Source of the DNA: Bryobacteraceae bacterium
Lineage (GTDB): Bacteria > Acidobacteriota > Terriglobia > Bryobacterales > Bryobacteraceae
NCBI GenBank assembly: GCA_030041985.1
Contig: JASIAM010000174.1
Location: 1 to 41,691 of the forward strand
DNA: 41,691 bases
Reading direction: 5' to 3'
Within the stretch, counting starts at the first letter, position 1. Each line of letters starts with the position of its first letter. Made by a program: the position numbers and the translations under genes. The notes beneath the pieces were generated by a model, which had not been told where the DNA came from, ran no database searches, and worked only from the letters and a program-made list of their open reading frames with translations. Shown in pieces: positions 1 through 41,691 of the stretch.

Positions 1-54
1 GAAATCCGGCAGTTCATTGCCGAGAACGACAGCCAGCTCAAGAGGAAAGAATAG
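1..54 (+). CDS. C-terminal end of an unidentified protein (partial)
   Basis: Seventeen codons in frame 1 lead to a TAG at 52-54. The residues are polar and end in a lysine/arginine-rich tail (QLKRKE). The start lies before the window, so no family can be assigned. The next gene on the same strand starts 50 bases later, so the two could share a transcript. Confidence 0.5.
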   Translation, partial: EIRQFIAENDSQLKRKE

Positions 55-104
55 GCGGCCGGCAGGCGTTTTGACCAGCAGCCTGGGTTGCCAAAGAACG
101 CCGC

Positions 105-737
105 GTGGAAGAACCGTTCGAAACCAGCGCAGTGCAGGGAGTGCTCCACCGGCCGGAGACGGCTAATGGCCATGGCTTGGCGCTGACCCACGGAGCAGGA
201 TCGGATTGCCGCGCGCCGTTGCTTGCAGGGGTGGCGCGGGCTTTCGAAACAGCCGGTTATCTGGTGTTGCGCTACAACCTGCCCTACCGGCGCGAGCGGC
301 CAAAGGGTCCGCCATTTCCGGCCGGAGCGGCACGCGATCGCGAAGGTATCGAACTGGCCGTCCGAGCCGTGCGCGAATTGGTTCCCGGGCGCCTGTTTCT
401 GGGCGGCCATTCTTATGGGGGGCGGCAATCGGCTATGCTGGCGGCCGCCCGGCCTGAGATTGCCGAGGCGTTGCTACTGCTTTCCTATCCGTTGCACCCG
501 CCCCGCGATCCATCCAACAGGCGGACCGCCTTTTTTCCCGAATTGCACATGCCCGCACTATTTGTGCACGGCACCAGCGATCCATTCGGCTCTCTTGAGG
601 AACTGCGCGACGCAATGGCGCTGATATCCGCGCGCACCGACCTGGTTCCGGTAGAAGGCGCCGCGCATGACCTCAGGCGCGCCCCAGGGCTGGCCCTGGA
701 GTTGATAGAACGGCTGGAGGCGCTTGGCGGTTCGTAA
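105..737 (+). CDS. Alpha/beta hydrolase of the KANL3/Tex30-like type
   Basis: A 210-residue cytoplasmic protein with no signal peptide. The oxyanion-type motif LTHGAGSD is at residues 28-34. The nucleophile elbow GHSYGGR puts the catalytic Ser at about residue 103. A FVHGTSDPFG segment supplies the acid (Asp about 159), and AAHD near the end supplies the His (about 188), so the triad is complete and in the usual order. The size and the HGAG/GHSYGGR pair match the Tex30/KANL3-like hydrolases, also annotated as dienelactone-hydrolase-like. The start is a GTG; no better ATG is available in frame before the conserved core. Substrate unknown. It is followed by a convergent gene ending 18 bases away. 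Confidence 0.8.
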   Translation: MEEPFETSAVQGVLHRPETANGHGLALTHGAGSDCRAPLLAGVARAFETAGYLVLRYNLPYRRERPKGPPFPAGAARDREGIELAVRAVRELVPGRLFLGGHSYGGRQSAMLAAARPEIAEALLLLSYPLHPPRDPSNRRTAFFPELHMPALFVHGTSDPFGSLEELRDAMALISARTDLVPVEGAAHDLRRAPGLALELIERLEALGGS

Positions 738-754
738 GTGTTGATTGAGGGGAC

Positions 755-1579
755 TTACTTTACGGCCGAGAGTCCCTCGCTCAACTCGATAAGCGTTCCG
801 AAAGGATCTTGGAAAACGGCGAACGCAGCGTTCATGCCATTGGCCTTTCGATAGGGACTGTCGAACTTGATTCCTGCGTCTTCCAACTTCTTAGCGAATG
901 CCTCGAGGCCGACGACCTCCAGACCGATTCGATCGAACGCCCGCCCCTTGGTCGGGGCCACTGGCCCCTTCGCCTGCTCGAACAAAATGCTCGATCCCGG
1001 GATATTCGCCACCATTTCGTTGCCGTGTTTCACCATCTCGGCGCCGAAGTATTTTGCATACCAAGCTTGTGCCTCCGCCACGTTCGGGACCACCATCTTA
1101 ATGGTGTCCGCCGCGATTGGAACATGGAGCGACGAGTCTTGAGTGATCCGCACCTTGATCTTATCGGGCGACATTAAATAGACCTGGGTAGCCGATCCGC
1201 CCGCTAGCGGTTTAATGCCTGCCGACGCCCACTTCTCAAGAGAGCCTTTCAAATCCTTTACCGAGAAACCCAGGAATTCCAGCGACGAGCCTTCCGATCC
1301 CGCCAAATCCACCGGAGGAGCTGGATTCACAGCCGCCGCTTGTCTCGGCCCTCCATTGATTTCCAGCAGGAGAACACCTGGAAATTTGATCAAGTTCAGG
1401 CGGCCGGCGAACTGAACGGGTTCTCCACCGAGCGCTTTCCAGAACTCGTTGGCGGCATCTACATTTTTCGCGCGCAAGACATCGTGACCCGCCGATACGC
1501 CAGCGCTGTTCGGGGCCAACAGTTGGGCGTATATCGGTACGGTGATCACAAACAAAGCTGGAATAAACACTCGTGTCAT
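755..1579 (-). CDS. Secreted two-domain VOC (glyoxalase/dioxygenase fold) protein
   Basis: A 274-residue protein with an N-terminal signal peptide (hydrophobic FIPALFVITVPIYA, residues 5-18). Two VOC beta-alpha-beta-beta-beta repeats follow. The first (about 30-150) begins with HDVLRAKNVDAANEFW. The second (about 155-270) contains the typical pattern of an AWYAKYFGAE helix, a DRIGLEV strand and FQDPFGTLIELSE at the end. Family members bind a metal and act on glyoxal adducts, aromatics or antibiotics, but the reaction here cannot be told from sequence. Export is unusual for the family but common in acidobacterial paralogues (inference). The ATG at 1579 lacks a strong Shine-Dalgarno. It lies 38 bases downstream of vapC on the same strand. 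Confidence 0.75.
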   Translation of the reverse strand: MTRVFIPALFVITVPIYAQLLAPNSAGVSAGHDVLRAKNVDAANEFWKALGGEPVQFAGRLNLIKFPGVLLLEINGGPRQAAAVNPAPPVDLAGSEGSSLEFLGFSVKDLKGSLEKWASAGIKPLAGGSATQVYLMSPDKIKVRITQDSSLHVPIAADTIKMVVPNVAEAQAWYAKYFGAEMVKHGNEMVANIPGSSILFEQAKGPVAPTKGRAFDRIGLEVVGLEAFAKKLEDAGIKFDSPYRKANGMNAAFAVFQDPFGTLIELSEGLSAVK

Positions 1580-1617
1580 AGGATTTCGCCGATGATGATA
1601 TCATGCCCGGCGGCGGC

Positions 1618-2013
1618 TTAGAAGCCGACTACACGGAGTCCAAGATGCCGCGCGAACGGTTCGAAATCCCGGTCATTGTGCAACAGATCGTGTCCGCTCT
1701 CGATGCAACGCGTGGCAATCACGGTGTCGATGGTTTTGCGAACCGTGATGCCGCGTTTTCGTAATGCCCGGTAATTTTGCGCCGCGGCCACGGCAATATC
1801 AGTTCCGCCGATTTCGATGATGGTCAATGAAGCGAGGAGCCTCCGGGCCGCCGAAAATTCGCGATCATCGCCAAAACCCTGAAGCACTTCGACCAGAATC
1901 AAATCGCCGATGGCTAAAGGCTCCTCCGTGAGCAGACGGTCGAGTTTGTCGCTTTGGGGGGTGCTGTAACCGTTAAAGTAATCGATCCAGACGCTGGAGT
2001 CGACCAGAATCAA
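1618..2013 (-). CDS. vapC: VapC-type PIN-domain ribonuclease toxin
   Basis: A 131-residue PIN domain. The acidic active-site residues expected of VapC are visible: Asp5 in MILVDSSVWIDYF, Glu42 in LILVEVLQGF, Asp96 in KTIDTVIA, and Asp114/116 in LLHNDRDFEPFA. Length and motif spacing are normal, so the enzyme appears intact. Family knowledge: VapC toxins are Mg-dependent RNases that cut tRNA or rRNA and are neutralised by the cognate VapB. The ATG overlaps the last four bases of vapB (ATGA arrangement), as is typical for co-translated toxin-antitoxin pairs. The target RNA is unknown. Confidence 0.9.
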   Translation of the reverse strand: MILVDSSVWIDYFNGYSTPQSDKLDRLLTEEPLAIGDLILVEVLQGFGDDREFSAARRLLASLTIIEIGGTDIAVAAAQNYRALRKRGITVRKTIDTVIATRCIESGHDLLHNDRDFEPFARHLGLRVVGF

Positions 2014-2204
2014 GCGTCCGTCCTCATTGCATCCAGATCACCCTTCCAGTGCAACTTTCCCCGAAAGCGCCGAATTTGCGACTGGCGGCTCATGCGTAGC
2101 AATATGCGAAGACCCTCCTCCACAGCCTCGCGCTTGGTTTTCATGCCGGTGGTTTCCATGGTGTCCCGCATCAATTTGTCGTCAATCACAATGTTGGTGC
2201 GCAT
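2010..2204 (-). CDS. vapB: VapB-type antitoxin
   Basis: A 64-residue protein starting MRTNIVIDDKLM and continuing with a helix MKTKREAVEEGLRILLRMSRQ. This is the ribbon-helix-helix pattern of the VapB family with DNA-binding N-terminus and toxin-wrapping C-terminus (WKGDLDAMR). The frame stays open to 2252, but the ATG at 2204 is preferred because the conserved beta strand begins there and the promoter (-10 at 2224-2229) lies upstream of it, inside the longer frame. It precedes vapC with a 4-base overlap. Family knowledge predicts autorepression by the VapBC complex at the palindrome next to the start. Confidence 0.87.
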   Translation of the reverse strand: MRTNIVIDDKLMRDTMETTGMKTKREAVEEGLRILLRMSRQSQIRRFRGKLHWKGDLDAMRTDA

Positions 2205-2234
2205 ATGTGTATCTCTAATGAGTATTATACACAT
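2205..2234. promoter_or_regulatory. Putative VapBC operator palindrome
   Basis: ATGTGTAT (2205-2212) and its perfect reverse complement ATACACAT (2227-2234) are separated by 14 bases. The right arm overlaps the -10 box and the left arm abuts the vapB start codon. This is where an autoregulatory VapBC complex would bind. Its function is inferred from position only. Confidence 0.5.
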
Positions 2235-2252
2235 GAAGGAGGGAGGGTGCAA
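2224..2252 (-). promoter_or_regulatory. Sigma70-type promoter of vapBC
   Basis: On the minus strand TTGCAC (2247-2252) and a perfect TATAAT (2224-2229) are separated by 17 bases, 19 bases upstream of the vapB ATG. This is the best consensus-like promoter in the window. Confidence 0.6.
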
Positions 2253-2265
2253 GATGTTGGTTAGG

Positions 2266-5200
2266 TTAGGGTTGAATAATCCCTAGTTTGGCGGCGGCAT
2301 CCACGATTGCCGCGGCGGCAGGCGCGGCGGCTGTCCCGCCGTAAACTCCGTTTTCGACGAGGACGGAAACGGCGATCTTCCGGGCGGGTTTTGCGGAGGC
2401 ATCGCTGTACGGAGCGAAGCCGATGAACCAGGCGTGCGACGGGGCGTTTTCGAGTTCGGCCGTGCCCGTTTTGCCCGCAATGGGAATTGCGCCGGCCGCG
2501 CGGCGGCCTGTGCCGCTGGTGACCACTTCGCGCATGAAACGCGCCACAGTCTGCGCAGTCTCAGGCGTGATTACGGGCTGCGGCGCGGCGGTTCGCAGGT
2601 TGCTTTCATCGGTAATCCAGCGGCCCTGCGGCATGGCGCCCATATTGGCTACAGTCGCGGCAACTCGGGCCATCTGAAAAGGAGAGGCCACCACCTGCCC
2701 CTGGCCATAGGAAGCTTGCGGGAGCAATTTTTTCAATTGGCCCGCGGTGTCTGGCGCAGCCGATGCGATGCCCAGCAGATTCGCGGTTTGCCACAGCGTA
2801 TCGGCGCCCACATCGTATGTTCCCAGTTGCGCAAAATAGGCGTTGCACGAAACTACCACGGCGCGCTCCAAATCGAGCCTGCCATGGGGATCATGGTCTT
2901 CGATATCGTCGCGAATCGGACGCTTGTATCCCCGGATGTAATTGCCCACGCGGCCATCGGGCAGACGGATGCACTGGTAGGTGCGGTGAGCGAGCCCGGC
3001 ATCTTTGCGCAGGGCCGCCATGGTGGTGACCACTTTAAAGGTCGAGCCCGGTGGATAGAGGCCGTAGCGGGCGCGGTCAAAGGAGGTTTCTTCGGCGTTG
3101 GCATCCGGAACAGCCAGATTATCCGGCTCCGGAAACGCAACAGCGGCGAGCAGATCGCCCGTGGCTGGATCCATCACTACAGCGGAGCCTTTGTCTCGTC
3201 CAGCTTTCTGCAGTGCATCGCGCAGAATGGCCGCGGAGCGCACCTGAAGGCGCACATCGATGGACATGTGCACATCGCGCGGGCGGTCGAGCACGCGGCG
3301 CACCTCGGGATTATCAGGCTCGTAGCGATGGCGCAGCAGCGGGACCAGTTCGCGGTAATCGTAGCGCACGACGCGCTCCATCTTGCCGGAATCAATGCCA
3401 CCCGTTTTGGGATGGCGCACGGCAACCAGCGTGGGCCGGTCGTCATAGCCGCGCAAACGGCGGGCCAGGTCGCGCTCGACGAACGAAGTGTTGGAGGCGC
3501 CCCAGCGCGCGCGTGTGCGGAGATCGCCCAGCAGCTCGAACGTAAGGCCGCCGAATGGGTAATGGCGGGTTTCCTCACGGGGGCAGGCGCGATCGATATC
3601 AATGCCGAGCTGTTGATACTGCTGCCGGTGATGCTCCAGTTCGTCCCAGTTGCTGGTGGCCAAAGGCAGACCGTTGCGGTCATAAATCGTGCCCTTGGGA
3701 ATCTGATTCATGATTTCCTGGAAGCGTGGATTGTATTGAAAGCGCCGCGCGCCATCGGCCTGGACGACGAGCGTCCCTTGCCCCATGATGGCGGCGCTGC
3801 GCAGCACTTGAACGTATGCAGCCTTGGCGAGCACGACGGCGCCTGCGACACTGAACGCGGCGAGCATGACTTGGGAGGGGCCGCGGAAGGGGGAAGCATT
3901 GGCGGACGAAAGCGCCTGCCCCATGCCCCGGCCGCTAATCGAAAGCAGAATGCCGGCCAGTAGAAAGTTGGCCAGCATGGCCGTGCGGCCGTAACTCAGG
4001 AAGGGCGTGACCACACCGGAAAGCGGGAACACGCCCAGCGCGCCCCCGGCGATCAGCAGAATTTCCAGGGCGGTAGCAGCGGCGAGTCCGGAAGCGAGAA
4101 AGAATTCGTAATCACCGCGCGCGCGCCGGGCAATCGACACGGCGCGGTAAATCAGCAGGGCGTATAAGGCAAACACTGCGGCGATTCCCACAAAGCCCCA
4201 CTCTTCGCCCAATGCGGAGAGCACCAGATCGGTATGCGCGGCGGGCACAATCTGCGGCTCGCCCAATCCGATGCCCGTTCCGGTGACGCCGCCAGTCGCG
4301 AAGGCCCAAAGCGAATGGGCTAACTGATCGCCGCCGTGCACCAGGTTGTCCCAGGGGGAAAGCCACATGGAGACGCGCTCGCGCACTGTATGGGGGATGC
4401 CGATCGCGAAGCCGACAATAAAGCCGGCGGCGAGGGTTGCGAATCCCGTGAGGGGAAGGAACACACTGCCGCGGGCTATGCCATACAGCACCAGGAACAG
4501 GCAGGCGAATACCAGGGCTGGTCCCATGTCTTTCTGCAGAAAGAAAAACGCCAGCGAGAGCGCCACCGAAACAAAAGCCGGCAAAATGTATTCAAGCGGC
4601 GGAATATCGAAATGGCGCGTGAGGACTGCCAGGCGCGGCCGCCGTTCCCGCGCGTGGCGCAGCACCTCCCAACGTTCCGCAAAGTATCCCGCCAGGAAGA
4701 AAACCAGCAGCAGCCGGATGATTTCCACCGGCTGAAAACCGAACAGGTTGACTTTGGCATCGCTCGTACCCGGACCTCGGCCGAAAAGGATCAACAGCAC
4801 GGAGAGGCCGAAACTGGCAAGCAGCGGCACGAAACTCAATTTGCCGAAAAGCCGCGCATAATCGAGTGTGCTGGCCACCGCCAGCAGGGCCGCACCTCCA
4901 GCCACGCCTTGCGCGAAATCTACGAAGAGCAGATTGTCGCGAACCGGATCGCGCAGGCTAATCATCAGCACCAGACCGATTCCCGTGAGCAGGAGCGTGA
5001 TCGGAAGAATCGCCTGATCGCCCCGAAAACCCCGCAAGCAGAGCCACGCATGGGCCAGCAAAAAGGCGGCGAAGAACACCACCGTCCACAGCCAGAAGGA
5101 GCGGCGAAATTGCGCGGGGCTGCGCACCACGGCCAGCGGCTTGAACGCGCGAAATTCGGATGTCGAGAGCAGATCGTGCTGGCGGGCGATAGCGCCCACG

Positions 5201-5520
5201 TTGGAGAGACCACCGGAGAGGTAATAGATCCGCCGCGCGGCATCGGCGCGGCGGCGGGCATCGGGGATTATGCTCAGCGCGGGCAGCAGATCTTCGCGCG
5301 CGCTAAGTTGGTTCAGGTTGAGGATTTGCCGGGAAGCGAGGCCTTTTTCGATATCGGCGAAATCATGCGTTTTGGCGTGATAAACCAGGTACAAGCCGGC
5401 GGCGGTAAACGCAATTCCGGCGAGCAGCCAGTATAATTCCGTGAAACGCCAGAACGGAGTAGGCCGCAAGTTGCGCGGAACGCTTACGCGCTCGCCCGCG
5501 CTGCTGCGGGTGACGGGCAT
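2266..5520 (-). CDS. Fused SEDS (RodA/FtsW) glycosyltransferase and class B penicillin-binding transpeptidase
   Basis: A 1084-residue single chain joining two normally separate peptidoglycan enzymes. Residues about 130-535 are a polytopic SEDS polymerase, with a PWDNLVHGGDQLAHSLWAFATGG-type loop and the HTDLVLSALGEEWGFVG motif of RodA/FtsW. After a further membrane helix (about 550-570) comes a bPBP with the entry motif PKGTIYDRNG. Its transpeptidase box is complete: nucleophile motif STFK near residue 824, SCN near 890 and KTGTAE near 1015. Before the SEDS part, one membrane helix (about 30-48) and about 80 mostly helical residues form an extra N-terminal module that is absent from ordinary RodA. 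SEDS proteins polymerise lipid II and bPBPs cross-link the glycan; the pair normally assembles as a complex. It is the last gene of the FHA/PP2C/kinase operon, starting 2 bases after the kinase stop. Probably the RodA/PbpA elongation synthase, but an FtsW/FtsI role cannot be excluded. Confidence 0.93.
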   Translation of the reverse strand: MPVTRSSAGERVSVPRNLRPTPFWRFTELYWLLAGIAFTAAGLYLVYHAKTHDFADIEKGLASRQILNLNQLSAREDLLPALSIIPDARRRADAARRIYYLSGGLSNVGAIARQHDLLSTSEFRAFKPLAVVRSPAQFRRSFWLWTVVFFAAFLLAHAWLCLRGFRGDQAILPITLLLTGIGLVLMISLRDPVRDNLLFVDFAQGVAGGAALLAVASTLDYARLFGKLSFVPLLASFGLSVLLILFGRGPGTSDAKVNLFGFQPVEIIRLLLVFFLAGYFAERWEVLRHARERRPRLAVLTRHFDIPPLEYILPAFVSVALSLAFFFLQKDMGPALVFACLFLVLYGIARGSVFLPLTGFATLAAGFIVGFAIGIPHTVRERVSMWLSPWDNLVHGGDQLAHSLWAFATGGVTGTGIGLGEPQIVPAAHTDLVLSALGEEWGFVGIAAVFALYALLIYRAVSIARRARGDYEFFLASGLAAATALEILLIAGGALGVFPLSGVVTPFLSYGRTAMLANFLLAGILLSISGRGMGQALSSANASPFRGPSQVMLAAFSVAGAVVLAKAAYVQVLRSAAIMGQGTLVVQADGARRFQYNPRFQEIMNQIPKGTIYDRNGLPLATSNWDELEHHRQQYQQLGIDIDRACPREETRHYPFGGLTFELLGDLRTRARWGASNTSFVERDLARRLRGYDDRPTLVAVRHPKTGGIDSGKMERVVRYDYRELVPLLRHRYEPDNPEVRRVLDRPRDVHMSIDVRLQVRSAAILRDALQKAGRDKGSAVVMDPATGDLLAAVAFPEPDNLAVPDANAEETSFDRARYGLYPPGSTFKVVTTMAALRKDAGLAHRTYQCIRLPDGRVGNYIRGYKRPIRDDIEDHDPHGRLDLERAVVVSCNAYFAQLGTYDVGADTLWQTANLLGIASAAPDTAGQLKKLLPQASYGQGQVVASPFQMARVAATVANMGAMPQGRWITDESNLRTAAPQPVITPETAQTVARFMREVVTSGTGRRAAGAIPIAGKTGTAELENAPSHAWFIGFAPYSDASAKPARKIAVSVLVENGVYGGTAAAPAAAAIVDAAAKLGIIQP

Positions 5521-5522
5521 GG

Positions 5523-7409
5523 TTAGCGGGCGCTCCTGGCGGCGCCGGGTGGCCCCTGCCCCGCATTGAGCTGGTGCAGGCGGAACTCTACGGCCAGCAG
5601 GCTCACGCCCACGCGCAGGATTCCGTCATTGGCATTGCCATAGGGCGCAACCTCCTGGTAAAGCTGGAGCGAGCGTTTGTAATCATCGGCGGCGCGCTGA
5701 ATCTGATCCTTCTCCTCCGGCATCCCGCGGACTTTGCGCGAATCCCACCACGTGCTATCGGCGCGCGCGCGATAGCCATCGGCAAGCTGCAGCTTCTCGC
5801 GATTGCCCAGCGGATAGCCAAGCTTGGCGGCCTGCTGTAGAGCCTGGTAGGCGCGGTCGATGTCCTTCAAGCCGTAGACATAGACGCGGGCCAGCCCGAG
5901 TTCGGGATCGGGTGCTTTGGGCATCAGATGCTGGGCTTCGGTGAATTTGTCCACGGCGAGGTTCAATTCGGCGCTATCGTTATGGGCGGTGCCATTGATG
6001 CGGGCGATTTGGCCCTCCGCTATACGCACGCGGTAGCGGGCGGCGTTGTCCGGGTCCACGGAAAGCGCGCGCGCGGCCATGGTGCGGGCGCGTTCCCAAT
6101 CCTTCTCGTATACCGCCTGGCTGTTGCTGCGATAGTTGCCGATCACAAGATCCGCCGCATCCAAAAACTTTTGCCGCACCAGCTTGCGCGGCCCGTATAA
6201 CAGCAAAGACGAAGGATTGCGCTTGGAAAGTTCCGTCCAGCGGGACCAGATCTGATCCGGGTCGGTTAGTTGTTCGGTTTCGATGTTGCGCTCGAGCTGC
6301 TGGCCGTGTTTCCACAGAAGATATTCAGAGACAACGGCCCAGGTGGCATACAAGAAGCTACTCAGCACCACGAGCGCCACGGCCCGCATGAAATAGGTGA
6401 ACGAGCGGGTTACGGGCGAGCGCTTGCGATTGGGATTGGCAGGAGGAAACGCCTGCCCCACCGGTTGGCTGGTTCGCCGCGTGGCATCGCCGGAGTACGT
6501 GCTCTGGCGGAAGGTGCGCCGGGTTGCCTCCAGGTCCTGATCGGAAATTCTGACTTCAGCCCCATGCCTGAATTTCAGCAAGTCAGCCGCGAATTCACCG
6601 GCTTTCTGATAGCGCAACGATGGATCGGGGGCCAGCGCTTTCGACAGGATGCGGCGCAGCGGCTCGGGACACGGGTCGGGCGCGGGCGGCGGCGGGATGC
6701 GCGAGAGAATCATACGCTCCAGCCGCTCGGTGGAATCGGAGTGGTAAGGCTGGAGGCCGGTGATCATCTCGTACAGCATCACTCCCAGGGACCATAAATC
6801 CGAGAGCGCGTTGACCTCTCCGAAATCGAGGCGTTCGGGGGAGGCGTAGGGCACGCTGCCGAAGGAATTGCGCGTGAGATGGCGCGAGAGCGAGAGCGCT
6901 TTGGCAATGCCGAAATCCAGCACACGCACTTCCCCGCGCTTGTCGATGCGGATGTTCTTGGGCTTGATATCCCCGTGTATGATGCCCTGGTAATCTTTGC
7001 CATCGATGGCCACGGCGAGCGAGTGGGCGTGGTCGAGTGTTTCCGCAACCGCCAGGGCGACATCCACGGCGAACTCGGGCATCACAGGGCCGCGGCGCAG
7101 CAGTTCCGAGAGGTCTTGTCCTTCTACATATTCCATGGCTACGAAGAAGTAGCCATCGCGGTCGCCGATTTCGTAGATAGCGGCGACGCGCGTGTCCACG
7201 GCGGCCAAGTGGGCCTGCAAACGCGCGCCGCGGCGTTCGGCTTCGATCATCTCGGCAGCTTCCGGATCGGCGCTATATTCGATGAGCTTCAGCGCGACGG
7301 ACGAGCCCAACTCGGTGTCGTTCGCGAGATAAACATCGGCCATTCCGCCGCGGCCGAGCTTCTGGCGGATCTCATACTTCCCGAGTTTCCTACCCGCTGG
7401 CGCAATCAC
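5523..7409 (-). CDS. Membrane-anchored Ser/Thr protein kinase with C-terminal TPR-like extracytoplasmic region
   Basis: A 628-residue PknB-type kinase. It has the glycine loop LGRGGMADVY (residues 18-27), ATP lysine K41, catalytic loop HGDIKPKN (145-152, catalytic D147), DFG at 165-167 and an SPE-type (A)SPERL motif. The catalytic loop reads HGD instead of HRD, a non-RD kinase, which in other families means less dependence on activation-loop phosphorylation. One membrane helix lies near residues 336-360. The outer part (about 400-620) shows repeated helix pairs with alternating small residues (AARALSVDPDN, FTEAQHLMPKAPDPE, AYQALQQAAKLGYP) resembling tetratricopeptide repeats, instead of the PASTA repeats of actinobacterial PknB. 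It overlaps the phosphatase gene by 4 bases and is followed 2 bases later by the SEDS-PBP fusion, its probable target. Confidence 0.9.
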   Translation of the reverse strand: MIAPAGRKLGKYEIRQKLGRGGMADVYLANDTELGSSVALKLIEYSADPEAAEMIEAERRGARLQAHLAAVDTRVAAIYEIGDRDGYFFVAMEYVEGQDLSELLRRGPVMPEFAVDVALAVAETLDHAHSLAVAIDGKDYQGIIHGDIKPKNIRIDKRGEVRVLDFGIAKALSLSRHLTRNSFGSVPYASPERLDFGEVNALSDLWSLGVMLYEMITGLQPYHSDSTERLERMILSRIPPPPAPDPCPEPLRRILSKALAPDPSLRYQKAGEFAADLLKFRHGAEVRISDQDLEATRRTFRQSTYSGDATRRTSQPVGQAFPPANPNRKRSPVTRSFTYFMRAVALVVLSSFLYATWAVVSEYLLWKHGQQLERNIETEQLTDPDQIWSRWTELSKRNPSSLLLYGPRKLVRQKFLDAADLVIGNYRSNSQAVYEKDWERARTMAARALSVDPDNAARYRVRIAEGQIARINGTAHNDSAELNLAVDKFTEAQHLMPKAPDPELGLARVYVYGLKDIDRAYQALQQAAKLGYPLGNREKLQLADGYRARADSTWWDSRKVRGMPEEKDQIQRAADDYKRSLQLYQEVAPYGNANDGILRVGVSLLAVEFRLHQLNAGQGPPGAARSAR

Positions 7410-8962
7410 GGCTTGCGGCCCTCCCGGCGGGATTTGGTGTCTCGTGGAGATTTGACATCCAGGAAGAAATTAGTTGCGCGCAGTTCTTCCATGGTAGGGC
7501 CTTGCGGCAAGTCCACTCCGTTGTTCTCGAATATGTTTCCCACCAGCATGGGATGCGCGCCATCGCGGCCCGCGATTCCGGCCTTGCCATTACGCAGCAG
7601 CGCATTGTGAGAAAGCCGGGGCTCCGAGGGGCCGGAGATCAGAATTCCTTCACCCGTGCAATCGTGAACGGCGTTACCTAGCAGAATCGGCGAGGCGGCT
7701 CCGCGAATATCGACGCCGATCGAGGCTTTTTCCACCTCCATGTCGTTGAGTTCCACCTGAGAATCGACCAGCACGATTCCTTCGTGAGGCGCGGCATCGG
7801 CGGATTCGCCTGTTGGCGCGCCGTTAATGTGAAACGCGATCATCCGTGCTCCGCGCACGGCCTGGGCAAGGATTACAGGATCGGAGGGATCGAGAGGCGC
7901 GCGCAGCAATGCCTGCCGGGGTTCGCGGCTGCGCAGCGTCACGCCGCTTTTTAAGCGCACTGGTCCGCTGTACTCTCCGGCGGCGACTTCCACGGTATCG
8001 CCGCTGCGCGCTTCGGCCAGAGCGGCTTGAATGGTAGCGAATTGCCCGCCGCCGCCCACAGCCAAAACGCGCGGAGCAATCGTTACCGGCGGGGGCTGCC
8101 AGAAGCCGCGCGAAAACCAGGCTGCTGCGGCGGCCAGGAAGAGGCCCAGGAAAAACATGGCCACGCGCCCCATCCACACGCCGCGCGCGGGTTGCTCTTC
8201 CACCACGAGAGGCACGAAAAACTGCTCGCCCTCTACGATGAGCACGGTTACATTATCCTTACCGCCGGCCAGATTTGCGGCTTCGATTAACGCGGCTACA
8301 GCGGCTTCGGGGTTTCCGGCGTGTCCCTCCACGGTGAGGCGGATATCTTTGGAGGCAACCTGGTCGCTCAACCCGTCGCTGCACAACAGCAGCGCGCTAT
8401 CCGGTTCGAAGGGGATGCGCCGCACCTCAATGAAATCGGGATCATCAGGCTCGTGCGGCTCCGATCCCACATCGCGAAACACTTCGTTGCGGCGCGGATG
8501 ATGCATGGCCTCAATCTCACTCAGCTCACCGCCATCTTCGCGCTCTCCCACGGGCGAATGGTCGTGGGTGAGTTTGGCGATTTTGCCGTGGCGGATTTTA
8601 TAAAGCCGCGAATCGCCCACATGACCCACCACCGCGGAACCATTTTCCAGCAACACCAGAGTGAGCACGCAGGCCATTCCGGCCCAGTCCGGGCGCGTTT
8701 GGGCCGCCTGGAAAATTTCGTTATTGGCCACGGCGATGGCCTCGCGGACGCGCTGCTCGGCCGTACCGGTTTGCCGCTCGACGCGGGCGCGGATGCGGGC
8801 CAAGGCAATTTCGGCGGCTTTCTCACCGGCCGCCTGGCCGCCGATGCCATCCACCACCAGAAAAATGCCGCGATCGGGATCGCACCAGAAGCCGTCCTCA
8901 TTGTTGCTGCGCACCACGCCGAGGTCGCTTGCGGCCGCGCACTTGAGAGCGGTTTTAACCAT
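7406..8962 (-). CDS. PP2C-family Ser/Thr phosphatase with membrane anchor and right-handed beta-helix domain
   Basis: A 518-residue protein. Residues about 1-240 are a PP2C/PstP domain, with SNNEDGF, VVDGIGG, GHVGDSRLY, CSDGLSDQV and GGKDNVTVLIVE; the metal-binding Asps are in place. A membrane helix (MFFLGLFLAAAAAWF) follows. The C-terminus (about 300-490) has the FATIQAALAEARSGDTVEVAAGEY start and the repeated short-strand pattern (ILLGNAVHDC, EGILISGPSEPRLSHNALLRNG, AGIAGRDGAHPMLVGNIFENNG) of parallel beta-helix proteins. Such folds often bind glycans, so this part may sense the cell wall (inference). The frame is open to 9097, but the ATG at 8962 is chosen because PP2C homology begins at once and it overlaps the FHA gene by only 8 bases. 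It overlaps the kinase start by ATGA. It should reverse the action of the neighbouring kinase. Confidence 0.9.
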   Translation of the reverse strand: MVKTALKCAAASDLGVVRSNNEDGFWCDPDRGIFLVVDGIGGQAAGEKAAEIALARIRARVERQTGTAEQRVREAIAVANNEIFQAAQTRPDWAGMACVLTLVLLENGSAVVGHVGDSRLYKIRHGKIAKLTHDHSPVGEREDGGELSEIEAMHHPRRNEVFRDVGSEPHEPDDPDFIEVRRIPFEPDSALLLCSDGLSDQVASKDIRLTVEGHAGNPEAAVAALIEAANLAGGKDNVTVLIVEGEQFFVPLVVEEQPARGVWMGRVAMFFLGLFLAAAAAWFSRGFWQPPPVTIAPRVLAVGGGGQFATIQAALAEARSGDTVEVAAGEYSGPVRLKSGVTLRSREPRQALLRAPLDPSDPVILAQAVRGARMIAFHINGAPTGESADAAPHEGIVLVDSQVELNDMEVEKASIGVDIRGAASPILLGNAVHDCTGEGILISGPSEPRLSHNALLRNGKAGIAGRDGAHPMLVGNIFENNGVDLPQGPTMEELRATNFFLDVKSPRDTKSRREGRKP

Positions 8963-9806
8963 GGGACAGGCTGCGAAATTCGAGAAACAAAACACCAGCG
9001 AGGCCGATGCGGGCGGTTTCGGGCACGGGCGCCTCGACATCCAGATCGCGCCTGGCGCCCTCCACAACCTCGACGCTCGAGGGAACCAGCTCGCCATTGA
9101 TAGTGGTGCCCAGCCGGCTGAGATCCTTCAGAAAAAATTTGCCGGTAGCGGGATCGCGGCGCAGGCGAAAATGCTCGCGCGAAACGTCGGGCAGGGTATC
9201 GAGTTTGACGTCGGTCCAGTAATCGCGCCCGCCGCGGCCTACCACGATCTGGTCCTTCGTCATGTGGTAAGTCTGGCGGCCGCCATTGTCCTGATACTCG
9301 ATTAACGCATAGGCCGCAGCATTTGACGAAGCAGGCGAAGCGGCGGCTGCCGCGCTGGAGATGGCGGTGGTGGTTTCGCCGCTCAGCCGGCGGGTAGCGA
9401 TACGCTTGGTTGTGCTGCCCGAGCCAAACTCCTGCCGCACGGGCAGACCGAGTTCGGAATAAATGACAATATCGCCAGGAGACACGTCGTCATCGGTGTT
9501 TTCCAGAATCTGAACTTGCCAGCCGCCTTGCGGCGCTTCGACTTTGGGCAGAGAGCGGCGCGCCAGTTTCATCCGCTCCGGGAGCGAGGCGCGGTTGAGC
9601 GATTCCAATTCGGTATCGAGAGCGCGGCGGGCTTCTTCGATCAAGCGGGGAACGATGCCGCGCAGCCGGTCGAGATCATCGGGATGCAGATAGACGTGAT
9701 ACACGGAAGGCGGCAGGGTGGAATAATGGAGCGGCTCCAATCCCTCGCGCATGTTGCGGACGACTTCGAGGATGATATCGCGGCCAGTCGCGGCGGGGCG
9801 GTCCAT
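8955..9806 (-). CDS. FHA-domain phosphopeptide-binding protein with FhaA-like N-terminal domain
   Basis: A 283-residue cytoplasmic protein. The N-terminal half (about 1-75) has the layout of the FhaA N-terminal domain: a basic helix, then a Tyr-rich SVYHVYLHPDDLDRL strand-loop and a helix. An Ala/Ser-rich linker (about 150-168) joins it to an FHA domain (about 170-280) with the pThr-binding signatures VGRGG, SREH and the LSRLGTTING loop. FHA domains dock onto phospho-Thr made by Ser/Thr kinases; in mycobacteria FhaA links PknB to RodA/PbpA and MurJ-family regulation. It is the first gene of the operon, with a good GAAGAGG ribosome-binding site and a TACAAT-like -10 on the minus strand around 9820-9825. 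Confidence 0.88.
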   Translation of the reverse strand: MDRPAATGRDIILEVVRNMREGLEPLHYSTLPPSVYHVYLHPDDLDRLRGIVPRLIEEARRALDTELESLNRASLPERMKLARRSLPKVEAPQGGWQVQILENTDDDVSPGDIVIYSELGLPVRQEFGSGSTTKRIATRRLSGETTTAISSAAAAASPASSNAAAYALIEYQDNGGRQTYHMTKDQIVVGRGGRDYWTDVKLDTLPDVSREHFRLRRDPATGKFFLKDLSRLGTTINGELVPSSVEVVEGARRDLDVEAPVPETARIGLAGVLFLEFRSLSHG

Positions 9807-9893
9807 GGGACAACCTCTTCCGATTGTAGCGGGATATTGCAGCCCTAAGAGCCGGGCCGATTGGACAGTAGATCATTTCCCCTTCTGATTCCC

Positions 9894-9899
9894 TATAAT
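9894..9899 (+). promoter_or_regulatory. -10 element for the ABC transporter operon
   Basis: A perfect TATAAT 55 bases before the ATG at 9954, within the 147-bp divergent region between the FHA operon and the ABC genes. The -35 at the right distance (GATCAT, 9871-9876) is poor. A purine-rich ribosome-binding site (AAGGGGGGGTGAG) ends just before the ATG. Confidence 0.4.
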
Positions 9900-9953
9900 C
9901 CATCAGAGGCGCCTTTTGCGAGAGCCTGCGAGGGAAGAGCAAGGGGGGGTGAG

Positions 9954-11750
9954 ATGCGCGTGCCGATCAGCGAGCGGAAAGAATGGAAGTTCCTCAGCGT
10001 GCTGCCGAAGGCTAGTCCGGGCCTCGCTGCCGCCTGGTGGGCCGGCCTCATCGTGCTTGGTGTGCTACCGGCAGCATTCGCGGTCGCGATGGGCATTCTG
10101 ATTGGCGCCGTGCGCAACGGCCAGCCACTCCTGCTGCCGCTGGCATTTGTTGGCGGCATCTTCTTTGTTCTTCAGGTCCTGAATCCGATCCATAAGGCGG
10201 TCAGCACAAATCTGGGCGATCGCACTGCGGCATGGCTCTACGACCGGCTCACCGAAGCCGCTGTACGGCCACCGGGCATCGGCCATCTGGAAGATCCTTC
10301 CCTGGCCACGGATCTTACGGCCGCGCGCGATTTCGACCTGGGGATGACGGGTCCGCCGCTTTCTGTGGCGATGGATTTCATTGCGAGCGGCATGATCACT
10401 ATGGTGACTGGATTCGCATCTGCCATCATCGTGGTGGCGTACCACTGGTGGGCAGGCGCCGTCCTCGCGGGCGCCTGGCTCGCCACGCACTACCTTCTGC
10501 GCGAAAGCGGCGTTTGGCACGACCGCAACACGCCGGAGGTGCGGCGGGCACAACGCGATGCCGATTACGCTTACCGGCTTGCCGTCGATCCGCCCGCGAG
10601 CAAGGAACTGCGCTTGTTCGGCCTCGCCGGCTGGACCCTCGATCGATTCGTGCGGCAGCGCACGCGATTGCACGAGTTGCAGTATATTGCAACGCGCATG
10701 AGAGAGCGCCCGCTGGCGGGCAGCATATTGCTGGTGATTGCCGCGAACGTGGCCATTTTCTGGTCGATATCGAACGCCGCGCTGGCACATCAAATCAGTC
10801 TCGGGGCGGCCGTGACGTTTTTACAAAGCGCGGTGGGTGTTTCGGCAATCGCGTTTGGAGGCCTCAATTGGGCGCTCGATGGAGCATCCGCGCCAGTCGC
10901 GGCCGTCCTGCGTCTGAGAGAAGCAGCGGAACGGGCTGGCAAACTCCCTTTGGACAACCAAGGCGCGAAGGCCAAGCCTGCACGCGAGATTCGCCTGCGT
11001 GACGTGACCTTTGCTTATCCGGGAAGTGCTCCGGTCTTGGAACACTTCGATCTGACAATTCCCGCGGGCACATCGCTCGCGATCGTCGGTCAGAATGGGG
11101 CAGGAAAGACGACTGTCGCGAAGCTGTTGTGCCGCCTCTATGATCCGAGCGAGGGCGTAATTGAAATCGATGGCGTGGATTTGCGTAACTTGGATCTGAA
11201 GTCCTGGCGCGCGCGCATCAGCGCGGTTTTCCAAGACTTCATTCGCTTCGAATTGCCGCTGCGAGACAACGTCGCGCCCATGGGCGCACCCGATGCGCTG
11301 ATCTACGAAGCACTCGAATCCGCAGGCGCTAAGAATTTCACCTCTTTGGATACCGTGCTCGCCAAGGGCTATGCAGGCGGAACCGATCTTTCCGGCGGCC
11401 AGTGGCAGCGGGTGGCGTTGGCCAGAACGCTGCTTGCGGTAGGCATGGGCGCGGGGGTTGTATTGCTCGATGAACCCACGGCCCAACTCGATGTCCGCGG
11501 CGAGGCCGAGATTTTCGAGCGCCTGTTAGCGGCCACGCGGCACTGCACAACTATATTGATCTCGCACCGATTCTCTACCGTTCGCCACGCCGATCGTATT
11601 TGTGTTTTGGAACAGGGGCGCATGGTGGAACTCGGAACACATGACGAATTGATGGCCGTGGGGGGCCGGTATCGGACTATGTTCGATCTGCAGGCGCAAC
11701 GATTCCAGGAAGCGAATGAGGAAGGCAATGCCTACGAAGTCCTCTCCTAG
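9954..11750 (+). CDS. ABC exporter half-transporter (membrane plus ATPase), first subunit
   Basis: A 598-residue fused permease/ATPase. The N-terminal about 310 residues hold the exporter membrane helices (for example LAAAWWAGLIVLGVLPAAFAVAMG). The nucleotide-binding domain is complete: Walker A VGQNGAGKTT (about 378-387), Q-loop FQDF, signature LSGGQ, Walker B VVLLDEPTAQLD with catalytic Glu, and H-loop SHRFST. The ATG at 9954 has a strong ribosome-binding site; the longer frame would need a TTG at 9861. Together with the overlapping next gene it should form a heterodimeric type-IV exporter. The substrate is not evident: no peptide precursor, peptidase domain or regulator is adjacent. Confidence 0.9.
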   Translation: MRVPISERKEWKFLSVLPKASPGLAAAWWAGLIVLGVLPAAFAVAMGILIGAVRNGQPLLLPLAFVGGIFFVLQVLNPIHKAVSTNLGDRTAAWLYDRLTEAAVRPPGIGHLEDPSLATDLTAARDFDLGMTGPPLSVAMDFIASGMITMVTGFASAIIVVAYHWWAGAVLAGAWLATHYLLRESGVWHDRNTPEVRRAQRDADYAYRLAVDPPASKELRLFGLAGWTLDRFVRQRTRLHELQYIATRMRERPLAGSILLVIAANVAIFWSISNAALAHQISLGAAVTFLQSAVGVSAIAFGGLNWALDGASAPVAAVLRLREAAERAGKLPLDNQGAKAKPAREIRLRDVTFAYPGSAPVLEHFDLTIPAGTSLAIVGQNGAGKTTVAKLLCRLYDPSEGVIEIDGVDLRNLDLKSWRARISAVFQDFIRFELPLRDNVAPMGAPDALIYEALESAGAKNFTSLDTVLAKGYAGGTDLSGGQWQRVALARTLLAVGMGAGVVLLDEPTAQLDVRGEAEIFERLLAATRHCTTILISHRFSTVRHADRICVLEQGRMVELGTHDELMAVGGRYRTMFDLQAQRFQEANEEGNAYEVLS

Positions 11751-13563
11751 TGGCGCTACGAGCGGCGCCGGCATTTCCATCGAACCTCTGCCGCCGACGC
11801 TATCATCCATGTGGCGGCTGTGCAAGCTGGGCTATCGGCACGAACGCCGCCTGATGATTGCCTCCTTGGTGCTTTCGCAACTCGCCGCTTTGCCAGGGTC
11901 TCTTCTGGCGCTCTGGCTGGCATTGCTTGGCGACGGCGTCATTCAACACCGCACGGGCTTGGTGCTGGGCTCCGCCCTCGGCATGGCCGTGAGCACTGCC
12001 GCGACCTGGTTCATGATCACGATCAGCACGCGCGTCCAGCGGCGCTTCCGCGATAAGGTGACGATCGCGCTCGAAGCGCACGTGGCGCATCTGCAAGCGT
12101 CGATCATATCGGTGGCGCATCAAGAGCGGCCGGAATATCTGGATCGCCTCTCGATGCTGCGGAATCAGATCTTCGTGCTCGATCACATGTATGTGTCGCT
12201 TTTCACCACGCTAGGGTGGCTGTTGCGGGTGGCGGTGACCATGGCGATGCTTGCCTGGGTTCATCCAGTGTTGCTTCTCCTGGGCGTATGCGCGCTGCCG
12301 ACAGCGATTGCCTCATTCTGGAGGCCGGACGTGGAGCGCAAGGCGCAGGAACGCGGCGCGCAGGCCGAGCGGCTCTCACGGCATCTCTTCAACCTGGCGA
12401 CGACCGCGGCCCCCAGCAAAGAGGTACGAGTGTTGGGAATAGGCGATCAGATTCTGCGTGACCGGCGGGCAGCCTGGGAGCGTTGGCATCGGCCGATCGC
12501 GCGGGCGCGGTGGGAAACCGCTCTATGGAATGCGCTCGCCTGGTCGATTCTTGGCGCTGCCTATGCCGGAGCAGTGGTCTTCGTTGCCGTGGTGATTCAT
12601 GCGCCGGCGGCGCAGATCCTGCTGGTGCTCGCGGCGGGCGCGGGCCTGGCCGCTTATGTGCGAGCCGCCGTGGGCGAAATCGGCTTCCTACGCGGGTTCT
12701 GGGCGGATGGTTCCCGGCGGCTTGCGTGGCTGGAGGACTATGCGGCAAAAGAGGCGGCTGCCGCCGATCTTCGGGCTCCTGCCGTACTCAACGGAGGCAT
12801 TCGATTGGATCACGTTTCGTTTGCTTATCCCGGCACCACGCGCCTGGTGTTGGAGGACATCTCACTCACGTTGCCGGCCGGCGCGGTAGTAGCGATCGTG
12901 GGCGAGAATGGGGCCGGGAAGACGACACTCGTAAAACTGCTCGCCAAGATGTACGAGGCGACCGCCGGCGCGATTCTGATCGATGGAGTGCCGCTCTCGC
13001 GCATCGCTGCGAGCGATTGGCGCGCACGCATGTCCGGCGCGTTTCAGGATTTCTTCCGCTTCGAATTTCGCGCGCGGCATACGGTCGGTTTGGGCGATGT
13101 TGGCCGCCTCGAGTCTGAACCAGCGGTCGTATCGGCGGTGGCCCGCGCCGGGGCCGGCGACGTGGTTGCGCGTCTTCAGTCCGGCCTGGATACTCAATTG
13201 GGGCCGGCCTGGCCTAACGGCGCCGAGTTGTCATTTGGGCAGTGGCAAAAACTCGCGCTGGCTCGCGGATTCATGAGGGACGACCCGCTGGTGCTGGTTC
13301 TCGACGAGCCCACCGCTGCCATTGACGCCGAGACGGAGCATGCGCTTTTCGAGCGCTACGCCACCGCTGCACGCAGCGAGCAGAATAGCAACGGCCGCAT
13401 CACCATACTGGTGTCGCACCGGTTCTCCACGGTACGCATGGCTGACCTGATTATCGTTTTGGACGGAGCGAGGCTGGTCGAATCGGGCAGTCATGAAGAG
13501 CTCATGGCCAACCACGGCCCCTACTCCGAGCTGTATACGATCCACGCCGCCGGCTACCGATAA
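11716..13563 (+). CDS. ABC exporter half-transporter, second subunit
   Basis: A 615-residue partner of the preceding gene with the same layout: membrane domain to about residue 330, then ATPase with Walker A VGENGAGKTT, Q-loop FQDF, Walker B LVLVLDEPTAAID and H-loop SHRFST. The signature motif is LSFGQ instead of LSGGQ, so the two ATP sites of the heterodimer are predicted to be unequal, a common trait of such exporters. The ATG at 11716 overlaps the first subunit by 35 bases; the ATG at 11728, also with an upstream AGGAAG, is equally plausible. The coupling suggests tightly linked translation. The substrate is unknown. Confidence 0.88.
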   Translation: MRKAMPTKSSPSGATSGAGISIEPLPPTLSSMWRLCKLGYRHERRLMIASLVLSQLAALPGSLLALWLALLGDGVIQHRTGLVLGSALGMAVSTAATWFMITISTRVQRRFRDKVTIALEAHVAHLQASIISVAHQERPEYLDRLSMLRNQIFVLDHMYVSLFTTLGWLLRVAVTMAMLAWVHPVLLLLGVCALPTAIASFWRPDVERKAQERGAQAERLSRHLFNLATTAAPSKEVRVLGIGDQILRDRRAAWERWHRPIARARWETALWNALAWSILGAAYAGAVVFVAVVIHAPAAQILLVLAAGAGLAAYVRAAVGEIGFLRGFWADGSRRLAWLEDYAAKEAAAADLRAPAVLNGGIRLDHVSFAYPGTTRLVLEDISLTLPAGAVVAIVGENGAGKTTLVKLLAKMYEATAGAILIDGVPLSRIAASDWRARMSGAFQDFFRFEFRARHTVGLGDVGRLESEPAVVSAVARAGAGDVVARLQSGLDTQLGPAWPNGAELSFGQWQKLALARGFMRDDPLVLVLDEPTAAIDAETEHALFERYATAARSEQNSNGRITILVSHRFSTVRMADLIIVLDGARLVESGSHEELMANHGPYSELYTIHAAGYR

Positions 13564-13601
13564 GGGACTGTTTCACTATTGGTAAGTTGTGCCACGGGCC
13601 C

Positions 13602-14996
13602 TCACTTTGCCACTGCAACGGCCGTCACGGCATCCCAGACGAACTCGACGAACTGGTATAGCGACGCTTCGGGGATGCGCTCGACATCGCTGTGAGCGCC
13701 GTAATTGGTTCCATCCTCTTCTGTGTGCGCCGGTCCGATGCCGTAAGACTGGATGCCCTTGGCCCGCAGTTGCGCCATGTCCGTAGCGCCGGTCGACATG
13801 CTCGGCAGGACCGTCACGCCGGGAAACATGCGCTGGCTGATTTGTTCCAGGGTGCGGTACATTTCGGTGTCCAGGCGCGAGGGCGGACCGGCCGGGCGAT
13901 CGTTGCCCGGAATCCGCTCGATGCGCACCGCCGGATCGCCAATCACCTTGCCCATTTCGGCGAACAGTTTGTCCAGATCTTCATCGGGCAGGGCGCGCAC
14001 ATCGAGCGTGGCCTCGGCTTCGGAGGGAATCACATTGACGCGAAAGCCGCCTTTGATGATGGTCGGCACGATGGAGGTACGCAGCATGGAATAGTGCTGC
14101 GGCTCATTTACGGCGAGGTAGCGCTGCACCTCCTCGGCGCGCTGGGGATCAAATAGCGCTTTGTAGCGGGCCGCTTTTTCAGGAGGGCTGATGGCGGCCA
14201 GCTTTTCAAAGTAGGTGCGCGTGGTATCGTTCAGGCGCATCGGGGTCTCCCAGGTTCCGGCTTTGGCCACGGCGGCCGAGAGGTGGACGATAGCATTATC
14301 TACGCGCGGGACGGAGCCGTGGCCGGAAGTGCCGTTGACCACCAGGCGCGTGCTGCGCGGCACCTTTTCGGTGGTCTCGATCTGCACCACGGTTACACGG
14401 CCATTCTCGATGGTTGCGCTGCCGCCTTCGGTGAGTGCGAACTCAGCGTTGATCTCATCGAAGTGCTGCTGAGTCATGAAGTCGATGCCAGGGCCGGTAG
14501 TGCCCTCCTCACCGGATTCGGCCAGAAAAATCACGTCGCGGCCGAGCTTCGCTCCGCTGCGCTTCAGCAGAAGCATGACCATCAGATTGGCGGCGACTTT
14601 GTCTTTATCGTCAATGCTGCCGCGTCCCCAGATGTAGCCGTCCTTCAGCACTGCGCCGAAGGGGTCGACGGGCCACTTCTCGCGCTGCACACCGACGACG
14701 TCGGTGTGGCCAAGGATGAGGATGGGCCGCTTGCTGCCGTTGCCCTTCAGACGCGCCACGATGTTGGCGCGGGTGGGATCGAGCGCAAAGAGTTGCGCAG
14801 GAATTCCTTCAGAGTCGAAGACCTTCTTCAGATATTCGGCGGCTTTGGTTTCGTTGCCCGGTGGATTGCTGGTATCGATTTGCACGAGCGAGCGATGGTG
14901 GCGCAGAATTTCGGCTTTCTGCCGCTGCCAATCGACGGTGGGAACCTGAGCGGCAGTGGCCGCCGCAAACACAACCAGCAGCGCGATGTTCTTCAC
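13602..14996 (-). CDS. Secreted M20-family metallopeptidase
   Basis: A 464-residue protein with a cleavable signal peptide (IALLVVFAAATAAQ, residues 4-17). The M20 dizinc motifs are present: GHTDV (H97, catalytic D99), GRGSIDDKD (metal-bridging Asp about 129-130), AESGEEG (catalytic and metal Glu 163-164), TEGGSA and a C-terminal GAHSDVERIP histidine. The lid dimerisation domain carries STRLVVNGTSGHGSVP. Family members hydrolyse dipeptides or N-acyl amino acids; periplasmic versions are common in acidobacteria. The start is GTG with a perfect AGGAGG six bases upstream (15002-15007). It lies 26 bases downstream of the kinase gene, suggesting co-transcription. Confidence 0.9.
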   Translation of the reverse strand: MKNIALLVVFAAATAAQVPTVDWQRQKAEILRHHRSLVQIDTSNPPGNETKAAEYLKKVFDSEGIPAQLFALDPTRANIVARLKGNGSKRPILILGHTDVVGVQREKWPVDPFGAVLKDGYIWGRGSIDDKDKVAANLMVMLLLKRSGAKLGRDVIFLAESGEEGTTGPGIDFMTQQHFDEINAEFALTEGGSATIENGRVTVVQIETTEKVPRSTRLVVNGTSGHGSVPRVDNAIVHLSAAVAKAGTWETPMRLNDTTRTYFEKLAAISPPEKAARYKALFDPQRAEEVQRYLAVNEPQHYSMLRTSIVPTIIKGGFRVNVIPSEAEATLDVRALPDEDLDKLFAEMGKVIGDPAVRIERIPGNDRPAGPPSRLDTEMYRTLEQISQRMFPGVTVLPSMSTGATDMAQLRAKGIQSYGIGPAHTEEDGTNYGAHSDVERIPEASLYQFVEFVWDAVTAVAVAK

Positions 14997-15022
14997 AGGA
15001 TCCTCCTTTTGGATTCGAGCTA

Positions 15023-16753
15023 CTATTTCGCGTCCCGCACACAGCGGAAACCGAGGTTCGAGTCACGCCAGGGTGCGGGGACCATGGTGGAATCCCAAAT
15101 TGCGCCGCCGACGAGCTTGTCGCTGAAGGACAGTCCGCGAATTTGGTACCAGGTATCGGTGGCCTTGAGAGGCGGCTTCAGTTTTTTTTGAAAGTAGTCC
15201 AGCGCGTGCGCACTGGGCGCGCCGGTCTCATCAACGAATTCACGGACATTGCCGATCATTTGCAACGCGCCTGCGGGGCTCGCCCCTTGGATAAAATCGG
15301 CGGCTGGCCGAACCCCGTCCGTGCCGACGTTGGCGCGGCTGGGGTCCGGGTCATTGCCCCAGGGGAAAAGGCGGCCGTCCGTGCCGCGCGCTGCCTTCTC
15401 CCATTCGAGAGCCGACGGAAGGCGTTTGCGCGCCCAGTTGGCGAAGGCTTTGGCGTCGTCAATCGTTACATTGACCACCGGGTATTGCGGTTGATCTTTC
15501 GGGAAATCGGGCGGCAGAGCGCGATTGGTGGCCTCGGCGAAGGCTTGATAGGCCGCGTTGGTGACTGCGGTGCGGTCAATGTAGAAGGCGGGAAGCGAAA
15601 CCTGCTCCTTCTTGTCGCCGTGAAGAAACGGGCCTTCGGGAACCAACACCATATCGCCGGACTTCATGCTGAGGCTGGACGCCAGCGCGGGCGCGGCGGA
15701 GGGCTGGGGATTGGTTTTGGGAGCCGGCGTATCCCAGGGGTGCCACGCGAACAGGATTGCCATACCGACGCCGGCGAGGGACGAGAGCCACCAATTCGAT
15801 TTGCGGCGCGGGGATTTTTCTGGCGGTTGCGGAGTGGGCTCCGCGATCGCTTCCGGCTGGCGCTCGGGCATGACCAGCGTGGCGGCATTCATCACTACCG
15901 TCGCCGCATTCGGATCGGTTTCCGGAGCCACGCCGCGGGCCGCCGCCAAAAGCCGCTCCAGTTCCGCGCAGATCGATCCGAATCCATCGGGCCGCTCGGA
16001 GGACGCTTTAGCGGCACAGGCGCAAACAAGCCGGCACAACGCTTCCGGCGCTCCGGCATTGCGCAATGCTTCTACACTGAGCGGCTCGTTGAGAATGGCG
16101 TAAAAGATGCGCTCCACGGTTTCGCCCGCGATGGGATGCAGGCCCGTGATCAGCTCAAACAGAAGAACGCCGAACGCGTACACATCGGCCTGGGCGGTGA
16201 CTGCGCCGCCGGTTACCTGCTCGGGCGCCATGTAGTAGGGCGTGCCCACCATAAAGCCCGTGCGCGTCAGTTCCAGCCCTTCCCGTTTCGAGATGCCGAA
16301 ATCCATCAGCTTCACCTGGCCGTTCTGCGCGATGTGGACATTTTCCGGCTTGAGATCGCGGTGCACGATTTTCTGCGAGTGAATATATTGGAGCGCCCGG
16401 GCGATTTCGAGGGCAATGCGGAGCTTGTTGCGCAAGTCGCCGGTGCGGCCGTGGTGGATGGCGCTGCGCAGGTCTTCACCGTGCAGAAACTCCATCACCA
16501 TAAAGGGGCGGTGCTGGTCGTCTTCGCCGAAATCATAAATGCCCAGAATGTTTTCGTGGGAGATATTGCCGGCCGTCCGCGCTTCGGCCAGAAATCGCGC
16601 TTTGACGTCGCCATCAGCGCGTCCTTTTTCGGTGAGAATTTTGAGCGCGACGGTGCGCCCGATGAGGGTGTCGCGGGCGCGGTAGACCTCGGACATGCCG
16701 CCCCCCAGGTACTCCTCGAGTTCATACTTGCCGATGCGCGCGGGCAGGTCCAT
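15023..16753 (-). CDS. Ser/Thr protein kinase fused to a formylglycine-generating-enzyme-like (sulfatase-modifying factor) domain
   Basis: A 576-residue membrane kinase. The cytoplasmic kinase has a short Gly loop YLGGGMSEVY, ATP lysine K38, HRDLKPEN with D132, DFG at 150-152 and APE in YYMAPEQV. A Pro-rich linker and one membrane helix (about 322-338) follow. The outer domain (about 370-575) has the SUMF1 landmarks MVLVPEGPF, YIDRTAVTNAAYQAF, LPSALEWEKAARG, FPWGN, GNVREFVDE, RGLSF and NLGFRCV. The paired catalytic cysteines of true formylglycine-generating enzymes are not seen, only one Cys in FRCV, so a binding or sensor role is more likely than catalysis. The first 21 codons are duplicated at 17563-17626. 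The M20 peptidase follows on the same strand. Confidence 0.9.
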   Translation of the reverse strand: MDLPARIGKYELEEYLGGGMSEVYRARDTLIGRTVALKILTEKGRADGDVKARFLAEARTAGNISHENILGIYDFGEDDQHRPFMVMEFLHGEDLRSAIHHGRTGDLRNKLRIALEIARALQYIHSQKIVHRDLKPENVHIAQNGQVKLMDFGISKREGLELTRTGFMVGTPYYMAPEQVTGGAVTAQADVYAFGVLLFELITGLHPIAGETVERIFYAILNEPLSVEALRNAGAPEALCRLVCACAAKASSERPDGFGSICAELERLLAAARGVAPETDPNAATVVMNAATLVMPERQPEAIAEPTPQPPEKSPRRKSNWWLSSLAGVGMAILFAWHPWDTPAPKTNPQPSAAPALASSLSMKSGDMVLVPEGPFLHGDKKEQVSLPAFYIDRTAVTNAAYQAFAEATNRALPPDFPKDQPQYPVVNVTIDDAKAFANWARKRLPSALEWEKAARGTDGRLFPWGNDPDPSRANVGTDGVRPAADFIQGASPAGALQMIGNVREFVDETGAPSAHALDYFQKKLKPPLKATDTWYQIRGLSFSDKLVGGAIWDSTMVPAPWRDSNLGFRCVRDAK

Positions 16754-16769
16754 GGAAGCTAAGAGCTAT
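16690..16769. repeat. 80-bp direct repeat, copy 1 (5' end of the kinase gene)
   Basis: Matches 17563-17642 at 78 of 80 positions in the same orientation. It covers the first 21 codons of the kinase gene and 16 bases upstream of its ATG. The two copies bracket the small-protein/HNH cassette. Confidence 0.9.
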
Positions 16770-16851
16770 TACGCAAGGTAGCAGAAGAGTGTAGCGGCCG
16801 ACAAACGCAGCGTGAGGAAGTACGCTCACGAAGCGAGCGATAATAAGATCA

Positions 16852-17109
16852 GTGGCTACCGCGACCTATCTAGATCGTTTACTCGATCCATTGACTGCTG
16901 TCTTTACGCCTGAAGTTGCAAGCGCGGTCCTCGAACTGCGCGCAGACCCGGAACTGGAAACTCGCATCGCGGAACTACGCCGCAAGGCCAATGAGGGGAC
17001 GCTCACGCCCAAGGAAGATGTCGAGTACAAAGACTTCGTGGAAGCCGTTGACCTGATCTCCATCATGCAAGCCAAAGCGCGCCACTTTCTCGCGAAGCAT
17101 GCCGGATAG
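16852..17109 (+). CDS. Small helical protein paired with an HNH nuclease
   Basis: An 85-residue acidic, helix-rich protein with no cysteines or signal peptide. It contains LRADPELETRIAELRRKANEG, then LTPKEDVEYKDFVEAVD and a basic tail ending QAKARHFLAKHAG. The start is a GTG at 16852 with no clear ribosome-binding site; a GATAAT box at 16839-16844 sits only 8 bases before it, compatible with a leaderless message (inference). Its TAG is followed immediately, with no spacer, by the ATG of the HNH gene. I recall similar small-protein/HNH pairs in cyanobacteria and planctomycetes, but no function has been assigned. Antitoxin, immunity or chaperone are all possible. Confidence 0.7.
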   Translation: MATATYLDRLLDPLTAVFTPEVASAVLELRADPELETRIAELRRKANEGTLTPKEDVEYKDFVEAVDLISIMQAKARHFLAKHAG

Positions 17110-17499
17110 ATGGAGCCTGGTCTCAGGGAACTTGTTCGCAGGCGCGCAGGCGACGCGTGCGAGTATTGCCGAATACCACAGGATGCGACGCCTCTCATTT
17201 CCTTTCATATGGAACACATCGTGTCGCGCCAGCATGGCGGCTCTAATGCGCCCGATGCGCTGGCCCTTGCGTGTGATCGCTGCAATGCATACAAAGGGCC
17301 GAATCTTACCAGCATCGATCCCGATACGAATACCGTCGTGCCGCTTTTTAATCCCCGCCAGGATACGTGGGGCGATCACTTCGCCGTTCGCGGCGGATAC
17401 ATTACTGGCCTGACGGCAAAAGGCCGCGCCACGGTCCGCCTGCTCAATATGAATGCCCCGCGCCGTGTGGCATTGCGGGAGGCATGGCTTTCGGAATGA
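17110..17499 (+). CDS. HNH endonuclease family protein
   Basis: A 129-residue protein with a zinc-stabilised HNH fold: CEYC (C17, C20), HMEHIVSRQHGGSN (catalytic His about 36, Asn about 46) and LACDRCNAYKGPN (C55, C58 and the final Asn/His-position residues). The tail PLFNPRQDTWGDHF and LTAKGRATVRLLNMN is typical of the stand-alone HNH proteins found beside a small helical partner. HNH proteins cut or nick DNA using one metal ion; the target is unknown. It is translationally abutted to the upstream small gene. The cassette lies within the 80-bp direct repeats, suggesting insertion as a unit. Confidence 0.85.
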   Translation: MEPGLRELVRRRAGDACEYCRIPQDATPLISFHMEHIVSRQHGGSNAPDALALACDRCNAYKGPNLTSIDPDTNTVVPLFNPRQDTWGDHFAVRGGYITGLTAKGRATVRLLNMNAPRRVALREAWLSE

Positions 17500-17562
17500 G
17501 CCGGGGTATGCTTCGATTCCCGTGTACAGCTTAGCGTGGATGTGTGCGCCAGCCGGCAAGGC

Positions 17563-17642
17563 CGGACATGCCGCCCTCCAGGTACTCCTCGAGTTCATAC
17601 TTGCCGATGCGCGCGGGCAGGTCCATGGAAGCTAATAGCTAT
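17563..17642. repeat. 80-bp direct repeat, copy 2 (kinase gene 5' fragment, non-functional)
   Basis: On the minus strand it encodes MDLPARIGKYELEEYLEGG and MS, the start of the kinase at 15023-16753, then diverges and ends. One mismatch turns a glycine of the ATP loop into Glu; the other lies upstream of the ATG. This is a relic of the kinase start left upstream of the inserted cassette. The rest of 17500-17829 holds no gene, only this copy and the heptamer arrays. Confidence 0.85.
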
Positions 17643-17808
17643 CAGCTTTCAGCTATCAGCGGTCAGCTTTCAGCTCTAAACAGGACTGGCAGCGTGACTG
17701 AAACTGGGAACTGATAACTATTCGAAATTAGCAAAACAGGGTGCTGTCCGACAAACGCACGCGCCTAAAGCTGAAAGCTGACGGCTGATAGCTGATCGCT
17801 GATAGCTA
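17636..17808. repeat. Inverted heptamer arrays (foldback element)
   Basis: The left arm 17636-17675 and right arm 17769-17808 are inverted repeats matching at 37 of 40 positions, with 93 bases between. Each arm is itself a run of degenerate 7-mers (CAGCTTT, CAGCTAT, CAGCGGT, CAGCTTT on the plus strand). The middle also has heptad-like AACTGGG AACTGAT. The pattern resembles short tandemly repeated heptamers seen in cyanobacteria and other bacteria. It could fold into a long hairpin between the kinase relic and the phosphoesterase promoter. Confidence 0.75.
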
Positions 17809-17814
17809 TGTCGC

Positions 17815-17820
17815 TACAAT
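17815..17820 (+). promoter_or_regulatory. Putative -10 box of the phosphoesterase gene
   Basis: GCTACAAT ends 10 bases before the ATG at 17830, leaving a very short or absent leader. No good -35; that position falls in the right heptamer arm. The same GCTACAAT octamer occurs before comEC (26013-26020). Confidence 0.3.
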
Positions 17821-17829
17821 AGAGTTCAC

Positions 17830-20277
17830 ATGCAGAAATGGCTGACCTTTCTGGTGGCCCCGGTGCTAGCGGCGCTGGTGTTGTCGCAACCGCAGCCGCG
17901 GGAGCGGGTCGGGCCGCTTCCGGGAGGCGGGTTTCTGCTCAACAGCGGCTGGCGTCTCGCGCCCGCCGGCAAACAGATTCCGCTAGGCACTCTGCCCATG
18001 GCGTCGGCCGTATCGCCCGATGGCCGGTATTTATTGGTGCTCAACGGGGGGTATGAACCGCCGTCGCTCAGCGTGATTGATACGGCATCGGCTTCTTTGG
18101 TGAAGACGGTTCCAGTGGAGGATGGATGGCTGGGGTTAGCCTTTGCGCCCACTGGGGACCGCGTCTATGTGGGCGGCGGGGCAAGCTGCTCTATTTTCGA
18201 GTTCACGTTTCGCGCCGGAGACCTGCAGCCGGCCCGGACCTTTTCTGTGATCCCACAAAACCAGCGCACCGCGCGCGACTTCATCGGCGATGTGGCGCTT
18301 TCGCCCGATGGGCGCCTGCTATACGCCGCCGACATGTTCCGCGATTCGGTGGATGTCGTCAATCCGCAATCGGGGATGGTGATCCAGCATTTCAAAACCG
18401 GGCGGCGGCCGTATCGCATTTTGTTCCATCCGGATGGCAAATCGTTCTTTGTAACGCACTGGGCGGATGGCACGCTGGGCCACTACGATGCGGCTTCGGG
18501 GGCGCAATTGGCGCTCGTGCGGATCGAGGCCCATCCTACGGATATGGTGTGGCGCGGCGGCGCGAGTGAGCCGGGGCTGGTCGAAGGAGAACCAACTTGG
18601 GCCGCGCGGATTTTCGTGGCCGCAGCCAATACCAATAGCGTTTTTGCGGTTGGGGTGAGCGCTTCCAAAGAACTAAACGTGGTGGAGAACATCAATGTTT
18701 CGATGACGCCGCGACAGCCTCTGGGAATGACACCTGCGGCACTCGCTCTCAGTCCTGATGGCCGCCGCCTGTATATCGCCTGTTCGGATGCCAATGCCGT
18801 GGCGGTAGCGAATGTTTCGGGAGAGCGCACGCATATCGAAGGATTCATTCCGACCGGCTGGTATCCGACCTCGGTGCGCGCGCTGAAATCGGGAACACTG
18901 GTGGTGCTGAACGGCAAAGGCTTGGGTTCCCGCGCCAACCCGAACGGAACAGACATGGTGACAGCGGGAGGCCGGTCAGCGGGATTTGTCGGGCACTTGC
19001 AAACCGGGAGCGCTTCCTGGATTGCAGCCGCTACACCGGCAGATCCATTTTCCGACGATCAAATGGACAAGTGGACCAAAACCGTTTTCGCTAATTCGCC
19101 TTACAGCGATGCCAAACTCGACGAGGCAAATCCCCTTCCCGCAATTGAGCATGTGATCTATATCGTCAAGGAGAACCGGTCGTACGACCAGGTTCTGGGC
19201 GATATGAAAGAGGGCAACGGCGACGCTTCGCTGGTTCTGTTCGGGGAAAACGTCACGCCCAATCAACACAAGCTGGCGCGCGAGTTCGTACTGCTCGATA
19301 ACTTTTACGTAAATGCGGATGTAAGCGCCGATGGACACCATTGGTCCACTGCCGCGATCGCCAACGACTACGTGGAGAAGCTGTGGCCGAGCAATTCCGC
19401 GCGGCGCCGCAAGGAATACGATTTCGAAGGGCAGGAGCCGACAGCCACTCCGCCGGCCGGTTATCTTTGGACGAATGCCGCGCTGGCCGGCCTTTCGCTG
19501 CGCAGCTTCGGATATTTCGTAGAGAACAAATCCGGTGCGCAGCCGGGCGCGGAGCAGATCACCACGGTTCACGACCCGGTGCTGGCGCGCGTCACTAATC
19601 GTTTCTTTCGCGGCTACGACCAGAGTTACCCGGATGTGGAGCGCGCGAAGGTGTTTTTGGGGGAACTGGCGGATTACGAAAAATCCGGCTCCATGCCGCG
19701 CCTGATTATGATGCGGCTGGATAACGATCATACATCGGGAGCATTGGCCGGAGCCATTGCGCCGCTCTCTTCGGTGGCAGACAACGACGCCGCGCTGGGC
19801 ATGATCGTGGAAGGCGTTTCGCGGTCGCGCTTCTGGCCCTCCACGGCGATTTTCGTGCTGGAAGACGACTCGCAGAACGGCCCGGACCATGTGGATTCGC
19901 ATCGCTCGCCGGCCTTCCTGATTTCGCCGTTCATCAAGCGGCACACGGTGGACAGCACCATGTACAACACCGCTTCCATGCTGCGGACCATGGAATTGCT
20001 GCTCGGTCTGCGCCCCATGACGCAATTCGATGCAGCCGCGCGGGTGATGAGCGCACCGTTCCAGCGGACGCCGGACACAACGCCCTATGCCGCCGAAAAG
20101 GCTCGTATCCGGTTTGACGAGCGCAACCCTGCCAATGGCCCCGGCGCGCGGGCTTCGGCTCAGATGGATTTCGACGAAGCCGGCCGCAACGATGATGACG
20201 AATGGAACACCGTTCTCTGGCAAGCCATTCGCCACGAGCCGCCCCCGCCGCCGGCTCGCAACTATTTCAGCCCTTAA
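17830..20277 (+). CDS. Secreted YVTN beta-propeller/phosphoesterase-family protein
   Basis: An 815-residue exported protein (signal peptide WLTFLVAPVLAALVLSQ, residues 3-19). Residues about 40-390 form a seven-bladed-type propeller with repeated LSPDGRRLYIA, VSPDGRYLLVLN and FHPDGKSFFVTH motifs. Residues about 435-800 match the phosphoesterase family that includes phospholipase C and acid phosphatases (PF04185): IEHVIYIVKENRSYDQVLG, VLLDNFYVNADVSADGHHWS, a DNDHTSG segment and FVLEDDSQNGPDHVDSHRSP, which together supply the metal ligands. The probable role is hydrolysis of a phosphate ester outside the cytoplasm; the substrate is not predictable. The GH57 gene starts 3 bases after the stop, so the two are co-transcribed. 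Confidence 0.88.
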   Translation: MQKWLTFLVAPVLAALVLSQPQPRERVGPLPGGGFLLNSGWRLAPAGKQIPLGTLPMASAVSPDGRYLLVLNGGYEPPSLSVIDTASASLVKTVPVEDGWLGLAFAPTGDRVYVGGGASCSIFEFTFRAGDLQPARTFSVIPQNQRTARDFIGDVALSPDGRLLYAADMFRDSVDVVNPQSGMVIQHFKTGRRPYRILFHPDGKSFFVTHWADGTLGHYDAASGAQLALVRIEAHPTDMVWRGGASEPGLVEGEPTWAARIFVAAANTNSVFAVGVSASKELNVVENINVSMTPRQPLGMTPAALALSPDGRRLYIACSDANAVAVANVSGERTHIEGFIPTGWYPTSVRALKSGTLVVLNGKGLGSRANPNGTDMVTAGGRSAGFVGHLQTGSASWIAAATPADPFSDDQMDKWTKTVFANSPYSDAKLDEANPLPAIEHVIYIVKENRSYDQVLGDMKEGNGDASLVLFGENVTPNQHKLAREFVLLDNFYVNADVSADGHHWSTAAIANDYVEKLWPSNSARRRKEYDFEGQEPTATPPAGYLWTNAALAGLSLRSFGYFVENKSGAQPGAEQITTVHDPVLARVTNRFFRGYDQSYPDVERAKVFLGELADYEKSGSMPRLIMMRLDNDHTSGALAGAIAPLSSVADNDAALGMIVEGVSRSRFWPSTAIFVLEDDSQNGPDHVDSHRSPAFLISPFIKRHTVDSTMYNTASMLRTMELLLGLRPMTQFDAAARVMSAPFQRTPDTTPYAAEKARIRFDERNPANGPGARASAQMDFDEAGRNDDDEWNTVLWQAIRHEPPPPPARNYFSP

Positions 20278-20280
20278 AGA

Positions 20281-22434
20281 ATGCCACGAATCTATCTTTG
20301 TTTTCTCTGGCACATGCACCAGCCCTTCTACAAGGACCTGGTGTCCGGTGAATATAAGCTTCCGTGGACGCGCATGCACGCGCTCAAGGATTATTACGGG
20401 ATGGCGCATATCCTGGAAGAATTTCCCAATGTGCACCAGACGTTCAACCTGGTTCCGTCGATGATGGTGCAGGTGGCGGAGTATGCCGCTGGAGAGGCCG
20501 CCGATCCTTTCTTGCAGGCCGCGTTGAAGCCCGCCGAATCGCTGACCGCGGAGGATCGCGCTTTTCTGCTGCGCCATTCCTTTTATTCCGATCCGCAACA
20601 GATGATCTACCGCTATCCGCGCTACGGAGAGCTGTCCGACATGTGGCAGGCGCAGAAGGGTACGGCCGGCCGGGGGAATCCCGGGCTATTCTCCGTGCAG
20701 GAATTGCGCGACGTACAGATGTGGTCGCAGCTTGCGTGGTTTGACGAGGAGTTTCAGGCCGGGGACCCGGAGGTGCACGACTGGGTACAGCGCGGGCGGA
20801 ATTTTACACTGGATGATCAGCGGCGCATGGGCGAGAAGCAGCGCCAGTTGATCGGCAAAGTGGCGCCGCAATACCGGCAACTTGCGGCCTCCGGGCAGAT
20901 CGAAATTTCCACTACTCCTTATTACCATCCCATTCTTCCGCTATTGTGCGATTCCGATATCGCTTCGGTGGCGCACCCCAACGTGCCTTTGCCGCCGCGC
21001 TTCCGCTATCCCAACGATGCGCGCCTGCAACTCATGCTGGCGCGCGACTACATCGCTACGGAGTTCGGCGCCGCGCCGGTGGGCCTGTGGCCATCGGAGG
21101 GGTCGGTTTCCGATGAAGTGTTCGCTATCGCTTCGGAGGTGGGCTTCCAGTGGGCAGCTACGGATAGCGGCGTGCTCAACCGCACGCTGAACCGCGGCGT
21201 GCCGGTGGATGGTCTCTATCGCCCGTACCGCTGGCGGCAGGGCGAGCGGGAAATGCAACTGATTTTTCGCGATCACTTCATGAGCGATCTGATCGGCTTC
21301 GTGTATATGAAGATGGGTGCGGTGGAGGCGGCGGAAGATTTCCTGCGCCGCATCTGCGATAACTGCCGCGGGATGCTTTCCTCCGGAAGGGATGCGCTGG
21401 TTCCCATCATTTTGGATGGCGAAAACGCGTGGGAATATTATTACCGCAATGGCCGGCCCTTCCTGCGGGAGTTGTACCACCGCATCAGCGAGGATCCCGA
21501 TCTGAGCGCTATCACGGTGAGCGAGGCGCTGGCCCGTTTTGCGCCTGAAGGCCTCGGTCATATTTTCCCGGGTTCCTGGATCGAAGCGAATTTCGATGTG
21601 TGGATCGGCGCGGAAGAAGACAACCAGGCGTGGACGCAGCTTCTGCGCGCGCGCCAGACATTCGATGCCGCGGCGACCGCCACGCCCTCTGAAGAGCGGC
21701 ACCATATGGCAATGGAGGAATTGCTCATTGCCGAGGGCAGCGATTGGTGCTGGTGGTACGGCCCCGAACACGAATCGGCCAATCGCGAGGAGTTCGATCA
21801 GCTCTACCGCAGCCACCTGGCCAATGTCTACCGGTTCCTGGAGCTTTCCCCGCCGGAGGAGCTTTCGCGCCCCATCTTGCGGGTGAACCTGCCGGAAGTG
21901 CAGATCGAGGCGAGCGGCCCAATAAAACCGATCATTGACGGGCTGGTGACTTCCTACTTCGAGTGGATGGGCGCGGGCATGTATACGGTGGATGGCCGGT
22001 CGGGCTCCATGCACGGCAAAAAGTTTCTAATCAAAGAAGTGCAGTTCGGCAGTGATGGTGTGAACTTCTATTTGCGCGTAGATTTCCATCCTGGCTATGA
22101 AGCCGAGCTTGGGGGCATGGAGGCGCGCTTTACCGCGGAATCGGCCGACGGCAAGCGGACCAGCCACGCGGCGCTGGCATTCAGCGGCGGCACCGCGCAG
22201 GTGAAGGAACAGCAACTCGCGGAACCTGCAACTGCTCCGGCCACGCAGCCGATCGAATGCGCCTTCAGCCGCGTGCTCGAGATGCGGCTGCTGTTAGCGG
22301 CGCTGGGCCTTGCAGAAGGGAGCGGATTGCGCTTCCAATTCTCGCTCTGGCAGGGCGGTTTGCCGATGGACGCAGTGCCGCAGCAGGGCTGGATTACCAT
22401 GCGGACTACGGACCCGAGGGAGTTGGAGGGATGA
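20281..22434 (+). CDS. GH57-family glycoside hydrolase
   Basis: A 717-residue cytoplasmic enzyme without a signal peptide. The GH57 opening motif HMHQPFY is at residues 11-17. The catalytic nucleophile is expected at E273 (GLWPSEGSVSDE) and the acid/base at D379 (IILDGENAWEYY). FQWAATDSGVLN corresponds to a further conserved GH57 block. The C-terminal about 200 residues are beta-rich (VRVDFHPGYEAELGG and similar) and may be an accessory domain. GH57 enzymes are alpha-amylases, amylopullulanases, branching enzymes or alpha-galactosidases; the cytoplasmic location suggests glycogen or maltodextrin turnover. It follows the phosphoesterase by 3 bases. An imperfect hairpin (arms GCGCCT/AGGCGC, 22467-22489) lies in the 141-bp gap before the Hsp70 gene. 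Confidence 0.88.
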   Translation: MPRIYLCFLWHMHQPFYKDLVSGEYKLPWTRMHALKDYYGMAHILEEFPNVHQTFNLVPSMMVQVAEYAAGEAADPFLQAALKPAESLTAEDRAFLLRHSFYSDPQQMIYRYPRYGELSDMWQAQKGTAGRGNPGLFSVQELRDVQMWSQLAWFDEEFQAGDPEVHDWVQRGRNFTLDDQRRMGEKQRQLIGKVAPQYRQLAASGQIEISTTPYYHPILPLLCDSDIASVAHPNVPLPPRFRYPNDARLQLMLARDYIATEFGAAPVGLWPSEGSVSDEVFAIASEVGFQWAATDSGVLNRTLNRGVPVDGLYRPYRWRQGEREMQLIFRDHFMSDLIGFVYMKMGAVEAAEDFLRRICDNCRGMLSSGRDALVPIILDGENAWEYYYRNGRPFLRELYHRISEDPDLSAITVSEALARFAPEGLGHIFPGSWIEANFDVWIGAEEDNQAWTQLLRARQTFDAAATATPSEERHHMAMEELLIAEGSDWCWWYGPEHESANREEFDQLYRSHLANVYRFLELSPPEELSRPILRVNLPEVQIEASGPIKPIIDGLVTSYFEWMGAGMYTVDGRSGSMHGKKFLIKEVQFGSDGVNFYLRVDFHPGYEAELGGMEARFTAESADGKRTSHAALAFSGGTAQVKEQQLAEPATAPATQPIECAFSRVLEMRLLLAALGLAEGSGLRFQFSLWQGGLPMDAVPQQGWITMRTTDPRELEG

Positions 22435-22575
22435 GGGGGACGTAGCCAACCGATACTTGCTTCGCGGCGCCTAGGGTGTCCGCAGGCGCTGCAGTCGGGA
22501 TCAAATGGCCGCGGGGCACTTCATTGTAGCCAATCGCATTCGTATCGCTCGGTCGCGTAAGCTGAAAATATACCT

Positions 22576-25251
22576 ATGAAAATCGGCATTGACCTGGGCA
22601 CCACCAACTCTGCCCTGGCCTATATCGACGAACGCGAGGCCGAAGACCGCGATTTCCCTCCGGTGCATATTTTTCAGACGCCGCAACTGGTGGCGGCGGG
22701 CCGCGTAGAGGCGCGGCGCACCCTGCCTTCGTTTTTGTTCCTCGAAGATGGGCAACCTGTCGGGGTGTACGCCCGCGAGCAGGGGGCGCTGGTCCCCACG
22801 CGCCTGGTTCATTCCGCCAAATCCTGGCTCTCGAACCCCGATGTGGATCGTACCGCCAAAATTCTGCCTTGGGATTCGCAGGAGATGGGACGCGTGCTTT
22901 CGCCGGTCGAAGTGTCTACGCGGTTTCTGGCGAAGTTTCGCGAGGAATGGGACCGCGCGAACCAAGCGCCGCTTACCGAGCACGACATCGTTCTGACCGT
23001 GCCCGCTTCCTTCGATGAAGAGGCGCGGGAACTCACGGTGATGGCGGCGCGCGAAGCGGGAATCGAACGCCTGACGCTGCTCGAAGAGCCGGCCGCCGCG
23101 TTCTATTCGTGGATCGCTAACAACCTGGCGGACTCGCGCAAGAAGCTGTTTGACGGGCAGATTGTGCTGGTTTGCGATGTGGGGGGCGGCACCAGCGACT
23201 TCAGCCTGATCCGCGTTTCCCGCGAAGGCGACCTGGTGAACTTTACGCGCACCGCAGTCGGCAAGCACCTGCTGCTGGGGGGCGATAATCTTGATCTCAC
23301 GCTGGCCTGGCTGGTCGAAACCAAGCTCGGAGCGCAGCTTTCCATAAGGCAGCGCAGCGGATTGCGCCGCCAATGTTCGTCGGCCAAGGAGCGGCTCCTG
23401 AACGATGCCAACCTGAAGGCCGTCGAAATTACGGTTTTGGGCTCCGGCACGTCGCTGATCGGCAAGACCCTGAAGACCGAGATTCGGCGGGAAGAGGCAC
23501 TGGAGTTAGCGCTCGAAGGTTTTCTGCCGGTCAGCCAGCGCGGTGAGCCACCCAAAGAAGAGAAGCGCAGTCTCTTCCGCGAACTCGGGCTGCCATACGT
23601 TTCCGATCCGGCCATTACGCGCCATTTGAATGCCTTTCTGGAGCCAACCGGCCAAGCGCCGGACGCCATCCTCTTTAATGGTGGTTTTTTCATTCCGGAA
23701 ATTCTGCGCGAACGGGTTGCCGATGTGGTGGGGCAATGGTATGGGCGGCGGCCGGAGATCCTGGAAAACATAGACCTGGACCTGGCCGTCGCGCGCGGCG
23801 CAGCTTACTACTCCTACGTGCGCACGACCGGAAGCGGCGTGCTGGTGCGCGGCGGTTTGCCGCGATCTTATTACATTGGGCTGGGGGAAGCGCGAGATGG
23901 CAAGATTCCCGCGGTTTGCCTGGTGCCGCGCGGCGCCGAAGAGGGGGTGCCACTGGAGATCGATAACGACACCTTGCAGCTTGTGGCCAATCGGCCGGTA
24001 TCGTTTCGACTCTACAGCTCGTTGACGCGCACAGAGGACCGGCTGGGCGCAGTGGTGGAATTCCCGGAGGATGCTGAGTTGCACCGGCACGCTCCTCTGC
24101 ACGCCGTGATCCGATTCGGCAAGAGGACCGAAGAGCGGCTGATTCCAGTTAAGCTGGGCGCCCGGCTGAGCGAGGTGGGAACGCTCGAGACGTGGTGCGA
24201 ATCGAAGATCAGCGACAATCGCTGGCGGCTCGAGTTCGAGCTGCGCAAGGCGGCCGCGGGGCAGGCAGACGGCGCAGCGGCTGCAGCGGAACGGAAGGCC
24301 GCTGCGGTGGTGAGCGAGCAAGCTCTCCAATCGTCGCTGCAATTGATTGGAGCGGTGTTTTCGACCACCGCCAGATCGCCCATCCCTCCCGAGGAGCTTC
24401 CCGCGCGGTTGGAGCAGTCGATGGGGCTGGGAAGGAACTCGTGGCCATTAACGGCGATTCGCGAGATGGCCGACGCTTTTCTTGCCGCGGCAGATGGGCG
24501 GAAGAAGAGTCCGGCGTATGAAATGCGTTGGCTGAATCTGTGCGGTTTCTGCCTGCGGCCCGGATTCGGTTTTCCCGGCGACGACTTTCGCTTGGAAAAG
24601 GCACGGAGGCTGTTTGCCGCGGGGCTGACGTACAGCAACCAGGTGCAGTGTGGAATCGATTGGTGGATTTTTTGGGGGCGACTGGCAGGCGGTCTGAACC
24701 GCAACCAGCAGGCCGATATCTACCAGCGGCTCTCGGGCTTCCTGCTGCCGCGGGGCAATAAGAAGCCGCAGCGCGTCAACTCCGCCCTTCTGCGCGAATT
24801 GTGGCGCACCGCCGCAAGCCTGGAATTGCTGCCCATCGGCACGAAAACCGAACTGGGCGAGGCGCTCCTCAAGCGCGTCAAGGCTGGCGATTTTAAGGAG
24901 AGCGAATTGTGGTGTCTCTCCCGGTTGGGGGCGCGCCACCTCTTCTATGGTCCGATCAATCTCGTGCTGCCTCCTGCCACCGTGACGCGTTGGGTAGAGG
25001 CTCTGCTGAGTATACCCGGCGCGGGTGAGGCGCTGGCCGCGTTGGCGCGAAGCACGGGGGATCCGGTGCACGACCTCTCGCATGTGACACGCGAAGCGGC
25101 CAAACGCAAACTGGAAAAACTGCCGCAAGCCGAGCGGCTGCTGGCCGTATTCGAAGGTGAAGAGCAGGACGACCGGACGCTCGGCAGAATCTTCGGAGAA
25201 GAGTTGCCTTCGGGTCTGGTGCTGGCGCCGCAGCCAAGCGCTGTTAAGTAA
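22576..25251 (+). CDS. Large Hsp70-family protein
   Basis: An 891-residue protein with an Hsp70 ATPase domain: phosphate 1 GIDLGTTNSALAYID (4-18), phosphate 2 VCDVGGGTSDFSLIRV (about 198-213) and an adenosine-type motif near DAILFNGGFF (about 365). It is much longer than DnaK (about 640). Instead of the canonical substrate-binding domain and EEVD-like tail it has a beta-rich middle (about 470-560) and a helical C-terminal third (MRWLNLCGFCLRPGFGFPGDDFR, WWIFWGRLAGGLNRNQQ), corresponding to the Hsp70-like group with a DUF3731-type tail. No grpE or dnaJ gene is next to it. The start has no clear Shine-Dalgarno; AATATA lies just upstream. Client and role are unknown. Confidence 0.88.
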   Translation: MKIGIDLGTTNSALAYIDEREAEDRDFPPVHIFQTPQLVAAGRVEARRTLPSFLFLEDGQPVGVYAREQGALVPTRLVHSAKSWLSNPDVDRTAKILPWDSQEMGRVLSPVEVSTRFLAKFREEWDRANQAPLTEHDIVLTVPASFDEEARELTVMAAREAGIERLTLLEEPAAAFYSWIANNLADSRKKLFDGQIVLVCDVGGGTSDFSLIRVSREGDLVNFTRTAVGKHLLLGGDNLDLTLAWLVETKLGAQLSIRQRSGLRRQCSSAKERLLNDANLKAVEITVLGSGTSLIGKTLKTEIRREEALELALEGFLPVSQRGEPPKEEKRSLFRELGLPYVSDPAITRHLNAFLEPTGQAPDAILFNGGFFIPEILRERVADVVGQWYGRRPEILENIDLDLAVARGAAYYSYVRTTGSGVLVRGGLPRSYYIGLGEARDGKIPAVCLVPRGAEEGVPLEIDNDTLQLVANRPVSFRLYSSLTRTEDRLGAVVEFPEDAELHRHAPLHAVIRFGKRTEERLIPVKLGARLSEVGTLETWCESKISDNRWRLEFELRKAAAGQADGAAAAAERKAAAVVSEQALQSSLQLIGAVFSTTARSPIPPEELPARLEQSMGLGRNSWPLTAIREMADAFLAAADGRKKSPAYEMRWLNLCGFCLRPGFGFPGDDFRLEKARRLFAAGLTYSNQVQCGIDWWIFWGRLAGGLNRNQQADIYQRLSGFLLPRGNKKPQRVNSALLRELWRTAASLELLPIGTKTELGEALLKRVKAGDFKESELWCLSRLGARHLFYGPINLVLPPATVTRWVEALLSIPGAGEALAALARSTGDPVHDLSHVTREAAKRKLEKLPQAERLLAVFEGEEQDDRTLGRIFGEELPSGLVLAPQPSAVK

Positions 25252-25326
25252 TCTCCCGCAAAACGGAGTGCGGCGGCCAGCGTTACTTTAACTCACCGCG
25301 GGCGCCACGCACCCTTTGCGGGCTAA

Positions 25327-25830
25327 TTAGGGATTGGCGGCTTTCAGCAGATCCGCGACTTTGGCAATGCCCGCTTTGGCGCAAGCATCGTCCTGTTCCT
25401 GGCTGGAACCCGAGCTGGCGACGGCTCCAATGGTCTCATTACCCACGTTGATCGGCGCGCCGCCGCCCAGAGCCAGAATGTCGGGAATATCGCGCTGCGC
25501 AGCGAACGCGGGGTCCATCGTGTGCTTTTGAAATTCCAGCGTGGTGGTGCGGAACATGCGCGCGGTATATGCCTTGCGCCGCGCCATCTCGGCGGTTTGC
25601 GGGCTGGCGGCCTCGTCGCGCAGAAGCACCAAAACCTGGCCTGCCCGGTCAACGACAGCGACGGCTGTGTGATAGCCCTTCTCCTTACAGGCTGCGAGCG
25701 CGGCTTCCGCGATGCTCTTGGCCATTCCCAGCGATAGATTGCGCTGCATAACGATCCCTTGCGCGTGGAGCGGCCCCCATGCGATCGCAATCAGGGCAAG
25801 GCCAAGGAAGGCTTTCCGGGAGGGTGTCAT
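25327..25830 (-). CDS. Secreted GlcG/HbpS-like (DUF336) protein
   Basis: A 167-residue protein with a signal peptide (FLGLALIAIAWGPLHAQ). The core LSLGMAKSIAEAALAACKEKGYHTAVAVVDRAGQ, then RRKAYTARMF and LGGGAPINVGNETIGAVASSG followed by DDACAKAGI, is that of the GlcG/HbpS family (PF03928). Characterised members bind haem or cobalamin-pathway intermediates; many exported ones have no known role. A TATAAT and an AGGAG ribosome-binding site precede the ATG. It is transcribed divergently from comEC. Confidence 0.88.
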   Translation of the reverse strand: MTPSRKAFLGLALIAIAWGPLHAQGIVMQRNLSLGMAKSIAEAALAACKEKGYHTAVAVVDRAGQVLVLLRDEAASPQTAEMARRKAYTARMFRTTTLEFQKHTMDPAFAAQRDIPDILALGGGAPINVGNETIGAVASSGSSQEQDDACAKAGIAKVADLLKAANP

Positions 25831-25835
25831 GGCTA

Positions 25836-25857
25836 CTCCTGTCAGGTGACAATTATA
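25836..25857 (-). promoter_or_regulatory. -10 box and ribosome-binding site of the GlcG/HbpS-like gene
   Basis: On the minus strand TATAAT (25852-25857) is followed by AGGAG (25836-25840), 5 bases before the ATG at 25830. No clear -35. Confidence 0.45.
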
Positions 25858-26033
25858 GCCAGCTTTGGAGCGGAGTGAGCGGCGCGGTTCTCAGCCAGCC
25901 AGTCGGCGGATCTCGCTTCCTATCTTCAAAATGAGACGGAACCGGCAGTCAGCCGGAAGCGCACTATACTCCGGCTTCGCCTGGCTAAGTAAACTATGAA
26001 CCCTCGCCGCCTGCTACAATCACCTTTCCATCG

Positions 26034-26073
26034 GTGCGCGTAAGCAGAAATAAGTGCGCGTAAGCAGAAATAA
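26034..26073. repeat. Tandem 20-bp direct repeat before comEC
   Basis: Two perfect copies of a 20-base unit (gtgcgcgtaagcagaaataa) end directly at the GTG start codon of comEC. Each unit itself begins with GTG, so three GTG triplets follow one another at 20-base intervals, each preceded by or near a TAA. A GCTACAAT -10-like box lies at 26013-26020. Confidence 0.9.
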
Positions 26074-28593
26074 GTGAAAGACCCGCTCGTCGGGCCCCTG
26101 GCTGCCATTGCCGCGGGTATCCTGGTTTCCCGTTACGTTCCGTTTCGGCAATGGGAGTTGCTACCGGTTATCGGGGCATTTCTGCTCTTAGGCATCCTCT
26201 CTCTTTGGCGAAAAGCCCGCCTCCTCGCCGGCGTCTGCGTCTGCCTGGGCCTCTTTTTCGGCGGAATCCTCATCGATATCGTGCACGCTCCCGGCCCTGC
26301 GCCGGAGTTGGATGTCGAGGGCCGCGAAATCGTGATCCTCGGCGGCTGCGTGGTCGAACCCCCCGCCATTTCCGGTGAGCGGGAGCGCTTTCTACTCGAA
26401 CTGGAACCGCACACCCGCGCCCAGGTCACTCTCTACACCCGCGAAAACGAATCTCTGCCCGAGCTGCACTACGGACAGCGCATTGAGCTTGATGCTCGCG
26501 TACGCAAACCGCGTAACTTCGGCAACCCCGGCGCATTCGATTATGCCCGGTACCTGGCGCGCAAGGAGATCTATTGGACGGCCTCGGGCGCGGCGGATAC
26601 CATCCACGTGCTCCCCGGGCGCTGCGGCTCGCGCTTCTCGAAAGTCATCATGGACCTCCGCCAGGCTGCTTTGAACCGCATGGCGCAACTGTATCACGGC
26701 AACTTATATCAGACCGGCATGATGCAAGCGCTGCTCATCGGACAAAATTACCAGTTACAGCGCGTCTGGACGGAAATCTACCGCTCCACCGGAACCTTCC
26801 ATGTGATCGTCATCTCCGGAACCCACCTGGCCATTCTGGCGGCGTTTTTTCTCTTCCTGCTGCGAGTCTGCTTCATTCCCGAAAGCCTGGCGCTGGCCGC
26901 CACGGTTGCGATGTGCTGGCTCTACACGCTGGTCACGGGATTCCAGGCCCCGGGAGTTCGTTCGTCGGCGGGCCTCACTCTTTTCATGGTTTGCGGCTTC
27001 TTCTTCCGGCGCCGCCGCGTTCTCAACCTGCTGGCGGCCGTGGCCATCGGCTTCCTCATCCTTGATCCGGAGCAACTCTTTGATGCCAGCTTCCAGCTCA
27101 CATTTTTGGCCGTAGCATTCCTGGGCGCCTTTGCCACGCCGCTCATACAAGCTACATCGGGGCCGCTAGCTCGTGGTTTGGCGGACCTTCACGAGCACTC
27201 TCGCGATGTTCACCTCGCGCCCCGCGTCGCGCAGTTTCGCGTGGAAATGCGGCTGCTTGTCGAAACGCTCGGTCTCCTCACCCGCCTGCCCGCGCGCCTG
27301 GCCACCATCGCTGTTACGCTTCCCGCGCGTACGCTCTTCTTCTTTTTCGATATCACGGTAACTTCGGCCATCGCGCAGTTCGGCCTGGCGCTGCCCATGG
27401 TAGTGTATTTCCATCGAGTCGGTTTTTCCGGCCTCTCCGCCAACGCGCTCGTCGTGCCGCTGATGGGCATCGCGCTGCCAGTCGGTTTCGCGGCCGTGCT
27501 GACGGGTTGGGGTTGGATCGCCGCTGCGGCTGCCTGGCTGCTGAGCATATCGCAAGCCATTGTCGCTTGGCACGCCGCCATCGAGCCGAACTGGCGCATT
27601 CCCATGCCACCCTTGTGGCTGGCGATAGCGCTTTCGGCCGCTACCATCGCGACGGCCCTCACGCGGCGGCATTGGCGCGTTGCCGCGATCGCGGTCACCG
27701 CAGGGTTGCTGGCCCTCCTCGTCTGGCAGCCGTTTTCGCCGGATGGCTACCCACATCAACTCGAACTGACAACCATAGACGTGGGCCAAGGGGACAGCCT
27801 GCTGGTCGGTTTTCCGGATGGTAAGCGCATGCTCGTCGATGGCGGCGGCTTCCCCGCGTTTGGGCGCCAGACGCGATCCCAACTCGATATCGGCGAGGAT
27901 GTCGTGGCTCCCTACTTGTGGACACGCTCCATCCGCACCGTCGACGTGATCGCGCTTTCTCATGCTCACGAAGATCACATCGGCGGCCTCCCCGCTCTGG
28001 TTGAGGATTTTCGCCCCAAAGAAATCTGGACCGGCGCCACTCCTGACTCGCCCACCTGGGACCTGGTCCGCGCGAAAGCAGCCAAAGTGGGCGCGAAAAT
28101 CATTCCGCTCGAAGCCGGCAAACAAATGCCATTCGGCGGAACCCAAATCGATGTGCTCGCGCCCCCAGCGGACTACGTCCCCGGCGACATCCCCAAAAAT
28201 AACGACTCGCTGGTAATGCGTCTGCGCTATGGCCGGCACGCTTTTCTGTTGAGCGGCGATGTCGAACGTCCCATCGAGCGCCGCATGCTGGAAGACAACG
28301 AACTATCCAAGGTAGACGTGCTGAAGGTCGCTCATCACGGAAGCAAGACCTCCAGCACCGAGCCTTTCCTGGATGCAGTTCAGCCGCAATTCGCCATCAT
28401 TTCCGTGGGCGCCGATAACAGTTATGGCCATCCCAACCAGGAAGTGATCGACCGCCTGATCGAACACCATGCCGCCGTTTTTCGCACCGATCGGGATGGC
28501 CTGATCACTATTCGCAGCGATGGCCGGCGACTCTGGCTGGATACCAATCGCTGGGAGCGCAACGTCCCCCAACTCTTAGGGGTTTTTAACTAA
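26074..28593 (+). CDS. comEC: ComEC/Rec2 family DNA-uptake channel
   Basis: An 839-residue inner-membrane protein with all three ComEC parts: an N-terminal membrane/OB-like region (to about 215), a polytopic competence domain (about 215-520; IVISGTHLAILAAFFLFLL and VTGFQAPGVRSSAGLTLF are its signature segments), and a C-terminal metallo-beta-lactamase domain. The lactamase domain has IDVGQGDSLLVGFPDG, the metal motif SHAHEDHIGG (about 629-638), LLSGDVE and VAHHGSKTSS. ComEC moves single-stranded DNA across the inner membrane during natural transformation, and the lactamase domain is thought to degrade the other strand. The GTG start at 26074 is the first possible start after the TAA of the tandem repeat. 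No other com gene is nearby, which is usual outside Firmicutes. Confidence 0.92.
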   Translation: MKDPLVGPLAAIAAGILVSRYVPFRQWELLPVIGAFLLLGILSLWRKARLLAGVCVCLGLFFGGILIDIVHAPGPAPELDVEGREIVILGGCVVEPPAISGERERFLLELEPHTRAQVTLYTRENESLPELHYGQRIELDARVRKPRNFGNPGAFDYARYLARKEIYWTASGAADTIHVLPGRCGSRFSKVIMDLRQAALNRMAQLYHGNLYQTGMMQALLIGQNYQLQRVWTEIYRSTGTFHVIVISGTHLAILAAFFLFLLRVCFIPESLALAATVAMCWLYTLVTGFQAPGVRSSAGLTLFMVCGFFFRRRRVLNLLAAVAIGFLILDPEQLFDASFQLTFLAVAFLGAFATPLIQATSGPLARGLADLHEHSRDVHLAPRVAQFRVEMRLLVETLGLLTRLPARLATIAVTLPARTLFFFFDITVTSAIAQFGLALPMVVYFHRVGFSGLSANALVVPLMGIALPVGFAAVLTGWGWIAAAAAWLLSISQAIVAWHAAIEPNWRIPMPPLWLAIALSAATIATALTRRHWRVAAIAVTAGLLALLVWQPFSPDGYPHQLELTTIDVGQGDSLLVGFPDGKRMLVDGGGFPAFGRQTRSQLDIGEDVVAPYLWTRSIRTVDVIALSHAHEDHIGGLPALVEDFRPKEIWTGATPDSPTWDLVRAKAAKVGAKIIPLEAGKQMPFGGTQIDVLAPPADYVPGDIPKNNDSLVMRLRYGRHAFLLSGDVERPIERRMLEDNELSKVDVLKVAHHGSKTSSTEPFLDAVQPQFAIISVGADNSYGHPNQEVIDRLIEHHAAVFRTDRDGLITIRSDGRRLWLDTNRWERNVPQLLGVFN

Positions 28594-28623
28594 TAACGGC
28601 GCACGTTTTCGCACTTAGAACTT

Positions 28624-29953
28624 GTTAAAGAATAAACTGTACAATACATGATGACAGGTATATGTTTTTAGTAGTGAAGAGCTACACAAAACGAGCCGTG
28701 GTATCGCCCACTCCGACCGAGCGCCGCTGGTTGCGAGTAATGAGTACCTTGAACGAGTATCAGGCGCGACTCTTCGTTGCCGAGAAAGCGTTAGAGATTG
28801 GGCGGGGCGGGACCAGTCGTCTGTCCAAGTTGACGGGAATGTCGCGCGTAACGATCACCAGCGGCCTCAAGGAACTCCGCGGCTCCAAGAAACTATGGGA
28901 GGCCGCTGGGGGCCGAGTGCGATCCCCCGGCGCCGGACGGAAGAAGGTAGAGGAAGCGGATCCGGCGCTGCGGCGCCACCTGCAGGACATCGTCGAGGAA
29001 ACGACCGCGGGTGACCCGATGAGCCCGCTGAAGTGGACGAGCAAGGCAACGCGCACGATTGCGGAAGAGTGAGCTCGCCACGGGCATCCGGTAAGCAACG
29101 TCACGGTAGCGCGATGCCTCGCCGCGATGGGATATACCCTGCAAGCCAATGTGAAGACGCGCGAGGGTCCTCAGCATCCCGACCGGGACGCCCAGTTCCG
29201 TTACCTGAATCGCCAGGTGAAGTCTTTCCGCCACACCGGCGACCCTGTAATTTCGGTCGACACCAAGAAAAAGGAACTCGTGGGGACCTTTAAAAACGGG
29301 GGTGCAGGTGGATGCGGAAAGGGAAGGCTGACAAGGTATCGGCCTACGACTTTCCGAGCCAGGCGGAAGGCAAAGCGATTCCCTATGGGGCGTACGACAT
29401 CGCGCGCAATCGGACGGTGGTCAACGTAGGCGTGACCCATGAAACCGCGGAGTTTGCCGTAGAAAGCATCCGGCGGTGGTGGCGTATGGATGGCAGGCGG
29501 TATTACCGGGGGGCACAGCGGTTGCTGATCTGCGCCGACACCGGCGGCGGGAACGGCAGTCGGCAACGGGCCTGGAAAGTGCACCTCCAGGGCTTAAGCG
29601 ATGAGACCGGTCTGCCAATCACGGTATGCCACTACCCGCCGGGAACCAGCAAGTGGAACAAGATCGAACATCGGCTATTCTCGTTCATCAGTCTGAACTG
29701 GAAGGGCAAGCCCTTGATCAATTTCGAGACAGTCGTCAACTTAATTGGAGGAACCCGCACCAAGGCCGGGCTGAAAGTAAAGGCCATTCTCGACACCAAT
29801 CCATACGAGACCGGCGTGGAACTATCCCAGAAGGAGATGGACCGACTGCTCATCCAACACCACAAGACTCATCCCGACTGGAACTACACACTCTCACCTC
29901 ACCCCTTCGGCTGGCCACTGTCGGTCTCCAATTGTACAGCTTATTGTTTTAAC
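28624..29953 (+). mobile_element. Decayed ISAzo13-family insertion sequence
   Basis: An approximately 1.33-kb element bounded by imperfect inverted repeats at 28624-28645 and 29931-29953. Both contain a TGTACAAT-type inner part and a GTTAAA-type outer end, with one or two single-base differences. It contains a broken DDE transposase. No target-site duplication could be recognised. It sits between comEC and an accessory operon. Confidence 0.75.
28662..29953 (+). pseudogene. ISAzo13-family transposase with stop and frameshift
   Basis: The reading frame starting at 28662 has an N-terminal helix-turn-helix (SRLSKLTGMSRVTITSGLKEL) and ends at an in-frame TGA (29070-29072). The same frame continues with HPVSNVTVARCLAAMGYTLQ and FRHTGDPVISVDTKKKELVG, then shifts between about 29290 and 29311. 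The last part, in a different frame, carries the DDE core: ICADTGGGNGSRQRAWK, then VCHYPPGTSKWNKIEHRLFS and the C-terminal HPDWNYTLSP. These are hallmarks of the Rhodopirellula/ISAzo13 transposase family (PF07592). With both a stop and a frameshift it should be inactive unless supplied in trans. The reading frame now runs past the element end. Confidence 0.85.
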
Positions 29954-29965
29954 AGTACCTTAGTC

Positions 29966-30136
29966 TTACGGAAGTGGAGAAAGATCAGTTCTTGCATTAA
30001 GATTATTCTTCCCAGCGAGCACGGTATCCGCAATGCTTACGTGGTAGCGCACGAGAACCATGAAATTGCAGTAGATTTGGATGTCAGTCGGCATTAATTC
30101 ACGAAGCCACGTGGCAATTGCCTTCGGGTCGCTCAA
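29966..30136 (-). CDS. Possible small gene or gene fragment at the IS edge
   Basis: An open frame of up to 56 codons (TTG at 30136, or ATG at 30094 giving 42 codons) with plausible protein-like composition: LSDPKAIATWLREL, then IQIYCNFMVLVRYHVSIAD. It is in the same frame as, and directly downstream of, the 30167-30727 gene. It ends 12 bases from the IS right end. It may be a fourth operon gene shortened by the IS or just chance. Not recognised as any family. Confidence 0.25.
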   Translation of the reverse strand: MSDPKAIATWLRELMPTDIQIYCNFMVLVRYHVSIADTVLAGKNNLNARTDLSPLP

Positions 30137-30166
30137 ATCGATCGTCGCTCGCAGAAAACGCGCTCG

Positions 30167-30727
30167 TTATTTCTTGCCCTTTGATCCTACGAACGGGGGG
30201 ATGTCGATCGGCAAGCCAACCCGCATGAAGAAGCGGGCGAAAGATTGAGATAAATGCTCCCGATACGGAGGCATGAGCCGCAAACGGCTAGAGAGGGAGG
30301 CTCTTCTGCGCACAAAGGCCACGGGCAGCGGATAAACTCTGCGGAAATCAACGATACGGAGTTCACGCCTGAAGCCGTCAATAGCACATTCTGCTAACAA
30401 GTGATAAGCTGGCAAGCGCCCTTTGCGGGCATCCTCCAGACCCACATCGTTGGAAAAATGGCCCGTCGTCATCTGGCTGCGTTTCCAAACGGCACACAGA
30501 AGGACATCATCAACCTTCTCACGCTGCTTAGTGAGATCGCAACTTTGCGATAAGATAATCAGGTCTCTGATTTCCCATTTAAAATTGGCGATTACAGGCC
30601 GGTCAGTCGTCAGATCAATATCTGTGGGTGGAAGAAAGACGGGGCAGTCCTCTAAACTATCGCCTTGCTCTATCAGGTCGCCGTTCGCGATGTCGAACCA
30701 AGGGTATGCGTCCAGGTTGACAGCCAT
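30167..30727 (-). CDS. Uncharacterised protein of the TIGR04255 operon (SQSCDL motif)
   Basis: A 186-residue cytoplasmic protein of unknown function. Notable is IRDLIILSQSCDLTKQREKVDDVLLCAVW in the middle (about 54-83): a hydrophobic strand ending in SQSCDL, which I recall in other uncharacterised small proteins but cannot assign. The C-terminus LMPPYREHLSQSFARFFMRVGLP is also strongly patterned and likely helical. The ATG is 3 bases after the stop of the preceding operon gene. The base composition is visibly less GC-rich than the flanking chromosome, suggesting transfer. Confidence 0.6.
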   Translation of the reverse strand: MAVNLDAYPWFDIANGDLIEQGDSLEDCPVFLPPTDIDLTTDRPVIANFKWEIRDLIILSQSCDLTKQREKVDDVLLCAVWKRSQMTTGHFSNDVGLEDARKGRLPAYHLLAECAIDGFRRELRIVDFRRVYPLPVAFVRRRASLSSRLRLMPPYREHLSQSFARFFMRVGLPIDIPPFVGSKGKK

Positions 30728-30730
30728 ATT

Positions 30731-31228
30731 TCATTCATCTGCAAGATCCGGTACTGGCGTCGGAATGCTCGGCCCCGCATACCTGAGGCTTACGGAAATA
30801 GTGCCCGAGAGCCGTGGAGGAGGAGCTTGGATTGACAAATCCCAATCAAGTAAGTCCTCCGCACTTGCCGGTAATGGCACGTACCGTGGATAACCTATCG
30901 CGTGCGGCCGCCAACAGGCATTCCATGCTTCTCTTACTCTGGAATATGGCCCATAGCTGGAAGTAACAACCGCATCCTCAAAAAGGCCGACCTGCTCTGG
31001 CGGAGCTTCACAAAGCACAGCTATTCCGTAATGGTGTGGAAAGGTATAGGCAAACCGTGCATAGGGAATGACAGCAAGAACCATCTCCCGATTGGAGTAC
31101 GCCACAACATCCGACGTGGCGGAGCCTTCTTGGATTTCGGCCTCCCCGACTGCAGACGTTGTCGTGGCCCAGAAGCCGCGCAGACCTCTTCCTACCACAG
31201 ACGCTTCAGCATATCCGGCTCGTGTCAT
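30731..31228 (-). CDS. Uncharacterised protein of the TIGR04255 operon
   Basis: A 165-residue protein, no membrane segment or recognised motif. It is rich in aromatic residues and Pro (YARFAYTFPHHYGIAVLCEAPPEQ, then CWRPHAIGYPRYVPLP). An upstream ATG at 31243 exists, but the ATG at 31228 is preferred because it forms the classic ATGA overlap with the TIGR04255 gene stop. It is the middle gene of three with tight spacing, so likely acts with its neighbours. No function can be assigned. Confidence 0.6.
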   Translation of the reverse strand: MTRAGYAEASVVGRGLRGFWATTTSAVGEAEIQEGSATSDVVAYSNREMVLAVIPYARFAYTFPHHYGIAVLCEAPPEQVGLFEDAVVTSSYGPYSRVREAWNACWRPHAIGYPRYVPLPASAEDLLDWDLSIQAPPPRLSGTISVSLRYAGPSIPTPVPDLADE

Positions 31229-32040
31229 CGTATTCTCCGCCAAACATTCTTCTGGATTTCGGCAGCAGTGAGGTCCGTAAACCCCTTAACAATCCACTCA
31301 TGGGCCGTGTCGAACCATTGCCACATAGTATCGCGCGATGAATCGCCAGGGAAGCCCCGCACTGTAAGCTCAAACAAAAGCACAGACTGCAAATCCTCCT
31401 GCCGTTTACCGTCCCTGACAGAGACGTGAAGGCGGGCCTTACGTTCCGGCAGCGCGAACGTCGTCCGAAAATTCAGGTGCTCAATCGGAGGAAGAAAGCA
31501 GCCTTCCTGACCTTGCCATCGGTGATCCCGAAACACTGAGCCGATCTCGGTAAAGTCATCCCACCCTTCACCCTTCGGAATGTGATTTACGTATGTCATC
31601 TCGTACTGAACCGCGGCTATAGTGCCAAGACCATGATCGCTGATAAACTGCTCATACAGCCCCAATTTCTCTTTGAAATGACCTATAACAACTTGGTATC
31701 GCGGATAGGCATCTGTCGGCCTGCTCTTTTTCCAGTTATGCAACAAGCGATCACGCTGCAATTGCAGGAGGCTCGTCCCCTTTCCGTTCAGGAACCAAAT
31801 GCGCGGCGGTGGAAGATCTGTGAAAGGAATTTGAAGCGGCTGTTCTTCGTATTCCCCGTAACGCTCGACAATGGGCATCAGGGGGGCCACTTCCTGGCAC
31901 GTCGGATAGTCTGCTTCGATCAGTTTCCAGAATAGTCCGAAATGCGGAAGTTTAAATGCTTCTATAGGATTGAACTGAATACCGCAGACGACCTCAGCAA
32001 CGGGCGGATTGTCATATTCCGGTAGCTGCGTAGCGGTCAC
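31225..32040 (-). CDS. TIGR04255-family protein
   Basis: A 271-residue cytoplasmic protein. The N-terminus YDNPPVAEVVCGIQFNPIEAFKLPHFGLFW is the signature of the sporadically distributed TIGR04255 family. YEMTYVNHIPKGEGW and HLNFRTTF in the middle and VLLFELTVRG then FDTAHEWIVKGFTDLT at the end also fit. The function is unknown; the patchy distribution implies horizontal transfer. It is the first gene of a three-gene minus-strand operon. The upstream 133 bases (32041-32173) hold no gene and no tRNA. Confidence 0.75.
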   Translation of the reverse strand: MTATQLPEYDNPPVAEVVCGIQFNPIEAFKLPHFGLFWKLIEADYPTCQEVAPLMPIVERYGEYEEQPLQIPFTDLPPPRIWFLNGKGTSLLQLQRDRLLHNWKKSRPTDAYPRYQVVIGHFKEKLGLYEQFISDHGLGTIAAVQYEMTYVNHIPKGEGWDDFTEIGSVFRDHRWQGQEGCFLPPIEHLNFRTTFALPERKARLHVSVRDGKRQEDLQSVLLFELTVRGFPGDSSRDTMWQWFDTAHEWIVKGFTDLTAAEIQKNVWRRIR

Positions 32041-32173
32041 GCGAGAATGCCCTTTTTCTGATGAAGACGAAACAGTTCAACGCCCATTATCCAATGGCAC
32101 TGAGTAGTCGTCATATCGTGGATGATACAAGCCTATCCGCCGGTAACTGCATCTGCATTATATCGTTTGTTTA

Positions 32174-32455
32174 TTAACCCGAAGCACCCCTCTCCTTGAG
32201 AAGGGTGAAAGCCTCCGGCAAAACTTCGGCCATCTTCTTGCTGTGCTGAGCGGCATAGGTCTTGAATTCGCGGTGAAACTCCTCGGACACCTTGAAATTT
32301 AAGTGCGCTAAAGCTGAAAGTTGAAGTTTTTCGCCGCTCGTGCTTAGCGAGTTTGACGTACTGGCCGTCGTCCGGTACGCTTCTTCATTTCCTCTGTCGC
32401 ACCCTAAGAGCAATACCCTAAGTCGCCGCACACCAACAACATGTGATGTACCCAA
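32174..32455 (-). CDS. Ribbon-helix-helix-like orphan (antitoxin-like) with uncertain start
   Basis: The last about 45 residues (ALAHLNFKVSEEFHREFKTYAAQHSKKMAEVLPEAFTLLKERG) have the strand-helix-helix pattern of small RHH DNA-binding proteins. The first 45 residues look unlike protein of that family and the start would be TTG at 32455, so the real start may be internal or the gene may be damaged. No toxin gene is adjacent. It is in the AT-richer island with the TIGR04255 operon. Confidence 0.45.
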   Translation of the reverse strand: MGTSHVVGVRRLRVLLLGCDRGNEEAYRTTASTSNSLSTSGEKLQLSALAHLNFKVSEEFHREFKTYAAQHSKKMAEVLPEAFTLLKERGASG

Positions 32456-32548
32456 ACAGTAGTATAGCCGTGCCTAACGAAAGAACGCAAACATTATTTC
32501 GTCATTTCGTTTCATAAGTAAACAACCTCGTAGCACGCTGCGGTGCCA

Positions 32549-32567
32549 GGCGCGCGTTTCGCGCGCC
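32549..32567. terminator. Perfect GC hairpin, possible terminator or repeat unit
   Basis: GGCGCGCG-TTT-CGCGCGCC, an 8-bp stem with a 3-base loop, located just past the end of the lipoprotein gene (stop at 32601, minus strand). No T-run follows on the minus strand, so intrinsic termination is not certain. The flank GCGCGCCTTCCA recurs at 33033-33044. Confidence 0.4.
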
Positions 32568-32600
32568 TTCCATTCCCTGATCCCCGGCCCCTGTTCCTTC

Positions 32601-32906
32601 CTACCTCCAGTGCCCCTGATGGAACCGCCAGCCTTTGCCTTCATGCCGCCATTCCGGTTTTACCCAGTGAGCGCCCCGATGTGGCGGCCTCTCCCACCGC
32701 CCTGGTGTCCATACGTAGCGCCCCCCCGAGTAGCCATAGAAGCCGTCGATCCACACAAAACCCGGTCCGGGCGCTGTGCCGACTGCTCCAAACGCCACCG
32801 GGGCAGGTGGACCGTACCCCACGTATCCGTAGCTCACGCCTCCCGCGCACGCTATCAAAACACCAGATACCGCCACCAAAGCGGCCCCTGCCAATTTCCT
32901 TCTCAT
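32601..32906 (-). CDS. WXXGXW-repeat lipoprotein
   Basis: A 101-residue protein with a lipoprotein signal (RRKLAGAALVAVSGVLIAC; lipobox LIAC with Cys20). The mature part is Gly/Tyr/Trp-rich, with VWIDGFYGYSGGRYVWTPGRWERPP and WVKPEWRHEGKGWRFHQGHW, the tryptophan-glycine repeats of the YXWGXW/WXXGXW (BcpO-like) family. Members are outer-membrane-associated and of unknown role. It stands alone between the island and a regulator. Confidence 0.8.
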   Translation of the reverse strand: MRRKLAGAALVAVSGVLIACAGGVSYGYVGYGPPAPVAFGAVGTAPGPGFVWIDGFYGYSGGRYVWTPGRWERPPHRGAHWVKPEWRHEGKGWRFHQGHWR

Positions 32907-33029
32907 TGCTGTTTTCTCGAACCTCCTATCTACTTGGACCGCGTTCGGAAAAGGGCCGGTTGCGGTCTCTATAGCAGCCTTAATGTAAAGAGTTGTTCAT
33001 CGCCTTCGCGCCTCTTTTTCATGAGTGTG

Positions 33030-33761
33030 CTAGCGCGCCTTCCACTCACCGGCCCCCGGATCCTGGCTCCCGGCCCCGTGTTGTTCCAGCGGGCGGCCCG
33101 CATGGTTGAGTTCGTCCCGAATGATGCGCGAAAGGCTCGCAGGGTTGAACGGCTTCGATAGAAATGGCGATCCCCGGTGCATTACTTCCTCGCTCATGGA
33201 ACCCGACATGAAAACCACACGTAGTTCGGGATTGCGCTCGCATAACTGATCCGCAAGCTGAGGGCCGCTCATCTCCGGCATGATCACATCGGCGAGCAAC
33301 AGTACGATGGCGCTGGCATGCTGTTCGAAAATATCGAGAGCCTCCCGCGCGCCGCGCGCTTCCAAAACCCGGTATCCCCAGCTTTCGAGTAAAATCCGCG
33401 TGATCCGCGCGGTGGCCGCCTGGTCTTCTACCACCAGGATGGTTTCCGAACGGCCGCCAAACGGCATCCCCGCCGAGAGTTTGCTCACAATCGAACGCAG
33501 TTCCCCAAATACCGGACTGGCGGGATCGGGTTGCAGTAACTGGTTGCCCGCAATTGTTTTCGCGTGTATGATTCCGGCCTTCCGGAGGCACGCTACATCT
33601 TGTTGCACCTTGACTGGCCGCAGCCCGGTTCTTCCGGCCAATTCGGCAGGTGACCACCAACGATCCGGGTCGCTGAACAGTGCGCAAAAAATGCGCCTTC
33701 TGGCCGGCGGAAAAAGACCCGTGAGGATCTTGGAATTCAATTTATGCGAGCCCGTCTCCAT
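33030..33761 (-). CDS. Response regulator with N-terminal winged-helix and C-terminal receiver domain
   Basis: A 243-residue protein. Residues about 1-75 (ARRRIFCALFSDPDRWWSPAELAGRTGLRPVKVQQDVACLRKAGII) form an ArsR-like winged helix. Residues about 108-225 are a receiver: TILVVEDQAATARITRILL, phosphoacceptor Asp near 158 in LLLADVIMPEMSG, FMSGS and the Lys in FLSKPFNP. The order is reversed relative to usual DNA-binding response regulators. The ATG at 33761 is chosen; the frame extends upstream to 33923, but that stretch has no domain. No histidine kinase is adjacent. It is transcribed divergently from the secreted-protein cluster, so it could control it (inference). Confidence 0.8.
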   Translation of the reverse strand: METGSHKLNSKILTGLFPPARRRIFCALFSDPDRWWSPAELAGRTGLRPVKVQQDVACLRKAGIIHAKTIAGNQLLQPDPASPVFGELRSIVSKLSAGMPFGGRSETILVVEDQAATARITRILLESWGYRVLEARGAREALDIFEQHASAIVLLLADVIMPEMSGPQLADQLCERNPELRVVFMSGSMSEEVMHRGSPFLSKPFNPASLSRIIRDELNHAGRPLEQHGAGSQDPGAGEWKAR

Positions 33762-33975
33762 CCCATCGGAACCATCCCACCGGAACCTAATGCACTTTGT
33801 TGACCCCAGGCGATGAAACACATACAGACACTCCGAAAGCCTGGGCCAAAGCGCACAAATTGGGAGCGTTCGACAAACCCCTCGGTTCTTCGGTATAAAT
33901 AGTACCTTGGGTTGCTTACCCAACGCGGCGCTTCGATAGGCTTAACCTGGCGCCGCGCGTGAGGAGTTTTTATCC

Positions 33976-34860
33976 ATGGACGAAGTCCATTCCGTTCGAA
34001 AAACAGCTTGTTGTCTGCTACTGCTGGCAACTCTAGGTGCTGTCCCCCTTTCCGCCCAGATTGAGCTGGCCGGCGTCTGGCAGAACAAGCTGCATGAAGA
34101 TTTCCCCGACCGGTTGGCTGGCCCGGAAATCGGAGACTACACCGGCATCCCGCTCAATGCGGCTGCCCGTTTTCGCGCCGAAGCCTGGGATGCTTCGCTC
34201 ATCGCCCTCCCGGAATACCAGTGCCGGGTTCATCCTTCCGACTACGCGAATAGTTTTGCCGACATCCGCATCTGGGAAGAGTACGACAAGGACACGCAAA
34301 GCCTCGTCGCGATTCACATTCATCACTTCGCCTGGGGCACCGAACGGACTATCTGGATGGACGGGCGCCCCCATCCGCCCGATTATGCGCAACACACTTC
34401 CATGGGCTTTTCCACCGGCAAATGGGAAGGCGATATCCTCACCGTCACCACCGATCATTTAAAAGAAGGATGGATCCGGCGTAATGGCGTTCCGCGCAGC
34501 GATCGCGCCGTGGTTACCGAGCATTTCATCCGGCATGAAAATGGATTGACCTGGGTCGTCATGATCAAAGATCCCGCTTATCTCACCGAGACGATGATCC
34601 GCTCGCGCGATTACGTTTACAGCGTAGCGGGACAGATCGCCCCGTATCCGTGCGAAAGCGTTGAGGAAGTGATCCGCCCCAAAGGCGTCATTCCCAACCA
34701 TCTGCCCGGCACCAACACCTTCTTGAAGGAGTACCAGAAAAATCACGGCGTGCTCCAAGAAGGGGCGATGGGCGGGGCCAAAACCCTCTATCCCGACTTT
34801 CGCCAGACCGTCATCGCCGCTGGTGATTTAGGCGGAAAGGCGCCCGGTCCACTACAGTAA
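33976..34860 (+). CDS. Secreted protein, paralogue family A (uncharacterised)
   Basis: A 294-residue exported protein (signal peptide to about residue 28, ACCLLLLATLGAVPLSAQ). It begins the mature part with a GVW motif and has the family segment DILTVTTDHLKEGWIRRNGVPRSDRAVVTEHF then DPAYLTETMIRSR. That segment aligns by eye with the paralogues at 35865 and 37238. It has a GAGGAG ribosome-binding site at 33961-33966 and a TATAAA box at 33894-33899. The stop overlaps the next gene by one base (TAATG). Proteins of this type are common in acidobacterial and gammaproteobacterial genomes but have no known function. Confidence 0.75.
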   Translation: MDEVHSVRKTACCLLLLATLGAVPLSAQIELAGVWQNKLHEDFPDRLAGPEIGDYTGIPLNAAARFRAEAWDASLIALPEYQCRVHPSDYANSFADIRIWEEYDKDTQSLVAIHIHHFAWGTERTIWMDGRPHPPDYAQHTSMGFSTGKWEGDILTVTTDHLKEGWIRRNGVPRSDRAVVTEHFIRHENGLTWVVMIKDPAYLTETMIRSRDYVYSVAGQIAPYPCESVEEVIRPKGVIPNHLPGTNTFLKEYQKNHGVLQEGAMGGAKTLYPDFRQTVIAAGDLGGKAPGPLQ

Positions 34861-35855
34861 TGCCCACTACAATGACGAAAGCATCTCTGTTGATCCTGGC
34901 CGCCGCTTTGGTAACCGTGGCTTCCGCGCAGAATCGCGGCCAGCAGAATTTCGATAACGTCGAGATTCACACCCTGCAGCTTCGCGACAACATGTATATG
35001 CTCGTCGGAGCTGGTGGCAACATCACCGTGCAGGTGGGTAAGGATGGCGTGCTGCTGGTCGACACGGAGTACGCCCAGTTATCGAATAAAATCCTGGCGG
35101 CCATCCGAAAACTTTCCCCTGAGCCAATTCACTACATCATCAACACGCACTACCACGGCGACCATACCGGCGGTAACGAGAACATCCGCAAAGCGGGCAA
35201 CACCATCGCCGGCGGCAACGTAGCCGGCGATCTGGGCGCCGAAGCCAGTGAGGGCGCAGCCATTGTGGCCCACAACAACGTCCTGCTCCGTTTGAGTATG
35301 CCCAACGGCAACCAGCCCGCCGCGCCGCAGGGCGGATGGCCCACCGACACCTACCTCAGCGACATGAAAAAAATGTGGTTCAATGGCGAAGGCATCGTGT
35401 TGTTCCACCCAGAACACGCCCATACCGACGGCGACAGCATTGTATATTTCAAACGCAACGATGTGATCGCCACCGGCGATATCTTCACCATGACCACTTA
35501 CCCCATCATCGATCTCAATGGCGGCGGCAGCTTCCAGGGCATGATTGACGCTGTAAACCAGATCCTCGACCTGACGGACACAGTTTACGGGCAGGATGGC
35601 GGCACCCTGATCGTTCCCGGCCATGGCCGCTTGTGCGATACGGGGGACTTGCTCAATTACCGCGAGATGATCACCATTATTCGCGACCGCATCGTGGATA
35701 TGATCCACAAAGGAATGACGCTCGGACAGGTGAAGGCCGCGCATCCCACCCTGGACTATGATCCGCTCTATGGCACCTCGACCGGTTTCTGGACCACCGA
35801 CGCCTTCGTGGAGGCCGCCTACAAGAGCCTCAGCCAGACGGCCAAGAAAAAGTAG
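34860..35855 (+). CDS. Secreted metallo-beta-lactamase-fold hydrolase
   Basis: A 331-residue exported protein (signal peptide SLLILAAALVTVASAQ). The metal site is complete: HYHGDH at 97-102 (in NTHYHGDHTGGNEN), a downstream HAHTDGDSIVYF, TGDIF for the bridging Asp, and the last His in IVPGHGRLCD. Fold family members cleave lactams, lactones, phosphodiesters or thioesters; the substrate is unknown. It overlaps the preceding gene by one base and is followed 9 bases later by the next, so it is operonic with the paralogous secreted proteins. Confidence 0.88.
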   Translation: MPTTMTKASLLILAAALVTVASAQNRGQQNFDNVEIHTLQLRDNMYMLVGAGGNITVQVGKDGVLLVDTEYAQLSNKILAAIRKLSPEPIHYIINTHYHGDHTGGNENIRKAGNTIAGGNVAGDLGAEASEGAAIVAHNNVLLRLSMPNGNQPAAPQGGWPTDTYLSDMKKMWFNGEGIVLFHPEHAHTDGDSIVYFKRNDVIATGDIFTMTTYPIIDLNGGGSFQGMIDAVNQILDLTDTVYGQDGGTLIVPGHGRLCDTGDLLNYREMITIIRDRIVDMIHKGMTLGQVKAAHPTLDYDPLYGTSTGFWTTDAFVEAAYKSLSQTAKKK

Positions 35856-35864
35856 GAAGAAACT

Positions 35865-36704
35865 GTGAAGAAGATGATGATTCGAGTGGGGCCGGGGCTT
35901 CTGCCCCGCCGCCGGGCTTCCGCCCGGCGCTGCCTAACCATAATCGCACTAGTAGCCCTCGCGAGCGCCCTCTACGCGCAGGGTTTCGGCGGCCGTGGAC
36001 GCGGCGGGCCTCCACCGCCTCCTAAGCAGGCCGCACCCATCGATATCACGGGCTATTGGGTCTCGGTGGTCACCGAGGATTGGCGGTTCCGCATGGTCAC
36101 CGCGCCCAAGGGTGATGCCGCCGGGGTCCCACTCAACGCCGAAGGCCGCAAAATAGCCAACGAATGGGACGCCGCCAAAGACCAGGCTTCCGCCGATCAT
36201 TGCAAAGCCTACGGCGCACCCGCCCTTATGCGCGAACCCAGCCGCTTCCACATTTCCTGGGTGGACGATAAAACGCTCAAAATCGAATCCGACGCAGGCA
36301 CCCAGACACGCATTCTGCACTTCGGCGGAACGGTGCCGCAGGGCACGCAGCCATCGCGGCAAGGCTATTCCATCGCTTCCTGGCAAGCGGCGCTGGGTGG
36401 GCGTGCCGGCCGCGGCGGTCAAGGCCAACCAGGCGGCGCGGGGCAGCGGGGCGGATCGTTGAAAGTCGTGACCACCGGTTTAACGCCCGGCTATTTGCGG
36501 CGCAATGGAGTGCCCTATAGCGAGAAGGCCACAGTTACCGAGTATTACGACCTGCTCCACGAATCCGATGGCGAACAGTGGCTGATTGTGAAGACCATCG
36601 TGGAAGATCCGCAGTACCTCACGGAACCGTTCATCACCAGTACCAACCTCAAGAAGGAAGCCGACGGGTCGAAATGGAAACCATCGGCCTGTGAGGTCCG
36701 ATGA
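35865..36704 (+). CDS. Secreted protein, paralogue family A, second copy
   Basis: A 279-residue exported protein. GTG start with AGGAAG at 35854-35859. The signal peptide has an unusually long arginine-rich N-region encoded by two GC hairpins, then TIIALVALASALYAQ. The mature part starts with a Gly/Arg/Pro-rich linker (GRGRGGPPPPP), followed by DITGYWVSVVTEDWRFRMVTAPKGD, and ends with TTGLTPGYLRRNGVPYS, DPQYLTEPFITSTNLKKEADGSKW. It is closely related to the 37238 gene and more distantly to the 33976 gene. The function is unknown. Confidence 0.75.
   Translation: MKKMMIRVGPGLLPRRRASARRCLTIIALVALASALYAQGFGGRGRGGPPPPPKQAAPIDITGYWVSVVTEDWRFRMVTAPKGDAAGVPLNAEGRKIANEWDAAKDQASADHCKAYGAPALMREPSRFHISWVDDKTLKIESDAGTQTRILHFGGTVPQGTQPSRQGYSIASWQAALGGRAGRGGQGQPGGAGQRGGSLKVVTTGLTPGYLRRNGVPYSEKATVTEYYDLLHESDGEQWLIVKTIVEDPQYLTEPFITSTNLKKEADGSKWKPSACEVR
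35894..35928. repeat. Two tandem GC hairpins inside a signal-peptide coding region
   Basis: GGGGC-TTCT-GCCCC (35894-35907) and GCCGGGC-TTCC-GCCCGGC (35911-35928) are perfect stems separated by three bases. They resemble REP-type palindromes that have entered the 5' coding part of the gene starting at 35865. Confidence 0.75.
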
Positions 36705-36785
36705 ACGGAAAATTTTTGCATGCAAACGCTGCCCTTCCACCGGGCCGCCTAAAGAAGTAATATGTACCTTCAGGAGAAATCGAAG

Positions 36786-37172
36786 ATGAAACTCAAAATG
36801 CTTGCTCTACTCGCCGCCACGGTATCCATCCTGGGCGTTCGAGCCTACGCGCACCACTCGTTCGCGGCCACTTATTTCGAGGATCAGAAGATCACGATCC
36901 ACGGGAAACTGGTGCAGTTCCTATATCGCAACCCGCATTCATTTGTCCACGTGGAAGCGCCGGATGATAAGGGCGAAATGCAGACTTGGGCAGTCGAATG
37001 GGGCGCCGGCGGACAATTGGGCCGCCAGGGTGTAACGCGCGAGACTCTGAAACCCGGCGATGATGTCATTGTTATCGGCAATCCTGGACGCAACCCCGCC
37101 GATCACCGGCTGCGCATGGTGAGCATCGAGCGCCCGTCGGATGGTTGGAAGTGGGGCGGGACGTTCGAATAA
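36786..37172 (+). CDS. Secreted DUF6152-like protein
   Basis: A 128-residue exported protein (signal peptide MKLKMLALLAATVSILGVRAYA written here only as its 22-residue length, residues 1-22). The mature chain begins HHSFAATYFEDQKITIHGKLVQFLYRNPHS, the typical opening of DUF6152 proteins, and continues with GRQGVTRETLKPGDDVIVIGNPGRNP, a small beta-barrel-like pattern. The ATG at 36786 has AGGAG 9 bases upstream and gives a better signal peptide than the ATG at 36762. The family has no known function; it commonly sits beside proteins like its flanking paralogues. Confidence 0.75.
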   Translation: MKLKMLALLAATVSILGVRAYAHHSFAATYFEDQKITIHGKLVQFLYRNPHSFVHVEAPDDKGEMQTWAVEWGAGGQLGRQGVTRETLKPGDDVIVIGNPGRNPADHRLRMVSIERPSDGWKWGGTFE

Positions 37173-37237
37173 ATCTCTTCATTCAATAAGCGTTTTCGGA
37201 GCCGTGCCCACGAGGGAGCGGTAAGAAGGAATTCCAG

Positions 37238-38008
37238 ATGTTGAAGTGTGTCCTGACTGCGGCAGTTGCCGCAGTCCTTGTGCAACCGGCACTTATCAAA
37301 GCTCAGGGCCGCGGAGGCCCGCCTCCGGGACCTCCGCCTACCGGCAAGGCTGGCGCACCCGATGACCTGACCGGGTACTGGGTGGCCCTCGTCACAGAGG
37401 ACTGGCGGTACCGCATGGTGACTCCGCCCAAGGGAGATTTCGCCAGCGTGCCGTTGAATGCGGAAGGCCGCCGCGTGGCCAACGCCTGGGATCCTGCCAA
37501 AGATGAAGCTGCGGGCCTGCAATGCAAGTCTTACGGAGCCGCGGCCCTGATGCGCGTGCCCACGCGCGTCCACATTACCTGGGCCGATGACGACACCCTG
37601 AAAGTGGAAACCGATGCCGGAACCCAAACCCGCGAATTCCATTTCGGACAACCGCAACCTCCTTCGGGAGAAGCTGGCTGGCAAGGTTTTTCCGTGGCCA
37701 CCTGGGAAGTCGCCGGCGCGGGGCGCGGGCGGGGACGTGGTGGGCCACCGTCCGGCGGTTCGCTTAAAGTGGTCACCACGCACATGCGCCCCGGCTATCT
37801 GCGCAAGAATGGCGTTCCCTATAGCGGCAACGCGGTTCTCACCGAATACTACACGCGCACCCACGAAGACGACGGAACTTCGTACCTTATCATCACCACC
37901 CTGGTTGACGATCCCCAATATCTCCAGCAGACCTTCGTCACGAGCACCCATTTCAAGAAGGAATCCGACGGCGCTAAGTGGAGCCCGTCCCCTTGCACCG
38001 CAAAGTAA
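37238..38008 (+). CDS. Secreted protein, paralogue family A, third copy
   Basis: A 256-residue exported protein (signal CVLTAAVAAVLVQPALIKAQ). It has the same order as the 35865 gene: Gly/Pro-rich linker, DLTGYWVALVTEDWRYRMVT, PLNAEGRRVANAWDPAKDEA, KSYGAAALMRVP, ETDAGTQTREFHF, THMRPGYLRKNGVPYS and DPQYLQQTFVTSTHFKKE. A ribosome-binding site AAGGA is at 37226-37230. The close similarity points to recent tandem duplication with the DUF6152-like gene left between. The function is unknown. Confidence 0.75.
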   Translation: MLKCVLTAAVAAVLVQPALIKAQGRGGPPPGPPPTGKAGAPDDLTGYWVALVTEDWRYRMVTPPKGDFASVPLNAEGRRVANAWDPAKDEAAGLQCKSYGAAALMRVPTRVHITWADDDTLKVETDAGTQTREFHFGQPQPPSGEAGWQGFSVATWEVAGAGRGRGRGGPPSGGSLKVVTTHMRPGYLRKNGVPYSGNAVLTEYYTRTHEDDGTSYLIITTLVDDPQYLQQTFVTSTHFKKESDGAKWSPSPCTAK

Positions 38009-38016
38009 TTTATATA

Positions 38017-38064
38017 TAAGAAGCCGGCGACGCGGGCATCATCCTCTACCAGCAGAATGCGCAC
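38017..38064 (-). pseudogene. Relic of a response-regulator gene (first 16 codons)
   Basis: On the minus strand a GTG start leads into VRILLVEDDARVAGFL, the standard first strand and acidic pair of an OmpR-type receiver. Homology then stops abruptly; the frame runs on antisense to the secreted-protein gene. It lies downstream of the hybrid kinase gene on the same strand, so the locus may once have carried its partner regulator, most of which has been deleted. Confidence 0.6.
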
Positions 38065-38095
38065 TGTCTTTATGTGCGACGCGAGAGCGCACAGG

Positions 38096-38140
38096 ACGCC
38101 GCGGCATCCCTGGTGAGATCAGAAAACGCTGCCGCGGCGT
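38096..38140. terminator. Stem-loop between convergent genes, possible bidirectional terminator
   Basis: Perfect 11-base arms ACGCCGCGGCA (38096-38106) and TGCCGCGGCGT (38130-38140) with a 23-base loop, in the space between the hybrid kinase stop and the regulator relic. A smaller hairpin (TGTGCG/CGCACA, from 38074) precedes it. No T-run. Confidence 0.4.
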
Positions 38141-38185
38141 TCCGTTGTGCGCGTTTACTGAGGATGATGAACTCACCATGCCGAT

Positions 38186-39901
38186 TCACCAGATAGCCCG
38201 CAGGCGCTCCAGCAGCTCCCAGGGATGGTATGGCTTGCGCAAAAAACCGCCCGGTTTGTGGATCTCGAACCGCGTGGTTACGTCCTGTTCGTTGTAGCCG
38301 CTCGAAAGCACCACGCGGACATCGGGGACCATGCCCTTGATGTGATCGAGCACTTCCACGCCGTCCATACCGGGCATGTTGAGGTCGAGAAGAACGGCGC
38401 GGATCTCATGTGCGTGCGCGGTGAACACGGCCACCGCCTGCTTGCCGTCGCTGGCCGTCAAAACGGTCAGTCCGGCGCGTTCGAGGATGGTGCGGGCCAG
38501 GTCCTGAACCGCAGGCTGATCCTCGACTACCAGCACCACCCCCTCTGCGCGCCATGATTCCAGGCCGGAGAAGTCCTCGGGGGCAGCGGATATTCCGGCG
38601 GAAACGGCAGGAAACATGACGGTAAAAGTAGTGCCCCGCCCCGGGCGGCTATCGACTTGAATGCTGCCATGGTGGCCGCGGACAATGCCCAGAACAGCGG
38701 CCAAGCCAAGTCCGCGCCCGGTAAATTTGGTGGTAAAGAAAGGATCGAAGATGCGGTCCACTGTTTTGGCGTCCATGCCGCAGCCGGTATCGGCTACCTG
38801 GAGGTAGATGTACTCGCCAGGCGGGAGCGGGTCGCCACGGTCCGCAGCCGGCAGCCGGCCAGCTTCAACCCAGGCGACTCCGGTAGTGACATCCACCGAG
38901 CCGGGCTTATCGCCTAGCGATTCAGCGGCGTTGGTGATCAGATTCATGACGACCTGGCGGATTTGACTGGCGTCGGCCAGAATCGAAGGGAGGCTTGCAG
39001 TCAGGTGCAGGCGCAGTTCCGCTTTTTTGGGAATCGTCGATTCGAGCAGCCGGACCACACCTTCGATCAACTGCGTGAGGTTCAGCGGTTCGAGAAGAAA
39101 AGTGCCGCGGCCGGAGTACGCGAGCATCTGCTGGGTCAAGTCGGCCGCGCTCTGCGCAGCGATCAAAACCTGATCGAGGGAGCGGCGGGTGGGAGAACTT
39201 TCCGCCAGATCCATAGCCGCGAGGCTGGCATACCCCATGATGCTCGCCAGCAGGTTGTTAAAGTCATGCGCGATGCCGCCGGCCAGCACGCCCAAACTTT
39301 CGAGGCGCTGCGCGTGCTGCACCTGGGCCTCCAGGCGGCGGCGCTGTTCTTCAGCCTGGCGGCGCTCTTCCATTTCGCGGCGAAGAAAGTCGTTGGCCAG
39401 TTCCAGCTCCGCAGTGCGCTCGCGGATGCGGTTTTCAAGGCTTTCCTGAACCTTCCGCAGAGCCTCTTCGGCGCGCTTGCGGCGCGTAACATCCAGCAGG
39501 AAGGTCCGCAGCCCGCATATGCGCCCCCGGACGTCACGGATCTGATTGGTATGAATTTCGAGCACCAGGCGGACGCCATCCGGACGAATCCAGTTTCTTT
39601 CCACGGAATCGAGCGGATAAGCGCCGGAGAGATTACTGAGAATTCTCTCGCGGCTAACGAGCTGTTGTTCGGGGGCAACGAATTCCCATACATATCGGCC
39701 CACGATCTGGTCTTCGGCCAGACCCAGGAGGCGGCAACTGGCGGCGTTGACCCGGGTGATCTTACCGTGGACATCCAGTTCGTGGCAGGGGATGGGAGCG
39801 TTTACCAAAATCTCGAAACCCTGCCAAGCAACTTGTGGATGGGCCCCCATAGGATCTAGATCACACCATGTTGCCAAAAAATTGTTCGCTACGTTGTGCA
39901 T
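38186..39901 (-). CDS. Hybrid sensor histidine kinase (PAS-HisKA-HATPase-receiver)
   Basis: A 571-residue soluble kinase. The PAS domain is at about 30-145 (ARVN-type strand ITRVNAASCRLLGL, then FLLDVTRRKRAEEAL exit). A coiled coil is rich in Glu/Arg (about 150-195). HisKA has the phospho-His in GIAHDFNNLL, about 211. The HATPase part has NLITNAAES, VADTGCGMD, FDPFFTT and GRGLGLA. The C-terminal receiver has VVEDQP, Asp about 506 in LLDLNMPGMDG, and Lys in FLRKPYHP. No membrane segment is seen, so it senses a cytoplasmic signal. The minus frame is open much further upstream, but that part is antisense to hemD; the start is ATG 39901 or ATG 39850, neither with a good ribosome-binding site. It is divergent from hemD. 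Confidence 0.87.
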   Translation of the reverse strand: MHNVANNFLATWCDLDPMGAHPQVAWQGFEILVNAPIPCHELDVHGKITRVNAASCRLLGLAEDQIVGRYVWEFVAPEQQLVSRERILSNLSGAYPLDSVERNWIRPDGVRLVLEIHTNQIRDVRGRICGLRTFLLDVTRRKRAEEALRKVQESLENRIRERTAELELANDFLRREMEERRQAEEQRRRLEAQVQHAQRLESLGVLAGGIAHDFNNLLASIMGYASLAAMDLAESSPTRRSLDQVLIAAQSAADLTQQMLAYSGRGTFLLEPLNLTQLIEGVVRLLESTIPKKAELRLHLTASLPSILADASQIRQVVMNLITNAAESLGDKPGSVDVTTGVAWVEAGRLPAADRGDPLPPGEYIYLQVADTGCGMDAKTVDRIFDPFFTTKFTGRGLGLAAVLGIVRGHHGSIQVDSRPGRGTTFTVMFPAVSAGISAAPEDFSGLESWRAEGVVLVVEDQPAVQDLARTILERAGLTVLTASDGKQAVAVFTAHAHEIRAVLLDLNMPGMDGVEVLDHIKGMVPDVRVVLSSGYNEQDVTTRFEIHKPGGFLRKPYHPWELLERLRAIW

Positions 39902-39937
39902 CCGCACACAATTAGTACAGATATCTACAATTTGGAT

Positions 39938-40753
39938 ATGGCGTTTGAAGGCATGCGAGTACTGGCACTTGAGAGCCGGCGGGCGGAAGAAATAGCGGAA
40001 CTGATTCGCAAACAGGGAGGCGAGCCATTTGTTGCGCCTTCGATGCGCGAAGTGCCCGTGACCCAAAATCAGGAGGCGTTCCGGTTCGCCGAGCAGCTTT
40101 TCGAGGGCCGGTTCGACATGATGATTCTGCTTACCGGGGTGGGAACGCGGCAGTTGCAGCGGCTGCTCGCGACGCGATACGAGGCCACGGCTCTTGCCGA
40201 GGCATTGCGGAAGATTGCAGTAGTAGCCCGGGGACCCAAACCGGCAGCCGCGATGCGCGAAATGGGTCTCGCGCCGTCCATCATTGCGCCGGAGCCGCAT
40301 ACCTGGCGAGAGGTTCTGGCGATCACGGAAGGGCGGACGGAGCGGCGGATCGCGGTGCAGGAATACGGAAGGCCCAATCCGGAACTGACCGAAGGACTGG
40401 AAGCGAGAGGGGCCGCGGTGACGACGGTTCGCGTGTATCAATGGGATTTGCCGGAGGATACAGCGCCACTTCGCGCAGCGGCCCGCCAATTGGCGGCGGG
40501 CGAGTTCCAGGTGGCCCTGTTTACATCGGCTTTGCAGGTGAGCCACCTGATGCGGGTCGCGGAAGAAATGGGCATCGGAGGGCGGGTATTGGAGAAGCTG
40601 CGCGAGATTTTGATTGCATCGATTGGACCCACGACGAGCGAAGCGCTAGAAGAATTCGGTCTCCAGCCTGGCTTGGAACCGTCTCACCCCAAAATGGGTT
40701 TTTTGGTGCGCGAGGCTGGTGAGAGAGCGCAGAGTTGGCGGGCGCAGCGCTGA
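39938..40753 (+). CDS. hemD: Uroporphyrinogen-III synthase
   Basis: A 271-residue two-lobed HemD: MRVLALESRRAEEIAELIRKQGGEP opens the first lobe. ILLTGVGTR, VVARGPKPAAAMREMGL, VQEYGRPNPEL, VYQWDLPED, ALFTSALQVSHL and IASIGPTTSEALEEFGL are the family segments. HemD closes and rearranges hydroxymethylbilane into uroporphyrinogen III for haem, sirohaem and cobalamin. The ATG at 39938 is used; ATG 39953 would also work. No other hem gene is next to it. The 3' end faces a convergent glycosyltransferase gene 39 bases away. Confidence 0.87.
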   Translation: MAFEGMRVLALESRRAEEIAELIRKQGGEPFVAPSMREVPVTQNQEAFRFAEQLFEGRFDMMILLTGVGTRQLQRLLATRYEATALAEALRKIAVVARGPKPAAAMREMGLAPSIIAPEPHTWREVLAITEGRTERRIAVQEYGRPNPELTEGLEARGAAVTTVRVYQWDLPEDTAPLRAAARQLAAGEFQVALFTSALQVSHLMRVAEEMGIGGRVLEKLREILIASIGPTTSEALEEFGLQPGLEPSHPKMGFLVREAGERAQSWRAQR

Positions 40754-40792
40754 GACGCGAAGGAGACATATCGTGGTTTGGGAGACGCACCT

Positions 40793-41691
40793 TCAGTAAC
40801 CGAAGAAGGTCTTCCATGCCGCCAAGCCATCGCGGTTGTGACTCTGGAGCGCGAGAACACCATCCTCCGGAGCATGCGGGTCGCCGAGCAGATAGCGGGC
40901 GACACGCGCCATCTCCTGCACATCGTCGCAGGGCGCTTTCCAATGTTCGGGCGCCCAGTCGATGGCCTCGGAGACGACGGAGGGCACACCTTCAGCGATG
41001 CCATCGGCGGTCACCATGTTAAAGGACTCGGTGTAACTCGGTTGCATCAGCAGGTGCATGTGGCGGACGGTGATGCGAAACTTGGGCCAGCTTTGCCAAC
41101 CGCATTCGACCAGACGGATATTAGGGAGGCCATTGATCATGGAGCGGACGGCGTCCAGGATGCCGCCGCCGCCTTCGGTGCGGCCCGCCGAAACCCACAA
41201 TTCCAGTTCGGAATGCGTTTGCGAAGCAACTTCGACGGCAGCGCCCGCCGCGCTCATGAAATTTTTCAGCGGGCGTGTGGCCCCAAACGCCCCTACGCGC
41301 AAGTTGTTACCGCAGAATGGCAGGCGGCGCGGCGGAGGCAGGGAGTCGAGGTAATACAGGTTGGGAAGATACTGGCAGGGCGTGCGGTAGGTATCGGTGA
41401 GCCAGCGGCAAAATCTCATGCTGTTGCCGGCCACATGAAAGTTCCAGCTTCCGCGCTCGATTTCCATGGCTTCGCGGACCAGTTTGACGCCATTGGCATC
41501 GGCTTGCAGGAAACCCACGTTGGAATGGCAGTTCACGGCGAAGCGGACATCGGAATGTTGGCGCAAAATACGCAGCCAGTCGGGCGTGGGAATCCAGGGA
41601 GCGGAAACGACGACGTGAGAGACATCCGGGTTCAGCCGGGCCTCTAGTTCGGGGGCATTGACGATGGGGAGGACATCCACCGCGTAACCGT
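40793..41691 (-). CDS. Glycosyltransferase (GT4-like), 5' end outside the window
   Basis: At least 299 codons, open to the window edge on the minus strand; GTG 41680 is probably internal because the upstream codons (GYA before VDVLPIV) continue the expected first Rossmann strand. The C-terminal half has the nucleotide-sugar site of GT-B enzymes: RVGAFGATRPLKNF, a QPSYTESFNMVTADGIAEGVPSVVSE block with the EX7E glutamates, and WAPEHWKAPCDD. The donor and acceptor are unknown. Confidence 0.8.
   Translation of the reverse strand, partial: GYAVDVLPIVNAPELEARLNPDVSHVVVSAPWIPTPDWLRILRQHSDVRFAVNCHSNVGFLQADANGVKLVREAMEIERGSWNFHVAGNSMRFCRWLTDTYRTPCQYLPNLYYLDSLPPPRRLPFCGNNLRVGAFGATRPLKNFMSAAGAAVEVASQTHSELELWVSAGRTEGGGGILDAVRSMINGLPNIRLVECGWQSWPKFRITVRHMHLLMQPSYTESFNMVTADGIAEGVPSVVSEAIDWAPEHWKAPCDDVQEMARVARYLLGDPHAPEDGVLALQSHNRDGLAAWKTFFGY

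Follow-up and report, generated by a model that had tools for sequence, protein, structure and literature searches.

A Four-Gene FHA, PP2C, Ser/Thr Kinase and SEDS::PBP Operon in Bryobacteraceae Partly Related to the Actinobacterial fhaA Locus

Organization of the Operon

The window analyzed in this study, a stretch of 41,691 nucleotides from a Bryobacteraceae bacterium (GenBank assembly GCA_030041985.1, contig JASIAM010000174.1), harbors four minus-strand genes identified from open reading frames and Pfam matches. The first gene (8955..9806, 283 aa) encodes an FhaA-like protein composed of an FhaA_N domain, a linker and a C-terminal FHA domain. It is followed by genes for a PP2C phosphatase that contains a membrane segment and carries a parallel beta-helix at its C terminus (7406..8962, 518 aa), a transmembrane Ser/Thr kinase featuring HGD in place of HRD (5523..7409, 628 aa, GTG start) and a fusion of a SEDS glycosyltransferase with a class B PBP transpeptidase (2266..5520, 1084 aa). 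All features described below likewise lie on the minus strand. Both the gene order and the spacing claimed in an earlier sequence-only reading were recovered: successive genes overlap by 8 (8955-8962) and 4 bases (7406-7409), and a gap of 2 bases (5521-5522) precedes the fusion gene. The PP2C start was placed at the Met codon at 8962; the mechanical ORF opens farther upstream, at 9097. A promoter scan yielded one candidate versus 2.3 expected and thus provided no evidence for a promoter. Beyond the earlier reading, the FhaA_N domain, a fifth gene in relatives, the absent HRD arginine and conserved Thr motifs were recognized. Among the matches listed in a search of open-licence literature (titles and abstract openings), no such acidobacterial operon or natural SEDS-PBP fusion was found.

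Within the first gene product, the FhaA_N-like domain comprises residues 14-68 (9603..9767). It scored 19.5 bits against Pfam PF12401 (FhaA_N), which is under the Pfam cut-off of 25. In a profile-profile comparison of 11 sequences against 19 actinobacterial and clostridial FhaA N-termini, a probability of 97.5% (E 5e-12) was obtained, with controls reaching at most 3.6%; the match lacks the first ~30 residues of the actinobacterial domain. The FHA domain (residues 193-250, 9057..9230; Pfam, 9.7e-10) keeps GR and SREH. FHA domains have STNGT as their canonical motif; gene 1 features SRLGT at this position and hence is devoid of the canonical Asn.

The phosphatase was assigned by Pfam to PP2C_2 (2e-13) and Beta_helix (1.5e-8). 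Residues D38, D117, D196 and D236, which we take to be the metal-binding Asp residues, are invariant in all 11 aligned sequences, and the model of the PP2C domain superposes on PstP (1txo) with a TM-score of 0.90 by target at 31% identity. Residues 299-500 (7463..8068) are predicted to form an extracytoplasmic beta-helix (Pfam Beta_helix/NosD; AlphaFold2 model), for which a PDB sequence search found no relatives.

The kinase domain of gene 3 (Pfam Pkinase, 7.8e-39) lacks the HRD arginine at 21/21 loci. Pfam returned no PASTA match at E values up to 10, and the NCBIfam model NF033483 (PknB_PASTA_kin) matched the kinase part only, with 229.7 bits at a cut-off of 450. Instead, a membrane helix and a TPR-like helical ectodomain are predicted from residue 348 onwards (5526..6368; AlphaFold2, Foldseek). 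The ectodomain model is all helical (mean pLDDT 93.9), and its best Foldseek matches were TPR proteins at low TM-scores. Sensor domains differing from those of mycobacteria, as proposed in the earlier reading, are therefore present: a TPR-like ectodomain on the kinase, a beta-helix on the phosphatase and no PASTA. Moreover, the juxtamembrane segment of the kinase (6471..6524) contains TRRT motifs at residues 296-299 and 310-313. A TRRT-like motif, spotted first and tested afterwards, occurs in 12 of 21 locus kinases versus 1 of 28 control kinases; the nine locus kinases lacking it include all six of a second operon subtype.

The synthase is encoded in a single frame with matches to FTSW_RODA_SPOVE (7.2e-50) and Transpeptidase (6e-38). 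A predicted cytosolic tail (residues 1-28, 5437..5520) carries a conserved VTRS motif with Thr4, and the corresponding [VIT]T[RK]S pattern occurs in 17/24 fusions. The SEDS core (residues 172-529, 3934..5007) includes HTD with D431, and the transpeptidase domain (residues 778-1073, 2302..3189) includes STFK (826), SCN (891) and KTG (1017). D431, presumably the SEDS catalytic Asp, as well as S826/K829, S891/N893 and K1017, which we interpret as the PBP SxxK, SxN and KTG motifs, are invariant in all seven aligned fusions; the catalytic motifs are complete on both the SEDS and the PBP side. In the SEDS part, a periplasmic segment of ~95 residues is predicted to separate membrane segments one and two. 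Pfam HHH_3 was observed in the periplasmic insert of an Armatimonadota fusion (L048) and in none of the seven fusions scanned from the acidobacterial set. A PBP_dimer domain was weakly matched in 3/7 fusions, with no match for the fusion in the window. The source genome additionally encodes an elongation-type RodA and PBP2 pair and FtsW.

Conservation of the Operon and the Fifth FHA Gene

Conservation of the gene order in relatives, on which the earlier reading had staked its claim, was observed: the order FHA, PP2C, kinase, SEDS::PBP is complete at 18 of 27 fusion loci. Three further loci are consistent with this order and truncated by contig ends, three differ and three have no upstream sequence; phospho-signalling genes adjoin the fusion at 21/24 loci possessing upstream sequence. 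Since the fusion forms one frame in many further genomes, including a single-contig genome of 7.48 Mb, it does not represent an assembly fault. Distribution of the operon is patchy (8/297 genomes of the phylum, 7/25 of its own family). The gene trees are concordant (Mantel r 0.80-0.91 for 15 pairs across 17 loci), as plain vertical descent would likewise cause. One subtype forms a clade in 6/6 gene trees, and on these trees the operon falls into two subtypes with no mixing between them.

Furthermore, a fifth FHA gene is present in the same 7/41 relatives as the fusion. In the source genome it is displaced to another contig (C116), and tblastn with proteins of eight relatives detected no remnant behind the fusion in the window. 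Among the eight fusion carriers, only G059, whose fusion is divergent, lacks this gene. An exclusive partnership with the fusion was ruled out by strong matches in 6/289 fusion-free genomes of the phylum, in which five further weak matches were found; stretches around the gene in the six genomes contained no other gene of the module. Kinship between the N-terminal domains of the fifth gene and gene 1 was also considered. Because their direct comparison gave only 1.4%, this kinship is based solely on the match of each to the actinobacterial domain.

Relationship to Known Wall-Synthesis Loci

In mycobacteria, the locus fhaA-pstP-rodA-pbpA-pknAB is well known. The equivalence in functional set noted in the earlier reading holds. 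In the case of FhaA and the SEDS portion of the fusion, it extends to common descent with the actinobacterial fhaA-pstP-rodA-pbpA-pkn genes, based on FhaA_N, the SEDS tree, AU tests and membrane segments. In the SEDS tree, acidobacterial fusions group with locus SEDS of Actinomycetota, Bacillota and Chloroflexota (support 100/100). The branch splitting this class from RodA and FtsW has a length of 1.01 in an unrooted tree whose careful version omits 16/74 rows, and the genome's own RodA and FtsW fall outside the class. AU tests rejected placement of the acidobacterial fusions with RodA (p 4.3e-7) and with FtsW (p 4.0e-7), and extra N-terminal membrane segments are common to the fusions and locus-class SEDS. 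In a quick transpeptidase tree, acidobacterial fusions form a clade (99); fusions and locus PBPs stand apart from PBP2/FtsI-type PBPs at a weak support of 79. Kinase and PP2C trees, for which the earlier reading had also called, joined gene 3 and gene 2 to neither PknB nor PstP and are without resolution at their positions. They were rejected as proof of a single origin of the whole locus, and the claim of common descent is therefore confined to FhaA and SEDS.

The actinobacterial fhaA-fhaB-pstP-rodA-pbpA-pknA/B locus of mycobacteria, corynebacteria and their kin shares with the operon an FhaA_N and FHA protein beside PP2C, a SEDS of the same class, a class B PBP and a transmembrane Ser/Thr kinase. 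In contrast, the acidobacterial SEDS and PBP are fused, the kinase precedes the synthase instead of following it (actinobacterial order FHA, PP2C, SEDS, PBP, kinase) and lacks both PASTA and the HRD arginine, the phosphatase bears a beta-helix, the SEDS part bears the predicted periplasmic segment, no small FhaB adjoins, and the same cell additionally contains FtsW and a RodA/PBP2 pair. The fused synthase, described earlier as a difference from Actinobacteria, distinguishes the operon from mycobacteria but not from Coriobacteriia, where seven loci of the type PP2C, RodA::PbpA, PASTA-type kinase (L053-L058, L061) likewise encode one SEDS::PBP polypeptide (910-978 aa), with PP2C and kinase genes as its neighbours. 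These coriobacterial fusions are nested among actinobacterial SEDS, are followed by the kinase and, unlike the acidobacterial fusion, pass from the first to the second membrane segment without an insert. One origin of both fusion groups was rejected (AU p 0.007, with groups named after viewing the tree); the coriobacterial fusion apparently arose separately.

Clostridial and chloroflexal clusters (e.g., L063, L082, L083, L108, L115) share an FHA gene ahead of a same-class SEDS and PBP; they are unfused, and most have no kinase and PP2C in the stretch covered, although L063 has both. A Desulfotomaculum MAG from another phylum features the intermediate set FhaA_N-FHA, PP2C, SEDS, PBP, STK. The RodA-PBP2 elongasome and FtsW-FtsI divisome share the predicted SEDS and class B PBP chemistry, for which motifs are complete, but belong to another SEDS clade, have fewer N-terminal membrane segments and are separate polypeptides.

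Proposed Function and Alternative Explanations

Based on the established genes, their order and conservation, FhaA_N homology, SEDS class and complete catalytic motifs, we propose with a probability of roughly two in three that a third SEDS-class B PBP peptidoglycan synthase, made as one polypeptide, is encoded here together with its own membrane phospho-signalling circuit, partly sharing descent with the actinobacterial locus. From the predicted topology, we infer sensor roles, phosphorylation and binding steps and an effect on wall growth as follows. The kinase, with a putative periplasmic TPR-like sensor, would phosphorylate cytosolic tails on Thr, the most plausible targets being the TRRT motifs in its juxtamembrane segment and, in the synthase tail, Thr4. 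FhaA-like proteins, namely those encoded by gene 1 and the fifth gene on the other contig, would bind phospho-Thr and thereby scaffold or license the synthase, and the PP2C with its predicted periplasmic beta-helix would reset the phosphorylation state. Thus the kinase/phosphatase pair may regulate the synthase via FHA, as the sequence-only reading had suggested. FhaA protein and synthase would derive from an ancestral module common with the actinobacterial locus, with kinase and phosphatase having diverged or been replaced.

Other explanations were weighed against the same evidence. The circuit might act on precursor supply (MurJ/MviN, CwlM-like partners) rather than on its own synthase, the genes being merely co-expressed; PMC11898655 reports phosphorylated MviN and CwlM as binding partners of mycobacterial FhaA, whose exact role is disputed. 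This is improbable in our estimate, as the synthase's own tail has a candidate Thr motif resembling that of the kinase in most fusions. Convergent assembly, in which a fused RodA-PBP2 copy came to neighbour an FHA/kinase/phosphatase cassette of the ordinary acidobacterial type and no descent is shared with the actinobacterial locus, would fit the kinase and PP2C trees, the missing PASTA and HRD arginine and the deviating gene order; it is already weakened by FhaA_N homology, the SEDS tree with AU tests, the shared extra membrane segments and the intermediate Desulfotomaculum gene set, and appears very unlikely.

We give slightly less credit still to a duplicate elongation synthase, RodA-PBP2-like within the MreB system, with the phospho-signalling genes serving another task. 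The NCBIfam models pbp2_mrdA, ftsW and rodA do match the fusion, each under its own cut-off, and the genome has an elongation-type pair; yet the AU test rejects a grouping with RodA, four gene trees are concordant and the phospho genes accompany the fusion at nearly all informative loci. Beyond the proposed third synthase with its own circuit, a broader idea is tentative and rather doubtful, albeit less so than these three rivals: a third polymerase class besides RodA and FtsW, marked by extra N-terminal membrane segments and common to Actinomycetota, Bacillota, Chloroflexota and Acidobacteriota, may be gated by Thr phosphorylation of its own cytosolic tail, written by the locus kinase, read by FhaA-type proteins and erased by the phosphatase. 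In Acidobacteriota, it would be a single polypeptide and an optional growth machine gained, duplicated and lost as a unit.

Implications

Research on how Ser/Thr kinase signalling connects to wall growth has concentrated on Gram-positive lineages and especially on mycobacteria, in which, to our knowledge, the direct synthase-side substrate of kinase signalling is not settled. A conserved gene set akin to the mycobacterial wall-growth locus is present in some soil acidobacteria, and the displaced fifth FHA gene, the two non-mixing subtypes and the Thr motifs conserved in the synthase tail and in the juxtamembrane part of the kinase are new here. Since the same acidobacteria keep a RodA/PBP2 pair and FtsW, the module is probably dispensable, so that viable deletion mutants could be made for tests. 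The conserved Thr motifs make a vague regulatory idea approachable by point mutation, and a one-piece synthase sets polymerase and crosslinker at 1:1, which aids purification and structure work. Moreover, according to the unrooted SEDS tree, the actinobacterial 'RodA' is distinct from the RodA acting in the Rod system, a point that would bear on the transfer of results between model organisms. For the acidobacteria themselves, the gene set hints at a third machine for wall building, one that would be switchable.

Operon Layout and Genomic Surroundings

The spacing of the four minus-strand frames reported in the sequence-only reading was reproduced by their ORF coordinates, the frames overlapping by 8 bases and by 4 bases at two junctions and standing 2 bases apart at the third, and its domain assignments held in Pfam searches, which placed FHA, PP2C and protein kinase domains as well as SEDS and transpeptidase domains, the last two within one 1084-residue frame. 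A promoter scan returned nothing exceeding chance. Upstream and divergent lie two overlapping ABC transporter frames, membrane component and ATPase (9861-11750 and 11716-13563, plus strand), and a second Ser/Thr kinase is encoded at 15023-16753 (minus strand), whose C-terminal part resembles, by eye, a formylglycine-generating (sulfatase-modifying) domain. Directly behind the fusion, where relatives carry a fifth FHA gene, a VapBC-like toxin-antitoxin pair was found, consisting of a PIN-domain frame (1618-2013, minus strand; Pfam 7.7e-11) and a preceding 64 aa frame (about 2008-2204, minus strand).

The genome (6.0 Mb in 355 contigs, the window being contig C142) encodes two further SEDS proteins, on contigs C11, adjoining a PBP, and C269. 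In the tree, these fall into two different classical SEDS clades, each nearest to its counterpart in genome G299; based on the neighbouring PBP, we take them to be RodA and FtsW. Moreover, three PP2C and 18 kinase matches were counted, two of the latter sharing one frame, and gene 1 was the top FhaA_N match of the genome (20.5 bits, below the cut-off).

Distribution and Gene Order

Fusion matches (E below 1e-50) were obtained in 8 of 297 genomes sampled from the phylum, with two candidates scored per genome; one of them, in genome G059, is merely 30% identical. Among 41 relatives, seven carry the fusion (3/5 in the genus, 7/25 in the family, 0/16 in the order's other families), and three of these (G310, G312, G313) hold two copies or pieces of two. 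In a wider contig scan covering the best 80 loci of 549 relatives, acidobacterial records lead the loci listed, followed by one Rhodothermales and one Chthonomonadales MAG and later by Coriobacteriia, other Actinomycetota, Bacillota and Chloroflexota. Mis-binning is possible for a few MAGs that bear different names (L100, L118).

Gene order was compared for 27 fusion loci of the acidobacterial clade. The full order was present in 18 (the window, L035, L037, L038, L044, L045, L047, L050, L052, L200, L211 and L212-L218), including L211, where a contig end cuts the FHA gene. Three further loci are consistent but cut: L034, L219 and that of genome G258, whose two contigs (L036 and L007) were treated as one locus. 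The order differs in L039, where FHA and PP2C genes lie downstream of the fusion with other kinases around, and in L040 from G059 (5656-12595 of a 5,985,000-base contig), where PP2C immediately precedes a divergent fusion that is followed by a weak kinase match, and where an FhaA-type gene is absent. The third differing locus is L048 (9503-12910; a Chthonomonadales, Armatimonadota MAG), whose fusion stands alone, with no kinase, PP2C or FHA gene detected within 22.9 kb; a helix-hairpin-helix domain lies between the first membrane segments of this protein. L046, L049 and L051 start without upstream sequence for the comparison; the last two, being fragments, might duplicate other loci.

Co-Inheritance and Subtypes

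Pairwise distances of six gene trees, built from 17 loci with all genes, were correlated with r values of 0.80-0.91 (15 pairs), and for each pair 0 of 1000 tree-distance permutations were equally high; such a correlation would also arise from vertical descent alone. All six trees separated L047, L050, L216, L217 and L218 from the other loci by a branch (support 97-100), and these five loci represent a second subtype. Since three genomes of the set (G299, G312, G313) hold both subtypes, the operons were duplicated or acquired whole, with no exchange of parts between the types. In three second-subtype loci (L047, L217, L218), the PP2C has no beta-helix.

Relationship to the Actinobacterial Locus

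The mycobacterial locus comprises fhaA, fhaB, rodA, pbpA, pknA, pknB and a phosphatase, as described in PMC11898655, according to which no relative of the FhaA N-terminal domain is known. Comparison of 11 acidobacterial N-termini with 19 from actinobacteria and clostridia, out of 35 found, gave a match of 97.5% (E 5e-12), while five unrelated profiles reached at most 3.6% and ten column shuffles at most 0.6%.

In a quick unrooted SEDS tree (74 rows), one branch (99) split off 25 classical rows, 15 acidobacterial-type fusions grouped together (99), as did the locus SEDS of other phyla (96), and L118 fell between these two groups with weak support. A careful unrooted tree was built from 58 rows; 16 others, among which were L040, L046, L100 and L118, had been removed for being long or short, odd or redundant. 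In this tree, 37 locus-type and 21 classical rows lie on opposite sides of a branch with a length of 1.01 and support of 100/100, with acidobacterial fusions at 100/99 and the remaining locus SEDS at 94/92. For groups named after the tree had been seen, AU tests rejected acidobacterial fusions together with RodA (p 4.3e-7), with FtsW (p 4.0e-7) and a single clade of all fusions (p 0.0074). Furthermore, membrane segments ahead of a conserved motif were counted by crude hydropathy within a 330-residue limit. Seven were found in 13/16 acidobacterial fusions (six in one, and five in two that are cut by this limit), in 3/3 coriobacterial and in 2/2 clostridial rows, 6-7 in 10/10 actinobacterial rows and 4-5 in 15/15 classical rows; the coriobacterial, clostridial and classical counts refer to rows with the motif, which is missing from 1/4, 4/6 and 4/19 rows, respectively. 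The transpeptidase tree agreed weakly with the SEDS grouping (79), and the PP2C and kinase trees each held the acidobacterial set together (99 and 100) with its position among the others unplaced.

PstP belongs to a wall-synthesis locus kept across Actinobacteria, according to PMC6554272. The acidobacterial operon differs from this locus by two defining features, the PASTA kinase and the gene order, and is therefore not counted as a member. A fused RodA::PbpA (910-978 aa) also occurs in Coriobacteriia (L053-L058, L061), between PP2C and kinase, and is apparently of separate origin. In a Desulfotomaculum MAG (L063, 7750-14396), FhaA_N-FHA, PP2C, SEDS, PBP and kinase genes are consecutive, so that the actinobacterial order has a counterpart in Bacillota. 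Among the titles and abstract openings listed in searches of open-licence literature, neither the acidobacterial operon nor a naturally occurring SEDS-PBP fusion was described.

The Fifth FHA Gene

In most relatives, the gene directly behind the fusion encodes a protein of 250-290 aa. Its C-terminal part is an FHA domain, for which Pfam gave values of 1e-6 to 2e-4 among six proteins scanned, and its N-terminal domain matched the actinobacterial FhaA N-terminus at 97.0% with an E of 1.1e-10, against a maximum of 6.7% for the controls. The window's genome retains this gene intact (251 aa, 70% identity to that of G310) on contig C116 (L229), at whose edge (1-783, minus strand) a transposase-like frame was labelled by eye. 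Of the 41 relatives, the 7 with the fusion are also the 7 with the fifth gene. Their association is looser in the phylum sample, where strong matches (E at most 5.8e-57) were obtained in 13/297 genomes, namely 7/8 fusion carriers and 6/289 others, and five more genomes gave weaker ones. In the stretches fetched from six fusion-less genomes of one family (L234-L239), no module gene lay near the fifth gene.

Protein Features and Proposed Function

In the fusion, residues 29-47 form the first membrane segment, after which come about 95 further residues, the SEDS core, another segment (547-565) and the PBP part. Its motifs are complete (HTD 429-431, STFK 826, SCN 891, KTG 1017) and invariant in seven aligned fusions. 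Residues 3-6 of the N-terminal tail, which is predicted from SEDS topology to be cytosolic, read [VIT]T[RK]S in 17/22 fusions, or 17/24 when L040 and L048, which lack the motif too, are included; by eye it was not seen among 20 tails from other phyla.

At the HRD position, the 21 locus kinases have HGD (19), HAD (L038) or HND (L052), whereas HRD is kept in 39/40 other kinases of the tree, 14 of them from the window's own genome. The juxtamembrane motif T[RK][RK][TS], spotted in the alignment before its test, occurs in 12/21 loci (0/6 of the second subtype), compared with a shuffled mean of 0.36 (0/1000 shuffles as many) and 1/28 control kinases. The ectodomain model is all helical (mean pLDDT 93.9); among the rows listed, its nearest solved folds are TPR proteins (E about 3e-4), with low TM-scores (0.2-0.45 by query).

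The catalytic domain of the gene 2 model resembles PstP, and the four PP2C Asp are invariant (11/11). The model, with a mean pLDDT of 86.5, contains a helix (266-286) and a beta-helix from 299 on, and the domain arrangement is unsure because pTM is 0.51. By hydropathy, a membrane segment exceeds the threshold in the PP2C of the window and in 6/9 relatives tried; a stretch within the catalytic domain of the window's PP2C exceeds it as well. The gene 1 FHA domain contains GR (190-191) and SREH (209-212). Instead of the canonical STNGT it has SRLGT, and its specificity may thus differ.

By analogy, and also from these motifs, the components most likely form a joint circuit. The kinase would mark itself in the juxtamembrane segment and the synthase in the tail, the two FhaA-type proteins would read these marks, and PP2C would reset them, with kinase and PP2C both sensing the periplasm via different ectodomains. 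Non-RD kinases generally may not need activation-loop phosphorylation; the missing HRD arginine suggests that this step is perhaps dispensable here, which would place more control on the phosphatase.

In mycobacteria, phosphorylated MviN and CwlM are FhaA binding partners, and FhaA was proposed as an inhibitor of peptidoglycan synthesis and, in the 2025 paper, as a promoter of it (PMC11898655). In Corynebacterium, RodA is located at the polar tip, according to PMC8262863. The acidobacterial operon shares descent with the actinobacterial locus in at least two parts, and we think that it works like that locus.
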